From Gallaecimonas mangrovi (GTDB lineage Bacteria; Pseudomonadota; Gammaproteobacteria; Enterobacterales; Gallaecimonadaceae), in the NCBI RefSeq assembly GCF_003367375.1, contig NZ_CP031416.1, forward strand, positions 2,549,501-2,613,500: a DNA stretch of 64,000 nucleotides. The letters run 5' to 3'. Of the stretch, positions 1-64,000 are shown one piece after another (position 1 is the stretch's first letter; every line of letters begins with the position of its first letter). Position numbers and translations under genes: made by a program. A model generated the notes under the pieces. It saw nothing but the letters and a program-made list of their open reading frames with translations, was not told the origin of the DNA and did no database searches.

Positions 1-1091
1 TTAGCTTGAACAAATTCTCGAAATTTTTCTTTAAAAATATCGGCGGAAAATTTTTCTGCATGCTGTCTGATAAAGCTAGGTTCAAATACAAAGTTATTCT
101 CAAATTCCATTACGGCATTAATTATCGAATTTTCAGTTTGTTCTTCAAAAAAAACTCCCGTTTTACCATTTAATACAGTTTCCAGAGTTCCACCTTTGCC
201 GAATGCAATAACAGGAGTGCCGCAAGCCTGCGCCTCTACAGGAATAATACCGAAATCTTCTTCTGCGGCGAATACAAATGCCCTCGCCCGCTGCATGTAG
301 TCTTTAAGAATATCAAAGGATTGGTATCCCATTATGGTTACATTAGGAGAAGCAGCAGCCTTAACCTTTTCCAATTGTGGTCCGTCACCAATTACAACTA
401 ATTTCTTGTCAGGCATATTCGAAAACGCGCGAACAATGAGATCGATTTTTTTATAAGGCACAAGTCTAGATGCTGTAAAATAAAAATCATCTTTTTTTGA
501 AATCAAATCAAATTCATCTACCGCAACATTAGGATATATGGTATGAGACTTTCTTCGATAAATCTTCCATATTCTCTTACCAATGTAATCACTATTTGAT
601 ATAAAAAAATCTACACCATTGGATGTTCGGTAATCCCAGCCTCGAATTTTAAATAGCATAATCCGTGCTAATAGACTTTTTAACCCACTTTGCAACCCAG
701 ATTCTCTTAAGTACTGTTCTTGTAAATCCCATGCATAACGTATAGGAGAATGACAATAACAAATGTGTAATTGGTTAGGGCTTGTAATTACTCCTTTAGC
801 AACGGCATGACTACTAGATATTACCAAGTCATATGAGGATAGATCTAATTGTTCTACTGCCAAAGGCATAAAAGGTAAATAGCTTCTATACATTTTCTTT
901 GCGAAAGGAAATCGTTGAATAAATGTAGTATTCGACAACTTTCCTTTTATCAATTTTTGGCGAGTGTCATCATCAAAAAAATCAACAACAGAGAAAACAT
1001 CTGCCTCTGGATATATATCCAGCATTTTGGCTAATACTTTTTCAGCACCACCAACAGATACAAACCAATCATGGACTATAGCCAGCTTCAT
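1..1091 (-). CDS. Glycosyltransferase family 4 (3' end beyond window)
   Basis: Start ATG at 1091; the frame is open to base 1, where the window ends inside a codon, so the C-terminus is missing (363 residues visible). A TTA at bases 1-3 is out of frame and is not its stop. The protein opens with a nucleotide-sugar binding segment containing GGAEKVL (residues 14-20), has CHSPIRYAWD near residue 115, and a C-terminal GT-B donor site with an E-x7-E pair (E278/E286) followed by GTPVIAFGKGG. This is a retaining GT4 enzyme of the WbaZ-like mannosyltransferase type; the actual sugar is inferred only by resemblance. It overlaps the end of wzy by 23 bp, so the two are probably translationally coupled in the polysaccharide operon. 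Confidence 0.85.
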   Translation of the reverse strand, partial: MKLAIVHDWFVSVGGAEKVLAKMLDIYPEADVFSVVDFFDDDTRQKLIKGKLSNTTFIQRFPFAKKMYRSYLPFMPLAVEQLDLSSYDLVISSSHAVAKGVITSPNQLHICYCHSPIRYAWDLQEQYLRESGLQSGLKSLLARIMLFKIRGWDYRTSNGVDFFISNSDYIGKRIWKIYRRKSHTIYPNVAVDEFDLISKKDDFYFTASRLVPYKKIDLIVRAFSNMPDKKLVVIGDGPQLEKVKAAASPNVTIMGYQSFDILKDYMQRARAFVFAAEEDFGIIPVEAQACGTPVIAFGKGGTLETVLNGKTGVFFEEQTENSIINAVMEFENNFVFEPSFIRQHAEKFSADIFKEKFREFVQA

Positions 1092-2334
1092 AACAGACCT
1101 TAATCTCACTGCTTTTTTGGAGGAAAAAATAAGTAGTAATAAAAAAAATCATAACTCCAGGATCAAGTAAAATTTCTTGGAATAAAGAGAAAAACAATAT
1201 GGGAAAATAAACAAAAACTATAAAAAAGTACATTCGTTTATATAAAAGAATAAACGGCATTACTATGTAAAATAACACCCAAATAAGTGAACCAAGAAAT
1301 ATACCAAACCCTGACATTATCTCTAACTGTTCATTGTGTGTACCCACACCATATGCTTTCCAACCTGTGCCAAAAATAAGATTTCCATTATCATCTAATA
1401 TTCTATTTATTTCATCTTGATAAAATAAAAGTCTGTGAGTCCCACTATTAATTCCTCTCTGTACAATTTCATTTAAAACAACAAAAGCTTTCTGCATCAA
1501 AAAATAGATGATACCTAAAGTACTAATGACCATTGAAAAAATTAAAAATAACTTCTTGTACGGATTTTTTATGTCCAAGAATAAAAAAGAACATACGAGA
1601 ATATACATAATAGGAAAGCAGATAGCCATAACTGACTTGGAGAGAGTGAGAAATGTCAATAATAAAATTATTGAGCTGGAAACTAAGAAAAACAACTTAG
1701 ACACACTATCAAATTTTATTTTAGTATAAAAAATAATTATGAATAGCAAATAACTGATAGCTGCAAAGGGAGTTGGACTTCCAGCGAATCCAGCAAATCT
1801 GACGTTAACTCCTTTCATAAAAATTGAAGAAGAATCATCAACCCCATAAATTCCAGAAGTTAAATCGCTAGTAATAGTGACACCAGGAATAAAACCAAGA
1901 ACAATAATAAAAAAAATTACACTCGATAGACAATATCCCAAAAAAATATACTCTATACCATTTTTTAATTTGTATTTATCTACATCATGGATGAACCTAA
2001 AATAGAAGTAGAATGCAACAAAAAAAGACGATATATGCCTAGCAAACTGGAGAAATGAAACCAAAAACATTTTAAAATTATCTGAATATAAAAAATAAAT
2101 AAGAGAACAGATAAGCATCAATGATAAAGCTACAAGATAAATAAATACAATTGAATCGCGAATATAATTAAAAAATATTTTCCAATTAAATAAGACCAAG
2201 AAAAAGGTTATAAAAACAGATAAGTCAATACCGGATATACCATATGAAAGGAACGAAAATTTAACTCTTGGAATAAATATAAAAAATAGAAACAAAAACA
2301 ACCAAATGTTATTCTTATTTATTATATAGCGCAT
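1069..2334 (-). CDS. wzy: O-antigen/polysaccharide polymerase Wzy
   Basis: A very hydrophobic protein of about 421 residues with roughly ten to twelve predicted membrane segments and a larger periplasmic loop rich in polar residues in the second half. This is the architecture of Wzy, the inner-membrane polymerase that joins lipid-linked repeat units delivered by Wzx. Sequence conservation in the family is poor, so the call rests on topology, size and position among glycosyltransferases with wzx and wzz. The open frame runs up to 2361, but the ATG at 2334 has a GGA-type ribosome site about 8 bases upstream and reduces the overlap with the upstream glycosyltransferase from 47 to 20 bp, so I prefer it. 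Base composition is strongly AT-rich. Confidence 0.78.
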   Translation of the reverse strand: MRYIINKNNIWLFLFLFFIFIPRVKFSFLSYGISGIDLSVFITFFLVLFNWKIFFNYIRDSIVFIYLVALSLMLICSLIYFLYSDNFKMFLVSFLQFARHISSFFVAFYFYFRFIHDVDKYKLKNGIEYIFLGYCLSSVIFFIIVLGFIPGVTITSDLTSGIYGVDDSSSIFMKGVNVRFAGFAGSPTPFAAISYLLFIIIFYTKIKFDSVSKLFFLVSSSIILLLTFLTLSKSVMAICFPIMYILVCSFLFLDIKNPYKKLFLIFSMVISTLGIIYFLMQKAFVVLNEIVQRGINSGTHRLLFYQDEINRILDDNGNLIFGTGWKAYGVGTHNEQLEIMSGFGIFLGSLIWVLFYIVMPFILLYKRMYFFIVFVYFPILFFSLFQEILLDPGVMIFFITTYFFLQKSSEIKVCYEAGYSP

Positions 2335-3394
2335 ATGTTTTTTCCGACATTCGTTGTTCATTAAAATATAAATTTACACATTCATATGCATTTCTTCTGC
2401 GCTCTTCGAATATAGTCTCGTCAGTTATACAACACTTAATGAACTCCAAAATCTCGTTATACTCATTGTAAAGCAATCCCATCTTGGGGTTTCTAGAAAT
2501 GATATCTATATTACCAACGACATTAGATAGAATAGGAACACATCCATAGGATGCCGCTTCAATAACACTCAGGGGTAATCCTTCCCATCGAGAGGTGTTT
2601 AAAATAAAGTGAGCATTCCTATAAAAAAAATCAGGATTCGGAATGTTTCCATGAAAATCTACAGTTAAATTATTTTTTTGAGGAATAGATGATTGAAGAA
2701 AATTTTTATCCTCTCCTTCACCAAGGATATCAAAGTGGAAGTTAGAGTTTGAATTTTTTATAAGATATTCAATTATATCTAAAAGTCTTTGAGTATTTTT
2801 CTGGTAATCAAATCTAGAAACAACGACAATTTTTACAAGGTCATCTTCTATTGCTATGATTTTTCTTTGATTTGGAATGAAAACACCATTCTCAACTACA
2901 CAAGAATAACTACCCTTTGCTAGTAGGTTTAGCGATTGAGCTTCACTTTTTTCACCAGGAGAAACAAAAATAGATACGCAAGTGACTAATGAAAATAGCT
3001 TTTCAATAAGAAAATATATTTTTCTCTTCAATAAGCCATACGACTGATAATGAATACCATGAAACGTATGATATACTTTTACTTTTTTTATAAAAAATTT
3101 AATAAGCCGAGAATATAATCCAGCCCCTTTTCCGTGGGAATGGATTATATCTATATTATTTTTTTTACAAAAACGAACTATTTCAAAAAAAGTTCTTATA
3201 GAAAAAGAACGATGTGGAAGTAATATTATCTTATTTTCTAATTCAGAAGAAAAAAGAGAATAGTAAGGTTCATCAGGTGGGCAAGCTAAATAAACTTGAA
3301 ATTCATCTCGTTTAATCAATTTTATTAATTGATAAAGATGTTGCGGCCCACCACCAACATCAGCACGAAGGGAAATATAGAGTATTTTTCTCAT
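2315..3394 (-). CDS. Glycosyltransferase family 4
   Basis: A 359-residue GT-B fold glycosyltransferase. Visible features are the N-terminal MRKILYISLR strand followed by a glycine-rich GGGPQHLYQL, an IIHSHGKGAG segment near residue 85, the phosphate-binding VVSRFDYQKN near residue 195, and the E-x7-E donor motif in SRWEGLPLSVIEAASYG near residue 275. It should transfer a sugar from a nucleotide donor to the growing lipid-linked repeat unit on the cytoplasmic face; donor and linkage cannot be read from sequence. It begins 16 bp after the upstream GT2 gene and overlaps wzy, consistent with one transcript. AT-rich like its neighbours. Confidence 0.85.
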   Translation of the reverse strand: MRKILYISLRADVGGGPQHLYQLIKLIKRDEFQVYLACPPDEPYYSLFSSELENKIILLPHRSFSIRTFFEIVRFCKKNNIDIIHSHGKGAGLYSRLIKFFIKKVKVYHTFHGIHYQSYGLLKRKIYFLIEKLFSLVTCVSIFVSPGEKSEAQSLNLLAKGSYSCVVENGVFIPNQRKIIAIEDDLVKIVVVSRFDYQKNTQRLLDIIEYLIKNSNSNFHFDILGEGEDKNFLQSSIPQKNNLTVDFHGNIPNPDFFYRNAHFILNTSRWEGLPLSVIEAASYGCVPILSNVVGNIDIISRNPKMGLLYNEYNEILEFIKCCITDETIFEERRRNAYECVNLYFNEQRMSEKTYALYNK

Positions 3395-3410
3395 TTAAGT
3401 CTTACCGAAA

Positions 3411-4280
3411 TCATTCCTTATATTTTTTAAGAAAATATAAATATATTTTTTTGGGAAAAACAAAATACAGTAAAATTTTTAAACGAGCAAAAATGTGCGC
3501 TTTAAGATAGTTAAAAAATGGGGGAGATATATTATTTCTTTTATTTATAATGGATAATTCCTTTATCGCAAGAAGTGAATATTTTGGATTATCTGAAACC
3601 CCACCCAACGGCATTTTATCGATAAAGACATCAACAAAAAGAGGCTCTAAACGAGACATCGATTTATATAATAATTCTGTATCAGCGGAAACAGTCAAAT
3701 TAATATCAAAACAATTGTACTTATTGAATATAGAGACATGATGGTACACTTCCGGGTGAACAGGTAATGCAGGGCGAATACCTTGCCACTTATTGTTCAG
3801 ATCAGACCATCGGCTACCTACGTTTTTTAAGAACTTCCGCTCACTTGTCAAAAGTTTTATTTTTCCATAAACCATTTCATATTGAGGAAAAGCTGACGAC
3901 AAAAACTTAGATATCACTTCTATAGTATTATTATCGTATATCTCATCTCCTGCACCAATAAACTGCACCCAACTTCCTTTTACAAATTTTAAAGCTTTAT
4001 TCCACGCATCATATATACCTCTATCTGGCTCGCTAAACCAATAATCAATAATATCCTCGTTTTCTTTTAATAACTCCACTGTTCCATCAGTTGATCCACC
4101 ATCAGCAACTATCCACTGAATATTTGGATAAGTCTGTGCTCTAACCGATTGTAGAGTCCACTGAAGGTCACTTGCAGCATTAAACGTTGAGGTAATAATG
4201 GTAATTAGAGGTCGTTCAGGCGTATCCGTTTTAGAACCAAACTTCAATTCACCACCACCATCCAACCTTGCTTTCATCAT
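3411..4280 (-). CDS. Glycosyltransferase family 2
   Basis: A 289-residue GT-A enzyme. It carries the GT2 start [20 protein letters not shown] (residues about 26-45), the nucleotide-binding [12 protein letters not shown], and the acidic region [14 protein letters not shown], a signature of the WcaA-type subfamily. The C-terminal 40 residues are hydrophobic and basic and may dock on the membrane. The first 20 residues are an unusual polar extension before the fold; ATG codons at 4280 and 4277 are both possible. The start overlaps the fcl stop codon by 4 bases (ATGA), so the two are coupled. Substrate is unknown; proximity to GDP-fucose synthesis makes a GDP-sugar reasonable but unproven. Confidence 0.85.
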
Positions 4281-5251
4281 ACTTCTCTAAGTTCGATTTG
4301 ATGCTCACAATACCATTGATAGGCGTCTTGAATACCTTCAAATAAATTGATCGACGACTTCCAGCCCAAACGAGCCAACCTTTCAACATTCATCAATTTA
4401 CGTGGAGCACCGTCTGGTTTGCTTGGATCAGTTTTTATTTTTCCTTTATAGCCAACCACTGCAGCAATCGTCTGCGCTAATTCTAAAATAGTGCAATCTT
4501 TACCTGTACCAACGTTGATATGACTTTGCATCGGTAATACTTGTTTATCTAGAAGCTGTTTTTCGAGATCCATCACAAAAACACTGGCCGTGGCCATATC
4601 ATCGACATGTAAAAATTCTCTCTTGGGACTACCACTTCCCCATATCACCACTTCAGGAAGATTCCTTACTTTGGCCTCATGAATTCGCCTAATAAGCGCT
4701 GGTACCACATGACTATTCTCAGGGTGGAAGTTATCGCCAGGACCATAGAGATTTGTTGGCATAACACTTCGATAATCCACACCATACTGGCGGTTATAAG
4801 ATTCACATAACTTAATACCGGCAATTTTAGCGATAGCATAAGGCTCATTTGTTGGCTCTAAGTAACCATCAAGTAAAGCACTTTCTGCCATAGGCTGTGC
4901 AGCAAACTTCGGATAAATGCAGGAAGACCCCAAAAACAGCAGTTTTTTCACGCCGTATCTGTAAGCTTGATGAATAACATTGGCCTGAATAATCAGATTG
5001 TCATAAACAAAATCTGCAGGATAAGTGGCGTTGGCATGAATACCGCCGACTTTTGCCGCCGCCAGATATACCTGGTCAATCCGGTTATCAGCAAAAAATT
5101 GGTCTACCGCAGCCTGGTCTCTTAGATCTAACTCTGCAGAGGTTCGGGTAAGAATGTTCTTGTAACCTTGCCTCTGCAGCTGACGAACAATAGCAGCACC
5201 GACCATACCACGGTGACCGGCCACAAAGACAGTGGCATCAATACCCGTCAT
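4277..5251 (-). CDS. fcl: GDP-L-fucose synthase
   Basis: A 324-residue NADPH-dependent epimerase/reductase (WcaG) that converts GDP-4-keto-6-deoxy-D-mannose, the Gmd product, to GDP-L-fucose. Seen: the Rossmann motif [15 protein letters not shown] near residue 8, the catalytic serine in FLGSSCIYP near residue 107, and the family Y-x3-K in [10 protein letters not shown] near residue 137. Length is normal for the family. It lies one base after gmd, and its stop overlaps the next glycosyltransferase. GC content of gmd and fcl is visibly higher than that of the flanking glycosyltransferase genes, as expected for a conserved pathway cassette inside a variable locus. Confidence 0.95.
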
Positions 5252-5252
5252 G

Positions 5253-6371
5253 TCAGTTCTCCAAAGCTACTGGAATTTCAAAACCATGCTTTTTCATAAA
5301 TGCATGCTGTTTAGCTGTTTGTAGATCAGCCGCCACCATTTCGGCACACATTTCCTGAACCGTCGTGGTAGGCTCCCACCCCAACTTAATCTTGGCCTTG
5401 GTTGGATCGCCTAACAAAGTTTCAACTTCTGCCGGGCGGAAATAACGAGGATCAACCCGCACTACAACATCACCAACGGACAAAGCTGGAGCATTATCAC
5501 CGTTAATGGATTTGACAACAGCTACCTCATCTACGCCTTGGCCAGTGAACTCTAGTTCCATACCCAGCTCTTCTGCACTCCAAGTGATAAACTGACGAAC
5601 CGAATACTGGACGCCGGTCGCTATAACAAAATCTTCAGCTTTCTCTTGCTGCAGCATCAACCATTGCATTTGCACGTAGTCCTTGGCATGACCCCAATCA
5701 CGTAGTGCATCCATATTGCCCATGTAAAGACAACTTTCTAAGCCCTGAGCGATGTTAGCGAGACCACGTGTTATCTTACGGGTAACAAAAGTCTCACCAC
5801 GGCGTGGCGATTCATGATTAAAAAGAATGCCATTACAGGCATACATGCCATAAGCTTCGCGGTAATTAACAGTGATCCAATAGGAATAGAGTTTAGCGAC
5901 TGCATATGGGGAACGAGGGTAAAAAGGTGTAGTCTCTTTTTGCGGAGTTTCTTGAACCAAACCGTAAAGTTCCGAAGTTGAGGCTTGGTAGAAACGAGTG
6001 GTCTTTTCCAACCCCAAAAAGCGAATAGCTTCAAGTAACCTTAAGGTTCCCATCGCATCAACATCCGCCGTGTATTCAGGAGACTCAAATGAGACCGCAA
6101 CATGTGATTGAGCACCCAGGTTATAAACCTCGTCAGGACGAATTTCTTCCAATATACGCGTCAAATTAGACGAATCTGTCAGATCGCCATAATGAAGCTT
6201 TAACTTCGGATTAAGGTCGTGTGGATCTTGATAAAGATGATCTATTCGCTGAGTATTGAATGATGATGCACGCCGTTTTATGCCGTGAACCTCATAACCC
6301 TTTTCGAGTAAAAATTCAGCCAAATAAGAACCATCTTGACCCGTAATACCTGTGATCAACGCTTTCTTCAT
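5253..6371 (-). CDS. gmd: GDP-mannose 4,6-dehydratase
   Basis: A 372-residue short-chain dehydrogenase that makes GDP-4-keto-6-deoxy-D-mannose from GDP-mannose, the first step to GDP-L-fucose. The N-terminus has the cofactor motif [18 protein letters not shown]; the active site is visible as STSELYG followed by [12 protein letters not shown] (Tyr and Lys of Y-x3-K), and the C-terminal [18 protein letters not shown] block is diagnostic of Gmd. A TTG at 6377 extends the frame by two residues, but the ATG at 6371 gives the usual MKKALITG start. It sits between the GT9 gene and fcl with almost no spacing. No mannose-activating genes (manB/manC) are in the window, so GDP-mannose must come from elsewhere. 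Confidence 0.96.
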
Positions 6372-6381
6372 AATCAATACT

Positions 6382-7539
6382 TTATCTTGTGAATTTATTT
6401 TTAATTAAATTAATAACGGTATTCGCAGAAATATCTTCGATATCTAAGTCACTACCTCGTCCGTAACAGTTAATTCTATCGTCTTCACTTTCCATTTTTA
6501 ACAATTTGTCAGGATAAATTGCATTGTAAGAGTTAAATACATCAGGAGGATAAGGAGTAAATCGACCATAATGATTACCATTAGAGATGACGAAAATATT
6601 TTTATGTTTTAATGCAACGGCTATATGCGGAATTCCTGTTTCATTCGAAACTAAAATTATTGAATGCTCTATCAGTGAGCCCAACTCTACTAAGGTTGTT
6701 TTACCGGCTAAGTTGACAGTCCCTTTCCCTAAAACTGCGGCTAGTTCTCCAGCCCTAACTTGGTCAGATGGACCACCGCCAATAACGATAGCAAGGTTAT
6801 ATTCTGAACGAATAAATTCTGCAACTTGAGCAAATTTTTCAATTGACCACTGCCGAAAAATGGCACTGGCACCGATAAAGAGCAACGCATATCTCTCAGG
6901 AAGATCATCTAGTTTAGCATTATTATCAGGTAACATCAGTACACTAGGTAAATTTTTTATATCTGATCCAAGTAAAACTGATAAAAAATTACGGTTCCTC
7001 TTAAATTCGAATTCTACTCGCTCTGTGGATTGGATTAATTTTGTATAAATTTTTGCAGTATGATTACGCTCGGTGAAAGGCTGATTAGTCGTATCACCAA
7101 ACCAAGCGATTTTTTCTTTTGCTGAAATAATAGAACAAATATCTTCTACTCTTTGTCCTTCCCTACTAAAACAAGGATAAATAAGTAAATCAACGCACCC
7201 TATTTTATGTGCTTGAATTAAAATAGAAATGCGATATATAAAATCTTTAAAAAAACGCTTTCTATTTAAAAAAATACTTTTTATGAATAAGCCATCATCA
7301 AAAAAATGAACTACATCCTTCCAAGCATGGTTACCAATCAAAATAACATTTGGATAATCGTTTAGCAAACACGGAATGAAATTCCTAAAAAGAATATAGT
7401 CACCTAGAGCATCGGGCTTTAAGATAACGAGCGATTTACCTTTTCTAGAAAACGAATCTTTTTTAATAAAAGGTCTGTATATATAGAAAAAAAATTTAAC
7501 TACAGAGTAAATGACTCTTTTTATTATTCTTTTAACCAA
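6382..7539 (-). CDS. Glycosyltransferase family 9 (heptosyltransferase-like)
   Basis: A 385-residue GT9-like protein. The N-terminal basic stretch, then [20 protein letters not shown] (about residues 35-54), is the GT9 start with the acidic residue of the D-x-L-G-D motif; later blocks include [20 protein letters not shown] and [18 protein letters not shown], matching the heptosyltransferase donor site. Family members transfer heptose from ADP-heptose to LPS core, but GT9 genes inside O-antigen loci often use other sugars, so the donor is uncertain. The start is a TTG at 7539 with AAGGGA about nine bases upstream; no closer ATG exists. It overlaps the sulfotransferase gene by 16 bp. Confidence 0.8.
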
Positions 7540-8423
7540 GCTGACAAATCCCTTTTAATTACACCTTCAAGATTTTTAATGTCCTCTCGATAAAAATCGA
7601 TAAGAAAAGTTTTGTCTTCTAGTGAAATATACTCTTTACTGAGGTTCACATCTTTTATTTTACCTGCAATGTTTTCCCTGATATTTTTAGGCAGAAAAAG
7701 ACGGATGAATGGTTTTATAATGGAAGCTAAAAATCCTTTCCCTTCAGAAAACCTCATGACTGCTTTCGATTTTGGCCTTCCCGAGCGGTTAAATTCCTTC
7801 ATGTCTAAATCCACTTCATCTTCATCAATTCCAATAAAATGGCAAATATCTTTTATAAAAACATGGCGATTCCTAAGATCCTCAAACAAACATATTTTTA
7901 CATTTTCGAAATTTTTCAAATAGTCTTTAACTTGCTCCGAGTAGAGACCGACACTTTTATAATGGTAGCTCCAACCCCAATTATCTTTTATACGTTCATC
8001 TTCCCTAATAAGGGCGTCCTTAAAAGAAAGGTTTTCCCAGCCATCACGAATATGATGCATATAGTTAGAAAAAGCTCGTTCAATTGGATTCCTCAAAATT
8101 ATGATAATTTTAACCGAATCACCTACAGTTTTTTTTATATTAGCAATTGATTCCTTATGGTAGTAGAGGTAATCATTTGATATATCACCACATTTTTTAT
8201 CTTGATGATTTTGAAATAAGGATTGATATTCATCGTCATCTGTTATTCCTTCATTCGCAAAAAATTCGGCGCCAAGACCTTTAAAGTCTTTATTGAGCTT
8301 AGAGAAGTAACGACACTCCTTAACATCAGGAATGAATATATCGGGGTGACTATTCAAATATTGGAAAATCGATGTAGTACCAGATTTAGCCGCACCGGCA
8401 ACAATGAAATCAATTTTTAACAT
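7524..8423 (-). CDS. Sulfotransferase (PAPS-dependent), probable carbohydrate sulfation
   Basis: A 299-residue member of the sulfotransferase fold. The 5'-phosphosulfate loop is seen as AGAAKSGTTSIFQYL at residues 8-22, and the 3'-phosphate binding element as IIILRNPIERAFSNYMHH near residue 110, the arrangement of heparan- and chondroitin-type sulfotransferases. The role would be to move sulfate from PAPS to a hydroxyl of the polysaccharide or its precursor. Target is inferred from its place between two glycosyltransferase genes with which it overlaps at both ends (14-16 bp). No PAPS synthesis genes are nearby; these are normally housekeeping (cysDNC). Sulfated surface glycans are uncommon in this group of bacteria, which makes the gene notable. 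Confidence 0.85.
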   Translation of the reverse strand: MLKIDFIVAGAAKSGTTSIFQYLNSHPDIFIPDVKECRYFSKLNKDFKGLGAEFFANEGITDDDEYQSLFQNHQDKKCGDISNDYLYYHKESIANIKKTVGDSVKIIIILRNPIERAFSNYMHHIRDGWENLSFKDALIREDERIKDNWGWSYHYKSVGLYSEQVKDYLKNFENVKICLFEDLRNRHVFIKDICHFIGIDEDEVDLDMKEFNRSGRPKSKAVMRFSEGKGFLASIIKPFIRLFLPKNIRENIAGKIKDVNLSKEYISLEDKTFLIDFYREDIKNLEGVIKRDLSAWLKE

Positions 8424-9327
8424 AACTAATATTTCTTAGTTTTCTTATTATTTTTTTATAAAGAGATGTCTTTCCGAATTTTTTAAAGAATTCATCATCT
8501 ATTATTTTAGATGACATAATAAATTCAGGATGAGACAAGGGGAATTCTATTTCAAGTTCTTGATTATTAACTATTGATAATTCTTCATCAAATGTATGCG
8601 TTGCTTGTTCATTAAATCCTATATTTCGCACTAGATTCTGTGACGGCCTAATTGCTAATCCGTTGTTGATTCTAACACAAAAGTTCCACTGGTAATCCCA
8701 AGTATTAATTTCACCGTCAACAACTCTACTGAGAACATCCGCTCTAGATTGATTAGCATCTTTTTGCTCAAAGAAACTTAAATCTCTCAATATATTGGGA
8801 TGTTTTTTATATTTTTCTAGAGTAACATCATAATGCTTCCATCGACTTCTCCAAGAAGCCCAGCCCCAAACTTGGGTAAAACGAGAAAAATCATAACTTT
8901 TAGATATTTTTTTTAGACCAGGATATCGATATCCAGCAACATGCCAAATTCTTAAATCATTTTTATATTGTTCTAAATTTTCCTGGCAGAAGTAAAAGAA
9001 ACTTTTTGACGGTAAACAGTCGTCTTCAAGAATTATCCCTTGCTCTTCATTCTCAAAAAACCAGTCTATTGCAGATGATACTGCAAGTTTACAGCCTAAA
9101 TTTTGCTCCCGGAACAAAGTTTTGACTTCACAGTGCCAGTCGATATTTTCAAGTATATATTGCCTGACTTTTTCAATATCTTTTTTTTCACTAGACTTGT
9201 TTTCACGAGCTCCGTCGCAGGCAATATAAAATTGAATCGGCTTTATTTCACGTATACGCTGAAAGACTTGCTGTGTGGTATCTAAGCGATTAAAAACTAG
9301 AAAAAGGACCGGCGTTTTAAAGCTCAT
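8410..9327 (-). CDS. Glycosyltransferase with nucleotide-diphospho-sugar transferase fold
   Basis: A 305-residue GT-A type protein. The start TPVLFLVFNRLDTTQQVFQR and the block GIILEDDCLPSKSFFYF (metal-binding EDD near residue 98) are typical of a family of uncharacterised sugar transferases common in O-antigen and capsule loci, some annotated as HlpA-like. The region WGWASWRSRWKHYD near residue 155 is another hallmark. It should act on the cytoplasmic side during repeat-unit assembly; donor and acceptor are unknown. It overlaps the epimerase by 11 bp upstream and the sulfotransferase by 14 bp downstream, so translation is probably coupled along the operon. Confidence 0.78.
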   Translation of the reverse strand: MSFKTPVLFLVFNRLDTTQQVFQRIREIKPIQFYIACDGARENKSSEKKDIEKVRQYILENIDWHCEVKTLFREQNLGCKLAVSSAIDWFFENEEQGIILEDDCLPSKSFFYFCQENLEQYKNDLRIWHVAGYRYPGLKKISKSYDFSRFTQVWGWASWRSRWKHYDVTLEKYKKHPNILRDLSFFEQKDANQSRADVLSRVVDGEINTWDYQWNFCVRINNGLAIRPSQNLVRNIGFNEQATHTFDEELSIVNNQELEIEFPLSHPEFIMSSKIIDDEFFKKFGKTSLYKKIIRKLRNISYVKN

Positions 9328-10189
9328 TAGACTTAGCTGCCTCTTTTAACGACTCAATGTAATCTTTCACAGAGTGCTGGGGCTCCCATCCTAAAGCTTT
9401 CGTCTTTTCAGTCATCACATCGGCTGACATACGGTTACCGGGCCTTTCTGGCAACATACTAATTTCGCCACCAAACATTTGAGCGATATCCAGCACGCTG
9501 AAAGCTTCAGGGCTACCAATGCCAAATTCATCACCCCGGCCTTCTTTACCAACCAGTAGAAGACCAGAAACGATATCGTTAATATGGGTAAAATTTCGCT
9601 TTTGAATACCGGGAGATACAACTGTTAATGGTTCGCCCTTTTTATATTTTTCATGAAAAAGACCAATTAAGGTTGCATACTTCCCAGAAGATAACTCTCG
9701 TGGACCATAAACATTATAAAAGTAGGTTATAGCGTAGTCTAAGCCGAACCAATTCCCATAATTTATCACTAATTCCGTATTACTGGCTTTGGTCCATGCG
9801 TAAGGACTTTGCGATCGGCCGAGGCCTCCGTCACCAAATTTGGTACTGCTGCCCGCATATATAGTGCGACAGTTGTGTTTCCGACAAAATTCCAAGACCG
9901 AAAACGTACCAAGTTTATTAAAGTTATAGACTGTTTCGATGTCGCCAAAACTCTGCTCTACACGCGAATATTCACCTAGATGGAAAACCACATCTGGAAT
10001 AGTAGTAATAAGAGATTCGATATCGACAGTATTACCCTTAATGTAATTAACACCACTTACATGATTTAACTCAGAACCGGTGAAGTAATTATCCAAGGAG
10101 TAGACTTTATTATTAGGATCTTTAGCTAGCGCTTCACACAAATGACTGCCAACAAAACCAGCGCCACCGGTAACTAAAATTGTCTTCAT
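9317..10189 (-). CDS. NAD-dependent sugar epimerase/dehydratase
   Basis: An extended short-chain dehydrogenase of 290 residues. The cofactor loop ILVTGGAGFVGSHLCEAL is at the N-terminus; the catalytic serine/threonine region reads YAGSSTKFGDGG and the Y-x3-K is in SPYAWTKASN. It resembles UDP-glucose 4-epimerase and related NDP-sugar epimerases; the exact substrate cannot be told. An upstream in-frame ATG at 10201 exists, but the ATG at 10189 has a GGGA ribosome site six bases before it and gives the normal MKTILVTGG start. The gene has somewhat higher GC than the flanking transferase genes. It probably supplies one of the activated sugars of the repeat unit. Confidence 0.83.
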   Translation of the reverse strand: MKTILVTGGAGFVGSHLCEALAKDPNNKVYSLDNYFTGSELNHVSGVNYIKGNTVDIESLITTIPDVVFHLGEYSRVEQSFGDIETVYNFNKLGTFSVLEFCRKHNCRTIYAGSSTKFGDGGLGRSQSPYAWTKASNTELVINYGNWFGLDYAITYFYNVYGPRELSSGKYATLIGLFHEKYKKGEPLTVVSPGIQKRNFTHINDIVSGLLLVGKEGRGDEFGIGSPEAFSVLDIAQMFGGEISMLPERPGNRMSADVMTEKTKALGWEPQHSVKDYIESLKEAAKSNEL

Positions 10190-10209
10190 AAAAATTCCCA
10201 ATGTATAAA

Positions 10210-11094
10210 TTAATCTTCTTTCACTTTAACTAATTCCGCATAAGGCGGAATAGGGTCAGCAGGAAAATCGATATTTGATCGAAAACCCAACCAAAATTCT
10301 GGAGCATATATTATTTTTTTATTTTTTATAAAATATGAACCCCACCAGCTAAAACTGCTCGCACTCATAACTCCACCATCGCAAAGAGTCATAAAACGGA
10401 AGTCTTCCTGGAAAGTCTTGAAAGGGGAAATATATTTATTTCTCAAAAAATAGAAATTATCTTCAACAAACTTTTTATCATCACTAAAAAAAATGAACTT
10501 TGCATTCTTATCGGAATCAATTATTTTATTAATTGCATCAAGATAATAACTAATAGGAAGTAATGTACTCTTTCCATATATATAAAAATCTTTATAATCG
10601 CCACGTCTTATATGTATAAAATAATAGGTGGATTGATCATCCTTTTTAATAATTTCATTTTTTACGTTCGCAACCATTGCATCTAATTGAGGATCGAAAT
10701 CAAGTGACCAAGCATCTTTTTCGCAAAAAAAAGATTGGCTTTGATAAAAACCACTTTCAACAAGAGTTAAAAATGAAAAAAGCCCTTTAGACTTTATGAA
10801 ATTATTCTTTTCACGTTGATAGCCAATAACGTCTTCTTTAACAACACTTACCACATTAAATAATTTTAAAAATTTTATAATAGAAAATATTTTAGGAAAT
10901 ATATGATTAAAGAATTTATTCCTAAATTTTGTTTTTTTTATATTAAGTAAGTCAGTCGGTTTTAAAAAAACACTACAAAACTCATCTAGTTGGTACGTAA
11001 CAATTCTTTCATCAGCTTTATTTTTTATTTTTTTCAAAAATAAATATTGGAAAATTTGATTTCCAAAGCGTCCCTTCGACACAAAAAATATCAA
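10210..11094 (-). CDS. Alpha-1,2-fucosyltransferase-like glycosyltransferase (GT11)
   Basis: A 294-residue GT11-type protein. Three family blocks are visible: KGRFGNQIFQYLFLKK near the N-terminus, the GDP-fucose binding HIRRGDYKDF near residue 170 (H-x-R-R-x-D), and SASSFSWWGSYFIKNKK near residue 245. GT11 enzymes transfer L-fucose from GDP-L-fucose in alpha-1,2 linkage, which fits the gmd and fcl genes in the same operon. The first base pairs overlap the wzx stop codon as ATGA. AT-rich composition. The acceptor sugar is unknown. Fucose in this linkage can mimic host blood-group structures, but that would need chemical proof. Confidence 0.85.
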   Translation of the reverse strand: MIFFVSKGRFGNQIFQYLFLKKIKNKADERIVTYQLDEFCSVFLKPTDLLNIKKTKFRNKFFNHIFPKIFSIIKFLKLFNVVSVVKEDVIGYQREKNNFIKSKGLFSFLTLVESGFYQSQSFFCEKDAWSLDFDPQLDAMVANVKNEIIKKDDQSTYYFIHIRRGDYKDFYIYGKSTLLPISYYLDAINKIIDSDKNAKFIFFSDDKKFVEDNFYFLRNKYISPFKTFQEDFRFMTLCDGGVMSASSFSWWGSYFIKNKKIIYAPEFWLGFRSNIDFPADPIPPYAELVKVKED

Positions 11095-12368
11095 TTTAAA
11101 AACCCTTTAAAATTACATTTCCAGAAAGAGAAGATAGATTTCAACATAAGTAAGGCGTTGTCTCGTGTGGGACTACTTATTAAATCAATAATGAAAATGC
11201 TAAAAGCGTATGAAACAAATGTCGTAAGAATCGCACCGATCGCGCCAAACTTTGGTATAAATATAACATTCAATATTATATTTATAATAGTACCAACCCC
11301 TTCAGTAAAAAAAGAATACTTCAGCATATTTTCGTTCAAAATAAAAATAGACCTACTCACACCGAAATTTGTAAAAAAAAGTCGAAATGACATTAAGGCT
11401 AATAATATTCCAGCACCTTTAAATTCATTCCCATAAAGTATGCTAATAATATAACTAGAAAGGAGAAGAAGTGAAAAACCCGTTATTAAGAAAATTAAAA
11501 AGTTAAGCCTGTAATAATCTAGCATAACTCTTTTATTTTCTTCTTTATCCTCATGCCATCTTAATGAAATTTTAGGATAAAAAGCTGTTTTTAAAATTAA
11601 AGGTAGAAAAGCAAACATTTCAACAATTTTAAGAGAAGAGCTATATAGACCTACTTCATAATCACCCAGATAATGTTTAAGCATTACTTGATCAATTCTT
11701 GCCTGCACCATAACAACAGCCCCTGTAAATATTAAAGGCCAGCTGTTTTTTAAAAATTCTAATGCTAATGTTAAATTAAAATGCAGAGTACCTTTGATAT
11801 CAAGTCGCCTGTTGAAGAAAGCAAAGCTGAGTCCGATGTAAGTTATCGCAGACTCAAGAACTAGAGTCCATCCGAAATAAACCAAAGGAGCATTAAAATA
11901 AATTAATGAGATCTTAAATAAAATTGAAAGAAAAAGCCCCAACACTTTAAAAGCAACACTAATATCATTTTTTCTTTCTGACTGAAAATATAAATCAATT
12001 GTATTTAATGACTGAAAGAAGTAGCTAATAGCTATTATGTAAACTAAATTTTCTATATCCAGTTCATTTTTAAAAAGTAAAAAGTAAAAAGTAATAGCTA
12101 TAGTCATCAAAACAAAACCCAACATCTTCAACGCCGAGCATGTAGCGACAATATCTTTTACTTTATCCCTATTTCTAACTAGCTCACGAAACACAATGCC
12201 ATCTAAACCAAGACTAGCAATAGAAGACACTAAGATGACAAGCGATTGACTGTAGCTAAATACACCAAAGTTATTAGGCCCTAAATATCTTGCGACCAAA
12301 GCGCCTACAAAAACACCAGATATAATTCTTAAAATTTTTTCAAAAAATAACCAAGAGAGATTTTTCAT
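11091..12368 (-). CDS. wzx: Polysaccharide repeat-unit flippase Wzx
   Basis: A 425-residue integral membrane protein with about twelve to fourteen hydrophobic segments. The start LSWLFFEKILRIISGVFVGA and LVARYLGPNNFGVFSYSQSL are typical of the Polysacc_synt/MATE-like flippases (Wzx, RfbX). It should move undecaprenyl-linked repeat units from the cytoplasmic to the periplasmic leaflet for Wzy. It lies 12 bp after wzz and overlaps the fucosyltransferase-like gene by 4 bp. A perfect 11-bp palindrome (12376-12386) sits over the end of wzz just before this start; its meaning is unclear. Confidence is high for the family, since sequence start and topology both agree. Confidence 0.9.
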   Translation of the reverse strand: MKNLSWLFFEKILRIISGVFVGALVARYLGPNNFGVFSYSQSLVILVSSIASLGLDGIVFRELVRNRDKVKDIVATCSALKMLGFVLMTIAITFYFLLFKNELDIENLVYIIAISYFFQSLNTIDLYFQSERKNDISVAFKVLGLFLSILFKISLIYFNAPLVYFGWTLVLESAITYIGLSFAFFNRRLDIKGTLHFNLTLALEFLKNSWPLIFTGAVVMVQARIDQVMLKHYLGDYEVGLYSSSLKIVEMFAFLPLILKTAFYPKISLRWHEDKEENKRVMLDYYRLNFLIFLITGFSLLLLSSYIISILYGNEFKGAGILLALMSFRLFFTNFGVSRSIFILNENMLKYSFFTEGVGTIINIILNVIFIPKFGAIGAILTTFVSYAFSIFIIDLISSPTRDNALLMLKSIFSFWKCNFKGFLN

Positions 12369-12380
12369 TTCAAATGACTA

Positions 12381-13349
12381 TTAGTCTCTTTTTATTGCAT
12401 TTCTAATCAGAACATATAATACGCTTAGAAACAGCCCTAATATAAACCCAACAATTAGCGCCAGTTTTGGCTTAGGGCTTGAAGGATGCTCAGCAGTTAC
12501 AGCCGGATCCACTGTTTGAAAAGCATACTCTCTTCGAACTTGAGTCAACATTAGCGTCGTAGTTTTCTGTTCAATTAACTGATAAAGCATAGCTCTTGTA
12601 TCTGCGACAGTGGTGCTTTCTAGCTGTCCATTTAAATAAGCAATACTATTTTTAGCATCTTTCATGTCACGCATGCGCATTGTTTCATTAAGATCGGAGA
12701 TTAACCACTCAACCCATTGTCTACATATAACCGGAGAGTAGAAACTTACACTAACAGTTGTCATCCCGGAGGCTTCACTATCCGGAGCAACTGTCATCAC
12801 TTTATTTAGGAAGTAATTAGTAGCACTGACAAGTGAAGGTTTTAAAGACATGCCATTTTTATTTTTCAACCAGATTTCATTTTTAGGATTGTATATATTT
12901 AAGTTATATTCGAATGAATTTCTTTTGGCATCCCATGAGTTAGTGGCCATCAGTGTAGCTAAAATTTTATGTTTAAGAATAAAATTACTTATAAATTGCC
13001 GAGATTGAAGAATTTGCAAAGCCAATGTTGTTTGATCAACAGTTCCTGTTGTCCCCATAGATAAACCAGCAATAGATGCAATACTTCCTAACTGGCCCAT
13101 GATGGACGATGAATTCTGGTCTGTGGATACAGGGGAAATTAGAGCCTGGGATTGATATTTTTCGGGCATAAATTTTGAAGTGATATATCCACCGATAGCA
13201 CATACAGCGGAAATAATTAAGATCAATACTTTGCTTCTCCAAAGTAAGATAAAAAGATCCTTTAGGTCAACCTCCCCCTCTTTTAAGGGTCTCACATTCG
13301 TATTATGTGTCATCATTTTATTTTTAAAAAATTCTTTTTCTTCATTCAT
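12381..13349 (-). CDS. wzz: Polysaccharide chain-length regulator Wzz
   Basis: A 322-residue inner-membrane protein of the Wzz/PCP family. It has a first membrane segment at about residues 36-57 after VDLKDLFILLWRSKV, a long periplasmic region, and a second segment near 296-316 preceded by a proline-rich PSSPKPK motif. There is no C-terminal tyrosine kinase domain, so it is the Wzz type rather than Wzc; it should set the length distribution of Wzy products. The start at 13349 lies only about 16 bases downstream of the T-tract of the terminator in the preceding gap, so production depends on read-through. An ATG pair at codons 12-13 is an alternative start. Confidence 0.88.
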   Translation of the reverse strand: MNEEKEFFKNKMMTHNTNVRPLKEGEVDLKDLFILLWRSKVLILIISAVCAIGGYITSKFMPEKYQSQALISPVSTDQNSSSIMGQLGSIASIAGLSMGTTGTVDQTTLALQILQSRQFISNFILKHKILATLMATNSWDAKRNSFEYNLNIYNPKNEIWLKNKNGMSLKPSLVSATNYFLNKVMTVAPDSEASGMTTVSVSFYSPVICRQWVEWLISDLNETMRMRDMKDAKNSIAYLNGQLESTTVADTRAMLYQLIEQKTTTLMLTQVRREYAFQTVDPAVTAEHPSSPKPKLALIVGFILGLFLSVLYVLIRNAIKRD

Positions 13350-13365
13350 ACAAGAAACTCAGTCT

Positions 13366-13401
13366 AAAAAATCCACCGTTATTGAAAGCGGTGGATTTTT
13401 T
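13366..13401 (-). terminator. Intrinsic terminator between the SLBB gene and wzz
   Basis: A perfect 13-bp inverted repeat, AAAAAATCCACCG (13366-13378) against CGGTGGATTTTTT (13389-13401), with a 10-base loop. Read on the minus strand the hairpin is followed by six T residues. It lies inside the polysaccharide operon, right after the first gene. The symmetry means it could work in both directions. Confidence 0.85.
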
Positions 13402-13410
13402 TAAGTTTAA

Positions 13411-16305
13411 TTAAAGTGATGAAATTGCGGCCAACGCAACTGCACTCTGATAAATAATTGAAGTCACGCTGCTCCAAGTCTTCAAGTTATCCTGATACTC
13501 GGTATCCAAAGGTACAACAATGGTATCTCCAGGTTTCAACTGACTATCATCATTGGATGTAAACCAACTATGGCTTTGATTGGGAATCATAACGGAGCCA
13601 TCAGCACGGATTACATACACTCGACTTTCATCCGCACGCTTACGGAAGCCGCCAGACAGGTTCAAATAGTCCTCAACATTCAATCCCTTCTTAAAACGAT
13701 GGCTACTGGCATATTGCACTTCACCCACAACAGAAATGGTTGTTGTTTTACGAGGAATATAGAGAATATCGCCGTCCTCAGCCTGCATATCCGCAGCTTT
13801 ATCTCCAGATAAAATATCTGGTAAATCAATAACGAGACGGCCAACAGGTTTAATATTCTGGAGCTCGCCAATCATGTTGGTCGCATCTTGGTAGCTAATC
13901 GTAGTTGTATTAGATGACAAAGCACGAGTAGCGACAGTACTACGTAACTGCTCAATCAGCTTATTAACCTGAATTTGTTCCCGCTCTTGAACTTGTTTAC
14001 GAGTAAAGACAGCACCATCGACGAAGGCGTATTGCGTTACACCGCCAGCGCGTTGAATTACATCATGTAATGTTTCACCACGATGAATAGTGTAGGAGCC
14101 AGGAAAACGCACTTCACCGCGAATTTCAACCGTACGATCAACTTGCCAATCAGGAGTGGCAAAAATATTTAAATTATCACGGCTCACCAAGGCAACATTA
14201 TCATTGCCACCTTTCATCGCATTTTCTAAATCAATTGCCTTATGAGTAACAGTAATACCATTAAGATCTTTATTATTACCCTTGGCACGGGTTAATTCAG
14301 CTCGCCCGTAATAGGCCGAAGCACTTAAGCCACCGGCCGCTTTAACTAGCCCTGTAATGTCGCCATTAACACTTAGCGGGTATTTACCAGGAACTTTTAC
14401 ATCACCTGTAATAGATACAACCTGTAGCGGTGCGCCATTACGCGCTTGCGCATTAAGCTTGGCCATTACGGGGTAAAGTAGCTCTTGGCGCTTCATTTCT
14501 GGTGTTAAAGCAATAAGCTTAGGGTCGGTATAAATGTTAGATAGCAGATGATTCACTTCATCTGATAATGTTGACTGTTGCTCATCTTGACTTAACCCAG
14601 TGTCACTAGAGCCACTAGTGGTATTAGTGGTGACAACAGTACCATCAGCAAGCTGCTGAGTTTTCTGAGTAGTCATTTGATTAGCGGCATCTTGTTGCTG
14701 TTTGGCCGTAGCCGCATCATCGATATTCATGCCAGCAACAGAATTAACGTCCTGTTTTTTCTTATCGTTATTATCTTGGATGTACTGGAAGCCATTACTC
14801 ATCAAGTCGCCGGTCAGCCAACGCTGGTCACTTGATGCTGTCAAAACGGGTTGCAGGTCTTGAGTTATATAGTCGTTGAGATCTTTTCGATTGATGTTGT
14901 CATCATCATAGTTAAAGACAAGGACAATATCTTTAGGTTGAAGCGTTAGATTATCTTTACTCGAGGGTTTAGTAACAGCGTTACCCAATTGGAACTGGTG
15001 AACTTGGATGTCACCTAACGCATTGACCTGACGAATGACAAGCGCGTAGTCAAGGTCGGCAGACAACCGTAAATCACCCCAAAGGCTTCGAATCAAGTCA
15101 TTTACATGCATACCTTGATGCCAGGCATATTTACCAGGACGAACTACCGCACCAGCTAATACAATGGCGTTGGTTGCTTGGTCTGAGGTTGCTCCTACGC
15201 GGAGTACATCACCACCTCTCACCTTCTCATCTAGCGCTTTTTTGTTTGTTAAATTAACGTTTTGAATATCGCGAAGGTTCTGACCATTAATACGTTCCAG
15301 AACCGATGACTGAGGATAAGCGTCTGAGTCAGCTCCCCCTGCCATTGCAAGTAAATCACCTAGCGTATCGTTTTTATTTAGCTCATATAATGCCGGACGG
15401 CGCACTTCACCTTTGACTTCGGCAAGGCCGGTATAAGGAGGAATGAAAACAACATCACCGGATTGCAGGCGAATATCGTCAGACGCGTCCCCTTTTAGCA
15501 ATAAGTCATAAAGATCAAAATGACGTACCGTTTTTCCACCACGCTTTATCACGATATGGCGCAGGCTACCGATGTCACTTACACCACCGGCAACAAATAA
15601 GGCCTGGGTAACCGTGGTCAAAGCTGGTAAAGAATAGGAACCGGGATATTTAGCCTCACCAGCAACAAAGACACTGATATTGCGCATGGTACTAAGACTA
15701 ATGGCCACACTTTGGCCAATCATTTCATCTTTCACCTTAGCCTTTACTACCTTCTTTACTTCACCAAATGTGAGCCCCCCTACTTTAATTGGGCCTAAAT
15801 CCGGCAAGTTGATGGTGCCATCACGGGAGACCGTTAAGCTTTGCTCCTGGCTCTCTTTACCGTACAAAATAAGGTCAATTACGTCGTTCGGGCCAACAAC
15901 GTAATCATCGGGTACAGAAGCAGTATCAACAGGGGCAAACATACTGACGTCGGCATCAAATAAATTCATGCCAAAGCGCTTAGGCTTGTCGGTACCATTA
16001 TCAGTATTCTGGGATTGCTGCTGTTGTAGCATCTGTTGGTTAAGCTGACGCTGCTGCAGAACCGAACTTTGGGTCTGCTGAACACCTTGTGAAGAGGCGC
16101 CACTGGAGGAGCTACCAGATGAACCGCCAGTCAGGCTTGATAAATCAATACCATATTGCTGAGCCAAAGCCTGCTGTTGGGAAGTGGACATGTTTTGAAA
16201 CTGCTGAATCATCGCTGGTGAAATCGACGATGTTGATAGGGACGCGGCGGATGCCGTCCCCCACACCACCAGCGTTAAAAGGAAAAGCCCAAATTTCTTA
16301 AACAC
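13411..16305 (-). CDS. Large SLBB-domain polysaccharide export protein (Wza-related)
   Basis: A 964-residue secreted protein. A signal peptide covers about residues 1-20 (cleavage after TASA); there is no lipobox cysteine, unlike Wza. A Gln/Ser-rich low-complexity region (38-105) is followed by the poly-saccharide export (PES) domain beginning at VVGPNDVIDLILYGK (about 137) and by several SLBB units recognisable by repeated (V/I)xGEVxxPGxY blocks: about 213, 297, 383, 640, 731 and 862. E. coli Wza has far fewer SLBB units and about 380 residues. The role is an outer-membrane or periplasmic exit channel for the polysaccharide. The start is GTG with GGAG seven bases upstream. It is the first gene after the JUMPstart leader and is followed by a strong terminator. 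Confidence 0.9.
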   Translation of the reverse strand: MFKKFGLFLLTLVVWGTASAASLSTSSISPAMIQQFQNMSTSQQQALAQQYGIDLSSLTGGSSGSSSSGASSQGVQQTQSSVLQQRQLNQQMLQQQQSQNTDNGTDKPKRFGMNLFDADVSMFAPVDTASVPDDYVVGPNDVIDLILYGKESQEQSLTVSRDGTINLPDLGPIKVGGLTFGEVKKVVKAKVKDEMIGQSVAISLSTMRNISVFVAGEAKYPGSYSLPALTTVTQALFVAGGVSDIGSLRHIVIKRGGKTVRHFDLYDLLLKGDASDDIRLQSGDVVFIPPYTGLAEVKGEVRRPALYELNKNDTLGDLLAMAGGADSDAYPQSSVLERINGQNLRDIQNVNLTNKKALDEKVRGGDVLRVGATSDQATNAIVLAGAVVRPGKYAWHQGMHVNDLIRSLWGDLRLSADLDYALVIRQVNALGDIQVHQFQLGNAVTKPSSKDNLTLQPKDIVLVFNYDDDNINRKDLNDYITQDLQPVLTASSDQRWLTGDLMSNGFQYIQDNNDKKKQDVNSVAGMNIDDAATAKQQQDAANQMTTQKTQQLADGTVVTTNTTSGSSDTGLSQDEQQSTLSDEVNHLLSNIYTDPKLIALTPEMKRQELLYPVMAKLNAQARNGAPLQVVSITGDVKVPGKYPLSVNGDITGLVKAAGGLSASAYYGRAELTRAKGNNKDLNGITVTHKAIDLENAMKGGNDNVALVSRDNLNIFATPDWQVDRTVEIRGEVRFPGSYTIHRGETLHDVIQRAGGVTQYAFVDGAVFTRKQVQEREQIQVNKLIEQLRSTVATRALSSNTTTISYQDATNMIGELQNIKPVGRLVIDLPDILSGDKAADMQAEDGDILYIPRKTTTISVVGEVQYASSHRFKKGLNVEDYLNLSGGFRKRADESRVYVIRADGSVMIPNQSHSWFTSNDDSQLKPGDTIVVPLDTEYQDNLKTWSSVTSIIYQSAVALAAISSL

Positions 16306-16331
16306 CCGAAGCTCCGTTTATTCTTAAAATG

Positions 16332-16398
16332 TCGTGTACTCACAACATGAGTGCACGAATCCCCTAAACATTCTCTGATGACAAAAACGAAATCAGAG
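16332..16398 (-). promoter_or_regulatory. Two stem-loops in the leader between ops and the SLBB gene
   Basis: The leader downstream of ops can fold two hairpins: arms CTCTGAT/ATCAGAG at 16373-16379 and 16392-16398, and a longer one at 16332-16358 with outer arms TCGTG/CACGA, inner arms ACTCA/TGAGT and one internal mismatch. Neither is followed by a T-tract, so they look like leader structure rather than terminators. Confidence 0.5.
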
Positions 16399-16456
16399 GA
16401 CAAAATAAATCTATTTAAATTCAACAAGTTAAAGAGAAAATAGATCAATAAAAGCA

Positions 16457-16494
16457 CACGCTACCGCCCCTGGGTTGCAGCTCCCACAGTGCTC
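16457..16494 (-). promoter_or_regulatory. JUMPstart sequence with canonical ops element (RfaH recruitment site)
   Basis: On the minus strand, 16468 to 16457 reads GGCGGTAGCGTG, identical to the core ops element that pauses RNA polymerase and recruits RfaH. The preceding bases up to 16494 (starting GAGCACTGTGGGAGCTG) match the wider JUMPstart consensus found before O-antigen and capsule operons. It lies about 150 bases upstream of the SLBB gene start. A possible sigma-70 promoter, TTGGTT-17-GTTAAA, lies immediately upstream on the same strand, but that part is weak. Confidence 0.93.
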
Positions 16495-16989
16495 AAGTTT
16501 AACCAATTTGTCTTCTTTTTAACCAAGATGCCATTCAGGCTTTGTTTTAAGTAAACTTTACAGAGTTGAACAAATCAGCCCCTCAACACCGCTATCAGTT
16601 ACAAATTGATAGATAAATAAGCTTTTATGTTGTCTACCTATTCAGCTCTCAAGCGGCTATATCAAGCCAATCCTTAACTGCTAATCCCATATATCAACGC
16701 ACATCAGTAACGTTAATCAAGTACTACATACTCACCGATAAAACGTGAAAAGTCCCAGGCATTCACTAAAGCCATAGATATCAATAGGCAAGAAAATCTC
16801 TATACGGCTGATATCTAAAGCATTATATATTCATCACCATTTCAAAACGCTGGGCCTTGATCCGCATCAGATTAGCGGTTAAGAGAGCATTTTTACTATG
16901 AAAAACCTCTTTTAAGCCAATCAAGGATCCTAACCCCTATAAAAACAACTTAAGCAGGCCTAAGCTGCTCTCATCAGACAATGAAAATG
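16495..16989. other. Non-coding stretch between rfaH and the JUMPstart
   Basis: About 495 bases, AT-rich, with no convincing gene on either strand. It should hold the polysaccharide operon promoter and the 3' end of rfaH. A weak hairpin with a T-rich tail (about 16941-16970, six paired bases, tail TTGTTTTT on the minus strand) could end the rfaH transcript. A perfect 6-bp inverted repeat CTATCA-N9-TGATAG (16592-16612) could be an operator. Nothing else is recognised. Confidence 0.6.
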
Positions 16990-17487
16990 TCAGATACGTT
17001 CAACATCTTTTAAGGAAATCGATACTGGCGATTGCTGATTAAGTATCTCAATCATCACCTTGATACGGGTTTCGCCATCATCCATTTGGTAGATGGCACT
17101 CAAACCTTTGAAAGGGCCATTTAACAGCCGTACCCGTTGACCTGCTTTATAACCGTCATTTAGAACACCGGCCTTTTCTAAGCGTTCTTCATTGAGGGCT
17201 AGCGTCTTGATGAGCTTGGAAGGGATCCTGGCGGGTTTATCTCCACTTCGCACAAAGCCGTTAACGCCGCGGGTTGAGCGTACTTTGTAGAAGTCGCCCC
17301 CCTCGGGGTCAAGCTGAACGAAGAGATAGTTTGGAAATAGAACAGTCTCGACTTGCTGGCGTTTACCACGACTGATCTTTGAGCCCAAGACTCTGGGAAG
17401 ATAAGTGTCGAATCCTTGATTGTTGAGGTTCAACTTTGCGCGCATCTCTTGCTTAGCGCGGCAATAAACCAGATACCAACCGAACAC
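16990..17487 (-). CDS. rfaH: Transcription antiterminator RfaH
   Basis: A 165-residue NusG paralogue, about the length of E. coli RfaH (162). The N-terminal NGN domain starts WYLVYCRAKQE and includes VETVLFPNYLFVQLD near residue 48 and TRGVNGFVRSGDKPA near residue 85; the C-terminal KOW domain contains GQRVRLLNGPFKGL near 118. RfaH binds RNA polymerase paused at ops sites, suppresses termination and links transcription to the ribosome. The assignment to RfaH rather than NusG rests on the missing NusG insertion and N-terminus, the sequence around the NGN domain, and above all the canonical ops element 520 bases downstream on the same strand. It is transcribed towards the polysaccharide operon and is probably its dedicated regulator. 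Confidence 0.92.
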   Translation of the reverse strand: MFGWYLVYCRAKQEMRAKLNLNNQGFDTYLPRVLGSKISRGKRQQVETVLFPNYLFVQLDPEGGDFYKVRSTRGVNGFVRSGDKPARIPSKLIKTLALNEERLEKAGVLNDGYKAGQRVRLLNGPFKGLSAIYQMDDGETRIKVMIEILNQQSPVSISLKDVERI

Positions 17488-17526
17488 AGAACCTCTCAGG
17501 ACAATTCCTATGTCACATCAGCCGCC

Positions 17527-17543
17527 AAGTCTACCTAAGACTT
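17527..17543. promoter_or_regulatory. Inverted repeat upstream of rfaH
   Basis: AAGTCT at 17527-17532 and AGACTT at 17538-17543 form a perfect 6-bp inverted repeat with a 5-base spacer, about 40 bases before the rfaH start and in the divergent gap to the peptide transporter gene. It may be an operator or chance; no known binding motif was recognised. Confidence 0.25.
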
Positions 17544-17748
17544 AGCAAGTTGCAATCTTTGAGTAAAAAGTTTGCCTTTTCCGCTGCCAATGCTCTTTCA
17601 TTGGCCGTTACTCTACGACAAATTGCTTTCCGTCGCATCAATTCACAACTCCAAAGCCCTTTGATTGAGTTTTTTATGGCCTATCGGTATAAGAAGCCGT
17701 CAACATATCAAAACAATAACCAAACCTTATTGGTACGGGGAGTTAACA

Positions 17749-19329
17749 ATGGATAAACACGTTCCTGAGGGCACCTTCTTAGGGCACCCTAAAGGCTTGT
17801 TTTTACTTTTTACAACGGAAATGTGGGAACGTTTCTCCTATTACGCCATGCGCGCCATTCTGGTGCTGTACCTGGTAGACAAAGTTGAAGGGCAAGGAGG
17901 AGCAGGCTTAGGTTGGTCACCAGAGGATGCGATATCCCTTTATGGCACCTTCACTATGCTGGTTTACCTCACCCCACTCATCGGCGGTTGGTTGGCCGAC
18001 AATGTACTTGGCCAGCGCCGGTCTATTATCATCGGTGGTACCTTAATGGCCATCGGGCAATTTACCCTAGCCGCCCCTCACGCAATGATCCCAGGCTTAG
18101 AAACCCAGGTGTTCTACGCAGGCCTTACCCTGCTGATCCTCGGTAACGGGCTTTTTAAACCCAACATTTCAACCATGGTGGGTGACCTTTATACAGAAGG
18201 CGATCATCGCCGAGACGGCGCTTTCACCATTTTTTATATGGGTATCAACGTTGGCGCTTTTCTTGCCGGCATCTTGGTTGCTGCCGCCTACGAATACTTT
18301 GGCCATACCGAAGTGATTGATGGTCAAAGCGTGTTCATTAATGACTATCAAGCCGGTTTTGCAGCTGCCGGTACTGGCATGGTGCTGTCTGTACTCATTC
18401 AACTTTTCTTTAGCAATAAGCTCTTGGGTAACATTGGTAAAGAGCCAATAGGAAAACTGAAAAAGCAAGAGCAGCAAGCATCAGAAAAACCCACAGGCCC
18501 ACTCAGCAAAATCGAGCGGGACCGCATTAAGGTTATTTTTGTCCTGGGCCTTTTCACCATCGTATTCTGGGCAGGTTTTGAACAGGCCGGTGGCCTGATG
18601 AATATCTACGCCGACAAGTTTACTGACCGCATGTTAGGTAGCTTCGAGGTGCCAACAGCCTGGTTTCAGTCTGTCAACGCCATGTTTATTGTTATCTTTG
18701 CGCCGATACTGGCCAGTATCTGGATAAAGTTAGGAGCCCGAGAACCGACCTCCCCCATCAAGTTTGCCCTAGGCCTGTTACTACTCGGCCTTGGCTTCTT
18801 GTTCATGGTTGGGGCATCAATGCAAATCACCGACGGTACCGAGGATGCTAAAGCCTCTATGGCATGGCTGGTATTGGCTTACCTGTTCCATACCTTAGGT
18901 GAGCTTTGCTTGAGCCCGGTGGGGCTGTCTATGGTAACGAAACTAGCGCCGGTGAAGCTGGCCTCTTTCTTTATGGGGCTTTGGTTTTTCTTCACAGGTC
19001 TTGCAAACTACGTTGCCGGCTTTATCGGTTCCTTTATCGGTGTTGAAGGCAACCACAGCGCTTTTATCGAGCAATGTAAGGCTAAAGGCCTCGTTGCAGA
19101 GCTCGACCTCAAAAACTGCGCCGACGCTCTGAAAGAGGCCGCTATGGTAGACAAATCACTGGCTATCTTTGGCGGCCTTGTGGCTATGGGCGTTATTGCC
19201 GCCTTAGTACTGCTGTTGATCTCAAACAAACTTATCGACTGGATGCATGGCGCTGAAGCCAAAGCCCATAACGTCGAAGACGAAATGGAAGTGACGGCCG
19301 ATCACGAAGCCGTTAGAAAACAGCACTAA
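17749..19329 (+). CDS. POT-family proton-coupled oligopeptide transporter
   Basis: A 526-residue inner-membrane transporter of the PTR2/POT family (DtpA/DtpB relatives) that imports di- and tripeptides with protons. Seen: the family motif ExxERFxYY in TEMWERFSYYAMR near residue 22, the PTR2 signature GGWLADNVLGQRRSIIIGG near residue 80, and the second signature FTIFYMGINVGAFLAG near residue 160; about fourteen hydrophobic segments follow. The frame is open to an ATG at 17665, but the ATG at 17749 has a GGGGAG ribosome site six bases upstream and gives the usual MDKHVPEGTFLGHPKG start. It is monocistronic, ending at a strong terminator. Which peptides it prefers cannot be told. Confidence 0.93.
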   Translation: MDKHVPEGTFLGHPKGLFLLFTTEMWERFSYYAMRAILVLYLVDKVEGQGGAGLGWSPEDAISLYGTFTMLVYLTPLIGGWLADNVLGQRRSIIIGGTLMAIGQFTLAAPHAMIPGLETQVFYAGLTLLILGNGLFKPNISTMVGDLYTEGDHRRDGAFTIFYMGINVGAFLAGILVAAAYEYFGHTEVIDGQSVFINDYQAGFAAAGTGMVLSVLIQLFFSNKLLGNIGKEPIGKLKKQEQQASEKPTGPLSKIERDRIKVIFVLGLFTIVFWAGFEQAGGLMNIYADKFTDRMLGSFEVPTAWFQSVNAMFIVIFAPILASIWIKLGAREPTSPIKFALGLLLLGLGFLFMVGASMQITDGTEDAKASMAWLVLAYLFHTLGELCLSPVGLSMVTKLAPVKLASFFMGLWFFFTGLANYVAGFIGSFIGVEGNHSAFIEQCKAKGLVAELDLKNCADALKEAAMVDKSLAIFGGLVAMGVIAALVLLLISNKLIDWMHGAEAKAHNVEDEMEVTADHEAVRKQH

Positions 19330-19334
19330 CCGAT

Positions 19335-19365
19335 AAAAAGCCCCGCTAAGCGGGGCTTTTTATTA
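19335..19365 (+). terminator. Intrinsic terminator after the POT transporter gene
   Basis: The inverted repeat AAAAGCCCCGC-TAA-GCGGGGCTTTT (about 19336-19360) has a GC-rich stem and a T-run, six bases after the stop codon. It is clear and could act on both strands. Confidence 0.92.
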
Positions 19366-19440
19366 CCGATACCGTCCGAGACAAAACAATTCATAAGTAA
19401 ACAAACAAAATAAAAACCCTAAAAAGCGCAATAATTAACC

Positions 19441-19457
19441 ACCCATCTTTGATGGGT
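19441..19457. promoter_or_regulatory. Inverted repeat upstream of the BCCT transporter gene
   Basis: ACCCATC-TTT-GATGGGT is a perfect 7-bp inverted repeat about 55 bases before the transporter start. No T-run follows, so it is not a terminator; it may be an operator. A candidate -10 element (TATATT) lies downstream near 19483. Confidence 0.35.
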
Positions 19458-19510
19458 CTGCCTATAGCCCATTAGACTAGCTATATTGTTTGGCAAGGAT
19501 GACGCTCTCT

Positions 19511-21514
19511 ATGTCTAAAAATTCCATTACTCAGCAAATGAATCCGCCGGTCTTTTTCGGTTCGGCACTCATCATTTTGGCAGTGGTGCTTTTTGCAGTC
19601 ATAGCACCCAAGACTGCAGGCGCCGCCTTCGGGGATGTACAAAGCTGGATAATTGCCAATACAGGCTGGTTTTACATACTGGCCGTGGCCATTTTCTTAT
19701 TTTTTGTGGTTGGCTTAGCTTTTAGTAGTTACGGCAAAGTTCGCTTGGGGCCAGACCATATTGAACCTGACTTTAGTTACGGTTCTTGGTTTGCCATGCT
19801 GTTTTCAGCCGGCATGGGCATTGGCCTGTTATTTTTTGGTGTTGCCGAACCGGTTATGCATTTTACCAATCCTCCCGTTGGTCAAGGGCAAACGGTAGCA
19901 GCGGCCAAAGAAGCCATGCGCATCACATTCTTTCATTGGGGCATGCATGCTTGGGCCATTTATGCGGTTGTTGCCCTTTCGCTTGCCTACTTTAGTTTTC
20001 GGCATGGCCTGCCATTAACTATCCGCTCAGCGTTATATCCCATTCTCGGGGAACGTATACATGGTCCCATCGGCCATGCAGTAGATATTTTTGCCGTCTT
20101 GGGCACCATGTTTGGTGTTGCTACGTCACTTGGGCTGGGCGTAATGCAAGTTAACGCCGGCTTACAGTTCTTGTTTGATGTCCCCACCAACCTGACCGTA
20201 CAAATACTGCTCATCGTTGGTATCACCCTGCTCGCCACCATATCGGTCGTCGTTGGCCTAGATGGCGGAATTAAGCGACTTTCAGAGCTCAATTTAGGGC
20301 TAGCGGTACTGCTGCTGTTTTTCGTACTTTTGGCTGGCCCCACCGTATTTTTGCTGCAAACGCTGGTGCAAAACACCGGTTCTTATCTTTCAGATATAGT
20401 TAGCAAAACCTTCAATTTGTATGCCTATAAACCTGACCACAGTTGGATTGGCGGTTGGACACTGTTCTATTGGGGCTGGTGGATAGCCTGGTCGCCTTTC
20501 GTTGGCATGTTTATCGCTCGGGTATCCCGAGGCCGCACCATTCGTGAGTTCGTAATTGGCGTACTTTGTGTGCCGGTCGGTTTCACCTTTATGTGGATGA
20601 CCTTTTTTGGCGATACAGCAATTCACATGATTTTGGTGCAAGGCATTGATAGTGTTGGTTCTGCCGTGCAGGCAGATACCTCTACTGCGATTTTCAAATT
20701 CTTAAAAGAGTTGCCGTGGTCAGGGGTGATGTCGCTGCTGGCGACTTTGCTGGTTGTCACCTTCTTTGTTACCTCTTCCGACTCAGGCTCGCTAGTGATT
20801 GATATGATCACCTCGGGCGGCCGTGAAGAGCCACCGGTATGGCAACGCATCTTCTGGGCGCTCACCGAAGGGGCCGTGGCCATTGCCTTGCTGGTTGCTG
20901 GTGGCAAAGATGGCTTAAAAGCCTTACAGACCTTATCTATTGCCTCAGCCCTGCCCTTTGCCATTGTTATGCTCTTCATGTGCTATGCGCTGTGGAAAGC
21001 ACTGCGTGTCGAGGGTTTAAAACAAAGCAGCTTGCGTTACAGCGTCTCACCACCAGGACAAGCTGGCAGCGCGGCGCCAAGAGCAGCAGGCTACACCTGG
21101 AAAAACCGCCTGCAGCGGATTGTTTCCTGGCCTAAAAAAGCCGAAGTAAAAACCTACATCAACGAAACCGTCAAGCCGGTGCTGCACTCGGTTGCCGAAG
21201 AACTAAGAACAACGACAGAAATGGAAGTCGTCGTTAAAGAAGATCAGGACGATAGGGCAGCAATCGTGGTTTCTCACGGCGAGGAAATCGACTTCATTTA
21301 CGAGGTGCGCGCCAGAGGCTATACCGCACCAACCTTTGCCTTTCCGGAGTTTAATTTCACCGAAAAGGATGAAGCCAAACACTTTCGGGCAGAAGTTCAC
21401 CTCCGTGAAGGTGGCCAAGGCTACGACGTGTATGGTTATACCAAAGAACAAGTGGTTAACGATATTCTTGACCAGTATGAAAAACATATGCAGTTCTTGC
21501 ATATGGTGCGTTAA
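19511..21514 (+). CDS. betT: BCCT-family choline/betaine transporter, BetT-like
   Basis: A 667-residue protein with twelve membrane segments followed by a long soluble C-terminal domain from about residue 520, the layout of BetT (677 residues in E. coli). Family motifs are visible: FSAGMGIGLLFFGVAEPVMH near residue 98 and FYWGWWIAWSPFVGMFIARV near residue 325, the tryptophan-rich BCCT signature. It should import choline or a related quaternary ammonium compound for osmoprotection; the C-terminal domain in BetT senses osmotic state. No bet biosynthesis genes are adjacent, so substrate is inferred. A TTG at 19490 and an ATG at 19499 lie upstream in frame, but only the ATG at 19511 has a ribosome-site-like AAGGA at a plausible distance. 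Confidence 0.88.
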   Translation: MSKNSITQQMNPPVFFGSALIILAVVLFAVIAPKTAGAAFGDVQSWIIANTGWFYILAVAIFLFFVVGLAFSSYGKVRLGPDHIEPDFSYGSWFAMLFSAGMGIGLLFFGVAEPVMHFTNPPVGQGQTVAAAKEAMRITFFHWGMHAWAIYAVVALSLAYFSFRHGLPLTIRSALYPILGERIHGPIGHAVDIFAVLGTMFGVATSLGLGVMQVNAGLQFLFDVPTNLTVQILLIVGITLLATISVVVGLDGGIKRLSELNLGLAVLLLFFVLLAGPTVFLLQTLVQNTGSYLSDIVSKTFNLYAYKPDHSWIGGWTLFYWGWWIAWSPFVGMFIARVSRGRTIREFVIGVLCVPVGFTFMWMTFFGDTAIHMILVQGIDSVGSAVQADTSTAIFKFLKELPWSGVMSLLATLLVVTFFVTSSDSGSLVIDMITSGGREEPPVWQRIFWALTEGAVAIALLVAGGKDGLKALQTLSIASALPFAIVMLFMCYALWKALRVEGLKQSSLRYSVSPPGQAGSAAPRAAGYTWKNRLQRIVSWPKKAEVKTYINETVKPVLHSVAEELRTTTEMEVVVKEDQDDRAAIVVSHGEEIDFIYEVRARGYTAPTFAFPEFNFTEKDEAKHFRAEVHLREGGQGYDVYGYTKEQVVNDILDQYEKHMQFLHMVR

Positions 21515-21543
21515 TAAAAAAGGGCCCGGCGGGCCCTTTTTTA
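21515..21543. terminator. Bidirectional terminator between betT and the diguanylate cyclase gene
   Basis: The stem AGGGCCCG / CGGGCCCT is flanked by an A-run on one side and a T-run on the other, placed between two convergent genes. It serves the plus-strand transporter and overlaps the stop codon of the minus-strand cyclase gene. Confidence 0.9.
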
Positions 21544-23703
21544 TGCAGCAACCGTTTGGTTTCGCCCCTTTTTCTTCGCTTCATAAAGCGCAGCATCGGC
21601 ACGGTTTAACGCTTCATCACCGTTCTTGTCTTTTCCGCCCAGTACCGTAACACCCAGGCTTACCGTTAAGGTGACTTCTTTACCATTATGGACAAGAGGG
21701 GTAGCACAAACCGCTTCCCGCACTTTTTCGGTTCTGGCATAACCATTATCAGGTTCTTTCGATTTAAACAGCCAAACAAATTCCTCACCACCGATACGCG
21801 CTAGCACATCGGTACTTTCAACATGTTCTTTAATGATGTCGGCAAAGTGCTTGAGCACCTGGTCACCAACACTGTGACCAAAGGTATCGTTAATTAACTT
21901 GAAGTGGTCAAGGTCCATCACCACCAGTGTGTACTTTTGCCCTTCGTCAATAATTTCGTTCATTGCCCGCATAAAAGCGCGACGATTTAAAAGGCCCGTT
22001 AGCATATCGGTACTAGCCAAAAGCGCTAACTCCGCCTCAGCTTCACAGCGTGCTTTCTCTACCAAACGGGCATGCATCAACATCCCCAAGGTATCGATTA
22101 ATGGATTAAGAAAGCGAACCTCTTCTTCTGAGTACCCTTCGGAACGGTTAGCCAGCCCTACCACACCAAGCAGCTCGCCACGATAACTAATAGGTAGCCC
22201 GAGGAAAGACTCCAGCGGCGGGTGGCCTTTGGGCGTTCCTCCGGAGTGAGGGTCACGCCTAACGTTGTTTGAAATAACGGGCTTGCCAGTGACAATGGCT
22301 TGGCCAAACAGCGTGTTCATGTTGTGAAATTCCAAACCGCTTTCAATGTGCTTTTGATACAGGGCTCGGCTGGTGGCATCCCAACTGATATCAGAAATGG
22401 TTTGTACCCGCATGTACGGCAAGCCCTTCTCGGTGTGGTGCACTTCGCTGATAAAGCCAAACTGGCTTTCCGCTATTGCCAGCAGAGACTCAAAAATACC
22501 GTCACACGAGGCAGAAAGGTTTTGTTCTTCTAAAAATTGCGACTGGGCCTGGTGTATCAGGTTAAGAAGTGCTTGCTGGCGCTCCCTTGCCCTTTCTTCT
22601 GACTTTCTCGCACTGATGTCTTGATGCATGAACAGCATCCGCAGCGGTTCGCCATCTTTACTGTATTCAACAACACGACCATGAGATTCCAACCAGCGAA
22701 TATCGCCACTGGGGCGAATGATCCGGTATTCACAGTGAAAACCCTTGGTTAGCGCCGCTAAATGCCGTTTCAAGGCTTCTTCAACCTGGGCACTATCAGC
22801 AGGGTGAATAAACTGCTGCCAAGAATGCAAACAAGGCTCCAGCTCTTCCGGGCTAACCCCCAACATAAAACTGAGCTGTGGGCTTAATAACAACTGATCT
22901 TGCAGCAGGTCCCAATCAGCCACTCCCATGGCAGACGCTTCCATCACCATCGACAGCCGGTCACGGGTTGCCTTAATTTGTAATTCCAGCAGCTTGCGAT
23001 GGGTTTGTTCTAGCAGGTAGCCGTAAATGGCTGTCACATTGCCATTGATGTCGTACTGGGCAACGCTGTACTGGCGAACCCAATGCACCTTGCCATTGGC
23101 GCCCTTTAGCCGGTAATCAAGCTCTGACTGCCGGGCCCCACGGACATGGGCATTTAATAGCCTTAAGAACGCTTTTACATCGTCATCGTTAAGCCAATCC
23201 TCAAACCGAGCCTCACCGCTGCGAATAGCCATAACATCCATTCCAAGCAGAGCTTGTGCATTATCACTGATAAAGCACACCGGTAAGGCAGGGTTGGCTT
23301 CCCACATCACCATAACCACAGGGCTATCTTTCAGTTTGGTTTGGTCAAGAGGCACATGACTCAGTAAATCGCGCAATTTTAGTTCTTGCGCAAATAACTC
23401 TGCTACTTGCTCTAAACCGGGAGGAAAGTCGTCTTTGTGTTGCCACACCCCCAGCGTTGCTACCACGTTGTCGTCTTCTAAAACGGGCAATAACAGCAAT
23501 ACGGCGTCGTTGAAATATTGCTTTTTGGCGTGCCTGACCAGCGGCAGGAGCTGTTCTGTTGGGTCGGAAGGGTAAAACCAACTGATACGGCGGCGCTGGC
23601 AAGTGAGGCCCATGCGCTCAACGCCCAGTGCCCTGGCGGTTAACATCAGCATTTGTTCGAGTGCGGACGTGGAGGGGTCGCCGCAAACACCAATTCCTGC
23701 CAT
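21541..23703 (-). CDS. Diguanylate cyclase with PAS and GAF sensor domains
   Basis: A 720-residue cytoplasmic sensor; no membrane segment or EAL domain is seen. Order: an N-terminal GAF-like region (1-110), a PAS region (about 115-235), a second PAS/PAC unit (about 250-370, with YRIIRPSGDIRWLESHGRVV), a GAF domain (about 390-535, with GKPVISNNVRRDPHSGG), and a GGDEF domain (about 550-720). The catalytic loop is GGEEF, an active form that makes cyclic di-GMP from two GTP. The product-inhibition site RxxD reads ESTD here, so feedback inhibition is probably absent. The ATG has AAGGA six bases upstream. It follows the RssB-like gene after 107 bases on the same strand. The signal sensed is unknown. 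Confidence 0.92.
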   Translation of the reverse strand: MAGIGVCGDPSTSALEQMLMLTARALGVERMGLTCQRRRISWFYPSDPTEQLLPLVRHAKKQYFNDAVLLLLPVLEDDNVVATLGVWQHKDDFPPGLEQVAELFAQELKLRDLLSHVPLDQTKLKDSPVVMVMWEANPALPVCFISDNAQALLGMDVMAIRSGEARFEDWLNDDDVKAFLRLLNAHVRGARQSELDYRLKGANGKVHWVRQYSVAQYDINGNVTAIYGYLLEQTHRKLLELQIKATRDRLSMVMEASAMGVADWDLLQDQLLLSPQLSFMLGVSPEELEPCLHSWQQFIHPADSAQVEEALKRHLAALTKGFHCEYRIIRPSGDIRWLESHGRVVEYSKDGEPLRMLFMHQDISARKSEERARERQQALLNLIHQAQSQFLEEQNLSASCDGIFESLLAIAESQFGFISEVHHTEKGLPYMRVQTISDISWDATSRALYQKHIESGLEFHNMNTLFGQAIVTGKPVISNNVRRDPHSGGTPKGHPPLESFLGLPISYRGELLGVVGLANRSEGYSEEEVRFLNPLIDTLGMLMHARLVEKARCEAEAELALLASTDMLTGLLNRRAFMRAMNEIIDEGQKYTLVVMDLDHFKLINDTFGHSVGDQVLKHFADIIKEHVESTDVLARIGGEEFVWLFKSKEPDNGYARTEKVREAVCATPLVHNGKEVTLTVSLGVTVLGGKDKNGDEALNRADAALYEAKKKGRNQTVAA

Positions 23704-23810
23704 GGCTTATCCTTTTACTCTTATGCACTTCCCTACAACCAATCATTGGCTTTAGGCCATATCAGTGTAGTTGCATAGTTAAGGATTTGCGCAGCTAGAC
23801 CGCTTGTAGC

Positions 23811-24926
23811 CTAGTGTCGGGCTTCTTGGAAAATCCCCAGCAGCAGCAGATCTTCGTCGCGGCCACCTTCCTCAGGTAATGCAAGTTGCTCAGAAATAGC
23901 CTTTTGCGGATCCATCGGCCACTTCCAGGCCAGGTGGCGATTTGCCAGCAATATTTGTGTTTGAGCAACAAAGTCGTGCACAGACTCCAAATACCGACTC
24001 CATTCAAACATGCCGAGCGGCGCTTGGCCTTCATCCATGGCTTCTCCCGAGTGCACCGGTACCGGCGTATAGCCGGCATTGCCGTAACGCACCTGGTGTT
24101 TTTCCCGGTCAATCACCATATAAAGCGCCCTGACAGGCTGCTCAAGCTGGCTTTTTAACAGCTCAACATTCAAATAGTCCAAGAAGGGCGCCGGGTTCAG
24201 CAGTAGCGATGGCTCACCTGCACGGTACTGTTTTACGGGTTGATTAAAAAGCGTTTTCAGTACCACGGACAAAAAGGCGCTATTGGAACTAGCATGACCA
24301 AAGCGCGCCACAAGCACCACCAAATAGCGGTCATCCAAGGCGACATAATCAACGAACTGGTCGGCGATCTCACTGGCAGTAAACAGCTGATAACGCAGCG
24401 TTACCTCGTGCCAACGCAGCAAAGGTTCGGGAAACATCTGCTGCTGCACTTCTCTGCCCGCCAGTTTACTTTCTTCCAGCATGCGCAGGTTAAGTTGTAA
24501 CTCAACATTGGCAGCTTCTAGCTCTTCGGTAAGCCGGCGATTCTCAGCTTGTAAGCGGTAACGTTCCAGAGCCGACTCAACAGCGTACTCAAGCATCGCT
24601 AACTCGTTAATGGGTTTGAGTAGCACATCACTCGCCCCTAAGCGTAGGGCGGTAGTAACATCATCCATATCGGCTTTGCCAGATATCATCACCACCGGCA
24701 AATCAAGGAACTTGTCCCTGACATGTTCAAGCAAGGTCATACCGCTGCCATCACCCAATTTGAGATCGCAAAGCACCAGATCCACCGCTTCTTGCTCCAG
24801 CGTGTTTAACGCCGCCCGCAAGCTACCTGCACCTAAGACCTCAAAATCCAGGCGTTCAAGAAAAGCCGTAACCAGCTTTAGAAAAACCGGTTCATCATCA
24901 ACAACGAGTATGCGTTCTCTTTTCAT
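23811..24926 (-). CDS. rssB: RssB-like response regulator with degenerate PP2C-type domain
   Basis: A 371-residue protein: receiver domain (1-120) with phosphoacceptor D54 in LVLCDLKLGDG and K104 in VLLKPINE, a helical linker (about 125-160), and a C-terminal SpoIIE/PP2C-like domain starting at REVQQQMFPEP. The place where active PP2C enzymes carry a metal-binding aspartate (GDxxGHG) reads VARFGHASS, so the phosphatase is probably inactive. This is the layout of RssB, the adaptor that hands RpoS to the ClpXP protease; E. coli RssB has 337 residues. A phosphatase-type anti-sigma regulator is an alternative. The nearby mlaA and ccm genes fit a neighbourhood seen in related gammaproteobacteria. 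No ribosome site stands immediately before the ATG; a hairpin does. Confidence 0.75.
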   Translation of the reverse strand: MKRERILVVDDEPVFLKLVTAFLERLDFEVLGAGSLRAALNTLEQEAVDLVLCDLKLGDGSGMTLLEHVRDKFLDLPVVMISGKADMDDVTTALRLGASDVLLKPINELAMLEYAVESALERYRLQAENRRLTEELEAANVELQLNLRMLEESKLAGREVQQQMFPEPLLRWHEVTLRYQLFTASEIADQFVDYVALDDRYLVVLVARFGHASSNSAFLSVVLKTLFNQPVKQYRAGEPSLLLNPAPFLDYLNVELLKSQLEQPVRALYMVIDREKHQVRYGNAGYTPVPVHSGEAMDEGQAPLGMFEWSRYLESVHDFVAQTQILLANRHLAWKWPMDPQKAISEQLALPEEGGRDEDLLLLGIFQEARH

Positions 24927-24932
24927 AGCGTA

Positions 24933-24955
24933 AAAAAGGAGCCCGAGGCTCCTTG
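24933..24955 (-). terminator. Terminator-like hairpin just upstream of the rssB-like start codon
   Basis: On the minus strand AAGGAGCC-TCG-GGCTCCTT is followed by a run of T residues, the form of an intrinsic terminator. The T-tract ends about six bases before the ATG at 24926, and the only good Shine-Dalgarno-like sequence (AAGGAG) is locked in the 5' arm. mlaA upstream already has its own terminator, so this hairpin may end a small RNA or act as an attenuator of rssB. Confidence 0.7.
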
Positions 24956-25101
24956 TCCTGTACTACTCAATACTTTAAAACTTGTTCAATAGGGTCTTTC
25001 TGTCAATGCTGCGGCAAACAGAAGCTTCAGACTAGCAGACAAGGGCGTTTAATAAATAGCCAAATGAGTAAAGCGGCTCAACGCTAATAAATCCTAAACC
25101 A

Positions 25102-25128
25102 CAAAAAAGGGCCCTTGGGCCCTTTTTA
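25102..25128 (-). terminator. Intrinsic terminator at the end of mlaA
   Basis: The stem AAAAAGGGCCC-AA-GGGCCCTTTTTT on the minus strand starts within the mlaA stop codon and carries a T-run. It ends the ccm-mlaA transcription unit. The sequence closely resembles the terminator after betT. Confidence 0.9.
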
Positions 25129-25890
25129 TTGTCCGGAATCTTCATCCAGGTATTTATCGATATCAAAATCGTCTTGTTTCGGTTGCGGCATTGGTTGACC
25201 AAAGGTGTCAAAGTATTCCTTCTGGAAGTAAGCCTCCCGGATGAAAGAATAAGGGTCAACACTTTGATTAATAAGCCCTTCTTGAGGTATTAGCTTGGCT
25301 CTGTCGTCAATACCCTCAATACCCCAGCGAATGGCTTTTTCGGTAAAGTTCAGCAGTGCCAAAGGCGGGTAAAGCAAGTCGACAAAATCACCCGCCTCTT
25401 CACGCGGCGTAGTCGGCCCAAGTACCGGTAGCATCAAAAAAGGACCATCGGCAACACCGTAATAGCCCAGCACCTCACCAAAACCGGTTTCATGGCGATC
25501 AAGGCCAGTCATTGACGCCACATCAATAAAGCCCAATAAGCCAAAGGTGGTGTTTAACAGAAAACGCCCGAGGGTTTCGCCACTACGTTTAAATTGGAAA
25601 CGCAATAACTGATTAACGGCGCTAGCTGGCTCAGACAGGTTCTGTGCAAAATTGAGCAGCCCCTTTTGAATAGGAGTTGGTACATGTTTGGTATAGGCAA
25701 CGGTGACCGGCCTGGAAACATTAGGGTCAAGCACGTCCCAGTTAAGTGTCCACATTTCTCTGTTGAAGCTTTCCAGCGGATCGCGTTGATTAGCGGCTTT
25801 GAGCACAGGAGGCTTAGCATCAGGCAATACCTGAGGCTCGCTGGCGCAACCAGCGAGAACAACTAAGCATAGAGGCAACAACCGGCGCAT
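25126..25890 (-). CDS. mlaA: Outer-membrane lipoprotein MlaA (VacJ)
   Basis: A 254-residue lipoprotein: signal peptide with lipobox LAGC and acylated Cys15, then the MlaA/VacJ domain with RDPLESFNREMWTLNWDVLD (about 36-55), LLNTTFGLLGFIDVASMTGL and GYYGVADGPFLMLPVLGPTT, all family hallmarks. MlaA is the outer-membrane part of the Mla system, which removes misplaced phospholipids from the outer leaflet and passes them to MlaC. The other Mla genes are not in the window. The ATG directly follows the ccmI stop codon (TAAATG), so it may be transcribed with the ccm operon. The C-terminal tail is acidic and Gln/Pro-rich, typical of the family. Confidence 0.94.
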   Translation of the reverse strand: MRRLLPLCLVVLAGCASEPQVLPDAKPPVLKAANQRDPLESFNREMWTLNWDVLDPNVSRPVTVAYTKHVPTPIQKGLLNFAQNLSEPASAVNQLLRFQFKRSGETLGRFLLNTTFGLLGFIDVASMTGLDRHETGFGEVLGYYGVADGPFLMLPVLGPTTPREEAGDFVDLLYPPLALLNFTEKAIRWGIEGIDDRAKLIPQEGLINQSVDPYSFIREAYFQKEYFDTFGQPMPQPKQDDFDIDKYLDEDSGQ

Positions 25891-27096
25891 TTACTTTGTC
25901 CTTTTATCTATAACCAAGCTTATTTGCTGCTCAGCAGCACTGACAGGACCTTTCTCACCGCTGAGATCCCCGCTTTGCACCTTGCCTATCTGACCACTTT
26001 GGCTAACCCGGGCACCGACGATATAACTGCTAGCATCAGCCAAGCTGCGACCGGGTATCATCGAGGTACTTCCAGATAATTCCACTTCCGTCGGCAAACG
26101 CGTTAGCGGTAGCCGCACAGCCGCCAAGGGTGGCCCACCCGCGGCTGCTTTTGCGTACACAAACAGTACCGCCGAATCAGGAAGTGATGCCTTTAATTCG
26201 GGCGACACACTGATCTTCACCAGTAACTTACGGCCAGCACCTTTTAACTTACTCTTGGCATCAGCAATACGTGCTGCCACCATCGCCGCCCTTGGGTCAT
26301 TGGCTGGCAGATTATCCGCCAGATCCTGCCATACTGCCATGGCTTGCTTGTAATCTTGCCTTTGGTAGGCCACAAAGCCTTGAAGCAACAAGGCATCTGT
26401 ATTGCCCGGCTCAAGAGCCAACAGCTTCTTCAGCGAGGTGTCAGCATCGGCTAAATCGGCTTTATCACCGCTCAGCAGTTTCACCTGCGCTAACCCCAAT
26501 AAAGCCGCCTTATCATCCGGCGCTCTATCAAGGGCTTTTTGATAAGCCCCAACTGCCAATTCTTTCTCACCCAATGCAAAACCGACACGGCCGAGGAAAA
26601 CCCAGGCATTAGTGTCGTCTTGTTCGCTCAGGCGAGTTCGAATACCCAAGGCTAAATCTTGCATTTGCTGGCGGTTAAGCTCGTGGCCAGCCGCCGGCTT
26701 TAACGCCTTTTGCGCCAAGTCTGGCAGCTGTTTCATTACCTGCTGCCAATGGCTTAACTGCTGACTGTTACCAAAGTGGGCGTACATACCCAGGGAGCAA
26801 AGCAGCAGCACAATAACGCCGGGTAACAAAACTATCCAGTTAACAGACTGTTGCGATTTTTCCTGTTGCTCAGCGTCATCCAGTAAGCTGCGCTTAAGCT
26901 CACTGTCGAGTTCATCAAAACGGTCTTGGTCAACCAAGCCCTGACGTTGCTCCAGCACTAATTCACGCTTGCGGTCTTGATACAGCTGAAGATTAAGTTG
27001 CTGCTGTGAGAGTGTGGAATCTGTCCACAACGGCACGAAAACCAAGGCAATGGCCACAATCAGCATGATGGCCATTACTAGGTACAACCAAATCAT
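25891..27096 (-). CDS. ccmI: Cytochrome c maturation protein CcmI (TPR apocytochrome chaperone)
   Basis: A 401-residue membrane protein: membrane segment at residues 3-23, a cytoplasmic leucine-zipper-like region rich in Gln and Glu (30-85), a second membrane segment near 88-106, then a periplasmic part with TPR repeats (about 150-280, with ALLGLAQVKLLSGD and ALLLQGFVAYQRQDYKQAM) and a C-terminal beta-rich domain. CcmI captures the C-terminal helix of apocytochrome c and delivers it to the CcmF/CcmH ligation complex. Here ccmH and ccmI are separate genes, unlike the fused E. coli CcmH. The start overlaps the ccmH stop by 4 bases. Confidence 0.92.
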   Translation of the reverse strand: MIWLYLVMAIMLIVAIALVFVPLWTDSTLSQQQLNLQLYQDRKRELVLEQRQGLVDQDRFDELDSELKRSLLDDAEQQEKSQQSVNWIVLLPGVIVLLLCSLGMYAHFGNSQQLSHWQQVMKQLPDLAQKALKPAAGHELNRQQMQDLALGIRTRLSEQDDTNAWVFLGRVGFALGEKELAVGAYQKALDRAPDDKAALLGLAQVKLLSGDKADLADADTSLKKLLALEPGNTDALLLQGFVAYQRQDYKQAMAVWQDLADNLPANDPRAAMVAARIADAKSKLKGAGRKLLVKISVSPELKASLPDSAVLFVYAKAAAGGPPLAAVRLPLTRLPTEVELSGSTSMIPGRSLADASSYIVGARVSQSGQIGKVQSGDLSGEKGPVSAAEQQISLVIDKRTK

Positions 27097-27557
27097 TGAT
27101 GGTTTTCCTTCTCGTTTAGCAGCTTGGAGAGCCGTCTGTTTTCTTCGGCGTTCAAAGGAGATGCTTGCTCCTTACTGGCCCGCACGAAAATAAAAACAAG
27201 ACCGCCAACCAGCACCAGAAAAGGCGCAAGCCAAAGGATGATGGTATCTAAACGCAGTGGTGGCTGGTAATGAATGAAGTCACCATAACGGGCTTTCATG
27301 TAGTCGATGATTTGGTCTCGGCTCTTACCGGCCTCGGTCATTTTATACACTTTATCCCGCAGATCCTTGGCCAGTTCAGCGTCGGAGTCGCCAATATCTT
27401 GATTTTGGCATTTAGGACAGCGCAGCTCCTTAATAAGCTCATGAAATTGCGCGTCTTTAGCAGGATCTGAGAACGTATAAGTGTCAATGGCCGCAGCAGC
27501 GACAACGCAATAGAGTGCTGCAGGTAGCAGCATGATATACAGCAGCGTTTTCATCAT
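27093..27557 (-). CDS. ccmH: Cytochrome c maturation protein CcmH (thioreductase subunit)
   Basis: A 154-residue protein with an N-terminal signal sequence, a periplasmic three-helix domain carrying the redox motif LRCPKCQNQ (residues about 46-54), and one C-terminal membrane segment (about 106-125, LDTIILWLAPFLVLVGG). CcmH keeps the haem-binding cysteines of apocytochromes c reduced and takes part in haem ligation with CcmF. The length matches the short, unfused CcmH form. It overlaps ccmG and ccmI by 4 bases each. Confidence 0.95.
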   Translation of the reverse strand: MMKTLLYIMLLPAALYCVVAAAAIDTYTFSDPAKDAQFHELIKELRCPKCQNQDIGDSDAELAKDLRDKVYKMTEAGKSRDQIIDYMKARYGDFIHYQPPLRLDTIILWLAPFLVLVGGLVFIFVRASKEQASPLNAEENRRLSKLLNEKENHQ

Positions 27558-28084
27558 GGCTTAAGTCCGTTGTAGAGTGGCTTAAGGGTGTCATTCCACA
27601 CCTTCTCAGTAACATCCCCAACTTGGCGATATCGGATGATTCCTTTTCCATCAACAAGGAAAGTTTCAGGGGCACCGTAGACACCCAAGTTCAACCCTAG
27701 CATGCCTTTGGGATCAGACAGCACCGCCTCATAAGGGTTACCCAGCTTACCGAGCCACTGCATAGCCGCGTCGCGCTTGTCCTTGTAATTAACCCCGACA
27801 ATACGTACCCCCTGCTCCGCCAACTTATTTAGATATTGGTGCTCGGCATAACAGGTTGGGCACCAGGTTGCCCAGACATTAAGTAAGGTAGGCTGGCCCG
27901 TGGCGAGTAGCGTTTGGGTATGATGCTGCGCCGGGTCAAACAAATCAGGCACATTAAATTCAGGTACCGGTTTCCCCACCAGCACCGAATTTAAGGTACG
28001 GGGGTCGGAATACAGGCTCTTATATAAGAAACAAGCCAAAACCAGAAAACAGGCCAGTGGCAGTAATAACCAGAGCTTTTTCAT
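27554..28084 (-). CDS. ccmG: Thiol:disulfide interchange protein CcmG (DsbE)
   Basis: A 176-residue membrane-anchored thioredoxin-like protein: N-terminal anchor (about 3-22), then the TlpA/DsbE fold with the active site WATWCPTCYAEH near residue 80 and the cis-proline region GVYGAPETFLVDGKG near residue 138. It delivers reductant to apocytochrome c or CcmH in the periplasm. The open frame extends to 28216, but the ATG at 28084 gives the natural [10 protein letters not shown] start and overlaps the ccmF stop by 4 bases, matching the spacing elsewhere in this operon. Confidence 0.95.
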   Translation of the reverse strand: MKKLWLLLPLACFLVLACFLYKSLYSDPRTLNSVLVGKPVPEFNVPDLFDPAQHHTQTLLATGQPTLLNVWATWCPTCYAEHQYLNKLAEQGVRIVGVNYKDKRDAAMQWLGKLGNPYEAVLSDPKGMLGLNLGVYGAPETFLVDGKGIIRYRQVGDVTEKVWNDTLKPLYNGLKP

Positions 28085-30033
28085 GCCTGTGCCTCCTTCA
28101 TTCGTGCAAAGCGATAACGTTTGTCGCTCACAATCAGCACGCCGGCAAAGGCCATGACAATACCGCCCCACCATATCCAACGCACAAAAGGCTTCACATG
28201 CACACGGATGGCCCAAGAGCCATCATCTAGCTGTTCACCTAAAGCAATATAAAGGTCACGAATAAAACCGCCGTCGATACCCGCTTCGGTCATCACCGAA
28301 CGCGCCACCGGGTAAAAACGTTTTTGCGGTTCTAAAACAGCAACTTGCTCGCCGTCTTTTGTCACCGTAAAGTGCGCGCCATAGCCGTCGTAGTTGGCGC
28401 CTTTAACGGGGGTCATATCGTCAAAATGAAAGCGGTAACCCGACAGCTCATAGCTCTGCCCTGGCTTCAACCGAATGTCTTTTTCTTGCGAATAGCTGGT
28501 GGTTAAGGCAATACCGACCACGGTCACCGCCAACCCTAAATGGCCCAAGATCATTGCCCAGTGGCTGCGGTTCAGCATCTTCAGTCCTTTAAAGAAACCA
28601 AAGCGATTACCGACACGCAATTGTACTTCTTGGATGGTGGTGATGAGTACAAAAATGCTCAGCACCAAGCCCAGCATCGCATAACCATTAGCATTGCCCG
28701 CTAACAGCAAGGGCAGCAAAATACCCACCACTAAACTCAAAACAAAGGCTAACGACAGACGCTTTAATAGCGCTTTGGCCGGTTCACGCTTCCAACGCGC
28801 TAATGGACCTGCGCCCATGGCAAACGCAAACGGCACAAACAGCCAAGTGAAAAGCCCATTGAAAAAAGGCGCCCCAACCGAGATAGAGCCCAAGCCCATT
28901 TCCTTATGTACCAGCGGCATCAAGGTTCCCACCAACACAATGATGCAGGCGGTAGACAAAAAGACGTTGTTGCTCAGCAGCAAGCTTTCGCGGCTCAGTA
29001 GGGTAAAACTGCCCTGACTTTTAACCTTGGACGCCCTAAACGCATAAAGCGTCAGGCTGGCGCCAATAACGATGATAAGGAAGGTCAGGATAAAAAGGCC
29101 CCGGGTAGGGTCAGTGGCAAAGGCATGCACCGACACCAACACCCCAGAACGCACTAAGAAGGTTCCCATTAGGCTTAGTGAAAATGCCGCAATGGCTAAT
29201 AACACCGTCCAGGCTTTGAATACACCGCGTTTCTCGGCTACCGACAGCGAGTGCAGCAGCGCAGTACCCGCCAGCCATGGCATGAAAGAGGCGTTTTCAA
29301 CCGGGTCCCAGAACCACCAGCCGCCCCAGCCCAGCTCATAGTATGACCACCAAGAACCGAGGGTAATGCCGATGGTTAAAAACAGCCACGCCGCTGCCGT
29401 CCAGGGCCGTGACCACCGCGCCCAGGCCGTATCAAGTTTACCTGACAGCAGCGCCGCAATAGCAAAGGCAAAAGCCACCGAAAATCCCACATAGCCCATG
29501 TAAAGCATCGGCGGATGCACCACTAAGCCCGGGTCTTGAAGCATAGGGTTTAGGTCGGCGCCATCAACAGGGTAAAACGGCAACGAGCGGGAAAAGGGAT
29601 CGGAGGTAAATAAAATAAACAGCAAAAAGCCAGTGGAAACCATGCCCATAACCGACAATACCCGCGCAACCGCAGGTAACGGCAAGGAGCGGGAAAACAG
29701 CGCCACTGCTGCGGCCCAGCCGGTTAAGATCAATACCCACAATAAAAGGGAGCCTTCATGAGCGCCCCAGGTAGCACAAATGCGATAAACCAGCGGCAGC
29801 TGAGTATTGGAGTTATCCGCGACATAGGCCAGGGTAAAATCGTTGCTAATAAAGGCATAAACCAAAGAGGCAAAGCTCAGTGCGACCAACACAAACTGGC
29901 CTAACGCCAATGGCCTTGCCATGGCCATTAACCGGACTTGCCCTCTAGCAGCGCCCCAAAGCGGATAAAAACAGGAAAGTAATGCCAGCCCAAGCGCCAA
30001 CATCAATGCAAAGTGACCAAGTTCAGGAACCAT
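28081..30033 (-). CDS. ccmF: Haem lyase CcmF
   Basis: A 650-residue polytopic inner-membrane protein with about fourteen to fifteen membrane segments. The tryptophan-rich WWD haem-handling motif is visible in [20 protein letters not shown] near residue 235, and the start [18 protein letters not shown] is typical. CcmF accepts haem from holo-CcmE and ligates it to apocytochrome c together with CcmH and CcmI. Full length for the family. It overlaps ccmE by 11 bases and ccmG by 4. Confidence 0.96.
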
Positions 30034-30484
30034 TTACGCCTCGCTGGTGCATCTTGTTCGCAGCGTCCGCGACTTCAGGCGGCATGTATTTTTCATCGTG
30101 TTTAGCCAGCACCTGTGAAGCTCGAATGGTGCCGTTTTTAGTGAAGGTACCTTGGGCAACAATGCCCTGCCCTTCGCGGAAAAGGTCGGGCAGGATGCCA
30201 GAATAGAACACTCTGACTTTAAAACCGCTGTTGTCGGTTAAATCAAAATGCACGTCCAAGGTTTTATCGTTGCGCTTAACCGAGCCAGGTACAACTAAAC
30301 CACCAATGCGCAACGTTTGGCCAGGGTGCGGTTTTACGCCGTCCTTGCCACTTTCAATTTCGCTAGGGGTAAAAAATAGGTTGATGTTTTGGCTCATGGC
30401 GTAAAGCACCAGCCCGGTTGCCAACGCCAAGCCAAGCACAATGGCGCTGACCACCATTAAGCGCATCTTACGACGAGGGTTCAT
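30023..30484 (-). CDS. ccmE: Haem chaperone CcmE
   Basis: A 153-residue protein with an N-terminal membrane anchor (about 9-29) and a periplasmic OB-fold. The covalent haem-binding histidine lies in [15 protein letters not shown] near residue 130, with the conserved H-x3-Y spacing of the classical HAXXY type. CcmE carries haem between CcmC and CcmF. It overlaps ccmD by 17 bases. Full length; nothing unusual. Confidence 0.96.
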
Positions 30485-30686
30485 TACGACTTTCCCCTTG
30501 TTGTCTTCTTGCTTGCCGTTGCATCCGGGCTTGGCGTTTTTGCAGACTTCGAATTAGAGCGCGTTCCTGCCCCCACAACCACAGTACTAATAAAATCAAG
30601 GCAGTTAAGGTTGTGCCATAGGCCAACCAAACGTAAAAGCCGTGATGCCCTTGGGCCAAAAATGCCTTAAAACTATGAAAATACAT
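30468..30686 (-). CDS. ccmD: Cytochrome c maturation protein CcmD
   Basis: A 72-residue single-span membrane protein. It begins [20 protein letters not shown], the typical CcmD start (F-x-M-G-G/H-H-G-x-Y-V-W region), has a membrane segment at about 20-39, and a very basic cytoplasmic tail rich in Arg and Gln. CcmD stabilises the CcmABC complex that releases haem-loaded CcmE. It starts on the last base of the ccmC stop codon (TGATG). Confidence 0.93.
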
Positions 30687-31423
30687 CAGTGCCGCTCCAA
30701 CAACTTAGCCACCCAAGGCCTGCGCGACTCCATACTCAAAATCAGCGTTGCCATGCGTTTCATGGACAGTGCACCCAATAGCAATGCGAATCCGAGCAGA
30801 TTAATTAATAATGGCCAAAGCATGCTGTCGGCCATATCAGGTTTAGCAAACCGGCTGATGGTGGCGCCTTGGTGCAGGGTATTCCACCATTGCACCGAAT
30901 AATGAATGATCGGTAAGTTGATCACCCCGACTAACGCCAAAATGCCCGCCGCTCGGCCAGCGGTGCGCTTATCGCTGAAGGCACCATATAAAGCGATAAC
31001 GCCCAAGTACAGAAACAATAAAATAAGTTGTGATGTAAGACGCGCGTCCCACACCCACCAGGTACCCCACGTTGGCTTACCCCATACTGCGCCAGTAAAA
31101 AGCGATAAAAAGGTAAATACGGCGCCAACAGGGGCAATAGCCTGAATACTGAGTTCAGCCAGTCTTACCTGCCACACCAAGCCAATAAAGCCGCCAATAG
31201 CCATCGCTAAATAACCGCTCATTGCCAGCATCGCAGTAGGCACATGGATATAAATAATGCGAAAACTATTGCCTTGCTGGTAATCAGCCGGTGCAAAGGC
31301 AAGCCCCCACACCGTGCCAATCAAAATGATAATCAGGCTTGGCCATAACAACCAAGGCATTAAGCGCTTACACAACTGATAAGCCCGTTCAGGCTTGGCA
31401 TAAGGATGTAACCAATTCCACAT
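30686..31423 (-). CDS. ccmC: Haem-handling membrane protein CcmC
   Basis: A 245-residue protein with six membrane segments and the WWD motif in WGTWWVWDARLTSQLILLFL near residue 125. CcmC loads haem onto CcmE. The N-terminal YIHVPTAMLAMSGYLAM block near residue 58 is also conserved. It lies 11 bases after ccmB. Full length. Confidence 0.96.
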   Translation of the reverse strand: MWNWLHPYAKPERAYQLCKRLMPWLLWPSLIIILIGTVWGLAFAPADYQQGNSFRIIYIHVPTAMLAMSGYLAMAIGGFIGLVWQVRLAELSIQAIAPVGAVFTFLSLFTGAVWGKPTWGTWWVWDARLTSQLILLFLYLGVIALYGAFSDKRTAGRAAGILALVGVINLPIIHYSVQWWNTLHQGATISRFAKPDMADSMLWPLLINLLGFALLLGALSMKRMATLILSMESRRPWVAKLLERH

Positions 31424-31434
31424 GCTTGTTCCAA

Positions 31435-32106
31435 CTATCCGTTAATACTGATACGCAAGGCGGCAGCAATCGCAAAAGGACAGAGCGTTAGCGCCCCGAG
31501 ACTGAAGGCCCCTAGCAACGCCAATTGCCCAGTGTATCCAAAATCAAGATTGGCCGCCTCCATGGCACCGACGGCAAAAATAAGTACCGGAATATAAAGC
31601 GGCAACACCAATAGGCTAAGCAGAATACCACCGCGCTTGAGACCAACCGTTAATGCCACACCAACGGCGCCAACAAGGCTGAGCGCCGGGGTTCCGGCCA
31701 ATAGTGTTAGCAATAAAGCCAGCCATCCTTGCCAGCTAAGGGAAAGTAAGATGGCCGCCAAAGGTGATAGCAACATTAACGGTAGTGCCGTCAATAACCA
31801 ATGACTAATCACTTTCGCCAGCGCCACCCAGGGCAACGGTAGCGGCGTTAGCATCATCTGTTGCAAGCTACCGTCGGCTAAATCGTCACGAAAAAGCCGC
31901 TCAAAAGACAACAAGGCACTGAGCAACACCGCCACCCAAATGATCCCCGGTGCGACTTGTGCTAAAAGTTTGGGCTCTGGGCCCAATCCCAACGGAAATA
32001 AGGTGATCACCAGCACATAAAAAATAAGCGGATTGAGAATGTCAGCCTTTTTACGAAAGGCAATGGCCAAGTCCCGTTGAATAAGTGCGAAAAAAATCTG
32101 CCTCAT
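31435..32106 (-). CDS. ccmB: Haem ABC transporter permease CcmB
   Basis: A 223-residue integral membrane protein with six segments. The start FFALIQRDLAIAFRKKADIL and the block LPLGLGPEPKLLAQVAPGIIW (about residues 37-57, here written by position) are typical of CcmB. It pairs with the ATPase CcmA; the complex drives release of holo-CcmE from CcmC/CcmD. It overlaps ccmA by 4 bases and has the usual length. Confidence 0.95.
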   Translation of the reverse strand: MRQIFFALIQRDLAIAFRKKADILNPLIFYVLVITLFPLGLGPEPKLLAQVAPGIIWVAVLLSALLSFERLFRDDLADGSLQQMMLTPLPLPWVALAKVISHWLLTALPLMLLSPLAAILLSLSWQGWLALLLTLLAGTPALSLVGAVGVALTVGLKRGGILLSLLVLPLYIPVLIFAVGAMEAANLDFGYTGQLALLGAFSLGALTLCPFAIAAALRISING

Positions 32107-32726
32107 AACACCGGCTCCAGCACCAAACGCCGGGTTACCGGAATATTGAGATCTTGGTGAGTGGTAATAAGCGCAGCACCACCCTGTTGGCAGTGCTGCT
32201 GAAGTTTGTTTTCAAGCAGTGTTACGCCGGCTTTATCAATAGCGGTGAAGGGTTCATCCAAAATCCACAAGCGGGCTTTACTTAGCCAGAGCCTGGTCAG
32301 GGCGACACGGCGCTGCTGGCCAGCGGAAAGCTGGTCAACCGGTACATCTTCAAACCCCAACAAGCCGACCTTTTCCAACACGTCCCAGTGATCAATATCA
32401 TGGCAAGGCTGCATCTTGGTATAAAACGCCAGGTTTTCCAGTGGCGTTAATACTGTATTGATGCCACTTTGATGGCCAATAAACAGCAGATCTTCGTGGT
32501 AGTGTTTTTTTACGCGGTCGATAGGCTGGCCCTGATAATGGATTTCACCACTGGCACGAGCGCCAATACCGGCCACAATTGCCAATAGGGTGCTCTTGCC
32601 AACACCATTCGGGCCCTCAACTTGTACCAGCTCGGTGGTCGCTAAGGTAAAGGAAAGGTCTTCAAAAAGCTGACGTTCCTCACGGACACAAGACAAATTA
32701 TTAACAAAAATAATGGGATAGATCAC
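32103..32726 (-). CDS. ccmA: Cytochrome c maturation ATPase CcmA
   Basis: A 207-residue ABC ATPase: Walker A GPNGVGKST near residue 38, signature LSAGQQRRVALTRLW near residue 128, Walker B ARLWILDEPFTAID near residue 148, and the H-loop TTHQD near residue 190. It powers the CcmABCD complex. First gene of the ccm operon. The start is GTG at 32726 with no strong ribosome site, so a slightly different start is possible. The 78-base gap to the divergent FliK-like gene must hold the operon promoter. Confidence 0.95.
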   Translation of the reverse strand: MIYPIIFVNNLSCVREERQLFEDLSFTLATTELVQVEGPNGVGKSTLLAIVAGIGARASGEIHYQGQPIDRVKKHYHEDLLFIGHQSGINTVLTPLENLAFYTKMQPCHDIDHWDVLEKVGLLGFEDVPVDQLSAGQQRRVALTRLWLSKARLWILDEPFTAIDKAGVTLLENKLQQHCQQGGAALITTHQDLNIPVTRRLVLEPVL

Positions 32727-32760
32727 TCAGAACGTCCAAAACCGATACAGCCGGGATAAT

Positions 32761-32787
32761 AGCATACTGATTTAATCAGGCGATGCT
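32761..32787. promoter_or_regulatory. Nested inverted repeat in the ccmA / FliK-like divergent gap
   Basis: CTGATT-T-AATCAG (32767-32779) is a perfect dyad, and outer arms AGCAT (32761-32765) and ATGCT (32783-32787) extend it. It resembles an FNR half-site pair (TTGAT/ATCAA), but the internal spacing is 3 rather than 4 bases. It could be an operator for ccm or for the divergent gene. Confidence 0.4.
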
Positions 32788-32804
32788 GGATAAAGAAAGA
32801 GACA

Positions 32805-33557
32805 ATGAAAGTACCCCATAATCTTCCTGCGGCGGCAATATTAGCAGGCAACCAAGTTACCCCGCCCAAGGCACAGGCGATGAGCCCAAGGCCACCTATT
32901 GCACCGGCAGAAATGGCGAGGCTGGCGATTGGCTTGACTTTACCGAGCCCGAGCGGCGCGGCGTTAACCCAAGAACTCCCCAGCCAACTATTAAGCCAGC
33001 TACCCCAGTTACTGACCAGTTTGCTTATGCCGCAAAAAAGTCAATTCATGCCGGTACGTCAATGGCTACTGGCCGCTGTCGGTGCTCGCCTGCAACAAGG
33101 TAAATTCCCTTTACCCGCGCCATTAGCACAGTTTCTTGATGCATTAAGCGATGACCAAAAGAAATTACTTTCAGACGGCCTCGGCCGTCTAGAGCAGGCA
33201 CAGGTACAATCAAGACAGGATACCTTGTTCTGGGCACTGCCCCTACCCTTTGTCGACGACTGGTTGGAAATGGCCTGGCCAAAAACGAAACAAGAACAAG
33301 ACAAGCAGAAACAACCGATGGTACTAACGCTGTTGTTTCCCATTCCTAACCTTGGCCGCCTCCTTGTCAAAGCGGGTGTCAATGAGGTGCGCTTTTATGC
33401 AGATTCAGAGCGCCTTAAAGCCCGCGTCGATGAAACCCTGCCGCGCCTTGCCTCACGGCTTGCCGACTTAGACTTAACCCCAAGCCTGATGAGCTTTCAA
33501 GGTAAGGTTCCCAAAAAACTCATTCCCCCGGTTGGGGGCATCAACGAAATGGTTTAA
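32805..33557 (+). CDS. FliK-like protein of unknown function
   Basis: A 250-residue protein with no signal sequence. The N-terminal 60 residues are rich in Pro and Ala; the middle (65-150) is helical; the C-terminal part (about 168-245, with VLTLLFPIPNLGRLLVKAGV and KARVDETLPRLASRLADLDL) resembles the flagellar hook-length control C-terminal domain in its alternation of a beta hairpin and an amphipathic helix. I am not certain of the family. Its stop codon overlaps the ATG of the FlhB-like gene (TAATG), so the two are translated together; a FliK-like protein beside an FlhB-like switch domain suggests a role in export-substrate control. The gene lies on the strand opposite to all other flagellar genes here. 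Confidence 0.6.
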   Translation: MKVPHNLPAAAILAGNQVTPPKAQAMSPRPPIAPAEMARLAIGLTLPSPSGAALTQELPSQLLSQLPQLLTSLLMPQKSQFMPVRQWLLAAVGARLQQGKFPLPAPLAQFLDALSDDQKKLLSDGLGRLEQAQVQSRQDTLFWALPLPFVDDWLEMAWPKTKQEQDKQKQPMVLTLLFPIPNLGRLLVKAGVNEVRFYADSERLKARVDETLPRLASRLADLDLTPSLMSFQGKVPKKLIPPVGGINEMV

Positions 33558-33865
33558 TGATGACAGATGAAAAACAGCAAAGCGCAGTGGGCCTTTCTTA
33601 CGACGGCAAAAGCCCGCCCAAGCTGGATTTTAAAATCAGCGGTGACCAAGCCAGGGCCTTGATTGAAAAAGCCCAGGAACAGGGATTGCTGCTTCATGAA
33701 GATCCAGCACTGTTAGCCACCTTGATGCGTTTAGAGGAAGGCGATGCTATTGCGCCACAGCTCTACCAGATTGTGGCGGAGCTTATCGCCTATGCTTGGT
33801 TGCTGATGGGGAAAGAACCCGAGTATTGGCGCACACCCGCAGGCGGCATTCGCGCCAAGGGTTAA
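33557..33865 (+). CDS. FlhB C-terminal-domain homologue (FhlB/YlqH-like)
   Basis: A 102-residue protein matching only the cytoplasmic switch domain of FlhB: AVGLSYDGKSPPKLDFKISG (about 10-29), then KAQEQGLLLHEDPALLATLM and LYQIVAELIAYAWLLMGK. The NPTH autocleavage loop and the whole membrane domain are absent, as in stand-alone FlhB-like proteins of other bacteria, some of which can replace the FlhB C-terminal half. The full flhB gene is present at 47668-48801, so this is a paralogue. It ends in a 4-base convergent overlap with the DUF2802 gene. The role is inferred: modulation of flagellar export. Confidence 0.8.
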   Translation: MMTDEKQQSAVGLSYDGKSPPKLDFKISGDQARALIEKAQEQGLLLHEDPALLATLMRLEEGDAIAPQLYQIVAELIAYAWLLMGKEPEYWRTPAGGIRAKG

Positions 33866-34242
33866 GGTTTTTTATGAAGGTTAAACAGCAGTTCGGCTTC
33901 GGCGCGGGGCAATTCACATTCGCGCATCAGCTCTTCAATATCGGCCCCTAGCGCCACCATTTTAGCGGCCCGGCTGTATAGCTTACCTTGAGGGTCAATG
34001 CTTTTAAGCTCATCATGCGTGCCTTGCAGTCTTTCAACGTCGGCAGCCAGGCTTAACAAGCGTTGCCCCATCCCTAGGGCACCAGAATGGATCTCATGAA
34101 GCTGATTCTCGCGTTTTTGCAGCTGCTGCTCTAGGTCATTAACCCGCGCAGCAAGTAAAGACTGGCGACGATACATCAGGGCAATAACCGCAACCAGCAA
34201 CAACAGCAAGAGGGCTTCAAGGGATGAAGTGACAGTCTCCAT
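33862..34242 (-). CDS. DUF2802 family membrane protein of unknown function
   Basis: A protein of about 126 residues: one N-terminal membrane segment (LEALLLLLLVAVIALMY), a coiled-coil region rich in Gln, Arg and Glu (about 25-75), and a C-terminal helical domain with KMVALGADIEELMRECELPR that resembles a small helix-turn-helix. DUF2802 genes are commonly found next to cheW at the end of flagellar and chemotaxis clusters in this group; their function is not established. The open frame reaches an ATG at 34266, but the ATG at 34242 overlaps the cheW stop (TGATG), as is usual in this cluster. Last gene of the chemotaxis unit; no terminator is seen after it. Confidence 0.8.
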   Translation of the reverse strand: METVTSSLEALLLLLLVAVIALMYRRQSLLAARVNDLEQQLQKRENQLHEIHSGALGMGQRLLSLAADVERLQGTHDELKSIDPQGKLYSRAAKMVALGADIEELMRECELPRAEAELLFNLHKKP

Positions 34243-34733
34243 CACAGATTCATTATCTCTTCCCATTCCTCATCGGTGAGCATCTTATTGAGATCCACCA
34301 GAATGAGCAGCTCGCCATCGCGGTTAGACACGCCTTGAATAAATTTGGCACTTTCTTCAGTACCCACGTTCGGCGCCACTTCGATTTCAGAGCGTTTGAG
34401 GTAAACAACTTCAGCAACTGCATCAACCAAGATACCAATCACTTCTTTTTCGGCCTCGATGATCACGATACGTGACTGATCGCTCACCTCAGAAGATGCC
34501 AGACCAAAGCGCGCTCTGGTATCTATAACGGTTACCACGTTGCCACGCAGGTTAATGATCCCCAGCACATAGTCTGGAGCACCCGGTACCGGGGCAATTT
34601 CGCTGTAACGCAGCACTTCCTGAACCTGCATCACATTGATGCCATAGGTTTCGTTATCAAGCTGGAAGGTAACCCACTGCAGGACTTCATCGTTGGCCTC
34701 AGCCACTTTCGATAGCTTTTGCTTATTGCTCAT
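34242..34733 (-). CDS. cheW: Chemotaxis coupling protein CheW
   Basis: A 163-residue CheW: the domain starts LQWVTFQLDNETYGINVMQV (about 18-37) and contains GIINLRGNVVTVIDTRARFG near residue 62 and VSNRDGELLILVDLNKMLT near the end. CheW bridges chemoreceptors and the CheA kinase in the polar array. It overlaps parP by 4 bases upstream and the DUF2802 gene by one base downstream, and is the penultimate gene of the chemotaxis operon. Confidence 0.96.
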   Translation of the reverse strand: MSNKQKLSKVAEANDEVLQWVTFQLDNETYGINVMQVQEVLRYSEIAPVPGAPDYVLGIINLRGNVVTVIDTRARFGLASSEVSDQSRIVIIEAEKEVIGILVDAVAEVVYLKRSEIEVAPNVGTEESAKFIQGVSNRDGELLILVDLNKMLTDEEWEEIMNL

Positions 34734-35578
34734 GCTTTACCCTTCTTATCTTCCAGATCCAGACCGCCAAGGCCTTTGTCGAGCATGCCCAGCAGGGCAT
34801 CCACGTCAAGCAAGGCACACATTTTTTCTTTTACCATGCCCGCAAGCCATGGACGCTTACTCCCGCCCTGGCGCCAACGAACCGAACTACCGTCAATCCG
34901 TTCGGTGCGGACCAAACTATCACAGGCTAGCCCCCAAGGACTGTCACCTAACATCACTAGATATCGGTAATGTTCTTCATTTTCTTGATGTTTAATTTTA
35001 TCAGGCATCACCCAGCGTGCCGTATCCACAACCCGCATTTTTTGGTCACGATGCAACATTAGCCCTTTAAACCAATCAGGCTTACCAAATAATGGACTAA
35101 TTTCGGTAACTTGGTGAATTCCACCAAGCTTATCCAGTGGCACCGCTAATTCAAGTCCGGACACATCGAACAGTAATACCTGAAAATCACCCTCACGGAC
35201 GACATCGTCGTCAGGAGCCACCGGCGCAGGCGGCTCGGCATTTATCGACTTGGCTACCGGCGCCGGCGTTTGAACTTCGGTTTTAACCTCAACTTCAACC
35301 TTAGGCGGCGCAATAGGTGCCTCAACCTTAGCCTCAATTTTCGGGGCGGCAACTGGCGCTTCAACTTTAGGCGGCGCAATTTCCTGTTGGGCTGCCCTAA
35401 CTTGTGCCAACAGTTTGTTTAATGCTTCTTTATCATCGCTGGCAGGCGCTGGACGTTCGGCATAGGGCTTAGCCGGTTTTGGCTCAGCCTTAGGCGCTGG
35501 CTCAGGCTGGGGGTCCGCTTTGGCCTTAGGGGCAGGTTCTGCCAACAGAGCAGCAAAGTAGTCGTCCATTAAGCTCAT
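34730..35578 (-). CDS. parP: Chemotaxis array protein ParP (CheW-like domain)
   Basis: A 282-residue protein. The N-terminal half (1-145) is a low-complexity Pro/Ala/Glu/Lys linker with repeats such as APKAEPKPAKP and PIAPPKVEVEVK; the C-terminal half (about 150-275) is a CheW-like domain with FQVLLFDVSGLELAVPLDKL. This is the structure of Vibrio ParP, whose CheW-like domain inserts into chemotaxis arrays and whose partner ParC positions them at the pole. The gene is directly downstream of the ParA-type ATPase and overlaps it by 4 bases, as in Vibrio. The name rests on this context plus domain layout. Confidence 0.85.
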   Translation of the reverse strand: MSLMDDYFAALLAEPAPKAKADPQPEPAPKAEPKPAKPYAERPAPASDDKEALNKLLAQVRAAQQEIAPPKVEAPVAAPKIEAKVEAPIAPPKVEVEVKTEVQTPAPVAKSINAEPPAPVAPDDDVVREGDFQVLLFDVSGLELAVPLDKLGGIHQVTEISPLFGKPDWFKGLMLHRDQKMRVVDTARWVMPDKIKHQENEEHYRYLVMLGDSPWGLACDSLVRTERIDGSSVRWRQGGSKRPWLAGMVKEKMCALLDVDALLGMLDKGLGGLDLEDKKGKA

Positions 35579-36348
35579 GCGCTCACCTCCACCGGCAGCA
35601 ACATTTCAAGCAACTTTTCATAAGCTTGGACGCCACGTGCTAAAGGTGCCATCACCGGTAAAGGCACATGCTCACGGCTGGCATCACGAAAACGGGTATC
35701 CACCGGTACCATACCCGGCCAGACCTGCTCACTATATTCTTGGCGCAGCTCACGAATAGCATCAATGGAAGCACGGGTACGTTTGTCGAACATGGTAGGC
35801 ACTATGGTGACCTGGCGCTGGCCTTTGAGGGATTTTTCCATCATCGATAGGGTTCTGAGCATCCGCTCCAAGCCCTTAATAGCCAAAAATTCGGTTTGTA
35901 CGGGAACCAGTACGCGCTGACAAGCCGCTAGGGCATTTACCATCAACACACCTAATACTGGCGGGCAGTCAATAAGCACATGGGCATATAGGCCGTCGAG
36001 CTTATCCAATAACTGTTTAAGCAACAGGCCAAGGCCTTCCCGGCTGCCCAATTGTCTGTCAAGGGTGGCCAGCTCCATGGCGGCAGGCCACATATAGAGA
36101 TTCTGCCCGACCTCAATGGTGGCTTTATCAATCAGTGCAGGCGTTAACTGGGCATTGGACATCAAATCAAACAGCGTTGCTTCCAGCGCTTCGGGGGTGC
36201 GATTGAAATAGCTGGTCAAAGAGGCATGGGGATCCATGTCTATAAGCAGCACCGGCTCACCTCTGGCGGCCAAAAGTGCGCCAAGGGTAACAGTAGTGGT
36301 GGTTTTACCAACACCACCCTTCTGGTTTGCAACTGTCCAGATATTCAC
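35575..36348 (-). CDS. parC: ParA-like ATPase ParC, polar localisation of chemotaxis arrays
   Basis: A 257-residue ParA/MinD family ATPase with the deviant Walker A KGGVGKTTTTVTLG at residues 10-23, VLLIDMDPHASLTSYFNR (Walker A' / switch I) near 33-50, and VLIDCPPVLGVLMVNAL (Walker B region) near 122. In Vibrio, ParC forms a polar gradient and recruits CheA and CheW through ParP. The symbol here means the chemotaxis ParA homologue, not topoisomerase IV. It lies 15 bases after the MotB-type gene and overlaps parP by 4 bases. Confidence 0.88.
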   Translation of the reverse strand: MNIWTVANQKGGVGKTTTTVTLGALLAARGEPVLLIDMDPHASLTSYFNRTPEALEATLFDLMSNAQLTPALIDKATIEVGQNLYMWPAAMELATLDRQLGSREGLGLLLKQLLDKLDGLYAHVLIDCPPVLGVLMVNALAACQRVLVPVQTEFLAIKGLERMLRTLSMMEKSLKGQRQVTIVPTMFDKRTRASIDAIRELRQEYSEQVWPGMVPVDTRFRDASREHVPLPVMAPLARGVQAYEKLLEMLLPVEVSA

Positions 36349-36363
36349 GCTGTTCTCATCGCC

Positions 36364-37284
36364 TCAGTTGTCATCCCCGGAAGTAATACGTATCCCGCCA
36401 CCGGGCAAGCTCACTTCCTTGATCTTGGGGTCCCCTGGCATTGGCTTAGACGGCAGTGGCTTGGGCTTTTCCCAGCCGTAAACCGACAACGCCAAAACCA
36501 CACGGCGCCGGTCTTCGGCGGGCATTACCGGCTCATCGCCGTATGCGCCATAACCTTCGATAGCCAACCGTGGCGGCTCTACACCATCGGCAATCAGTTG
36601 CCGAAGCACCGCAGCCGCTCTGGCTGCCGACAATTCCCAATTGGACGCAAATAACGCATCGCTGATGGGGGTACTGTCGGTATATCCGCGGACCCGGATA
36701 TAGTTATTTGCCGACTTTAAGGTCGGCGCTAAGGATGCAAGCAATTGCTGTGCCGGTTTTTGTAGGGTAGCACTGGCTCTTGAAAAGAGCAGACTGTCAG
36801 GGAGTTCAAGGGTGAGCCACTGCTCGCCAAGGCGCAGTTTAGCGCCGCCTAGCTGCTGGTTGTCAGCCAAGGCTTGTTTCAACTGCGCTGCTAAGGCGGC
36901 AAGTGGTTCACCCTTAATATGATTCGGTTCGTTGGCCAGCATACCGTCGTCGGCAGCGGCTTTACCCTGCCCTTGTTCTTTTATCTGCTGGCCGCCCGGC
37001 AAAAGACCGGCACCATCGGGTAACACACTTTGGGTTTGTGGGGAGGCCTTTGCATCGGTAGTGGCCGGCTCTTCGGCAGCCTTTTTGCCCGGCTTGGCCA
37101 CTTTTTGAATGGCGCTTTCAAGGTTGGATACAACGTCTTTAAATTCATCTTTCTCAAGAAGAACAAAAGCATAAAGCACCACAAACAGCGCAAACATCAA
37201 CGTCATATAGTCAGCATAAGACACCAACCAACGGTCGCTATTGTCTTTATGCATGACTTTATGTTGACGCCGATAGCGATACAC
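36364..37284 (-). CDS. motB: MotB-family flagellar stator protein (MotD-like)
   Basis: A 306-residue protein: an N-terminal membrane segment with the proton-path aspartate in RWLVSYADYMTLMFALFVVL (residues about 18-37), a Pro/Ala/Lys-rich plug region (70-130), and a C-terminal OmpA-like peptidoglycan-binding domain (about 170-290, with YIRVRGYTDSTPI and WELSAARAAAVLRQLI). The start is GTG at 37284, with AGGGGA five bases upstream. With the MotA-type gene it forms one stator. A second stator set may exist elsewhere, since the MotA/MotB pair at this site in relatives is the MotC/MotD type; the position in the chemotaxis operon supports that reading. Confidence 0.9.
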   Translation of the reverse strand: MYRYRRQHKVMHKDNSDRWLVSYADYMTLMFALFVVLYAFVLLEKDEFKDVVSNLESAIQKVAKPGKKAAEEPATTDAKASPQTQSVLPDGAGLLPGGQQIKEQGQGKAAADDGMLANEPNHIKGEPLAALAAQLKQALADNQQLGGAKLRLGEQWLTLELPDSLLFSRASATLQKPAQQLLASLAPTLKSANNYIRVRGYTDSTPISDALFASNWELSAARAAAVLRQLIADGVEPPRLAIEGYGAYGDEPVMPAEDRRRVVLALSVYGWEKPKPLPSKPMPGDPKIKEVSLPGGGIRITSGDDN

Positions 37285-37285
37285 A

Positions 37286-38029
37286 TCAGTCCCCTTGATA
37301 GCTGTGCAGCTTCATCGCCACTTTGGCTGGGTGTTCCCCCAGTCCCAGCGACATCAAGCCGACAATGGCCGCCTCCTGGTAACGGCTGCGCTGGTCAATT
37401 AATGCATGTAAACGGCCGCCTAACGGCAAAAAAATCAAGTTGGCAAAGCCAACGCCGTAGATAGTGGCCACAAAGGCGGTGGCGATACCGCTGCCGAGCG
37501 CTTCAGGGTTAGTCAATTGCCCCATGGCTTGAATGAGCCCTAAAACCGCGCCCAAAATCCCCATGGTGGGTGCGTAGCCGCCCATCATCTGAAAAATATC
37601 AGCCGCTTTGTAATCGCTGTCCTGGCGCAAATACAAGTCACTTTCTAACAACTCGCGAACTTGCTCTGGGGTGGCACCGTCAACCAGCATCTGCAGGCCT
37701 TTTCGTACAAAAGGTTCGGGGTAGCTTTCGGAAGCGTTTTCTAGTGCCAAAATTCCCTGATTACGGCATTGCTGGCTCCAGTGCTGAAAGTTATCCAGCA
37801 GCGCGTCAATATCCTGACGCGGCGGCGTAACCAGCCATTGGCATAACACCAGCCAGCGCCGTAAACGCGGCCACGGACTCTGCACCAAGGTGGCAATAAA
37901 GGAGCCAACAACGACAATCAACACCGCTGGGCCATTGAGTAAACTGGACAAATGCCCGCCTTCAAGCCAAAGGGCGAGAACAATGACCCCGACCCCTAGC
38001 AATACCGCGGGAAGAGCCAGTCTATCCAT
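37286..38029 (-). CDS. motA: MotA-family flagellar stator protein (MotC-like)
   Basis: A 247-residue membrane protein with four predicted segments. The start [20 protein letters not shown] and the block [20 protein letters not shown] near residue 150 are typical MotA/PomA features, as is [20 protein letters not shown]. MotA and MotB together form the ion channel that drives flagellar rotation. The frame is open to 38083, but the ATG at 38029 removes an atypical 18-residue extension and leaves an 8-base overlap with cheB. Ion type (proton or sodium) cannot be decided safely from sequence here. Confidence 0.9.
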
Positions 38030-39143
38030 GGCCGATCTCGGCAAGAATACGCCCGGCAATACGTTCAAGACTGATGGATTCATCGGTAAGGCCAGCCGCC
38101 GTTACCGCTTGCGGCATACCGTAAACCACACAGCTGGCTTCATCTTGCGCAAACAGCGTTGCGCCCTGGGCCTTAAGCAGACGTGACCCGTCGCGGCCAT
38201 CAGCGCCCATACCGGTCAGAATAACCGCCAGTACGTCACCGGAAATTTTGGCCGCTGAGGCGAAGGTGATATCTACCGACGGCTTATAAACCAACGTCTC
38301 GGGGCCTTCAGTCACCTTCAAACGCATGGCGGAGCTACTGCCTTCAATCAGCATTTGTTTGCCGCCTGGCGCCAAATAGGCCCGGCCCGCCATTAAGCGG
38401 TCACCGTTTTCTGCCTCTTTTACCGAAATTTGGCAAAGCCCATCTAAGCGCTGGGCAAAAGCGGTAGTGAAGGTACCGGGCATGTGCTGCACCAATACGA
38501 TGGGCAGCGGGAAATTAGCCGGCAAACGCGTCAAAATCTGCTGTAGTGCCACAGGGCCGCCGGTAGAACAGCCAATAGCCAAAAGCTTGTAAGGCGTGGC
38601 CCGGCGGCGGCGCGGTGAAGGTGCCTCATGGCCATGACGCTCAGCGCTAGCCTGCGGCCGGGAAAGCGGCGCTGGCTCAGGTTTGGCGATAGTGGGGGCG
38701 GCATTGGCGTTTCGCAGTTGCCGGGCCTTGATCAGTGAAAGACCGCGGCGATTAGCCAGGGTTTTAACCCGATTGAGCAGGGTCGCCACCGCGTCATTGC
38801 GATCTTTGGCGATATCTTCAAAGCGCTTGGGTAAGAAATCCAGAGCCCCAGCATCCAGCGCATCCAGCGTTGCTTTCGCGCCGTCATGGGTTAATGAAGA
38901 GAACATCAAAATCGGAGTGGGATTCGCAAGCATGATCTCGCGAACTGCAGAAATGCCATCCATAACCGGCATTTCGATATCCATGGTGATCACATCGGGG
39001 CGCAAATCTTTTGCTTTTTGAACAGCATCCTTGCCGTTAATAGCGGTGTCGATAACTTCAACACCGACGTCAGATGTCAGGATCTCTGATACCCGGCGAC
39101 GGAAAAAGCTGGAGTCATCGACAACCAAAACGCGAATCGGCAT
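38022..39143 (-). CDS. cheB: Chemotaxis methylesterase/deamidase CheB
   Basis: A 373-residue response regulator: receiver domain (1-120) with phosphoacceptor D55 in [13 protein letters not shown], a Pro/Ala-rich linker, and a CheB catalytic domain with the Ser in [16 protein letters not shown], the His in [14 protein letters not shown], and the Asp in [11 protein letters not shown]. It removes methyl groups from receptor glutamates during adaptation. No cheR is seen in the window. It follows cheA after 15 bases and overlaps the MotA-type gene. Confidence 0.96.
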
Positions 39144-39158
39144 AACTGGGTAATTCCT

Positions 39159-41315
39159 TTACAACTTGCGGGCATAGCGCTTCAACAGCGCCGGTACGTC
39201 CAGAATCAAAGCAATACCCCCGTCGGAAGTAATGGTCGCACCCGCCATGCCTGGCGTGCCTTGCAGCATTTGCCCCAGCGGTTTAATCACCACTTCTTCC
39301 TGACCTATCAGGCCATCCACCACAAAGCCCACCTGCATGGTGCCTTGCTGGATGATCACCACATGGCCTTGGCCATGACGGCGCTCGCGGCGAGAGCCAC
39401 GAACTAACCAGTGGTCCAGATAGAACAGCGGAATTGCTCTTTCCCGCACAATAATAGTCAGTTGTCCGTCTACAACATTGGTCTGGGACAAATCCAGATG
39501 GAATATTTCGTTGACGGTCGCCAGTGGGAAGGCAAAAGTTTGCTTGCCTACCAACACCATCAAGGTTGGCAATATTGCTAGGGTCAGCGGCACCTTGATG
39601 GTAATGCGCGTGCCCTCGCCCTTGGCCGAATCGATATGAATAGAACCGTTGAGCTGGCTGATTTTGGTTTTCACCACATCCATACCAACGCCACGGCCTG
39701 AAATATCAGAAATTTCTTTTTTGGTGGAGAAACCTGGCGCAAAAATCAGGTTATAGGCTTCTTCATCAGACAAGCGATTAGCGGCGTCTTGGTCCATAAC
39801 CCCACGGTCAACGGCAATGGCTTTTAGCCTTTCCGGGTCCATACCGGCGCCGTCATCGTTGATGGCGAGCAGAATATGGTCCCCTTCCTGGCTTGCCGAC
39901 AAAATGATGGTGCCGGTTTTTGCCTTACCACTTTTTACCCGTACGTCAGGCATTTCGATGCCGTGGTCAACCGAGTTACGTACCAAGTGCACCAAAGGAT
40001 CGGCCAGCGCTTCAACGAGGTTTTTATCCAAGTCGGTTTCTTCGCCCACCAATTCCAAATTGATGTCTTTTTTCAAGCTACGGGCCAGATCTCGCACTAC
40101 CCGAGGGAAGCGGCCAAACACTTTCTTGATTGGCTGCATGCGGGTTTGCATAACCGCACCCTGGAGGTCGCCGGTGACCACGTCTAAGTTGGCAACCGCT
40201 TTTGATAGATCTTCGTCTTCGTTGCTAAGACCAATCGACAACAAGCGGTTACGTACCAAAACGAGCTCACCAACCATGTTCATGATCTCATCAAGCTTTT
40301 TGGTATCAACCCGCACCGTGGTCTCGGCTTGATGCGCGCCACTGGCTGCAGCCGGATGCGCCGCTTCTTCTTTTGCCGGTGCCTTGGCTGCTGGAGCCGC
40401 CGCAGGAGCGTCCTTAGGCGCAGCCGCTTTGGCTGCAGGCTTAGGTGCTGGCGACGCCGCTTCCGGTTTTGCATCGACCGGACCTTTGCCTTTGCCATGC
40501 AACTGGTCCAGCAGCGCTTCAAACTCATCGTCTTCAATCAGCTCGCCACCACCACCGCTGCTGGCAGCTTCTGCCGGTTTTTCAGGCTCGGCAGGCGCTT
40601 GCTCGGTTTCTTTAGCAGGCGAGACGTTAAATTGACCTTTACCGTGCAGCTGGTCTAGAAGCGCTTCAAATTCGTCATCGGTAATTTCATCGCCGCCGGC
40701 TGCCGCTGCTTCTTTTTTCGGCTCAGAAGCGGCTGGCGCTGCGCTGGCTGTAGATGGCCCTTTATCGGTGCCGTGAAGTTCATCGAGCAACGACTCGAAT
40801 TCGGCATCGGTAATATCATCGATACCACCGGCGCTTTCTGCAGCAGCAGGCGCCTCATCGGCCACCGCTTCGGGTTCTTCAGCAACCGCTTCTGGCTCGG
40901 GTTCGGCCGCGGCAGGCGGCGCTGCATCAGGGTCACTTAAGCGGTGAAGGCCATCCAACAATTCTTGGTCGGCAGGGCCTGGGATCACCCGCTCTTGGAT
41001 CATCGCGAACATGTCATTGATGGTATCGAGGGCACTTAGCACCACGTCCATCAATTCCGCGCTTACTTGCAGTTTATGGTTTCGAAGTAGGTCAAAGACG
41101 TTCTCTGCGCCGTGGCATACGTCCACAAGGTTTGATAAGCCAAGGAACCCCGCACCGCCCTTAACGGTGTGAAAGCCTCGGAAGATGGCATTAAGCAAAT
41201 CGCTGTCTTGGGGCTGTTTTTCCAGCTCCACCAGCTGCTCGGAGAGTAATTCAAGAATCTCACCGGCCTCAACCAGGAAATCCTGCAGGATGTCTTCGTC
41301 CAACTCGAAGCTCAT
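39159..41315 (-). CDS. cheA: Chemotaxis histidine kinase CheA
   Basis: A 718-residue CheA. P1 phosphotransfer domain (1-125) carries the phosphorylated H49 in FHTVKGGAGFLG. Then a long Ala/Pro/Glu-rich linker (126-330) contains three near-identical short helices (166-183, 209-226, 258-275) and no recognisable folded P2 domain. P3 dimerisation begins near 333 (ETTVRVDTKKLDEIMNMVGE); the P4 ATPase has LVHLVRNSVDHGIE and the G-boxes DDGAGMD and GRGVGMDVVK; P5 is the CheW-like C-terminus. It phosphorylates CheY and CheB on receptor signals. Start at 41315 has a strong AGGAG ribosome site. In Vibrio, a linker segment of CheA binds ParP; parP is encoded nearby. Confidence 0.97.
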   Translation of the reverse strand: MSFELDEDILQDFLVEAGEILELLSEQLVELEKQPQDSDLLNAIFRGFHTVKGGAGFLGLSNLVDVCHGAENVFDLLRNHKLQVSAELMDVVLSALDTINDMFAMIQERVIPGPADQELLDGLHRLSDPDAAPPAAAEPEPEAVAEEPEAVADEAPAAAESAGGIDDITDAEFESLLDELHGTDKGPSTASAAPAASEPKKEAAAAGGDEITDDEFEALLDQLHGKGQFNVSPAKETEQAPAEPEKPAEAASSGGGGELIEDDEFEALLDQLHGKGKGPVDAKPEAASPAPKPAAKAAAPKDAPAAAPAAKAPAKEEAAHPAAASGAHQAETTVRVDTKKLDEIMNMVGELVLVRNRLLSIGLSNEDEDLSKAVANLDVVTGDLQGAVMQTRMQPIKKVFGRFPRVVRDLARSLKKDINLELVGEETDLDKNLVEALADPLVHLVRNSVDHGIEMPDVRVKSGKAKTGTIILSASQEGDHILLAINDDGAGMDPERLKAIAVDRGVMDQDAANRLSDEEAYNLIFAPGFSTKKEISDISGRGVGMDVVKTKISQLNGSIHIDSAKGEGTRITIKVPLTLAILPTLMVLVGKQTFAFPLATVNEIFHLDLSQTNVVDGQLTIIVRERAIPLFYLDHWLVRGSRRERRHGQGHVVIIQQGTMQVGFVVDGLIGQEEVVIKPLGQMLQGTPGMAGATITSDGGIALILDVPALLKRYARKL
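40491..40820 (-). repeat. Threefold short-helix repeat in the CheA linker
   Basis: Inside cheA, residues 166-183, 209-226 and 258-275 share the pattern (I/L)(T/E)D(D/A)EFE(A/S)LLD(Q/E)LHG, separated by Ala/Pro/Glu-rich spacers of 25-31 residues. The pattern resembles the N-terminal CheY-binding peptide of FliM encoded in this window (LSQDEIDALLHG). Confidence 0.85.
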
Positions 41316-41327
41316 TAACCAGCTCCT

Positions 41328-42062
41328 TTAGAAACCCAAACTCGATAGCAGATCGTCGACGTCGTCCTGCCCCTTGACCACATCATCCCGCTGTTCCGGG
41401 TTGATAATGGGACCTTCAGCTTCGGTCGGCGCACTGGTGCGTTCAACTTTCGCCTGAGGTTCACCAAACATGGTCACTAGACTAACCAAACGTTCTTCAA
41501 CTTCCCGAACCAGTTCAATCACCCGGCGGATGATTTGACCGGTTAAGTCTTGAAAGCCCTGTGCCATCAGCACTTCCGTTAAGGATGCGCGCAGTTGGTC
41601 AGCTTCAGACTTTGACTTAAGCAAAAAACTGTCCAAGTCATGAACCAGGGTTTTAAACTCCCCGACTTGCATTTCCCGCTCCATCAGCCGCTGCCAGGAG
41701 GGGTTAAGGCCGTCGATACTGTCAACCAGCTTGTCAGCAATAGGTAAACAGGACTCAACAGCGTCCATGGTGGTATTGGCCGCTGATTCGGTCATCGAAA
41801 TAACGTGCATCAGCCGGTCTTTTGCATCGGGGATCTCCTGGGTTGCCAAGGTGGCCAACCGGGGATCGTTCTGGAAATCCAGCAGTGAGTCGTGTAGTTC
41901 TCGCGTCAATTTACCGACTTGAGCAAACAACTCTGTGTTGACACTGACCGCCATGTCACGAAAAACGGCTTGTGCTTCCTGTTCTTCGCCTGCTTCCAGA
42001 TGAGCCACCAATTTCTTGGCTTGCTCAAGGGAAATTGCCTGTTCTTGGCGTTCGCTCATCAT
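41328..42062 (-). CDS. cheZ: CheY phosphatase CheZ
   Basis: A 244-residue, largely helical protein. The active-site helix near residue 170 has TEVLMAQGFQDLTGQIIRRV, with the catalytic Asp and Gln of CheZ (D-x2-x-Q), and the C-terminus DDVDDLLSSLGF is the CheY-P binding tail. CheZ shuts off the motor signal by dephosphorylating CheY-P. Two successive ATG codons (42062 and 42059) are possible; the second has the better distance from GAGGA. It lies between cheY and cheA, as in Vibrio and Pseudomonas. Confidence 0.95.
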   Translation of the reverse strand: MMSERQEQAISLEQAKKLVAHLEAGEEQEAQAVFRDMAVSVNTELFAQVGKLTRELHDSLLDFQNDPRLATLATQEIPDAKDRLMHVISMTESAANTTMDAVESCLPIADKLVDSIDGLNPSWQRLMEREMQVGEFKTLVHDLDSFLLKSKSEADQLRASLTEVLMAQGFQDLTGQIIRRVIELVREVEERLVSLVTMFGEPQAKVERTSAPTEAEGPIINPEQRDDVVKGQDDVDDLLSSLGF

Positions 42063-42068
42063 GATTCC

Positions 42069-42452
42069 TCAGCCCATCCGCTCAAAGATCTTATCGAGCT
42101 TTTCCTTGAGGGTTGCCGCCGTAAAAGGCTTCACTACATAACCGTTCACGCCAGCTTGGGCGGCGGCAACGATTTGCTCTCGCTTAGCTTCAGCAGTCAC
42201 CATCATCACCGGTAGATGCTTGAGCTTGTCGTCGGAACGAATCGCTTTGAGCAAGTCGATACCTTGCATGCCCGGCATGTTCCAGTCGGTGATCACAAAA
42301 TCAAAGTCACCGTTTTGCAGCATCGGCAAAGCAGTATTACCGTCATCGGCTTCTAAGCAGTTATTGAAGCCCAGATCGCGCATGAGGTTTTTGATGATGC
42401 GTCGCATCGTGGAGAAATCATCCACGATGAGGATCTTCATGTTCTTGTCCAA
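42069..42452 (-). CDS. cheY: Chemotaxis response regulator CheY
   Basis: A single receiver domain of about 127 residues: acidic pair DD in [13 protein letters not shown], the phosphoacceptor Asp in [11 protein letters not shown] near residue 57, Thr in MVTAEAKR and Lys in [12 protein letters not shown]. CheY-P binds FliM to change rotation. The frame is open to a TTG at 42464, but that would sit on top of the ribosome site. The TTG at 42452 follows GGAGGA by four bases and gives [12 protein letters not shown]; the first ATG (42440) is too far. First gene of the sigma-28 chemotaxis operon. Confidence 0.94.
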
Positions 42453-42483
42453 TGCTTCCTCCAACGAAGCTTGACCTGATACT

Positions 42484-42510
42484 TTATCGGCCTGTTTTTT
42501 AAATACTTAA
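42484..42510 (-). promoter_or_regulatory. Sigma-28 (FliA) promoter upstream of cheY
   Basis: On the minus strand TTAAGTAT (42510-42503), an exact 11-base spacer, then GCCGATAA (42491-42484). The -10 is a perfect match to the FliA consensus and the -35 matches six of eight bases of TAAAGTTT. It lies in the gap between fliA and cheY and should drive cheYZAB-motAB-parCP-cheW. Confidence 0.92.
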
Positions 42511-43251
42511 CTAAATTATGCCGGTATCCTGCTGCCAGTCCACTAATCGTCCTTTCAACCTGGACATGGCCTGAGCATGGATCTGACAAACCCGTGATTC
42601 GCTAACGCCCAACACCGCGCCTATTTCTTTGAGGTTGAGTTCCTCTTCATAGTAAAGCGACAGTACGATGGATTCTCGCTCGGGAAGCTTTTTCAATGCC
42701 TCAGATAACGCATTTTGAAAACGGCTGCGATGATGATTCAGATCGGGCCTTTCGGTATCATCAGGGGCATAAATTTCTTCCCCAACCCCCATATCTTCCA
42801 TCGCAACCATGCGACCACAGTTTACGTCATTAAGCATGCGGTGATAGTCATCAACGCTCACTTTAAGCTTGGCAGCCACGTCGGCGTCACGGGCTTCGAT
42901 ACCAGTTTCACGCTCGACTTCATTGATGGCATCACTGATCGCCCTGGCATTACGGTGCACACTACGAGGTACCCAGTCGCCACGACGAATTTCATCAAGC
43001 ATGGCACCGCGAATACGAATGCCGGCATAAGTTTCAAAACTGGCGCCTTTGCTGCCGTCAAAATTTCGGGCAGCCTCTATCAACCCCATCATGCCAGCTT
43101 GGATCAAGTCATCCAGCTGCACCGAGGGAGGCAGGCGCATCAACAGATGGTGAGCAATACGCCGAACAAGCTCGGCGTGGCGGTTGACCAACTGGGCCTC
43201 CCGCTGCTCACCATACGGATTTTTATTCAGTATCTTGTTCGCTCCCGACAT
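42511..43251 (-). CDS. fliA: Flagellar sigma factor FliA (sigma-28)
   Basis: A 246-residue sigma factor. Region 2 is visible in DDLIQAGMMGLIEAARNFDG and FETYAGIRIRGAMLDEIRRG DW (about 47-95), and region 4 helix-turn-helix in NLKEIGAVLGVSESRVCQIH near residue 210. FliA directs late flagellar and chemotaxis promoters, one of which lies just after its own stop codon. The start overlaps flhG by 29 bases, and no nearer start exists. Full length for the family. Confidence 0.97.
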   Translation of the reverse strand: MSGANKILNKNPYGEQREAQLVNRHAELVRRIAHHLLMRLPPSVQLDDLIQAGMMGLIEAARNFDGSKGASFETYAGIRIRGAMLDEIRRGDWVPRSVHRNARAISDAINEVERETGIEARDADVAAKLKVSVDDYHRMLNDVNCGRMVAMEDMGVGEEIYAPDDTERPDLNHHRSRFQNALSEALKKLPERESIVLSLYYEEELNLKEIGAVLGVSESRVCQIHAQAMSRLKGRLVDWQQDTGII

Positions 43252-44095
43252 GAGATTTTTCGCCGATCAGTTGCTCAAGGAAAAATTCCACATGCCCGCC
43301 TGGCCGATTCGGAATAGGCCATGTCATGACCTTAGACGCCAGAGCCTTAAAGGCAACAGCGGCCGGTGCACGCGGATACAAATCCACCACCAGCTTCTGT
43401 TTACGCACGGCCTGGCGCACATGTTCATCAAAGGGCACTGTTCCAACCAGTTCCAGGGCAACATCCAAGAAGCGGTCGGTAACACGGGAAAGCTTAGTAA
43501 AGAGCTCCTGCCCCTCTTTCAGGCTTCGCACCATATTGGCAACGATTTTGAACCTGAACAGACCATAGTCGCGGGACAAAATTTTGATTAGCGCATAGGC
43601 GTCGGTAATTGATGTGGGTTCATCACAAACCACCACCATGACATCTTGAGCTGCGCGAGAAAAACTCAGCACCATATCGGAAATACCGGCAGCAGTATCA
43701 ACGATAAGTACATCAAAGGTTTCTTCCAGCTCACTAAAAGCACGGATAAGGCTGGCATGCTCGGCGGGTGTTAGCTCCACCATAGATTGCGTACCAGAAG
43801 TGGCGGGCACAATTTTAAAGCCCCCAGGCCCTTCCAGCAGCACATCTTTAAGTTCACATTCCCCAGCCAACACATGGCTTAAGTTTTTCTGAACTCGAAG
43901 GCCCAGCAATACGTCAACGTTAGCCAGCCCCAAGTCAGCATCCAGCAGCAGCACCTTTTGGCCTGCCTGCGCCAACGCAGCAGCTGTGTTGATGGAGACG
44001 TTGGTTTTACCAACCCCGCCTTTACCGCCAGTAACGGCCACCACTTTGGTAATATTTTGGCGTTTCATTTGCCTCAAGCCGCTCGCTTGATCCAT
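43223..44095 (-). CDS. flhG: Flagellar number regulator FlhG (FleN)
   Basis: A 290-residue MinD-like ATPase. The N-terminus has DQASGLRQM, the conserved DQAxxLR activator helix that stimulates FlhF; the deviant Walker A is GGKGGVGKTNVSINTA near residue 24, followed by VLLLDADLGLANVDVLLG and a C-terminal membrane-targeting helix. FlhG limits the number of polar flagella and, as FleN, restrains the FlrA/FleQ regulator. The ATG has AAGGAA upstream. In the flhA-flhF-flhG-fliA unit. Confidence 0.95.
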   Translation of the reverse strand: MDQASGLRQMKRQNITKVVAVTGGKGGVGKTNVSINTAAALAQAGQKVLLLDADLGLANVDVLLGLRVQKNLSHVLAGECELKDVLLEGPGGFKIVPATSGTQSMVELTPAEHASLIRAFSELEETFDVLIVDTAAGISDMVLSFSRAAQDVMVVVCDEPTSITDAYALIKILSRDYGLFRFKIVANMVRSLKEGQELFTKLSRVTDRFLDVALELVGTVPFDEHVRQAVRKQKLVVDLYPRAPAAVAFKALASKVMTWPIPNRPGGHVEFFLEQLIGEKSHVGSEQDTE

Positions 44096-44126
44096 GGGTG
44101 TTCCTTATTTTACTTGTCGCTACAGC

Positions 44127-45461
44127 TTAAGCCGCAGCCCCGCCCACAAAAAGTGCCAGTGCCCGCTCGAGCAGGTCATCTGCCTGGGCTACCTGCAAAT
44201 CTTCAGGTACACGCTGACCGTCCGTAAGATACCCTATTGGCAGGGTATTTTGTATGGCCAAGCCCAGAACCTCACCCAGACTGAGGGTTTCGTCGAGCTT
44301 GGTCAGTACCAAGCCATCAAGAGGCACTTGGGAGAACCGGGTCAGCGCATCTTCTAATACGCGTTGTTGTGCTGTGGCCGCCATCACCAGGTAACGCTGG
44401 ATCGGCACCTGGCCAGACTGCACCAGTGTTGATAATTGCTGGTTCAAGCGCAAATCGCGCTGGCCCATACCGGCGGTATCAATTAACACCAGTGAACGAT
44501 TGCGCAGCTGATACAGCACATCTTCAAGTTCTTCAGCATCTTTGGCCACCTTAACAGGGCAACCAATAATACGGCCATAGGTCGACAACTGCTCATGGGC
44601 ACCAATACGGTATGTGTCTGTACTGACCAAGGCGACTTCATCGGCGCCATGCTTAAGAGCATAGTGTGCAGCAAGCTTAGCCACAGTAGTGGTTTTGCCT
44701 ACGCCGGTAGGTCCCATCATGGCAACCACACCGCCTTTACGCAAAATACTGTTGTCACTGGTATATAGACGTTTTTTCAGTTGTACCCGTACCCATTTCC
44801 AACCATCGTTAGGACCAAGGGCCTCTGGCATGGGGCCAGTAACGTCCTCTGCCAGTGTAGCGGGAAAACCCATCTTGATCAGGCGCTCTTCCAGCATGGT
44901 GCGCACCGGGTGACGGCGCGCCTTGGCATCTTGGCGCAAACCAGACAGTTGGTGTTCCAGCAGTTGGCGCAGGCTGAGCATTTCTTCTGATAAATCAGCG
45001 ATGGTCACTTTTTTGACGGGCTCAGCCATTTGCGCGGCAGCAGCGGGCATGGCCATGTCATTTTTTTGGTCCATCACCTGCTTGGCAAGATTGCGGGACC
45101 ATTCGGGCAGGCTATCGCTGCGGCTTTCTTGCTCGCGGCTTTGCCAGTCCCAGTTAATTGATTGTGGTTCAGCCGCCTTACGGCGAACAGGTTCGCTTTT
45201 CGCCATTGGCCGGCCTGCGCCAGAAGACAGTGTCACCATGTCGTCAGACAGCTCGCGCTCATTGCTGCGGTTCGGCATCGCTTGGCGGGGCACCGCGGCC
45301 TTTGGCGGCTGCGGCTTATCGGCAACATCCACTGCCGCGACAATTTCGACACCACCGTTAACCTTGTTGTTGGACAGAATAACCGCGTCCACTCCCAGGG
45401 TGTCTTTGACCTCTGCCAAGGCAGAGCGCATGTCTTTGGCAAAAAAGCGATGGATTTTCAC
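44127..45461 (-). CDS. flhF: Flagellar placement GTPase FlhF
   Basis: A 444-residue SRP-type GTPase. The N-terminal basic domain starts MKIHRFFAKDMRSALAEVKD, then a variable linker (about 60-160), and the NG domain with P-loop MMGPTGVGKTTTVAKLAA near residue 245, DTYRIGAHEQL and LIDTAGMGQRD. FlhF sets the polar site of flagellar assembly and recruits FliF. It follows flhA after five bases and precedes flhG, as in Vibrio, Shewanella and Pseudomonas. Confidence 0.96.
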   Translation of the reverse strand: MKIHRFFAKDMRSALAEVKDTLGVDAVILSNNKVNGGVEIVAAVDVADKPQPPKAAVPRQAMPNRSNERELSDDMVTLSSGAGRPMAKSEPVRRKAAEPQSINWDWQSREQESRSDSLPEWSRNLAKQVMDQKNDMAMPAAAAQMAEPVKKVTIADLSEEMLSLRQLLEHQLSGLRQDAKARRHPVRTMLEERLIKMGFPATLAEDVTGPMPEALGPNDGWKWVRVQLKKRLYTSDNSILRKGGVVAMMGPTGVGKTTTVAKLAAHYALKHGADEVALVSTDTYRIGAHEQLSTYGRIIGCPVKVAKDAEELEDVLYQLRNRSLVLIDTAGMGQRDLRLNQQLSTLVQSGQVPIQRYLVMAATAQQRVLEDALTRFSQVPLDGLVLTKLDETLSLGEVLGLAIQNTLPIGYLTDGQRVPEDLQVAQADDLLERALALFVGGAAA

Positions 45462-45466
45462 TGGCC

Positions 45467-47584
45467 TTAGCCTCCGCTACCTATGCTGCTCACAATACGG
45501 ATTTGCTTGTCATCCGGCACTTCCTGATAAGACAGAACGCGCAGGCCCGGGATCGAGTATTTGACGAATCGGGCCAAGGAGCTTCTTAGCACCCCGGATG
45601 TCAGCAGCACCGCTGACTGACCATTCATTTCCTGTTGATTGGCGGCATTTTCCAGAGACTTTTGTAGCCTTTCTGCAAGGCCAGGCTCCAGTCCTGCGTT
45701 TTCGCCGCCGGCTTGTAGGGTTTGATGCAACATCTGTTCCAACTCTGGCGCCAGAGTTATGACGGGCAGTTCGGCGGTGGGGCCAAAGATCTCTTGCACC
45801 AGCAACCGCTTCATCGAAATACGGGCAGCGGCAGTTAATACGTCGGTGTCTTGCGACTTGGGAGCGTATTCCACCATGGTTTGCACCAAGGTACGCATGT
45901 CGCGAATAGGCACGCCTTCGTGCAGCAGGTTTTGCAATACCTTGACCAAAATCCCCAGCGAGATAATGTCGGGCACCAAACCTTCCACCAGCTTGGGCGC
46001 CTTTTTGCCCAGCATATCCAACAGGTTCTGTACTTCTTCGTGGCCCAGCAACTGGGCGGCGTTATTGGCCAATAGTTGGCTCAGGTGAGTGGCAACCACC
46101 GTGGCGGTATCCACCACGGTGTAGCCCAGGCTTTGGGCATGGTCGCGCTGCGCTGGCGTTATCCAGTAGGCTTCCAAACCAAATGCGGGTTCTTGGGTGG
46201 GAATGCCATCAATTTTGCCAAACACTTGGCCGGGGTTAATGGCCAGCTCACGGTCACCGCGAATATCCGCTTCGCCAACTGCCACGCCCATTAAGGTAAT
46301 GCGATAGGTGTTGGGCTCAAGCTCCAAGTTGTCGCGCACATGCACCGGCGGCACCAAAAAGCCCAAATCCTGACTGAGCTTTTTACGCACCCCTTTAATG
46401 CGTGACAACAGCTCGCCGCCTTGCGCTTTATCCACTAACGGGATCAGGCGATAACCCACTTCCAAACCAATGGTGTCAACCGGTTGCACATCGTCCCAGC
46501 CCAGCTCACGCTGATCCGGCGGTAACACTTCACCGGATTTGGCTTCAGCCTGCTCGGCTTCAGCGGCAGCGGCCGCCGCTTTGAGCTTACGCTTATGTTG
46601 CCAGTAGGCTGCAAAGCCGCAGGCGGTGCCCAGCACCAAGAACGCCATATGCGGCATGCCCGGTACCAAGCCCATGACCACCAAAATACCGGAAGCAATG
46701 CTCAACGACTTGGGGTTGTCGAACATCTGGCCAATCAGTTGGCTACCCATGTCACCATCGGTGTTTTCACGGGTCACCATGATGGCAGCAGCGACTGACA
46801 GCAGTAATGAAGGAATTTGCGCAACCAGGCCGTCACCGATGGTCAGCAAGGTGTAGATTTGCACCGCATCGGTAAAGCTCAAACCGTGCTGCGCCATACC
46901 GATAACAAAACCGCCGATAACGTTGATGAACAAAATCAAGATACCGGCGATGGCATCGCCTTTTACAAACTTGGACGCACCGTCCATGGCCCCGTAGAAG
47001 TCAGCTTCACTGGTCACTTCCTTACGGCGTTTACGGGCTTCTTCTTGATTAATCACGCCAGCGTTTAGGTCGGCATCAATGGCCATTTGCTTGCCGGGCA
47101 TGGCATCCAAGGTAAAGCGGGCACTTACCTCAGAGATACGGCCAGCACCTTTGGTTACCACCACAAAGTTGATGATGATAAGAATGGCGAACACCACCAA
47201 ACCCACAGCGTAGTTACCGCCTATGACCACCGAGCCAAATGATTCAATGACCTGACCGGCGGCACCGGGGCCATTGTGGCCTTCAAGCAATACCACCCGA
47301 GTAGAAGCAACGTTCAGCGCCAAACGCAGCAAGGTTGCCACCAGCAACACAGTGGGGAAAGCGGCAAAATCCAGCGGCCTGCTAGTGTAAATACACACCA
47401 GCAGCACCACCAAGGACAAAGAAATGTTGAAAGAGAACAGCATGTCCAGCAGCAGAGGCGGCATTGGCAATACCACCATGGCCAAGGTGGCCAATACCAG
47501 CAACGGCGCACCAATGCCCTTGAACATTTTGCCCTTGGACGCTTTGAGATTAAGAAAGACGTTTTGCCAGTTTGCTACAGCCAT
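45467..47584 (-). CDS. flhA: Flagellar export gate protein FlhA
   Basis: A 705-residue FHIPEP family protein: eight membrane segments in the first 330 residues, with the conserved cytoplasmic loop MDGASKFVKGDAIAGILILF near residue 210 and RFTLDAMPGKQMAIDADLNA near 155, then the soluble C-terminal domain that docks chaperone-substrate complexes. FlhA is the proton-driven export gate. It has its own sigma-54 promoter 35-50 bases upstream and heads the flhA-flhF-flhG-fliA operon. Full length. Confidence 0.97.
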   Translation of the reverse strand: MAVANWQNVFLNLKASKGKMFKGIGAPLLVLATLAMVVLPMPPLLLDMLFSFNISLSLVVLLVCIYTSRPLDFAAFPTVLLVATLLRLALNVASTRVVLLEGHNGPGAAGQVIESFGSVVIGGNYAVGLVVFAILIIINFVVVTKGAGRISEVSARFTLDAMPGKQMAIDADLNAGVINQEEARKRRKEVTSEADFYGAMDGASKFVKGDAIAGILILFINVIGGFVIGMAQHGLSFTDAVQIYTLLTIGDGLVAQIPSLLLSVAAAIMVTRENTDGDMGSQLIGQMFDNPKSLSIASGILVVMGLVPGMPHMAFLVLGTACGFAAYWQHKRKLKAAAAAAEAEQAEAKSGEVLPPDQRELGWDDVQPVDTIGLEVGYRLIPLVDKAQGGELLSRIKGVRKKLSQDLGFLVPPVHVRDNLELEPNTYRITLMGVAVGEADIRGDRELAINPGQVFGKIDGIPTQEPAFGLEAYWITPAQRDHAQSLGYTVVDTATVVATHLSQLLANNAAQLLGHEEVQNLLDMLGKKAPKLVEGLVPDIISLGILVKVLQNLLHEGVPIRDMRTLVQTMVEYAPKSQDTDVLTAAARISMKRLLVQEIFGPTAELPVITLAPELEQMLHQTLQAGGENAGLEPGLAERLQKSLENAANQQEMNGQSAVLLTSGVLRSSLARFVKYSIPGLRVLSYQEVPDDKQIRIVSSIGSGG

Positions 47585-47618
47585 GCCTTGACGCTCTCGA
47601 TCAGGATGAGAAAGCTAA

Positions 47619-47634
47619 AGCAAAGTCCAGGCCA
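47619..47634 (-). promoter_or_regulatory. Sigma-54 promoter upstream of flhA
   Basis: On the minus strand TGGCCTGGACTTTGCT, with the invariant GG and GC dinucleotides exactly ten bases apart (TGGCCTG-N4-TTGCT against the consensus TGGCACG-N4-TTGCA). It lies 35 bases before the flhA ATG in the flhB-flhA gap. Confidence 0.9.
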
Positions 47635-47667
47635 ACTAATTTTCTTATTTATAAACAATAAGATAAA

Positions 47668-48801
47668 TTACATATGTCGGAATTCTGGCGGTACTGGTAC
47701 TTCGGTAGGTAAGGTTTTAGGCCGGGTACCTTTGCCCTTTTTCCAAAGCCGTAGCTGGTACACATATGCCAGTACCTGCGCCACCGCCACAAAGAGGCCG
47801 TCGGGAATGGGTTTGTCCAAGTCGCCGCTATGAAACAGCGCCCTGGCCAGCATCGGTGAGCGCAGCATGGTGACGTTGTGGGCATTGCCGATATCACGGA
47901 TGTGCGCGGCCACCTCGTCGACGCCTTTGGCCAGCATCACCGGCGCCGCATCTTGGGTTTGGTCATAACGCAGCGCCACCGCATAGTGGGTTGGGTTGGT
48001 AATAATCACGTCCGCTTCCGGCACCTTAGTCATCATGCGGCTGTTGGCCATTTGCATTTGCATGCGGCGAATTTTCGCTTTGACCTCAGGCTTACCTTCA
48101 GCGTCTTTATATTCGTCTTTGATTTCCTGCTTGGTCATCTTCAGCTGCTTGTTGTACTGCCAAATCTGAAATGGCGCATCAATAGCGGCAATCAGGATAT
48201 AAGGCACACAGAGCGCTAAACACAGCCAAAGTAAAATTTGTAGGCCATCAATAATGGCGCCATTAACCGGCTCGTAGGCAAGGGCTAACACCTTGTTAAA
48301 CACCATTTTTAGCAGCAGCCAGGCGGTAACACCGATAACCGAGAATTTGGCCAGGGATTTTAAAAGCTCAACCCCAGCCTGAATGCCGAGCATACGTTTA
48401 AGGCCAGACAGCGGGTTGAGTTTGGAAAACTTCGGCTGCATGGCCTCGGTGCTGTAGTTAAAGCCGCCAATCAGCACCGAGCCGATAAGGCTCATCAAGA
48501 ACATAAAGGCCAGCAGCGTTAAAAGGGGCCAGGCCACCACCCACAAGATGCCGCCGATATGGGAAAGCAATTTTGGAAAATCAAACAGGGTATCGCGCTG
48601 CAAGTTAAAGCTTTGGTGCATCACCACTATCATGTTGCGGCCCATCCAGGCCCCAAACCACATCAGTGCCACAATACCGCCCAGTAGCCCCACAGCACCG
48701 GCAACGTCTTTTGAGCGAGGCAGCTGGCCTTTTTCACGGGCCTGCTGCTTTCGTTTGGGGGTCGCCTCTTCTGTGCGCTCGCCTGCTTGCTCTTCTGCCA
48801 T
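47668..48801 (-). CDS. flhB: Flagellar export switch protein FlhB
   Basis: A 377-residue protein: four membrane segments in the first 215 residues and a cytoplasmic domain with the autocleavage motif ITNPTHYAVALRYD (NPTH near residue 268). The start MAEEQAGERTEEATPKRKQQ is typical. FlhB switches export from hook to filament proteins with FliK. The frame is open to 48828, but the ATG at 48801 overlaps the fliR stop (TGATG) and gives the standard N-terminus. Last gene of the fliK-flhB run. Confidence 0.97.
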   Translation of the reverse strand: MAEEQAGERTEEATPKRKQQAREKGQLPRSKDVAGAVGLLGGIVALMWFGAWMGRNMIVVMHQSFNLQRDTLFDFPKLLSHIGGILWVVAWPLLTLLAFMFLMSLIGSVLIGGFNYSTEAMQPKFSKLNPLSGLKRMLGIQAGVELLKSLAKFSVIGVTAWLLLKMVFNKVLALAYEPVNGAIIDGLQILLWLCLALCVPYILIAAIDAPFQIWQYNKQLKMTKQEIKDEYKDAEGKPEVKAKIRRMQMQMANSRMMTKVPEADVIITNPTHYAVALRYDQTQDAAPVMLAKGVDEVAAHIRDIGNAHNVTMLRSPMLARALFHSGDLDKPIPDGLFVAVAQVLAYVYQLRLWKKGKGTRPKTLPTEVPVPPEFRHM

Positions 48802-49580
48802 CAGCAACTGGTTCCAAGCAGTTGGCAAACAGCAACCTGCCCTGCCCGCCAGTCAGACAGGAAGTGGTCAAGCAGGTTAGAGGCGGTGACCCACAAGAAC
48901 AGCAGGCCAGAAATCATGATGATGGGAAAACCGATGGTAAAAATGTTGAGCTGGGGCGCGGCGCGAGTCATGTAACCGAAGGTGATGTTGATCATCAACA
49001 GGGCAATGACCTCGGCAATGGCCATACTCAGGCCACCGGCAAACAAGGTGGAGCCAAAAGCCGCTATCACATGAAAATTGGGCATTTGAATGCCATCAAC
49101 CCCAACCGGGATCAGGAAAAAGCTCATGTGTAGCATCTGTAACATCCACAGGTGCCCATCAAGGGAGAAAAACAACAAGGTGGCCAGCATTAAGAAAAGC
49201 TGCGAAACCACCGGAGTTTGCTGGCCAGAGACCGGGTCAACCATGGCCGCAAACCCCAAGGAGGCTTGCATGGCAATAATGGAGCCCGCCAGCACCATTA
49301 CCTGCATTACCATCACTGAGATAAAACCAATGGCCGCGCCTATCACCACCTGCAGGCCGGTAATAAGCATGCCTTTGATGGAAAAGAGCGCTATGGCGGG
49401 CATTGGCGGCAGTGTCGGCACCACCACAATCGTTACCGCCATGGTGAGTATTACCCGTACTCGCCGCGGCATTAATTTGGTACCAAAGGCCACCATGGCG
49501 GTGAGCATGGCGCTGATACGGACGAAGGGCCAAGCGTAGGCCGCTATCCAGTCCAGTATTTGCGCCACCGATACCGTCAT
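48801..49580 (-). CDS. fliR: Flagellar export protein FliR
   Basis: A 259-residue membrane protein with about six segments; WPFVRISAMLTAMVAFGTKL near the N-terminus and PSLGFAAMVDPVSGQQTPVV-type blocks (ASLGFAAMVDPVSGQQ) match FliR/SpaR. It is part of the FliPQR export channel core. It overlaps fliQ by 4 bases and flhB by one. Confidence 0.95.
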   Translation of the reverse strand: MTVSVAQILDWIAAYAWPFVRISAMLTAMVAFGTKLMPRRVRVILTMAVTIVVVPTLPPMPAIALFSIKGMLITGLQVVIGAAIGFISVMVMQVMVLAGSIIAMQASLGFAAMVDPVSGQQTPVVSQLFLMLATLLFFSLDGHLWMLQMLHMSFFLIPVGVDGIQMPNFHVIAAFGSTLFAGGLSMAIAEVIALLMINITFGYMTRAAPQLNIFTIGFPIIMISGLLFLWVTASNLLDHFLSDWRAGQVAVCQLLGTSC

Positions 49581-49846
49581 TGCATCACCGAGGGAATTTG
49601 CGCAACCAGCTCATGGAAGTAATCCATCATCAACCGGGTTAGCCAATGGGCCAGTAGCATCAAGGTAATAAGGGTGACCAAAAGCCTTGGCAAAAACGAC
49701 AAGGTTTGTTCGTTAATCGAGGTGGCTGCCTGAAAGATAGAGACAATAAGCCCCACCACCAGCCCGGGGATCATGATCGCCGACACCATGATTAACACCA
49801 GGTAAAGGGCATGCTGAAAAAGATCCACGAACTGTTCAGGGGTCAT
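49577..49846 (-). CDS. fliQ: Flagellar export protein FliQ
   Basis: An 89-residue protein with two membrane helices, starting [20 protein letters not shown] and containing [20 protein letters not shown], the FliQ family signature. It completes the FliPQR channel. The open frame reaches 49885, but the ATG at 49846 overlaps the fliP stop as ATGA and yields the standard length of 89 residues. Confidence 0.95.
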
Positions 49847-50589
49847 GCAAAGCTCCTGGCCAGGGTGCCGAGGATGAGGTTCCAACCGTCCACCAGCACA
49901 AACAGCATTAGCTTAAAGGGTAGCGACACTATCATCGGTGACAACATCATCATACCCATCGCCATCAATACCGATGCCACCACCAGGTCGATAATCAAAA
50001 ACGGGATAAACAGCATAAAACCGATTTGAAAGGCGGTTTTCAGCTCGGAGGTAACAAAAGCGGGGATCAGAATGCGCATTGGCACATCCTGCGGGGTATC
50101 AAAGGCATCAACCCCGGCCATGGAGGCAAAGGTTTTTACGTCCGTTTCCCGGGTTTGCTTGAGCATAAAGGTTTTAAGCGGCTTTTGTGCCACCACCAGC
50201 GCTTGCTGAAAGGTCATCTGATCTTTGGAATAGGGCTGCACGGCATTGTTGTAAATCTGGTCAAACACCGGGCTCATCACAAAAAAGGTCATGAACAGGG
50301 AAATGCCCATAATCACTTGGTTAGAAGGCACCTGCTGCAAACCCAGCGCTTGGCGCAGTATCCCCAGCACCACCACAATGCGAGTAAAGGCGGTCATCAT
50401 CATCAAGATGGCGGGAATAAAGGTCAGCAGTGTCATCAGCAGCAATACTTGCAACGTGACACTGTATTCCTGGCCGCCATTGGCGGTGTTGGTGACAGTT
50501 ACCGCCGGCAAGGAGCCGTCAGGTAAAATGGGATTGGCAAAAGAGACTATTGGCAGCAGCAGCAGTCCCCAGAGAAACCAGCGTTTCAC
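49843..50589 (-). CDS. fliP: Flagellar export protein FliP
   Basis: A 248-residue protein with a cleavable N-terminal signal ([18 protein letters not shown]) and four membrane segments. The signature blocks [20 protein letters not shown] near residue 65 and [20 protein letters not shown] near residue 190 are typical. It forms the core of the export channel with FliQ and FliR. Overlaps fliO and fliQ by 4 bases each. Confidence 0.96.
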
Positions 50590-50906
50590 TCGCTCTCCTT
50601 GTTAACCGGGGTATCGAGGGCCTTGATGAGGCGAATGTCATTACCACTGACCGAAATCAGCATCTGTTCTTCGCCCACTTCCACCAGCAACAACCTGGCA
50701 CGCGCCCCCAGTTGGGTTTGTGCCACCACTTTAATGGGGCCGGCTTTAAATTGCGGCATATGACGGCGGGCAAAATAAAGCACCGCAATGAGCAGTGCTA
50801 CAACGCCCAGCAGCGACATAACCAAGGTACCGAGCTTATCGGTGGGGGTTGTCATTGGGCTTTTATCGGCCGCCAAGGTGGCGGCACTGTACAACCAACT
50901 GATCAT
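50586..50906 (-). CDS. fliO: Flagellar export assembly protein FliO
   Basis: A 106-residue single-span protein: membrane segment at about 24-46 and a short cytoplasmic domain with [20 protein letters not shown], the FliO motif. FliO helps assemble FliP. There is no signal peptide at the N-terminus. It overlaps fliN by 4 bases. Confidence 0.92.
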
Positions 50907-51298
50907 TTGAGCTTTTTGATCCTTTCTTGCTGGCTGATAACGTCGGTGAGGCGGATACCAAACTTGTCGTTCACCACCACCACCTCGCCATGGGCGATAA
51001 GGGTACCGTTTACCAGCACATCCAGCGGTTCACCTGCCACCCGGTCCAGCTCTACCACCGAACCTTGGTTTAATTGCAGCAAGTTACGAATACTGATCTT
51101 AGAGCGGCCAACTTCCATGGAAATGGTAACCGGGATATCCAAAATGGTATCCAGGCGGCGCTTTTCTTCGGCAGTTAGCTCGGGGCCGGCATCATCATCG
51201 CCACTGAACTCTTCCAGTTCAACCGATTCCGGTTCCTCTTGCTCGGACATGGCTGCAGCCCATTCGTCAGCCAGTTTCTGTTCGTCATCAGAGACCAT
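50903..51298 (-). CDS. fliN: Flagellar motor switch protein FliN
   Basis: A 131-residue switch protein: an acidic N-terminal region (1-45) and a C-terminal SpoA domain with IPVTISMEVGRSKISIRNLL and GEVVVVNDKFGIRLTDVISQ. FliN makes the bulk of the cytoplasmic C-ring with FliM. It overlaps fliM by 11 bases. Confidence 0.96.
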   Translation of the reverse strand: MVSDDEQKLADEWAAAMSEQEEPESVELEEFSGDDDAGPELTAEEKRRLDTILDIPVTISMEVGRSKISIRNLLQLNQGSVVELDRVAGEPLDVLVNGTLIAHGEVVVVNDKFGIRLTDVISQQERIKKLK

Positions 51299-52364
51299 CG
51301 ATATCCCCTTCCCAATCGGTTGCTAACTCTTCCAGCCCGGAGATGTTGTCGATACGCACCCCACGGCGAGTAATATTTTGCATCTCGGCCTTGGCCGAGC
51401 GCGGTCGTTTCATTTTTTCGGTGATTTTCAGTGCCACTTGGTCGCCACTGCGGCCCATCTGTGCCCTGAAGGTGGGTAAGTCTTCCACAAACACCGTTAA
51501 ATTCTCAGGCATTTCCACCGGGATAACATCGCCCGCTTTTAACTGCATCATTTTGCGCAGCGTCATGTCGGTTTCCAGCAGCTTGGCGCGAATGCCGACC
51601 GGCACGTCCATCAACTCATCGCGCAGTGCTTTTGACCAGCGGTGGTCGGTGTCTTCTTTGTCAGACTGCACACCGGCGTCCAACAATTCACGGATGGGTT
51701 CGAGCATTGAATACGGCATGGCAATATGAAAATCACCGCCGCCCCCTTCAAGTTCAATGTGAAACGACGACACCACTATCACCTCGGTGGGCGAAACAAT
51801 GTTGGCCATCGACGGATTCACTTCCGAGTCTAAATACTCAAAGGCCACATCCATTACCGGCGCCCAGGCTTCGGTGTAATCTTCGAACACCAGCTTTAAC
51901 AGCATCTGGATGATACGCCTTTCGGTAGGGGTAAATTCCCGGCCCTCAATACGGGCATGGAAACGGCCATCACCACCGAAAAAGTTATCCACCAGAATAA
52001 AAACCAGCCGCGCTTCAAGCGTAATAAGGGCGGTGCCCTTAAGCGGCCTGAAACGCACCATGTTGAGGCTGGTGGGTACAAATAGGGTATGGACGTACTC
52101 ACCAAACTTCATGGTTTGTACGCCATTAATGGAGACCTCCGCCGGGTGGCGCATCATGTTAAACAAGCTGATGCGCATGTGGCGGGCAAAACGCTCATTA
52201 ACGATCTCCAGGGTCGGCATCCGGCCCCGGACAATACGGTCCTGAGAGGAAAAGTCGTACTGCTGAACCGGTTCACCCGAGCCCGCACCGCCTTCCTCTT
52301 CAACCTCGTCAACCCCGTGTAAGAGGGCGTCGATTTCGTCCTGCGATAAGAGATCGCTCACCAA
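51288..52364 (-). CDS. fliM: Flagellar motor switch protein FliM
   Basis: A 358-residue switch protein. The N-terminal CheY-P binding peptide reads LSQDEIDALLHG (residues 5-16), the middle CheC-like domain includes RMPTLEIVNERFARHMRISL near residue 49, and a SpoA domain closes the protein. It joins FliG to FliN in the C-ring and receives CheY-P. It follows fliL after 7 bases. Confidence 0.97.
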   Translation of the reverse strand: MVSDLLSQDEIDALLHGVDEVEEEGGAGSGEPVQQYDFSSQDRIVRGRMPTLEIVNERFARHMRISLFNMMRHPAEVSINGVQTMKFGEYVHTLFVPTSLNMVRFRPLKGTALITLEARLVFILVDNFFGGDGRFHARIEGREFTPTERRIIQMLLKLVFEDYTEAWAPVMDVAFEYLDSEVNPSMANIVSPTEVIVVSSFHIELEGGGGDFHIAMPYSMLEPIRELLDAGVQSDKEDTDHRWSKALRDELMDVPVGIRAKLLETDMTLRKMMQLKAGDVIPVEMPENLTVFVEDLPTFRAQMGRSGDQVALKITEKMKRPRSAKAEMQNITRRGVRIDNISGLEELATDWEGDIDGL

Positions 52365-52371
52365 GCCTCCT

Positions 52372-52908
52372 TTACTGCATTACAAATCCGGTGATAAGCA
52401 CCCGCTCAACCACCGGTTTGCCTGCCACTTTCGTCAGGGCGTCGCGCACCGCTTCTTGGGAAGTGGTACGCAAACTCTCCCTGCCCTGACTGGTTGCCAA
52501 CTGCTCTTCAGTGAATTGACTGAAGGTTTGCAGCAAGACACTTTCAATCAAGGGTAAATTTTTCTTGGCCAAATCTTCGTCTGTGGCCCCGCGCACCATC
52601 ACTTGCGCGTTGATTTGCACCACCCGCGAACCGCGGTTGCCTGGCACATTAAAGGTAAAGGGGTTAGGCAGCGCTACATAAAGCGCTTCTTCACCCGGTT
52701 TCGGTGCTGCGCCTTTCTCACCGTCTTTACCGTCGGTTTGTTCGGTTTTAGCGCCATCGGCCGCCTTGTCTTTGTCGCCCGACATCAAGAACCAGGCCAC
52801 ACCACCACCAATAATCAGTAACAGCACCACCGCCGCCACAATAATGATGACGAGCTTTTTCTTGCTACCACCTTTTTCAACAGGTTCTAGTTGTAATTCG
52901 TCAGCCAT
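52372..52908 (-). CDS. fliL: Flagellar basal-body-associated protein FliL
   Basis: A 178-residue single-span inner-membrane protein: membrane segment at about 20-43 (KLVIIIVAAVVLLLIIGGGV), an acidic linker, and a periplasmic SPFH-like domain with LPLIESVLLQTFSQFTEEQL. FliL surrounds and supports the stator. It lies 49 bases after fliK; no strong promoter was recognised in that gap. Confidence 0.94.
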   Translation of the reverse strand: MADELQLEPVEKGGSKKKLVIIIVAAVVLLLIIGGGVAWFLMSGDKDKAADGAKTEQTDGKDGEKGAAPKPGEEALYVALPNPFTFNVPGNRGSRVVQINAQVMVRGATDEDLAKKNLPLIESVLLQTFSQFTEEQLATSQGRESLRTTSQEAVRDALTKVAGKPVVERVLITGFVMQ

Positions 52909-52957
52909 GGTTCTCTATCCGATTTTATCCTTCCCCTACTTTACCTTAGCTATTGGC

Positions 52958-54697
52958 TCAGGCGTAGGCATCAACAAGCCCATCAGGGGTCAGGGTATAA
53001 CGATAGGGCAAGCTTTCATCAACTTCACCCTCATCACCCGTCCAGAAACCACCGTTGTTCTGGCCCTGCCACTGTCCCTGGCGACCATCACCGCCATTAT
53101 TGTTATTGGCTTGGTCGCGAACCTGACCGTCCGCCAAGTTAAAGCCCTGGCCTGCCATCATGTCTTTTAGCTTAGGCATGGCATCTTGTAACCACTCGCG
53201 AGTTTGGGCATGGCTGGCCTGGAATTGGACCTGGGCATCATGGTGATGCACCTGCACGCGGATCATCAAGCTCCCCAGCTCTGGTGGGTCCAGTTGAATG
53301 TGGGCGTGCTTGAGGTTTTTTGACAGCATCATGCCAATTTTGTCGGTTAACGCATCGGCAAAACGGTTTTGGGCAATCAGTTGGCTCTTATCAGCATTGG
53401 CTTGCTGGCTGGTATCTTTAGGGCCGTCCAGAGGCGATGGCGCATTTTGCATCGGCTGGTTGTTGCCGTTATTGCCAGTTGCTGCCGAGTTATCCGGTTG
53501 CTGGCCGGCCAGGGCTTCAATGCCATGGGCGTGCTGCGGCTGGGCCGCGGCTATTTTACTGACATCACCAGGGTGGGCACTACCGGCAACAACAGGCGCC
53601 AGGCCTTTATGGTCTTGGCCAGCGGCTTTGCCATCAAGCCCGGCCAATAGGCTACTCAGGTCACCTACTTTGGCGTCTTTTTTCTTATCTGCTTTATCGG
53701 TTTTACCATCAACATCGCTGACGGCGTTTGCGTCATCTTGATCTTGATTGGCAGCTTTCGCCGCGCGGCCTTGCAGTAAGGCAGTCATTGCTTGGCTGCT
53801 TTTCGCGCTCGATTCGGCTTTGTCTTTATCCGCCGCGGTTTTCGCTTTTAAACCGCTTAAGAGTGCCTCGCCTTGCGGCGTTTTGCTGTCTTGCTCATCC
53901 GCTAACTGGGCACTGGCGGCAGCCTTGGCTTTATCGTCGGCCGCTTTCACTTCCACCCAATTACCGGCAGCGTCTTTGATAAAAAGCGGTTTGTCGTCAC
54001 TTTGTGCCAATTTTTTGGCATCTTTGTCGCCGTCGCCATCCGCCTTACCTTTCAAGGCTTTGCCGTCACCGTCTAGTGATGCGTCTTTGTCGTCATCACC
54101 TTTAGCGTCAGCATCGCCTTTACCAGCACCTTTAACCAGGGCCTGTAATACGGCGGCTTTACCAGAATGCGGTGAAGCTGAATGTGCAAGCATCTCGTCA
54201 CCGTCTTTGTCGCTGGTCTTTTTATCGTCGTTAAGCTGAGTTTGGGCAAAAGCCACTAAGTTAATGAGCGCATCCCCGTCCTCGCCCTTTTTCTTAGCGT
54301 GCTCACCTTTGCCGTCTTTGTCTTTAGCGTGGGTTTTGCTGTCGTGCTTGGCCTTGGCTTCTTGTAGGCCATGCTCCGACTTTTCCCCTTTTACCGGTGT
54401 TTTTTCACTCTGCGCAGCATCTTTGGCTTTGTCTGCTGCCTTGGCTTTATCGCCAGCATCGGCTTTGTCAGCAGCATCGGCTTTGTCATGGTCGCTTTTG
54501 GCCTGCTCAGCCTTTTTACGTTGCTGATGGGCTTGCTGAGCTTCGGCTGCCTTTTCATGGCGTGCAGCCGGCACCGATTTGCCGCCGTTGTCCATCGCCT
54601 TACCAAAGAGGTTGGCAAAATGATCATTGCCTTTTTCTTTTGTTTTCGAGCTGTTATCGGCAGCTGCATTGTGTTGAGTGAGCGCTGAGACTTGCAT
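52958..54697 (-). CDS. fliK: Flagellar hook-length control protein FliK
   Basis: A 579-residue protein. The N-terminal two-thirds are low complexity, dominated by Asp, Lys and Ala (for example DKADAADKADAGDKAKAADK near residues 77-96), and the C-terminal hook-length domain (about 455-545) contains HAHIQLDPPELGSLMIRVQV and FQASHAQTREWLQDAMPKLK, the family signature. FliK measures the hook and signals FlhB to change substrate. The open frame extends to a TTG at 54715, but the ATG at 54697 is the better start. A sigma-54 promoter lies within the end of fliJ. The Asp/Lys-rich ruler region is longer than in many relatives and contains short in-frame DNA repeats. Confidence 0.94.
   Translation of the reverse strand: MQVSALTQHNAAADNSSKTKEKGNDHFANLFGKAMDNGGKSVPAARHEKAAEAQQAHQQRKKAEQAKSDHDKADAADKADAGDKAKAADKAKDAAQSEKTPVKGEKSEHGLQEAKAKHDSKTHAKDKDGKGEHAKKKGEDGDALINLVAFAQTQLNDDKKTSDKDGDEMLAHSASPHSGKAAVLQALVKGAGKGDADAKGDDDKDASLDGDGKALKGKADGDGDKDAKKLAQSDDKPLFIKDAAGNWVEVKAADDKAKAAASAQLADEQDSKTPQGEALLSGLKAKTAADKDKAESSAKSSQAMTALLQGRAAKAANQDQDDANAVSDVDGKTDKADKKKDAKVGDLSSLLAGLDGKAAGQDHKGLAPVVAGSAHPGDVSKIAAAQPQHAHGIEALAGQQPDNSAATGNNGNNQPMQNAPSPLDGPKDTSQQANADKSQLIAQNRFADALTDKIGMMLSKNLKHAHIQLDPPELGSLMIRVQVHHHDAQVQFQASHAQTREWLQDAMPKLKDMMAGQGFNLADGQVRDQANNNNGGDGRQGQWQGQNNGGFWTGDEGEVDESLPYRYTLTPDGLVDAYA
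54454..54488. repeat. In-frame 18-base direct repeat in fliK
   Basis: CAGCATCGGCTTTGTCA occurs twice (54454-54470 and 54472-54488) with a period of 18 bases, equal to six residues of the ADKADA type in the FliK ruler region. Adjacent imperfect copies extend the tract to both sides. Unequal slippage here would change FliK length without breaking the frame. Confidence 0.8.
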
Positions 54698-54729
54698 AGG
54701 ACGGTCCAATACCAATCAGATGGTTAAGA

Positions 54730-55167
54730 CTATGCAATTGGCGTTCCAACCTTACGGTTCACCAAGTCATCCAATTCCCGCTGCTCGCGGCGCTGCGCCT
54801 GTAGATTGGCTTCTTGCTGTTTGCGCTCCAGCAATAGCGCAATGGCTTTGGTTTCTTGGCGGGCGATACGCCAGTCATTTTCGCGGCTGGCAACCGCTTG
54901 CTGGTGTTGCACCAACTGCCCTTGCAGATCGTCAAGGCCACTATCTAAACGGGCAACAAAGTTTTGGTAGTGCACCATGTTCACCGCATTAAGGCCGCTA
55001 CCGGCTTTTTGTTGCATTTCACGCAGGTAGTCGTTGCGATAACGCTGCAAGGTATTGATTTTGCCTTGCAATGCCGCCAAGGCTTCACGGGCTTGCGCCA
55101 ATTGCGCCAGGGCTTTGTCTTCGGTGTCTTTACGCTGATCGAACACCAGCTCTAATGATTTACTCAT
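54730..55167 (-). CDS. fliJ: Flagellar export chaperone FliJ
   Basis: A 145-residue, almost wholly coiled-coil protein (rich in Gln, Leu, Arg and Glu) starting [20 protein letters not shown]. FliJ links the FliI ATPase ring to FlhA and recycles chaperones. It overlaps fliI by 4 bases. The last 20 bases contain the sigma-54 promoter for fliK. Confidence 0.92.
54733..54748 (-). promoter_or_regulatory. Sigma-54 promoter upstream of fliK (inside the fliJ 3' end)
   Basis: On the minus strand TGGAACGCCAATTGCA, with GG and GC ten bases apart and TTGCA at -12, differing from the consensus TGGCACG-N4-TTGCA only at one base of the -24 box. It lies within the last codons of fliJ, 36 bases before the fliK ATG. 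Confidence 0.88.
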
Positions 55168-56512
55168 GCACCCTCCCCGGCGGCTTTAGCCAACAATTCC
55201 AAGGCTTGCAGGCATTCGTCATAAGGACAAACTTCCTGCATGGCCTGGCGTAAAAATAAATTCATCGGATCGCGCAGCCGAATGGCGGTATCGACTTTGG
55301 GGTCGGAACCCTGGCGGTAAGCACCCACCTGGATCAGATCCCGCGACTGCTCGTAAGCTGAAAATAGCGCTTTTACCCGGCGCGCCTGCAGTTGATGCTC
55401 TTCAGTGGTGACCTGCGGCATCACCCGAGAAACCGAAGCACCAATATCAATGGCCGGATAATGGCCGCTATCGGCCAGGGCCCGTGACAGCACAATGTGG
55501 CCATCTAAAATGGCACGGGCGGCATCCGCCACCGGATCTTGCAGGTCATCACCTTCAGAAAGCACGGTAAAAAAGGCCGTAATACCGCCCTGGCCGTCGC
55601 CACCGTTACCTGCCCGTTCAACCAACCCGGGCAACCTGGCAAACACCGACGGCGGATAGCCTTTGGTCGCAGGCGGTTCACCCACCGCCAAGGCGATTTC
55701 CCGCTGCGCCTGGGCGTAGCGGGTTAATGAGTCAACCAACAGCAGCACATTAAGGCCCTGGTCGCGAAAATACTCGGCAAAGGTTAAGGCCGTTTCGCAG
55801 GCTTTTAGCCGCATTAATGGGCTGGTATCGGCGGGGGCGGCCACCACTACTGCCCGGCGGCGCCCCTCAACACCTAAAATTTCGTCAATAAATTCACGGA
55901 CCTCACGGCCCCGCTCCCCCACCAGGCCCACCACTATCACATCTGCGCTGGTGCCACGGGTCATCATGCCCAGCAGCACTGACTTACCAACCCGGAGCCG
56001 GCGAAAAGGCCCATCCGCTGGCCTTGGCCAACGGTCAAAATGGTATTAATGGCCCGAACCCCCACATCAAGGGGTTGACGAATGGGGCGGCGCGTAAGCG
56101 GGTTCAAAGGCCGGCCCTTAAAGCCAACACGGTTTTCAGCCCGCACCGGGCCTTGGCCATCAAGGGGGCGGCCTAGGCCGTCTACCACCCGGCCAAGCAG
56201 GCTCATGCCCACCGGCAAGGTGGCGGAAACGCCAAGGGGGGTGACCCGAGCACCGGGCAGAATGCCCGACACATCTTGGTTAGGCATTAAATAGAGGGTG
56301 TTGTTACCAAAGCCCACCACTTCGGCCTCAACATCTTGGCTGTGGCCTTCAATGCGGCAAAGGGAGCCAATGGGTGCGCGGCACCCCTGGGCTTCAAGGG
56401 CTAAGCCAACCACCCGTACCAAACGCCCAGCGACGCTGGGTTTTGGCACCTGCATTAGCCGTTGGTAACGGCTTAGGCTGTCAGCCAAGTGCCGACGTTC
56501 AATCTCCTTCAC
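55164..56512 (-). pseudogene. fliI: Flagellum-specific ATPase FliI, frame broken by a 1-base deletion
   Basis: Two overlapping frames cover one fliI gene. The 5' frame (56512-55964) encodes residues 1-174 of FliI and then runs out as LVSQCCWA; the 3' frame (55979-55164) encodes the rest, including [39 protein letters not shown] and the C-terminus. Joined, they give about 449 residues, the normal FliI length. The break lies in the Walker A loop: the minus strand reads GGCTCCGGGTTGGTAAGTCA where GGGG before TTGG would restore GSGVGKS. One G is missing at about 55991-55993. FliI is the hexameric ATPase of flagellar export. Everything else in the gene is intact, so this is a very recent mutation or a homopolymer sequencing error. 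Confidence 0.93.
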
Positions 56513-57266
56513 GGCTCAGCCCTGCCTCGGTCAGTAGCCCTTGGCACAAAATACGCAGCCGTTCTTGCAAGTCGACCTCTACCAAGGATTGGCCAGCGTC
56601 AATACGGCATTGGCCATGGCGAAGGGTTGGCTCTTCGCGAATTTTCCAGCGCCGGTCTTTGAGGTCTTCCTCGCTGTATTGCTGATGCAGCAAGCGCGCA
56701 TCGGTAGGTGCCACTTCGATGGTAATGGCGGTGTCGTCATCAGACAGCGCTTCGATACCTTGGCGGATCATGTGGTGGATAATATCTTGGTCGGTTTTCA
56801 ATTCATGGCCCAGCACCGCTTGCATGCCAGCCACCAGCAAGCTAACCAGCTGTCCTTCAAGACGCTGGTCGCGGTCATCAAGGGGTTTAACCAATTGGTC
56901 GGCCATGGCTTGCCAGTGGTTTACCGCATCGGCAATTTGTTGTTGCCCGGCTTGCAGGCCGTCTTGCAAGCCTTGCTGGTAGCCCCGCTCCTGGCCTTGC
57001 TGATGACCTTGGGCAAAACCTTCTTCATGGCCTTCTTTTAAGCCCTGCTCGCGGCCTTCGGCAAAACCTTCGTCTACCGCGTCGGCACGCAGTCCTTCCA
57101 GTTCGCTGATGCTCAGCCCTTGCGGCCGACTTGGCGCGGTTTCTGGCTCAGCGTCCTGGCCCTGCTTACGCCTGTGAATATGCAGCGCCTTGGACACTTC
57201 GTCCTGCGAGGGCGGAGTAAAGTCGTCGCCTTCCCAACGCTGAATATCGTCGCTCACGTCGTTCAC
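56499..57266 (-). CDS. fliH: Flagellar export stator protein FliH
   Basis: A 255-residue FliH. It has a long run of G-x3-G repeats (about residues 64-106, such as EGFAEGREQGLKEGHEEGFA), the hallmark of FliH helices, and a C-terminal domain with TLRHGQCRIDAGQSLVEVDL that binds FliI. It inhibits FliI until the ATPase docks at the export gate. The first start is a GTG at 57266, but the GTG at 57257 has AGGTG in a better position. It overlaps fliI by 14 bases. Confidence 0.94.
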   Translation of the reverse strand: MNDVSDDIQRWEGDDFTPPSQDEVSKALHIHRRKQGQDAEPETAPSRPQGLSISELEGLRADAVDEGFAEGREQGLKEGHEEGFAQGHQQGQERGYQQGLQDGLQAGQQQIADAVNHWQAMADQLVKPLDDRDQRLEGQLVSLLVAGMQAVLGHELKTDQDIIHHMIRQGIEALSDDDTAITIEVAPTDARLLHQQYSEEDLKDRRWKIREEPTLRHGQCRIDAGQSLVEVDLQERLRILCQGLLTEAGLSREGD

Positions 57267-57270
57267 CTAA

Positions 57271-58305
57271 TCAGAGGAATTCATCGGCACCGCCGCCACC
57301 CAAGGAGATCTCACCTGCATCCGACAAGCGTCTGGCAATGCTCAAGATCTCTTTCTGGGCCACTTCCACATCCGACAAGCGAATGGGGCCCATGGCTTCG
57401 AGGTCGTCGCGCATCAGATCGGCGGCCCGTTTCGACATGTTCTTGAACATCTTTTCACGCAGGCCGTCATCGGCGCCTTTAAGGGCTTTAATCAAGGTGT
57501 CTTGCTGAATGTCACGCAGCAGCGTCTGAATGGCCCTGTCGTCCACGTCGGCCAGGTTTTCAAAAACAAACATCAAGTCTTGAATTTGTTGGCTCAGCTC
57601 TTCGTCGGCTTCGCGGATACCTTCCATCAACTGGTTTTCGACGGCGGTATCGAGGTAGTTCATGATGTTGGCAGCGGCTTTCAAGCCGCCCATCTTCGCC
57701 GCTTGCGCGCCACTTTGGCCAGCAAACTGCTTTTCCATAATTTCGTTAAGTTCTTGCAGCGCCGCCGGTTGCACCTCTTCGAGGTTGGCAATACGCATTA
57801 AAAGGTCTAAGCGGTCACGCTCAACAAACTGCGACAAAATCTCGGCGCTTTGGTCCGGGTCGAGATACGACAGTACGATGGTCTGAATTTGCGGGTGCTC
57901 GTTTTGAATGATGCTGGCCACTTGGCGCGCATCCATCCATTTCAGCGATTCCAGGCCCTTGGCATTGCCACCGAGAATAATTTTGTCGATAAGCGCGCCG
58001 GCTTTGTCTTCACCCAAGGCATGGTTCAAGGCTTTACGGATAAAGTCTTCGGAGTCAAAACCAATGGACGAATACTGCTGGATGTCCTCAATAAATTGTT
58101 TGTGGACCGCCATCACCTTGTCTTGGCTGAAGTCTTCCATCGACGCCATCATCATGCCCACTTTCTGCACCTGCTTAGGCTCTAGGTGGCGCAAAATAGA
58201 GGCGGCATCTTCCTCGGTGAGGCTCAGCAGCAAAATGGCCGTTTTTTCAATGCCATTGAGTTTGCTGACATCAAAGGTCTTTTTCTCTGCGACTTCATTT
58301 GCCAT
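57271..58305 (-). CDS. fliG: Flagellar motor switch protein FliG
   Basis: A 344-residue switch protein with the three helical domains of FliG: KLNGIEKTAILLLSLTEEDA near the N-terminus, the middle EHPQIQTIVLSYLDPDQSAE containing the conserved EHPQ motif near residue 134, and the C-terminal torque helix with MFVFENLADVDDRAIQTLLR. It couples the stator to the rotor. It overlaps fliF by 11 bases and ends 4 bases before fliH. Confidence 0.97.
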   Translation of the reverse strand: MANEVAEKKTFDVSKLNGIEKTAILLLSLTEEDAASILRHLEPKQVQKVGMMMASMEDFSQDKVMAVHKQFIEDIQQYSSIGFDSEDFIRKALNHALGEDKAGALIDKIILGGNAKGLESLKWMDARQVASIIQNEHPQIQTIVLSYLDPDQSAEILSQFVERDRLDLLMRIANLEEVQPAALQELNEIMEKQFAGQSGAQAAKMGGLKAAANIMNYLDTAVENQLMEGIREADEELSQQIQDLMFVFENLADVDDRAIQTLLRDIQQDTLIKALKGADDGLREKMFKNMSKRAADLMRDDLEAMGPIRLSDVEVAQKEILSIARRLSDAGEISLGGGGADEFL

Positions 58306-60061
58306 CGTCTGTTAACCACCCTTTGACCACCTGAGCCGACAGCTCGGGTTCGTTCGCCACCAAGGCACGAATTGCTTTGAGCACTTCTTCGTCTTTACGA
58401 AGGTCAGGCAACTGTACACCACCTACCATGGTAATACCCGGCGCCAAGGCATCTTCACCGTCCATACCGGAGAAGCTTTCTAACGCGTCGCCGCCGCCAC
58501 CCATTCCCATGTCACCAGCCAGCGCCAGGTCAGTATCTTGGGCGTTGCCACCCAGCAGGCGTTTCAGAAGCGGCCTTACCACCACGAAAATCAGCACGAT
58601 AATGATAAGGGCACCGGCCAGCACTTTCGCTAAACGGGCGAACCAGCCGGTTTGGTAGAACGGAATGGGCTCATCAAGGCCTGTATCCGGGCGCGCAAAG
58701 GGCACCGACAATACTTCCAGGCTGTCACCACGGGTTGGGTCTAAGCCCAGGCCCGCCATCAACAGCTTTTTAATGCTCGCCAATTCGTCGGCACTGCGTG
58801 GCACTTCGGTCACTTTGCCGTCGGCGCCCACTTGTTTCTTGTAGTCCACCGCTACCGATACCGTCATCCGGTCAATGGTGCCCACTTGTTGGCGGGTATG
58901 ACTGATGGTGGTATCCAATTCATAGTTTTTGGTGCTTTCAGAGCGGCTAGAGCCTGGCGTTTGTACGGTATTAGCCTTGGTATTGGTGGCATCTTCCGGG
59001 ATCTGTGAATCCACTGGTGGCTGGTTAGACAGCGCACCGGGCACGCCGCCAGCGGTACTGCCGCCACGGTTTTCTTTAACGTCCATTTCTGAACGCACCG
59101 CCGGCTGGTCAGGGTTGTAGCGTTTTTGGGTTTGTTCGACGGCAGTAAAGTTCATGGACACGTCCACCTGAGCGGTATAGTTGTCCAGGCCCACTACCGG
59201 GATCATGATGGAATCAACCTTGTCCATGTACTGCTTCTCGCGAGCGGTTTCCAGCTCTAATTCCTTGCGAGATTCTGCGGCCATGGCATTTTGGCTGCCG
59301 GAGTTGAGCAGACGGCCATTTTGGTCGGTTACCGTAACCTTATCCGGGCTCAAACCGTGCACGGCAGAGGCCACCATATCAACGATGGAATCCACTTCTT
59401 CTTGCTTTAAGGTCAAGCCATTACTCAGCGCCAGCACCACGGTAGCCGAGGGCTTTTGACGCTCACGCAAGAACACCGACTCTTTGGGAATGGCCAGCAG
59501 CACCCGCGCTCTTTTCACCGCTCTTAATTGCTCAATGGCGCTGGCGAGTTGTTTTTCTCGGCTGAACTTCAGGCGCTCTTGTTCCAGGCGTTGGCTAACA
59601 CCAAAGCCCATATCTTTCATCAAGATATCGTCGCCGTTGTCGCTTTCTTGGTTGCTGCTCAAACCGGCACGGGTCATGGCCAGTTTGATTTTTTGATAGT
59701 CGCCATCAGGCACCGATACGGTGTTACCTTCGACTTTGTAGGTGAATTTGTGTTGGTCGAGAAAATCGAGGGTAGAAACCAGTTGGTCGGTTTCCATACG
59801 GCCAAGGGGACGATAATCAGGCTCTTTGGCCCACAGGAACACCAGTACCACCAGTGCCAGACCAATAGCCAAACCCAAAATCAAGCTGACTTGACGCAAC
59901 ATATCGGCATTGCCGAGGTTGGACATCAAGCTAAAGCTTTGCTCGCCAGTATCGCTACCGCCGCCCACAGTGTTGTTACTGCTGGTGTTTTCAACTGCTT
60001 CTGCAGGCACCGGCGCCGCGGCATTGCCGACGGTGGCCAGTTGGGTGTTCTCGTCCGCCAC
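58295..60061 (-). CDS. fliF: Flagellar MS-ring protein FliF
   Basis: A 588-residue protein with two membrane segments (about residues 58-78 and 462-482), a periplasmic ring-building domain beginning LVSTLDFLDQHKFTYKVEGN and containing ERQKPSATVVLALSNGLTL, and a cytoplasmic C-terminus that binds FliG. The start is GTG at 60061 with AAGGAG six bases upstream. It forms the MS-ring base of the flagellum. It follows fliE after ten bases. Confidence 0.97.
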   Translation of the reverse strand: MADENTQLATVGNAAAPVPAEAVENTSSNNTVGGGSDTGEQSFSLMSNLGNADMLRQVSLILGLAIGLALVVLVFLWAKEPDYRPLGRMETDQLVSTLDFLDQHKFTYKVEGNTVSVPDGDYQKIKLAMTRAGLSSNQESDNGDDILMKDMGFGVSQRLEQERLKFSREKQLASAIEQLRAVKRARVLLAIPKESVFLRERQKPSATVVLALSNGLTLKQEEVDSIVDMVASAVHGLSPDKVTVTDQNGRLLNSGSQNAMAAESRKELELETAREKQYMDKVDSIMIPVVGLDNYTAQVDVSMNFTAVEQTQKRYNPDQPAVRSEMDVKENRGGSTAGGVPGALSNQPPVDSQIPEDATNTKANTVQTPGSSRSESTKNYELDTTISHTRQQVGTIDRMTVSVAVDYKKQVGADGKVTEVPRSADELASIKKLLMAGLGLDPTRGDSLEVLSVPFARPDTGLDEPIPFYQTGWFARLAKVLAGALIIIVLIFVVVRPLLKRLLGGNAQDTDLALAGDMGMGGGGDALESFSGMDGEDALAPGITMVGGVQLPDLRKDEEVLKAIRALVANEPELSAQVVKGWLTDDGK

Positions 60062-60071
60062 GTACTACTCC

Positions 60072-60440
60072 TTACACCGGCATGTTCATCACATCCTGGT
60101 ACGCTTGAATCAACTTGTTGCGTACCTGGATGGTGGCTTGGAAAGCGATGCCTGATTTTTGACTGGCGATCATGGCATCAGCAATAGACACCTTGGGGTC
60201 ACCCATTTCAACGGCGGTTTGTTTCGCCGAGGCATCTTGCTGGAGACCGTTAACCTTGTCCAGTGCCTGAGTAAAGAGGTTAGCAAAGTCACTTTGTACC
60301 GAGCGCGGCGCTTGGCTTTGGCCCAAGCTGGCCACGCTGTCGGTATTTTGTGTTTCCAAGCTGGCACGAGGGCCTTGCGCTTGGTTAATAAGTGACTGCA
60401 TCTGTTGCAGCAAGGCTGAGTTTTCACCACCGATCTTCAT
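60072..60440 (-). CDS. fliE: Flagellar hook-basal body protein FliE
   Basis: A 122-residue rod-joint protein: a variable N-terminal half and the conserved C-terminus [20 protein letters not shown] followed by [18 protein letters not shown]. FliE joins the MS-ring to the rod. First gene of the fliE-fliJ operon, about 40 bases after a sigma-54 promoter. Confidence 0.95.
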
Positions 60441-60480
60441 GTCATTATTCCGTCGTTAGTGACTGTGACAAACACCTTCT

Positions 60481-60496
60481 TGCAAGTGGCAGGCCA
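60481..60496 (-). promoter_or_regulatory. Sigma-54 promoter upstream of fliE
   Basis: On the minus strand TGGCCTGCCACTTGCA, with GG and GC exactly ten bases apart and a perfect TTGCA -12 box. It sits in the 60-base gap between flrC and fliE. FlrC is the expected activator, as for the class III operons of Vibrio. Confidence 0.92.
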
Positions 60497-60500
60497 AGTT

Positions 60501-61811
60501 TTATGCAGGGATGCTGATCCCCGCATCACGCAGCCTGGCGAGCTTATAACGCAAGGTTCTGGGGCTAATACCAAGCTTCTCGGCAACCGCCTGACGCGAG
60601 CCATTACAGGCTTCCAAGGTATCAATAATGATCTGCGCTTCCTGCGCCTTAAGCTCACCGGATAAACCGTCGGTGTTCGGCAGTTCAAGCTCGGCATCCG
60701 GGGCGGATTCGATATACAAGTGCTCGGGCTCGATCACCAAGCCGTCGCTTAAAATCAGCGCCCGCTGCATCACGTTATCAAGCTCACGCACATTACCCGG
60801 CCAGTTATGGCGCTTAAGCTGCTCAGCAGACGCTGCAGACAGCTCTGGCACCAGGCCACGGCAGTGACGGCCAAGCAGATGCGCCGCCAAGGGCACAATG
60901 TCATCGGGCCGGTCTTTAAGAGCAGGCCAGGTCAGCGGGAACACATTCAGGCGGTAATATAAATCTTCACGAAAACGCCCTTCGGCCACCGCTTCTTTAA
61001 GATCGCGGTTGGAAGTGGCCAGTACCCGCACATCCAAGGAAATGGTTTTACGGCCTCCTAAGCGCTCGACTTCCCGCTCTTGCAGTACCCGCAGCAATTT
61101 CGCCTGCAGGCCCAAGTCCATCTCGGTAATTTCATCAAGCAGCAAGGTGCCGCCGTTGGCTTGCTCAAATTTCCCGGGGCAAGCTTGAATGGCACCGGTA
61201 AAGGCGCCCTTTTCATAACCAAACAAGGTTGCTTCAAGCATGTTGTCGGGGATGGCCGCGCAGTTAATGGCGACAAAAGGATTGGCAGCGCGCTCGGAAT
61301 GCTGGTGCACGTAGCGCGCCAGCACTTCTTTACCGGAGCCACTTGGGCCCAGCACCATCACGGTGGCATCGGTTTTGGCAACTTTGTCGGCCAGTTTTAA
61401 CAGCGCCAGACTTTTGGCATCTGCCACCACCGGGCCCTTGTCGTCATCGGGCTCGCTAAGGGCGTAGCGGCTAACCATGTTAATCAGCACTTCTGGCGCA
61501 AACGGCTTGGCCATGTAATCAATGGCGCCAAGCTTCATGGCTTCAACGGCATCGTTTACCTTGGCATGGGCGGTCATCAGCAGCACCGGCAACTCTGGGT
61601 AGGTTTTGCGCACCGAACGCAATAGCGCCATGCCATCCATGCCGGCCATTTGCACGTCAGACACCACAATTTGGAAGTCACTGGCTTTTAATGCCAGCAA
61701 GGCTTCTTCGCCATTGATAGCGCTTTTTACCGCAAAACCAGCCAGTTCCAGGGTATCAACCAGGGCTTCTGACAGCGCGGCGTCGTCTTCAACAATCAAT
61801 ACCTGAGTCAT
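60501..61811 (-). CDS. flrC: Sigma-54 flagellar response regulator FlrC
   Basis: A 436-residue NtrC-type activator: receiver domain (1-120) with phosphoacceptor D52 in VVSDVQMAGMDG, AAA+ domain with Walker A GPSGSGKEVLARYV near residue 152, the sigma-54 contact loop GAFTGA in GYEKGAFTGAIQA, and a Fis-like DNA-binding C-terminus (GSRQAVAEKLGISPRTLRYK). Phosphorylated by FlrB, it should drive fliE, fliK and flhA, whose sigma-54 sites are visible. It overlaps flrB by 4 bases. Confidence 0.96.
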   Translation of the reverse strand: MTQVLIVEDDAALSEALVDTLELAGFAVKSAINGEEALLALKASDFQIVVSDVQMAGMDGMALLRSVRKTYPELPVLLMTAHAKVNDAVEAMKLGAIDYMAKPFAPEVLINMVSRYALSEPDDDKGPVVADAKSLALLKLADKVAKTDATVMVLGPSGSGKEVLARYVHQHSERAANPFVAINCAAIPDNMLEATLFGYEKGAFTGAIQACPGKFEQANGGTLLLDEITEMDLGLQAKLLRVLQEREVERLGGRKTISLDVRVLATSNRDLKEAVAEGRFREDLYYRLNVFPLTWPALKDRPDDIVPLAAHLLGRHCRGLVPELSAASAEQLKRHNWPGNVRELDNVMQRALILSDGLVIEPEHLYIESAPDAELELPNTDGLSGELKAQEAQIIIDTLEACNGSRQAVAEKLGISPRTLRYKLARLRDAGISIPA

Positions 61812-62818
61812 GCGTTGTCCTCCACGAGCGGTAGGATGAGGGTCATTCGAGCCCCTTGGTCGCCATTGGCCATATGCAGTTGGCCACCATGGGCCTGGGC
61901 AACAGCACGCACCACCGACAAGCCAAGGCCAGTGCCGTGGCTTTTGGTGGTAAAGAAGGGTTCGGCGATTTTAAACAGTAATTCTTCGGGAATGCCGGGG
62001 CCGTCATCGGTCAACGAAATGGACAGCCATGGCGCTTGCTGAGTTACGCTAAGCGTGAGCTTGTGGGCACCGGCTTGCAGGGCGTTATGAATCAAGTTAC
62101 CCAGTGCTGACACCAGCGCGCTGGCCGAGCCCAGCAGGCGAGCATCGGCGGCACCGTTGTCAATGTCCAGCTCGCCATGATGGGTTTCGAGCATGGATTC
62201 AACCGAAGCTTGCAGCTGATTGACCAACTCGCCAGCGCTGAGCTTGTCTGCCACTTTTTGGTCGCCGCTTTTGGCAAACAGCAGCATGTTGTTCATCTGA
62301 CTTTCCAAGTCCTTTAACCGCGCCACCAATTTGTGTTGGAAGCGGTCGTGGGTAGCATCGGGCAAGTCTTTATTGAGCTGGCCGGCATAGAGCATGGCAG
62401 CCGACAGCGGCGTGCGAATTTGATGAGCGAGTGACGCCACCATGCGGCCAAGGGACGATAACCGCTGCATGTGTGCCATACGCGTTTGCAGACTGCGGGT
62501 TTCGGTAAGGTCGGAGATCACAATCAGTTGGCCTGGTTCACCCTCAATAGGGCAAATGTCCAGTTTGACCCGGCGGCCATTAACCAACGACACCTCGGCA
62601 CCGTCATCTTCACGGGGACGAAAGGCACGGGTAACCACATCCAGCCACTTGCATTGCAGCAAGGGTTCACCCAGCAGCGATACGGCGGTGGTGTTGGCTT
62701 CGGTCACCCAGCCATTACCGTCCAGCACCACGACCCCGACCGGCAGAATGCTTAACAGCTTGTCGAGTTGTTTAGCGGCCGGCTCGGTTGCCGGGTACCA
62801 CTGTTGTGCCAAAGACAT
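61808..62818 (-). CDS. flrB: Flagellar sensor histidine kinase FlrB
   Basis: A 336-residue cytoplasmic kinase: a PAS domain (about 18-108), the HisKA region with the phosphorylated H132 in MVASLAHQIRTPLSAAMLYA, and a HATPase domain with N-box NLIHNALQAGAH and G-boxes DDGPGIPEE and GTGLGLSVVRAVAQA. No membrane segment is seen, so it senses an internal state, presumably of the assembling basal body. It phosphorylates FlrC. The ATG follows GAGGTGAG. Confidence 0.95.
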   Translation of the reverse strand: MSLAQQWYPATEPAAKQLDKLLSILPVGVVVLDGNGWVTEANTTAVSLLGEPLLQCKWLDVVTRAFRPREDDGAEVSLVNGRRVKLDICPIEGEPGQLIVISDLTETRSLQTRMAHMQRLSSLGRMVASLAHQIRTPLSAAMLYAGQLNKDLPDATHDRFQHKLVARLKDLESQMNNMLLFAKSGDQKVADKLSAGELVNQLQASVESMLETHHGELDIDNGAADARLLGSASALVSALGNLIHNALQAGAHKLTLSVTQQAPWLSISLTDDGPGIPEELLFKIAEPFFTTKSHGTGLGLSVVRAVAQAHGGQLHMANGDQGARMTLILPLVEDNA

Positions 62819-62855
62819 AACTCACCTCTCGTCTTGAACCTGATGGCAGGGTCAA

Positions 62856-62871
62856 TGCGAAAGGCGTGCCA
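62856..62871 (-). promoter_or_regulatory. Sigma-54 promoter upstream of flrB
   Basis: On the minus strand TGGCACGCCTTTCGCA. The -24 box TGGCACG is a perfect consensus match, and GG and GC are ten bases apart. It lies 38 bases before the flrB ATG; FlrA, encoded just upstream, is the expected activator. Confidence 0.92.
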
Positions 62872-62913
62872 AGTTAAAAACTCTTTATTTTACATTGAGA
62901 TGAAAGGATTTTA

Positions 62914-62941
62914 ACCGGGCGCCAAGGATTTGACACCCGGT
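62914..62941 (-). terminator. Possible terminator after flrA
   Basis: An inverted repeat ACCGGGTG / CGCCCGGT with one T-G pair and a 12-base loop, directly after the flrA stop. The following bases are AT-rich but lack a clear T-run, so it may be a weak terminator or only an RNA-stabilising hairpin. Confidence 0.5.
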
Positions 62942-62950
62942 AAATCAGCC

Positions 62951-64000
62951 TTATTCGAGGGATTTGTTTAAGCCGTATTTGCGCATTTTTTCAACCAGGG
63001 TGGTACGGCGCATACCGAGCATTTCTGCCGCGCGGGCCACTACGTTGTCGCTGCTATCCAGCGCCTGGCAGATAAGGTCTGTTTCCAGCTCGGCCAGCAT
63101 TTCTTTGAGGTTAATACCATCAGGTGGCAAGGTGGTGGCAGCACTCGCCGCTTCAGCGGTTGGTGCCTCGGCAGCCGCAGGCACCTCGGGCTCGGCAACA
63201 GGTTCGTCGAGGAAAATCGACATCAAGGCTTCCCGCTCCAGCGCTTCTTCCTGGGCCTCGTCAAACTGGCTGACCTCGCCGTACTGATAACTACGCGGTA
63301 AATGGCCAACATCAATTTGCTGGTTGGGATGCAAAATAAGCAGCCGTTCCACCAAGTTAGCCAATTCACGCACGTTACCTGGCCAGGGGTGCTGGGCCAG
63401 CGACTCCAGGGCACCTTGGGCAAAGTTCAGGTTTTTACCCTCTTCGGCTTCCAGCCGCGACAGCAATTCGTTGACCAGCAGCGGAATGTCATCCACCCGT
63501 TCACGCAGCGCCGGCATTTCGATGGGAAACACGTTGAGGCGATAGAACAAGTCTTCCCGGAACCGCCCTTCTTCTATCATTTTTGGCAGTTCACGATGCG
63601 TTGCCGCCACAATACGCACGTCGGCTTTAATGGGCTTGCCGCCACCGACCCGCTCAAAGACTTTTTCTTGCAGCACCCGCAGCAGTTTTACCTGCATGTT
63701 AAGGGGCATATCGCCTATTTCATCAAGAAAGAGTGTGCCGCCCTGGGCCAGCTCAAAGCGGCCTTTGCGGGCAGCGATAGCGCCGGTAAACGAGCCCTTT
63801 TCGTGGCCAAACAGCTCGCTTTCCAGCAGCTCTGGCGGAATAGCGCCGCAGTTAACAGGCACAAAGGGCCCATCTTTACGGGCCGATTGGAAATGCAGGT
63901 TACGGGCCACCACTTCCTTACCGGTACCAGATTCACCCAAAATCAGCACTGAGGCATCTGTTGGCGCTACCTGGCCAATCATCTGCCGTACCAGTTGCAT
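62951..64000 (-). CDS. flrA: Master flagellar activator FlrA (FleQ), 5' end beyond window
   Basis: 349 residues are visible, starting inside the gene at the window edge; the ATG at base 64000 is an internal methionine, because the AAA+ core begins at once and the N-terminal regulatory domain is missing. Seen: Walker [16 protein letters not shown], Walker [12 protein letters not shown], a sigma-54 contact loop that reads GSFTGA rather than [15 protein letters not shown] and WPGNVREL, then a Pro/Ala/Glu-rich linker (about 245-290) and a Fis-like DNA-binding end ([20 protein letters not shown]). FlrA is the top of the flagellar cascade; in FleQ it also binds cyclic di-GMP. It should activate the sigma-54 promoter of flrB. 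Confidence 0.94.

Follow-up and report, generated by a model that had tools for sequence, protein, structure and literature searches.

A one-base frame break in the Walker A loop of polar-type fliI in the Gallaecimonas mangrovi assembly and its probable origin as an assembly error

In the dual flagellar systems of Vibrio, Aeromonas and Plesiomonas, two flagellar clusters are found and each of them possesses its own fliI. In Vibrio alginolyticus, the polar and lateral FliI are reported to be 53.5% identical (PMC10956519), and the same dual polar/lateral arrangement is reported for Plesiomonas (PMC4481668). A spontaneous one-base frameshift which disables the export apparatus of one of the two systems is described for the dual-flagella strain V. 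alginolyticus YM51, where a seven-G run in flhA2 gained one base and the lateral system was hit. The Vibrio flagellar run mutations given in that source sit in runs of 7 and 8, and the one of 8 is called reversible (PMC10956519). In Salmonella, loss of FliH-FliI-FliJ can reportedly be bypassed by raised flagellar gene expression or higher proton motive force, and loss of FliH-FliI by a mutation of flhB (PMC4905995). One-base errors which break genes are also documented in long-read assemblies, where the indel errors described are of one base, show an excess of deletions and are scattered across unrelated genes (PMC12007338). The genome of Gallaecimonas mangrovi likewise carries two flagellar clusters with a fliI in each. 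Unlike the dual systems of Vibrio, Aeromonas and Plesiomonas, its polar fliI is broken in the assembly, and the lateral position of its second flagellum is predicted from gene content.

The window, which is the whole analysed stretch of 64,000 nucleotides (positions 2,549,501 to 2,613,500 of contig NZ_CP031416.1), carries a polar-type flagellar operon on its minus strand. In this operon fliI is situated at its usual place between fliH and fliJ, and it is composed of two open reading frames in different frames, 56512..55964 and 55979..55164, both on the minus strand. The N-terminal part of this polar-type fliI (55964..56512, 182 codons) is 93% identical to the congener genome G001 and reaches a stop shortly past the frame break, while the C-terminal part (55164..55979, 271 codons) is 96% identical. 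The N-terminal part covers positions 1-148 of the FliI_clade1 profile (TIGR03496, 414 positions) and the C-terminal part covers 152-412, so that the two together represent the profile near end to end. Their scores are 166.6 and 444 bits, respectively, both below the curated cut-off of 619.1 bits. The likeness to FliI_clade1 consists in the profile match of both halves and in the position between fliH and fliJ, and the difference in the split inside the Walker A loop.

In the alignment with G001, the gene is one base short in the Walker A (P-loop) stretch at 55985..56002 on the minus strand, and the frame changes there at residue 174 of 448. The first-pass annotation had described fliI as broken by a single missing base inside this motif, with two halves in different frames which meet at the ATP-binding loop. 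Both descriptions were confirmed by the open reading frames, the profile matches and the alignment with G001. The locus is a broken FliI gene and not a FliI protein as read. Because the frame changes inside the loop, neither half can hold the whole P-loop, and the earliest usable start in the frame of the C-terminal part falls after the P-loop lysine codon. The stop codon of the N-terminal part overlaps an ATG in the frame of the C-terminal part (ATGA, 55964..55967, minus strand). A restart at this overlap is possible, and its product would be without the whole P-loop.

The family search was carried out in 40 genomes including that of G. mangrovi (G000). Among the matches listed, 33 genomes gave a match over the cut-off, and the only split copy over the cut-off was the polar fliI of G. 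mangrovi; intact copies are present in all four congeners (G001-G004). Comparison with close relatives had been proposed in the first-pass annotation as a check, and in 110 of 110 loci from relatives it showed a single open frame running through the Walker A loop. These loci consist of a set of 30, the four congeners among them, and a further 80. The loop was verified by a motif filter in 105 of these loci; the five which failed the filter were read by eye, and in two of them (L021 and L025) the loop is unusual and the gene is possibly non-flagellar. At the break, the G run is 3 bases long. Since the position of the missing base lies outside any G run in the four congeners, the break site is, on the aligned sequences, not a conserved homopolymer. 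The proposal that the GGG is a shrunken GGGG was not established for the same reason.

The neighbouring genes of the operon are intact. fliH (56499..57266, minus strand) shows 77% identity to G001 over residues 4-255 of 255 and fliJ (54730..55167, minus strand) shows 82% identity over 145 of 145 residues, both genes being named by position and reading. The remaining flagellar and chemotaxis frames in the window align to G001 across nearly their full length, except fliK, which is open and whose alignment is limited to the last quarter. fliO, fliN and fliQ, which were partly hidden by an antisense open reading frame in the main comparison, were found to be whole when examined separately. At its right edge, the window ends within a reading frame. 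The first-pass annotation called the rest of the flagellar and chemotaxis genes intact; this is true of the genes of the window which were compared with G001, and needs the correction that the genome also has a second full-length fliI outside the window.

This second fliI (C1:2825196-2826476) belongs to a second flagellar cluster which occupies at least C1:2815431-2834950 (locus L117) and holds its own flhA, fliE-J, flg genes, flgN, a MotY-like protein and a sigma-54 activator. Pfam families were found in eight of the nine proteins scanned from this cluster (FlgK, FlgI, FlgE, FliF, FlhA, FlgN, MotY and the sigma-54 activator), and its remaining genes were named by reading. The second FliI is 49% and 59% identical to the two polar halves. 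Because the identity between polar and lateral FliI of V. alginolyticus is similar, the two clusters appear to represent the usual dual-flagella pattern, and the gene content suggests that the second flagellum is lateral. Among the matches listed, two full-length fliI copies each were observed in G001, G003 and G004, and one in G002. A role of the second FliI in an injection system was rejected, as the cluster has flagellar hook, ring, rod and MotY families.

Two other features of the genome were observed. At the left end of the window, the region 1-16305 has a low GC content (35-37% over 1-16000, compared with 53-55% at the other end) and carries genes for synthesis and export of surface polysaccharide. 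Nine of its 13 open reading frames of at least 230 aa were scanned and seven gave Pfam matches, for example to glycosyltransferases, GDP-mannose dehydratase, Wzz and a polysaccharide export protein; the stretch is probably an acquired O-antigen or capsule island. Elsewhere on the chromosome, the type I-F CRISPR gene csy1 is located at C1:2888786-2889943. It was found in two of the five genomes of the genus, those of G. mangrovi and G001, and type I-F clusters are reported for G. mangrovi HK-28 and G. pentaromativorans CEE_131 (PMC12539734).

The frequency of frame breaks in the assembly was analyzed by comparing 1.2 Mb of the G. mangrovi genome with two congeners, G001 (0.4 Mb) and G004 (0.8 Mb). 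Open reading frames of at least 120 aa and an identity of at least 60% were required, and the coding frame was recognised by a third-position test. Seven of 484 distinct coding matches (170,585 aa) were frame-broken in G. mangrovi, compared with one of 498 in the reverse comparison, and the sole break in the reverse direction is a 28-residue C-terminal tail. The excess has a Fisher p of 0.036, or 0.007 when this tail is not counted. The seven genes were obtained from 10 rows after removal of two rows which repeat the fliI and proB events in antisense, and of one event at C1:2488342, an antisense open reading frame spanning the gap between two intact genes. Cruder surveys in which antisense open reading frames were included (3/209 vs 3/221; 8/351 vs 3/500) are superseded by these counts. 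Besides fliI, single-base frame breaks were found on C1 in an M61 peptidase (near 2162480), metH (2192203), a fatty-acid CoA ligase (2307900), a proB (2495208), a copper-type P-ATPase (3093372) and an AsmA-like gene (3294050), the last two being named by reading.

Frame-aware alignment of the seven genes gave 11 shifts, of which one at residue 11 of the CoA ligase was excluded as lying at the alignment edge. The remaining shifts, about ten in number, are all of a single base and comprise 9 deletions and 1 insertion (two-sided p 0.02). Their sites lie in slightly longer runs than the background (3.4 vs 2.8, p 0.03). Three genes have two shifts each, 26 to 152 bases apart, which is far from random (p 5e-5); such clustering would be expected both from patchy consensus quality and from decaying genes. 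By eye, no clear interior nonsense mutation was seen among 502 matches. The probability of finding none in ten changes is 0.11, 0.03 or 0.006 if nonsense changes made up 20, 30 or 40%, respectively. Internal stops appeared in 25 rows for G. mangrovi, which were set aside by eye as extensions ahead of the true start, antisense open reading frames or run-on past a frame break, and in 8 rows of the reverse comparison. In the congener G001 (contig C5, L156-L166, joined coordinates 211691-212863, about 291,700-292,900 on the contig), a gene of about 417 codons was found to have an in-frame TGA at a position where G. mangrovi has a cysteine codon; this may reflect a nonsense mutation, with recoding of the codon as a less likely alternative.

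Selection on the broken genes was also analyzed. The ratio of amino-acid to silent changes on the own branch of fliI is 0.12-0.14, and the values for flhA, fliM and fliP are 0.10, 0.10 and 0.13, so that this comparison gave no clear sign of relaxed selection on fliI. An old pseudogene was rejected on this ground. When unique changes in both halves of fliI were counted, G. mangrovi showed 9 amino-acid changes against 2 in G001, and 69 silent changes against 28. The constraint of the broken genes ranges from the 12th to the 85th percentile of the 479 genes kept, and the six genes other than fliI lean to weak constraint, a trend which is not significant (p 0.15). Intact stand-ins were found for all three broken genes checked out of the seven, namely the second fliI, a second proB, and metE for metH; those for proB and metH are present in all five genomes of the genus. 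Among 49 core genes anchored on E. coli K-12 (19,507 aa), which we take to be essential, no frame break was found where 1.14 were expected (P 0.32), a number too small to decide. Matches were obtained for these 49 of the 53 anchors, although only partial ones for secA and accA; 11 of the genes lie in the stretch compared first.

Taken together, the break belongs to the assembly and is most probably absent from the cell; if the cell does carry it, it is an ordinary loss mutation. A residual single-base assembly error is a fairly probable origin of the split fliI, and it is favoured because similar one-letter breaks occur in unrelated genes of the same assembly. For this reason the sequencing error, which the first-pass annotation had given as one option, is now rated the likeliest. 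We infer that the excess of breaks is technical and that fliI is part of it. The points counted for an error are the excess itself (7/484 vs 1/498), the predominance of deletions (9 of 10 shifts), the lack of clear nonsense changes in the survey, the unrelaxed state of fliI and the open frames of the other flagellar genes of the window. The breaks resemble the long-read indel errors described in PMC12007338 in being one-base indels with a deletion excess, scattered across unrelated genes; the rate of 7 in 484 genes is modest compared with those errors. If the break is such an error, the living strain would probably carry an intact polar FliI export ATPase.

Several points were counted against an error: the stand-ins for three of three genes, the 0 of 49 core genes broken, the clustering of shifts, the lean to weak constraint and the 9 against 2 amino-acid changes in fliI. 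The first three also speak for a true and recent loss of function of polar fliI in this isolate, which is a possible but rather doubtful origin of the break. Such a loss would be tolerated because cells in culture do not need polar swimming and still have a second flagellar system, which carries an intact fliI of its own; the presence of stand-ins for metH and proB too is consistent with this. A precedent is the flhA2 frameshift of YM51, which is alike in that a one-base change disables the export apparatus of one of two flagellar systems, and differs in its seven-G run and in affecting the lateral system, whereas in G. mangrovi the run has 3 bases and the polar system is hit (PMC10956519). 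On the other hand, like breaks are in excess in unrelated conserved genes and the shifts are nearly all one-base deletions. Real decay should yield some nonsense changes and none was clear in the survey, and fliI lies among open neighbours without clear relaxation.

If the break were real, the polar FliI ATPase would be dead, since the N-terminal fragment ends in the P-loop and a restarted C-terminal fragment would not have the P-loop lysine. Polar export would then fail or drop to a low level. Crippled flagellar export, as predicted earlier for a real break, is likely on this reading, but it is not certain, because the bypass of FliH-FliI loss is known in Salmonella (PMC4905995) and a second, intact FliI is encoded. 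It is improbable that the break is real and fixed in the species with the lateral-type FliI also serving the polar export gate, an arrangement of one ATPase for two flagella per cell.

A reversible length switch or programmed frameshift, by which some cells or ribosomes would make full-length FliI, is hardly credible: the two frames do overlap and the single-base break does lie beside a 3-base run, but this run is only 3 bases long against the 7 and 8 of the Vibrio flagellar mutations (PMC10956519) and has no counterpart as a G run in the four congeners, the RNA downstream of the site is no more stably folded than shuffled sequences (z 0.40), no split occurs among the 110 relatives' loci, and similar breaks are found in unrelated genes. 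The ordinary downstream fold and the unsplit loci of the relatives, together with the lack of any Rfam match in window positions 50000-62000, speak against the programmed frameshift, and the slippage switch raised in the first-pass annotation found no support in the short run, its absence from the congeners or the fold.

If the split fliI is an assembly error, as is favoured here, it cautions against inferring loss of motility from a one-base break in a single assembly; such breaks are several times commoner in the G. mangrovi assembly than in those of its congeners. If the break is real, it would add another example of a bacterium with two flagella in which one system was lost spontaneously, and one could then ask whether a lateral FliI can serve a polar export gate.
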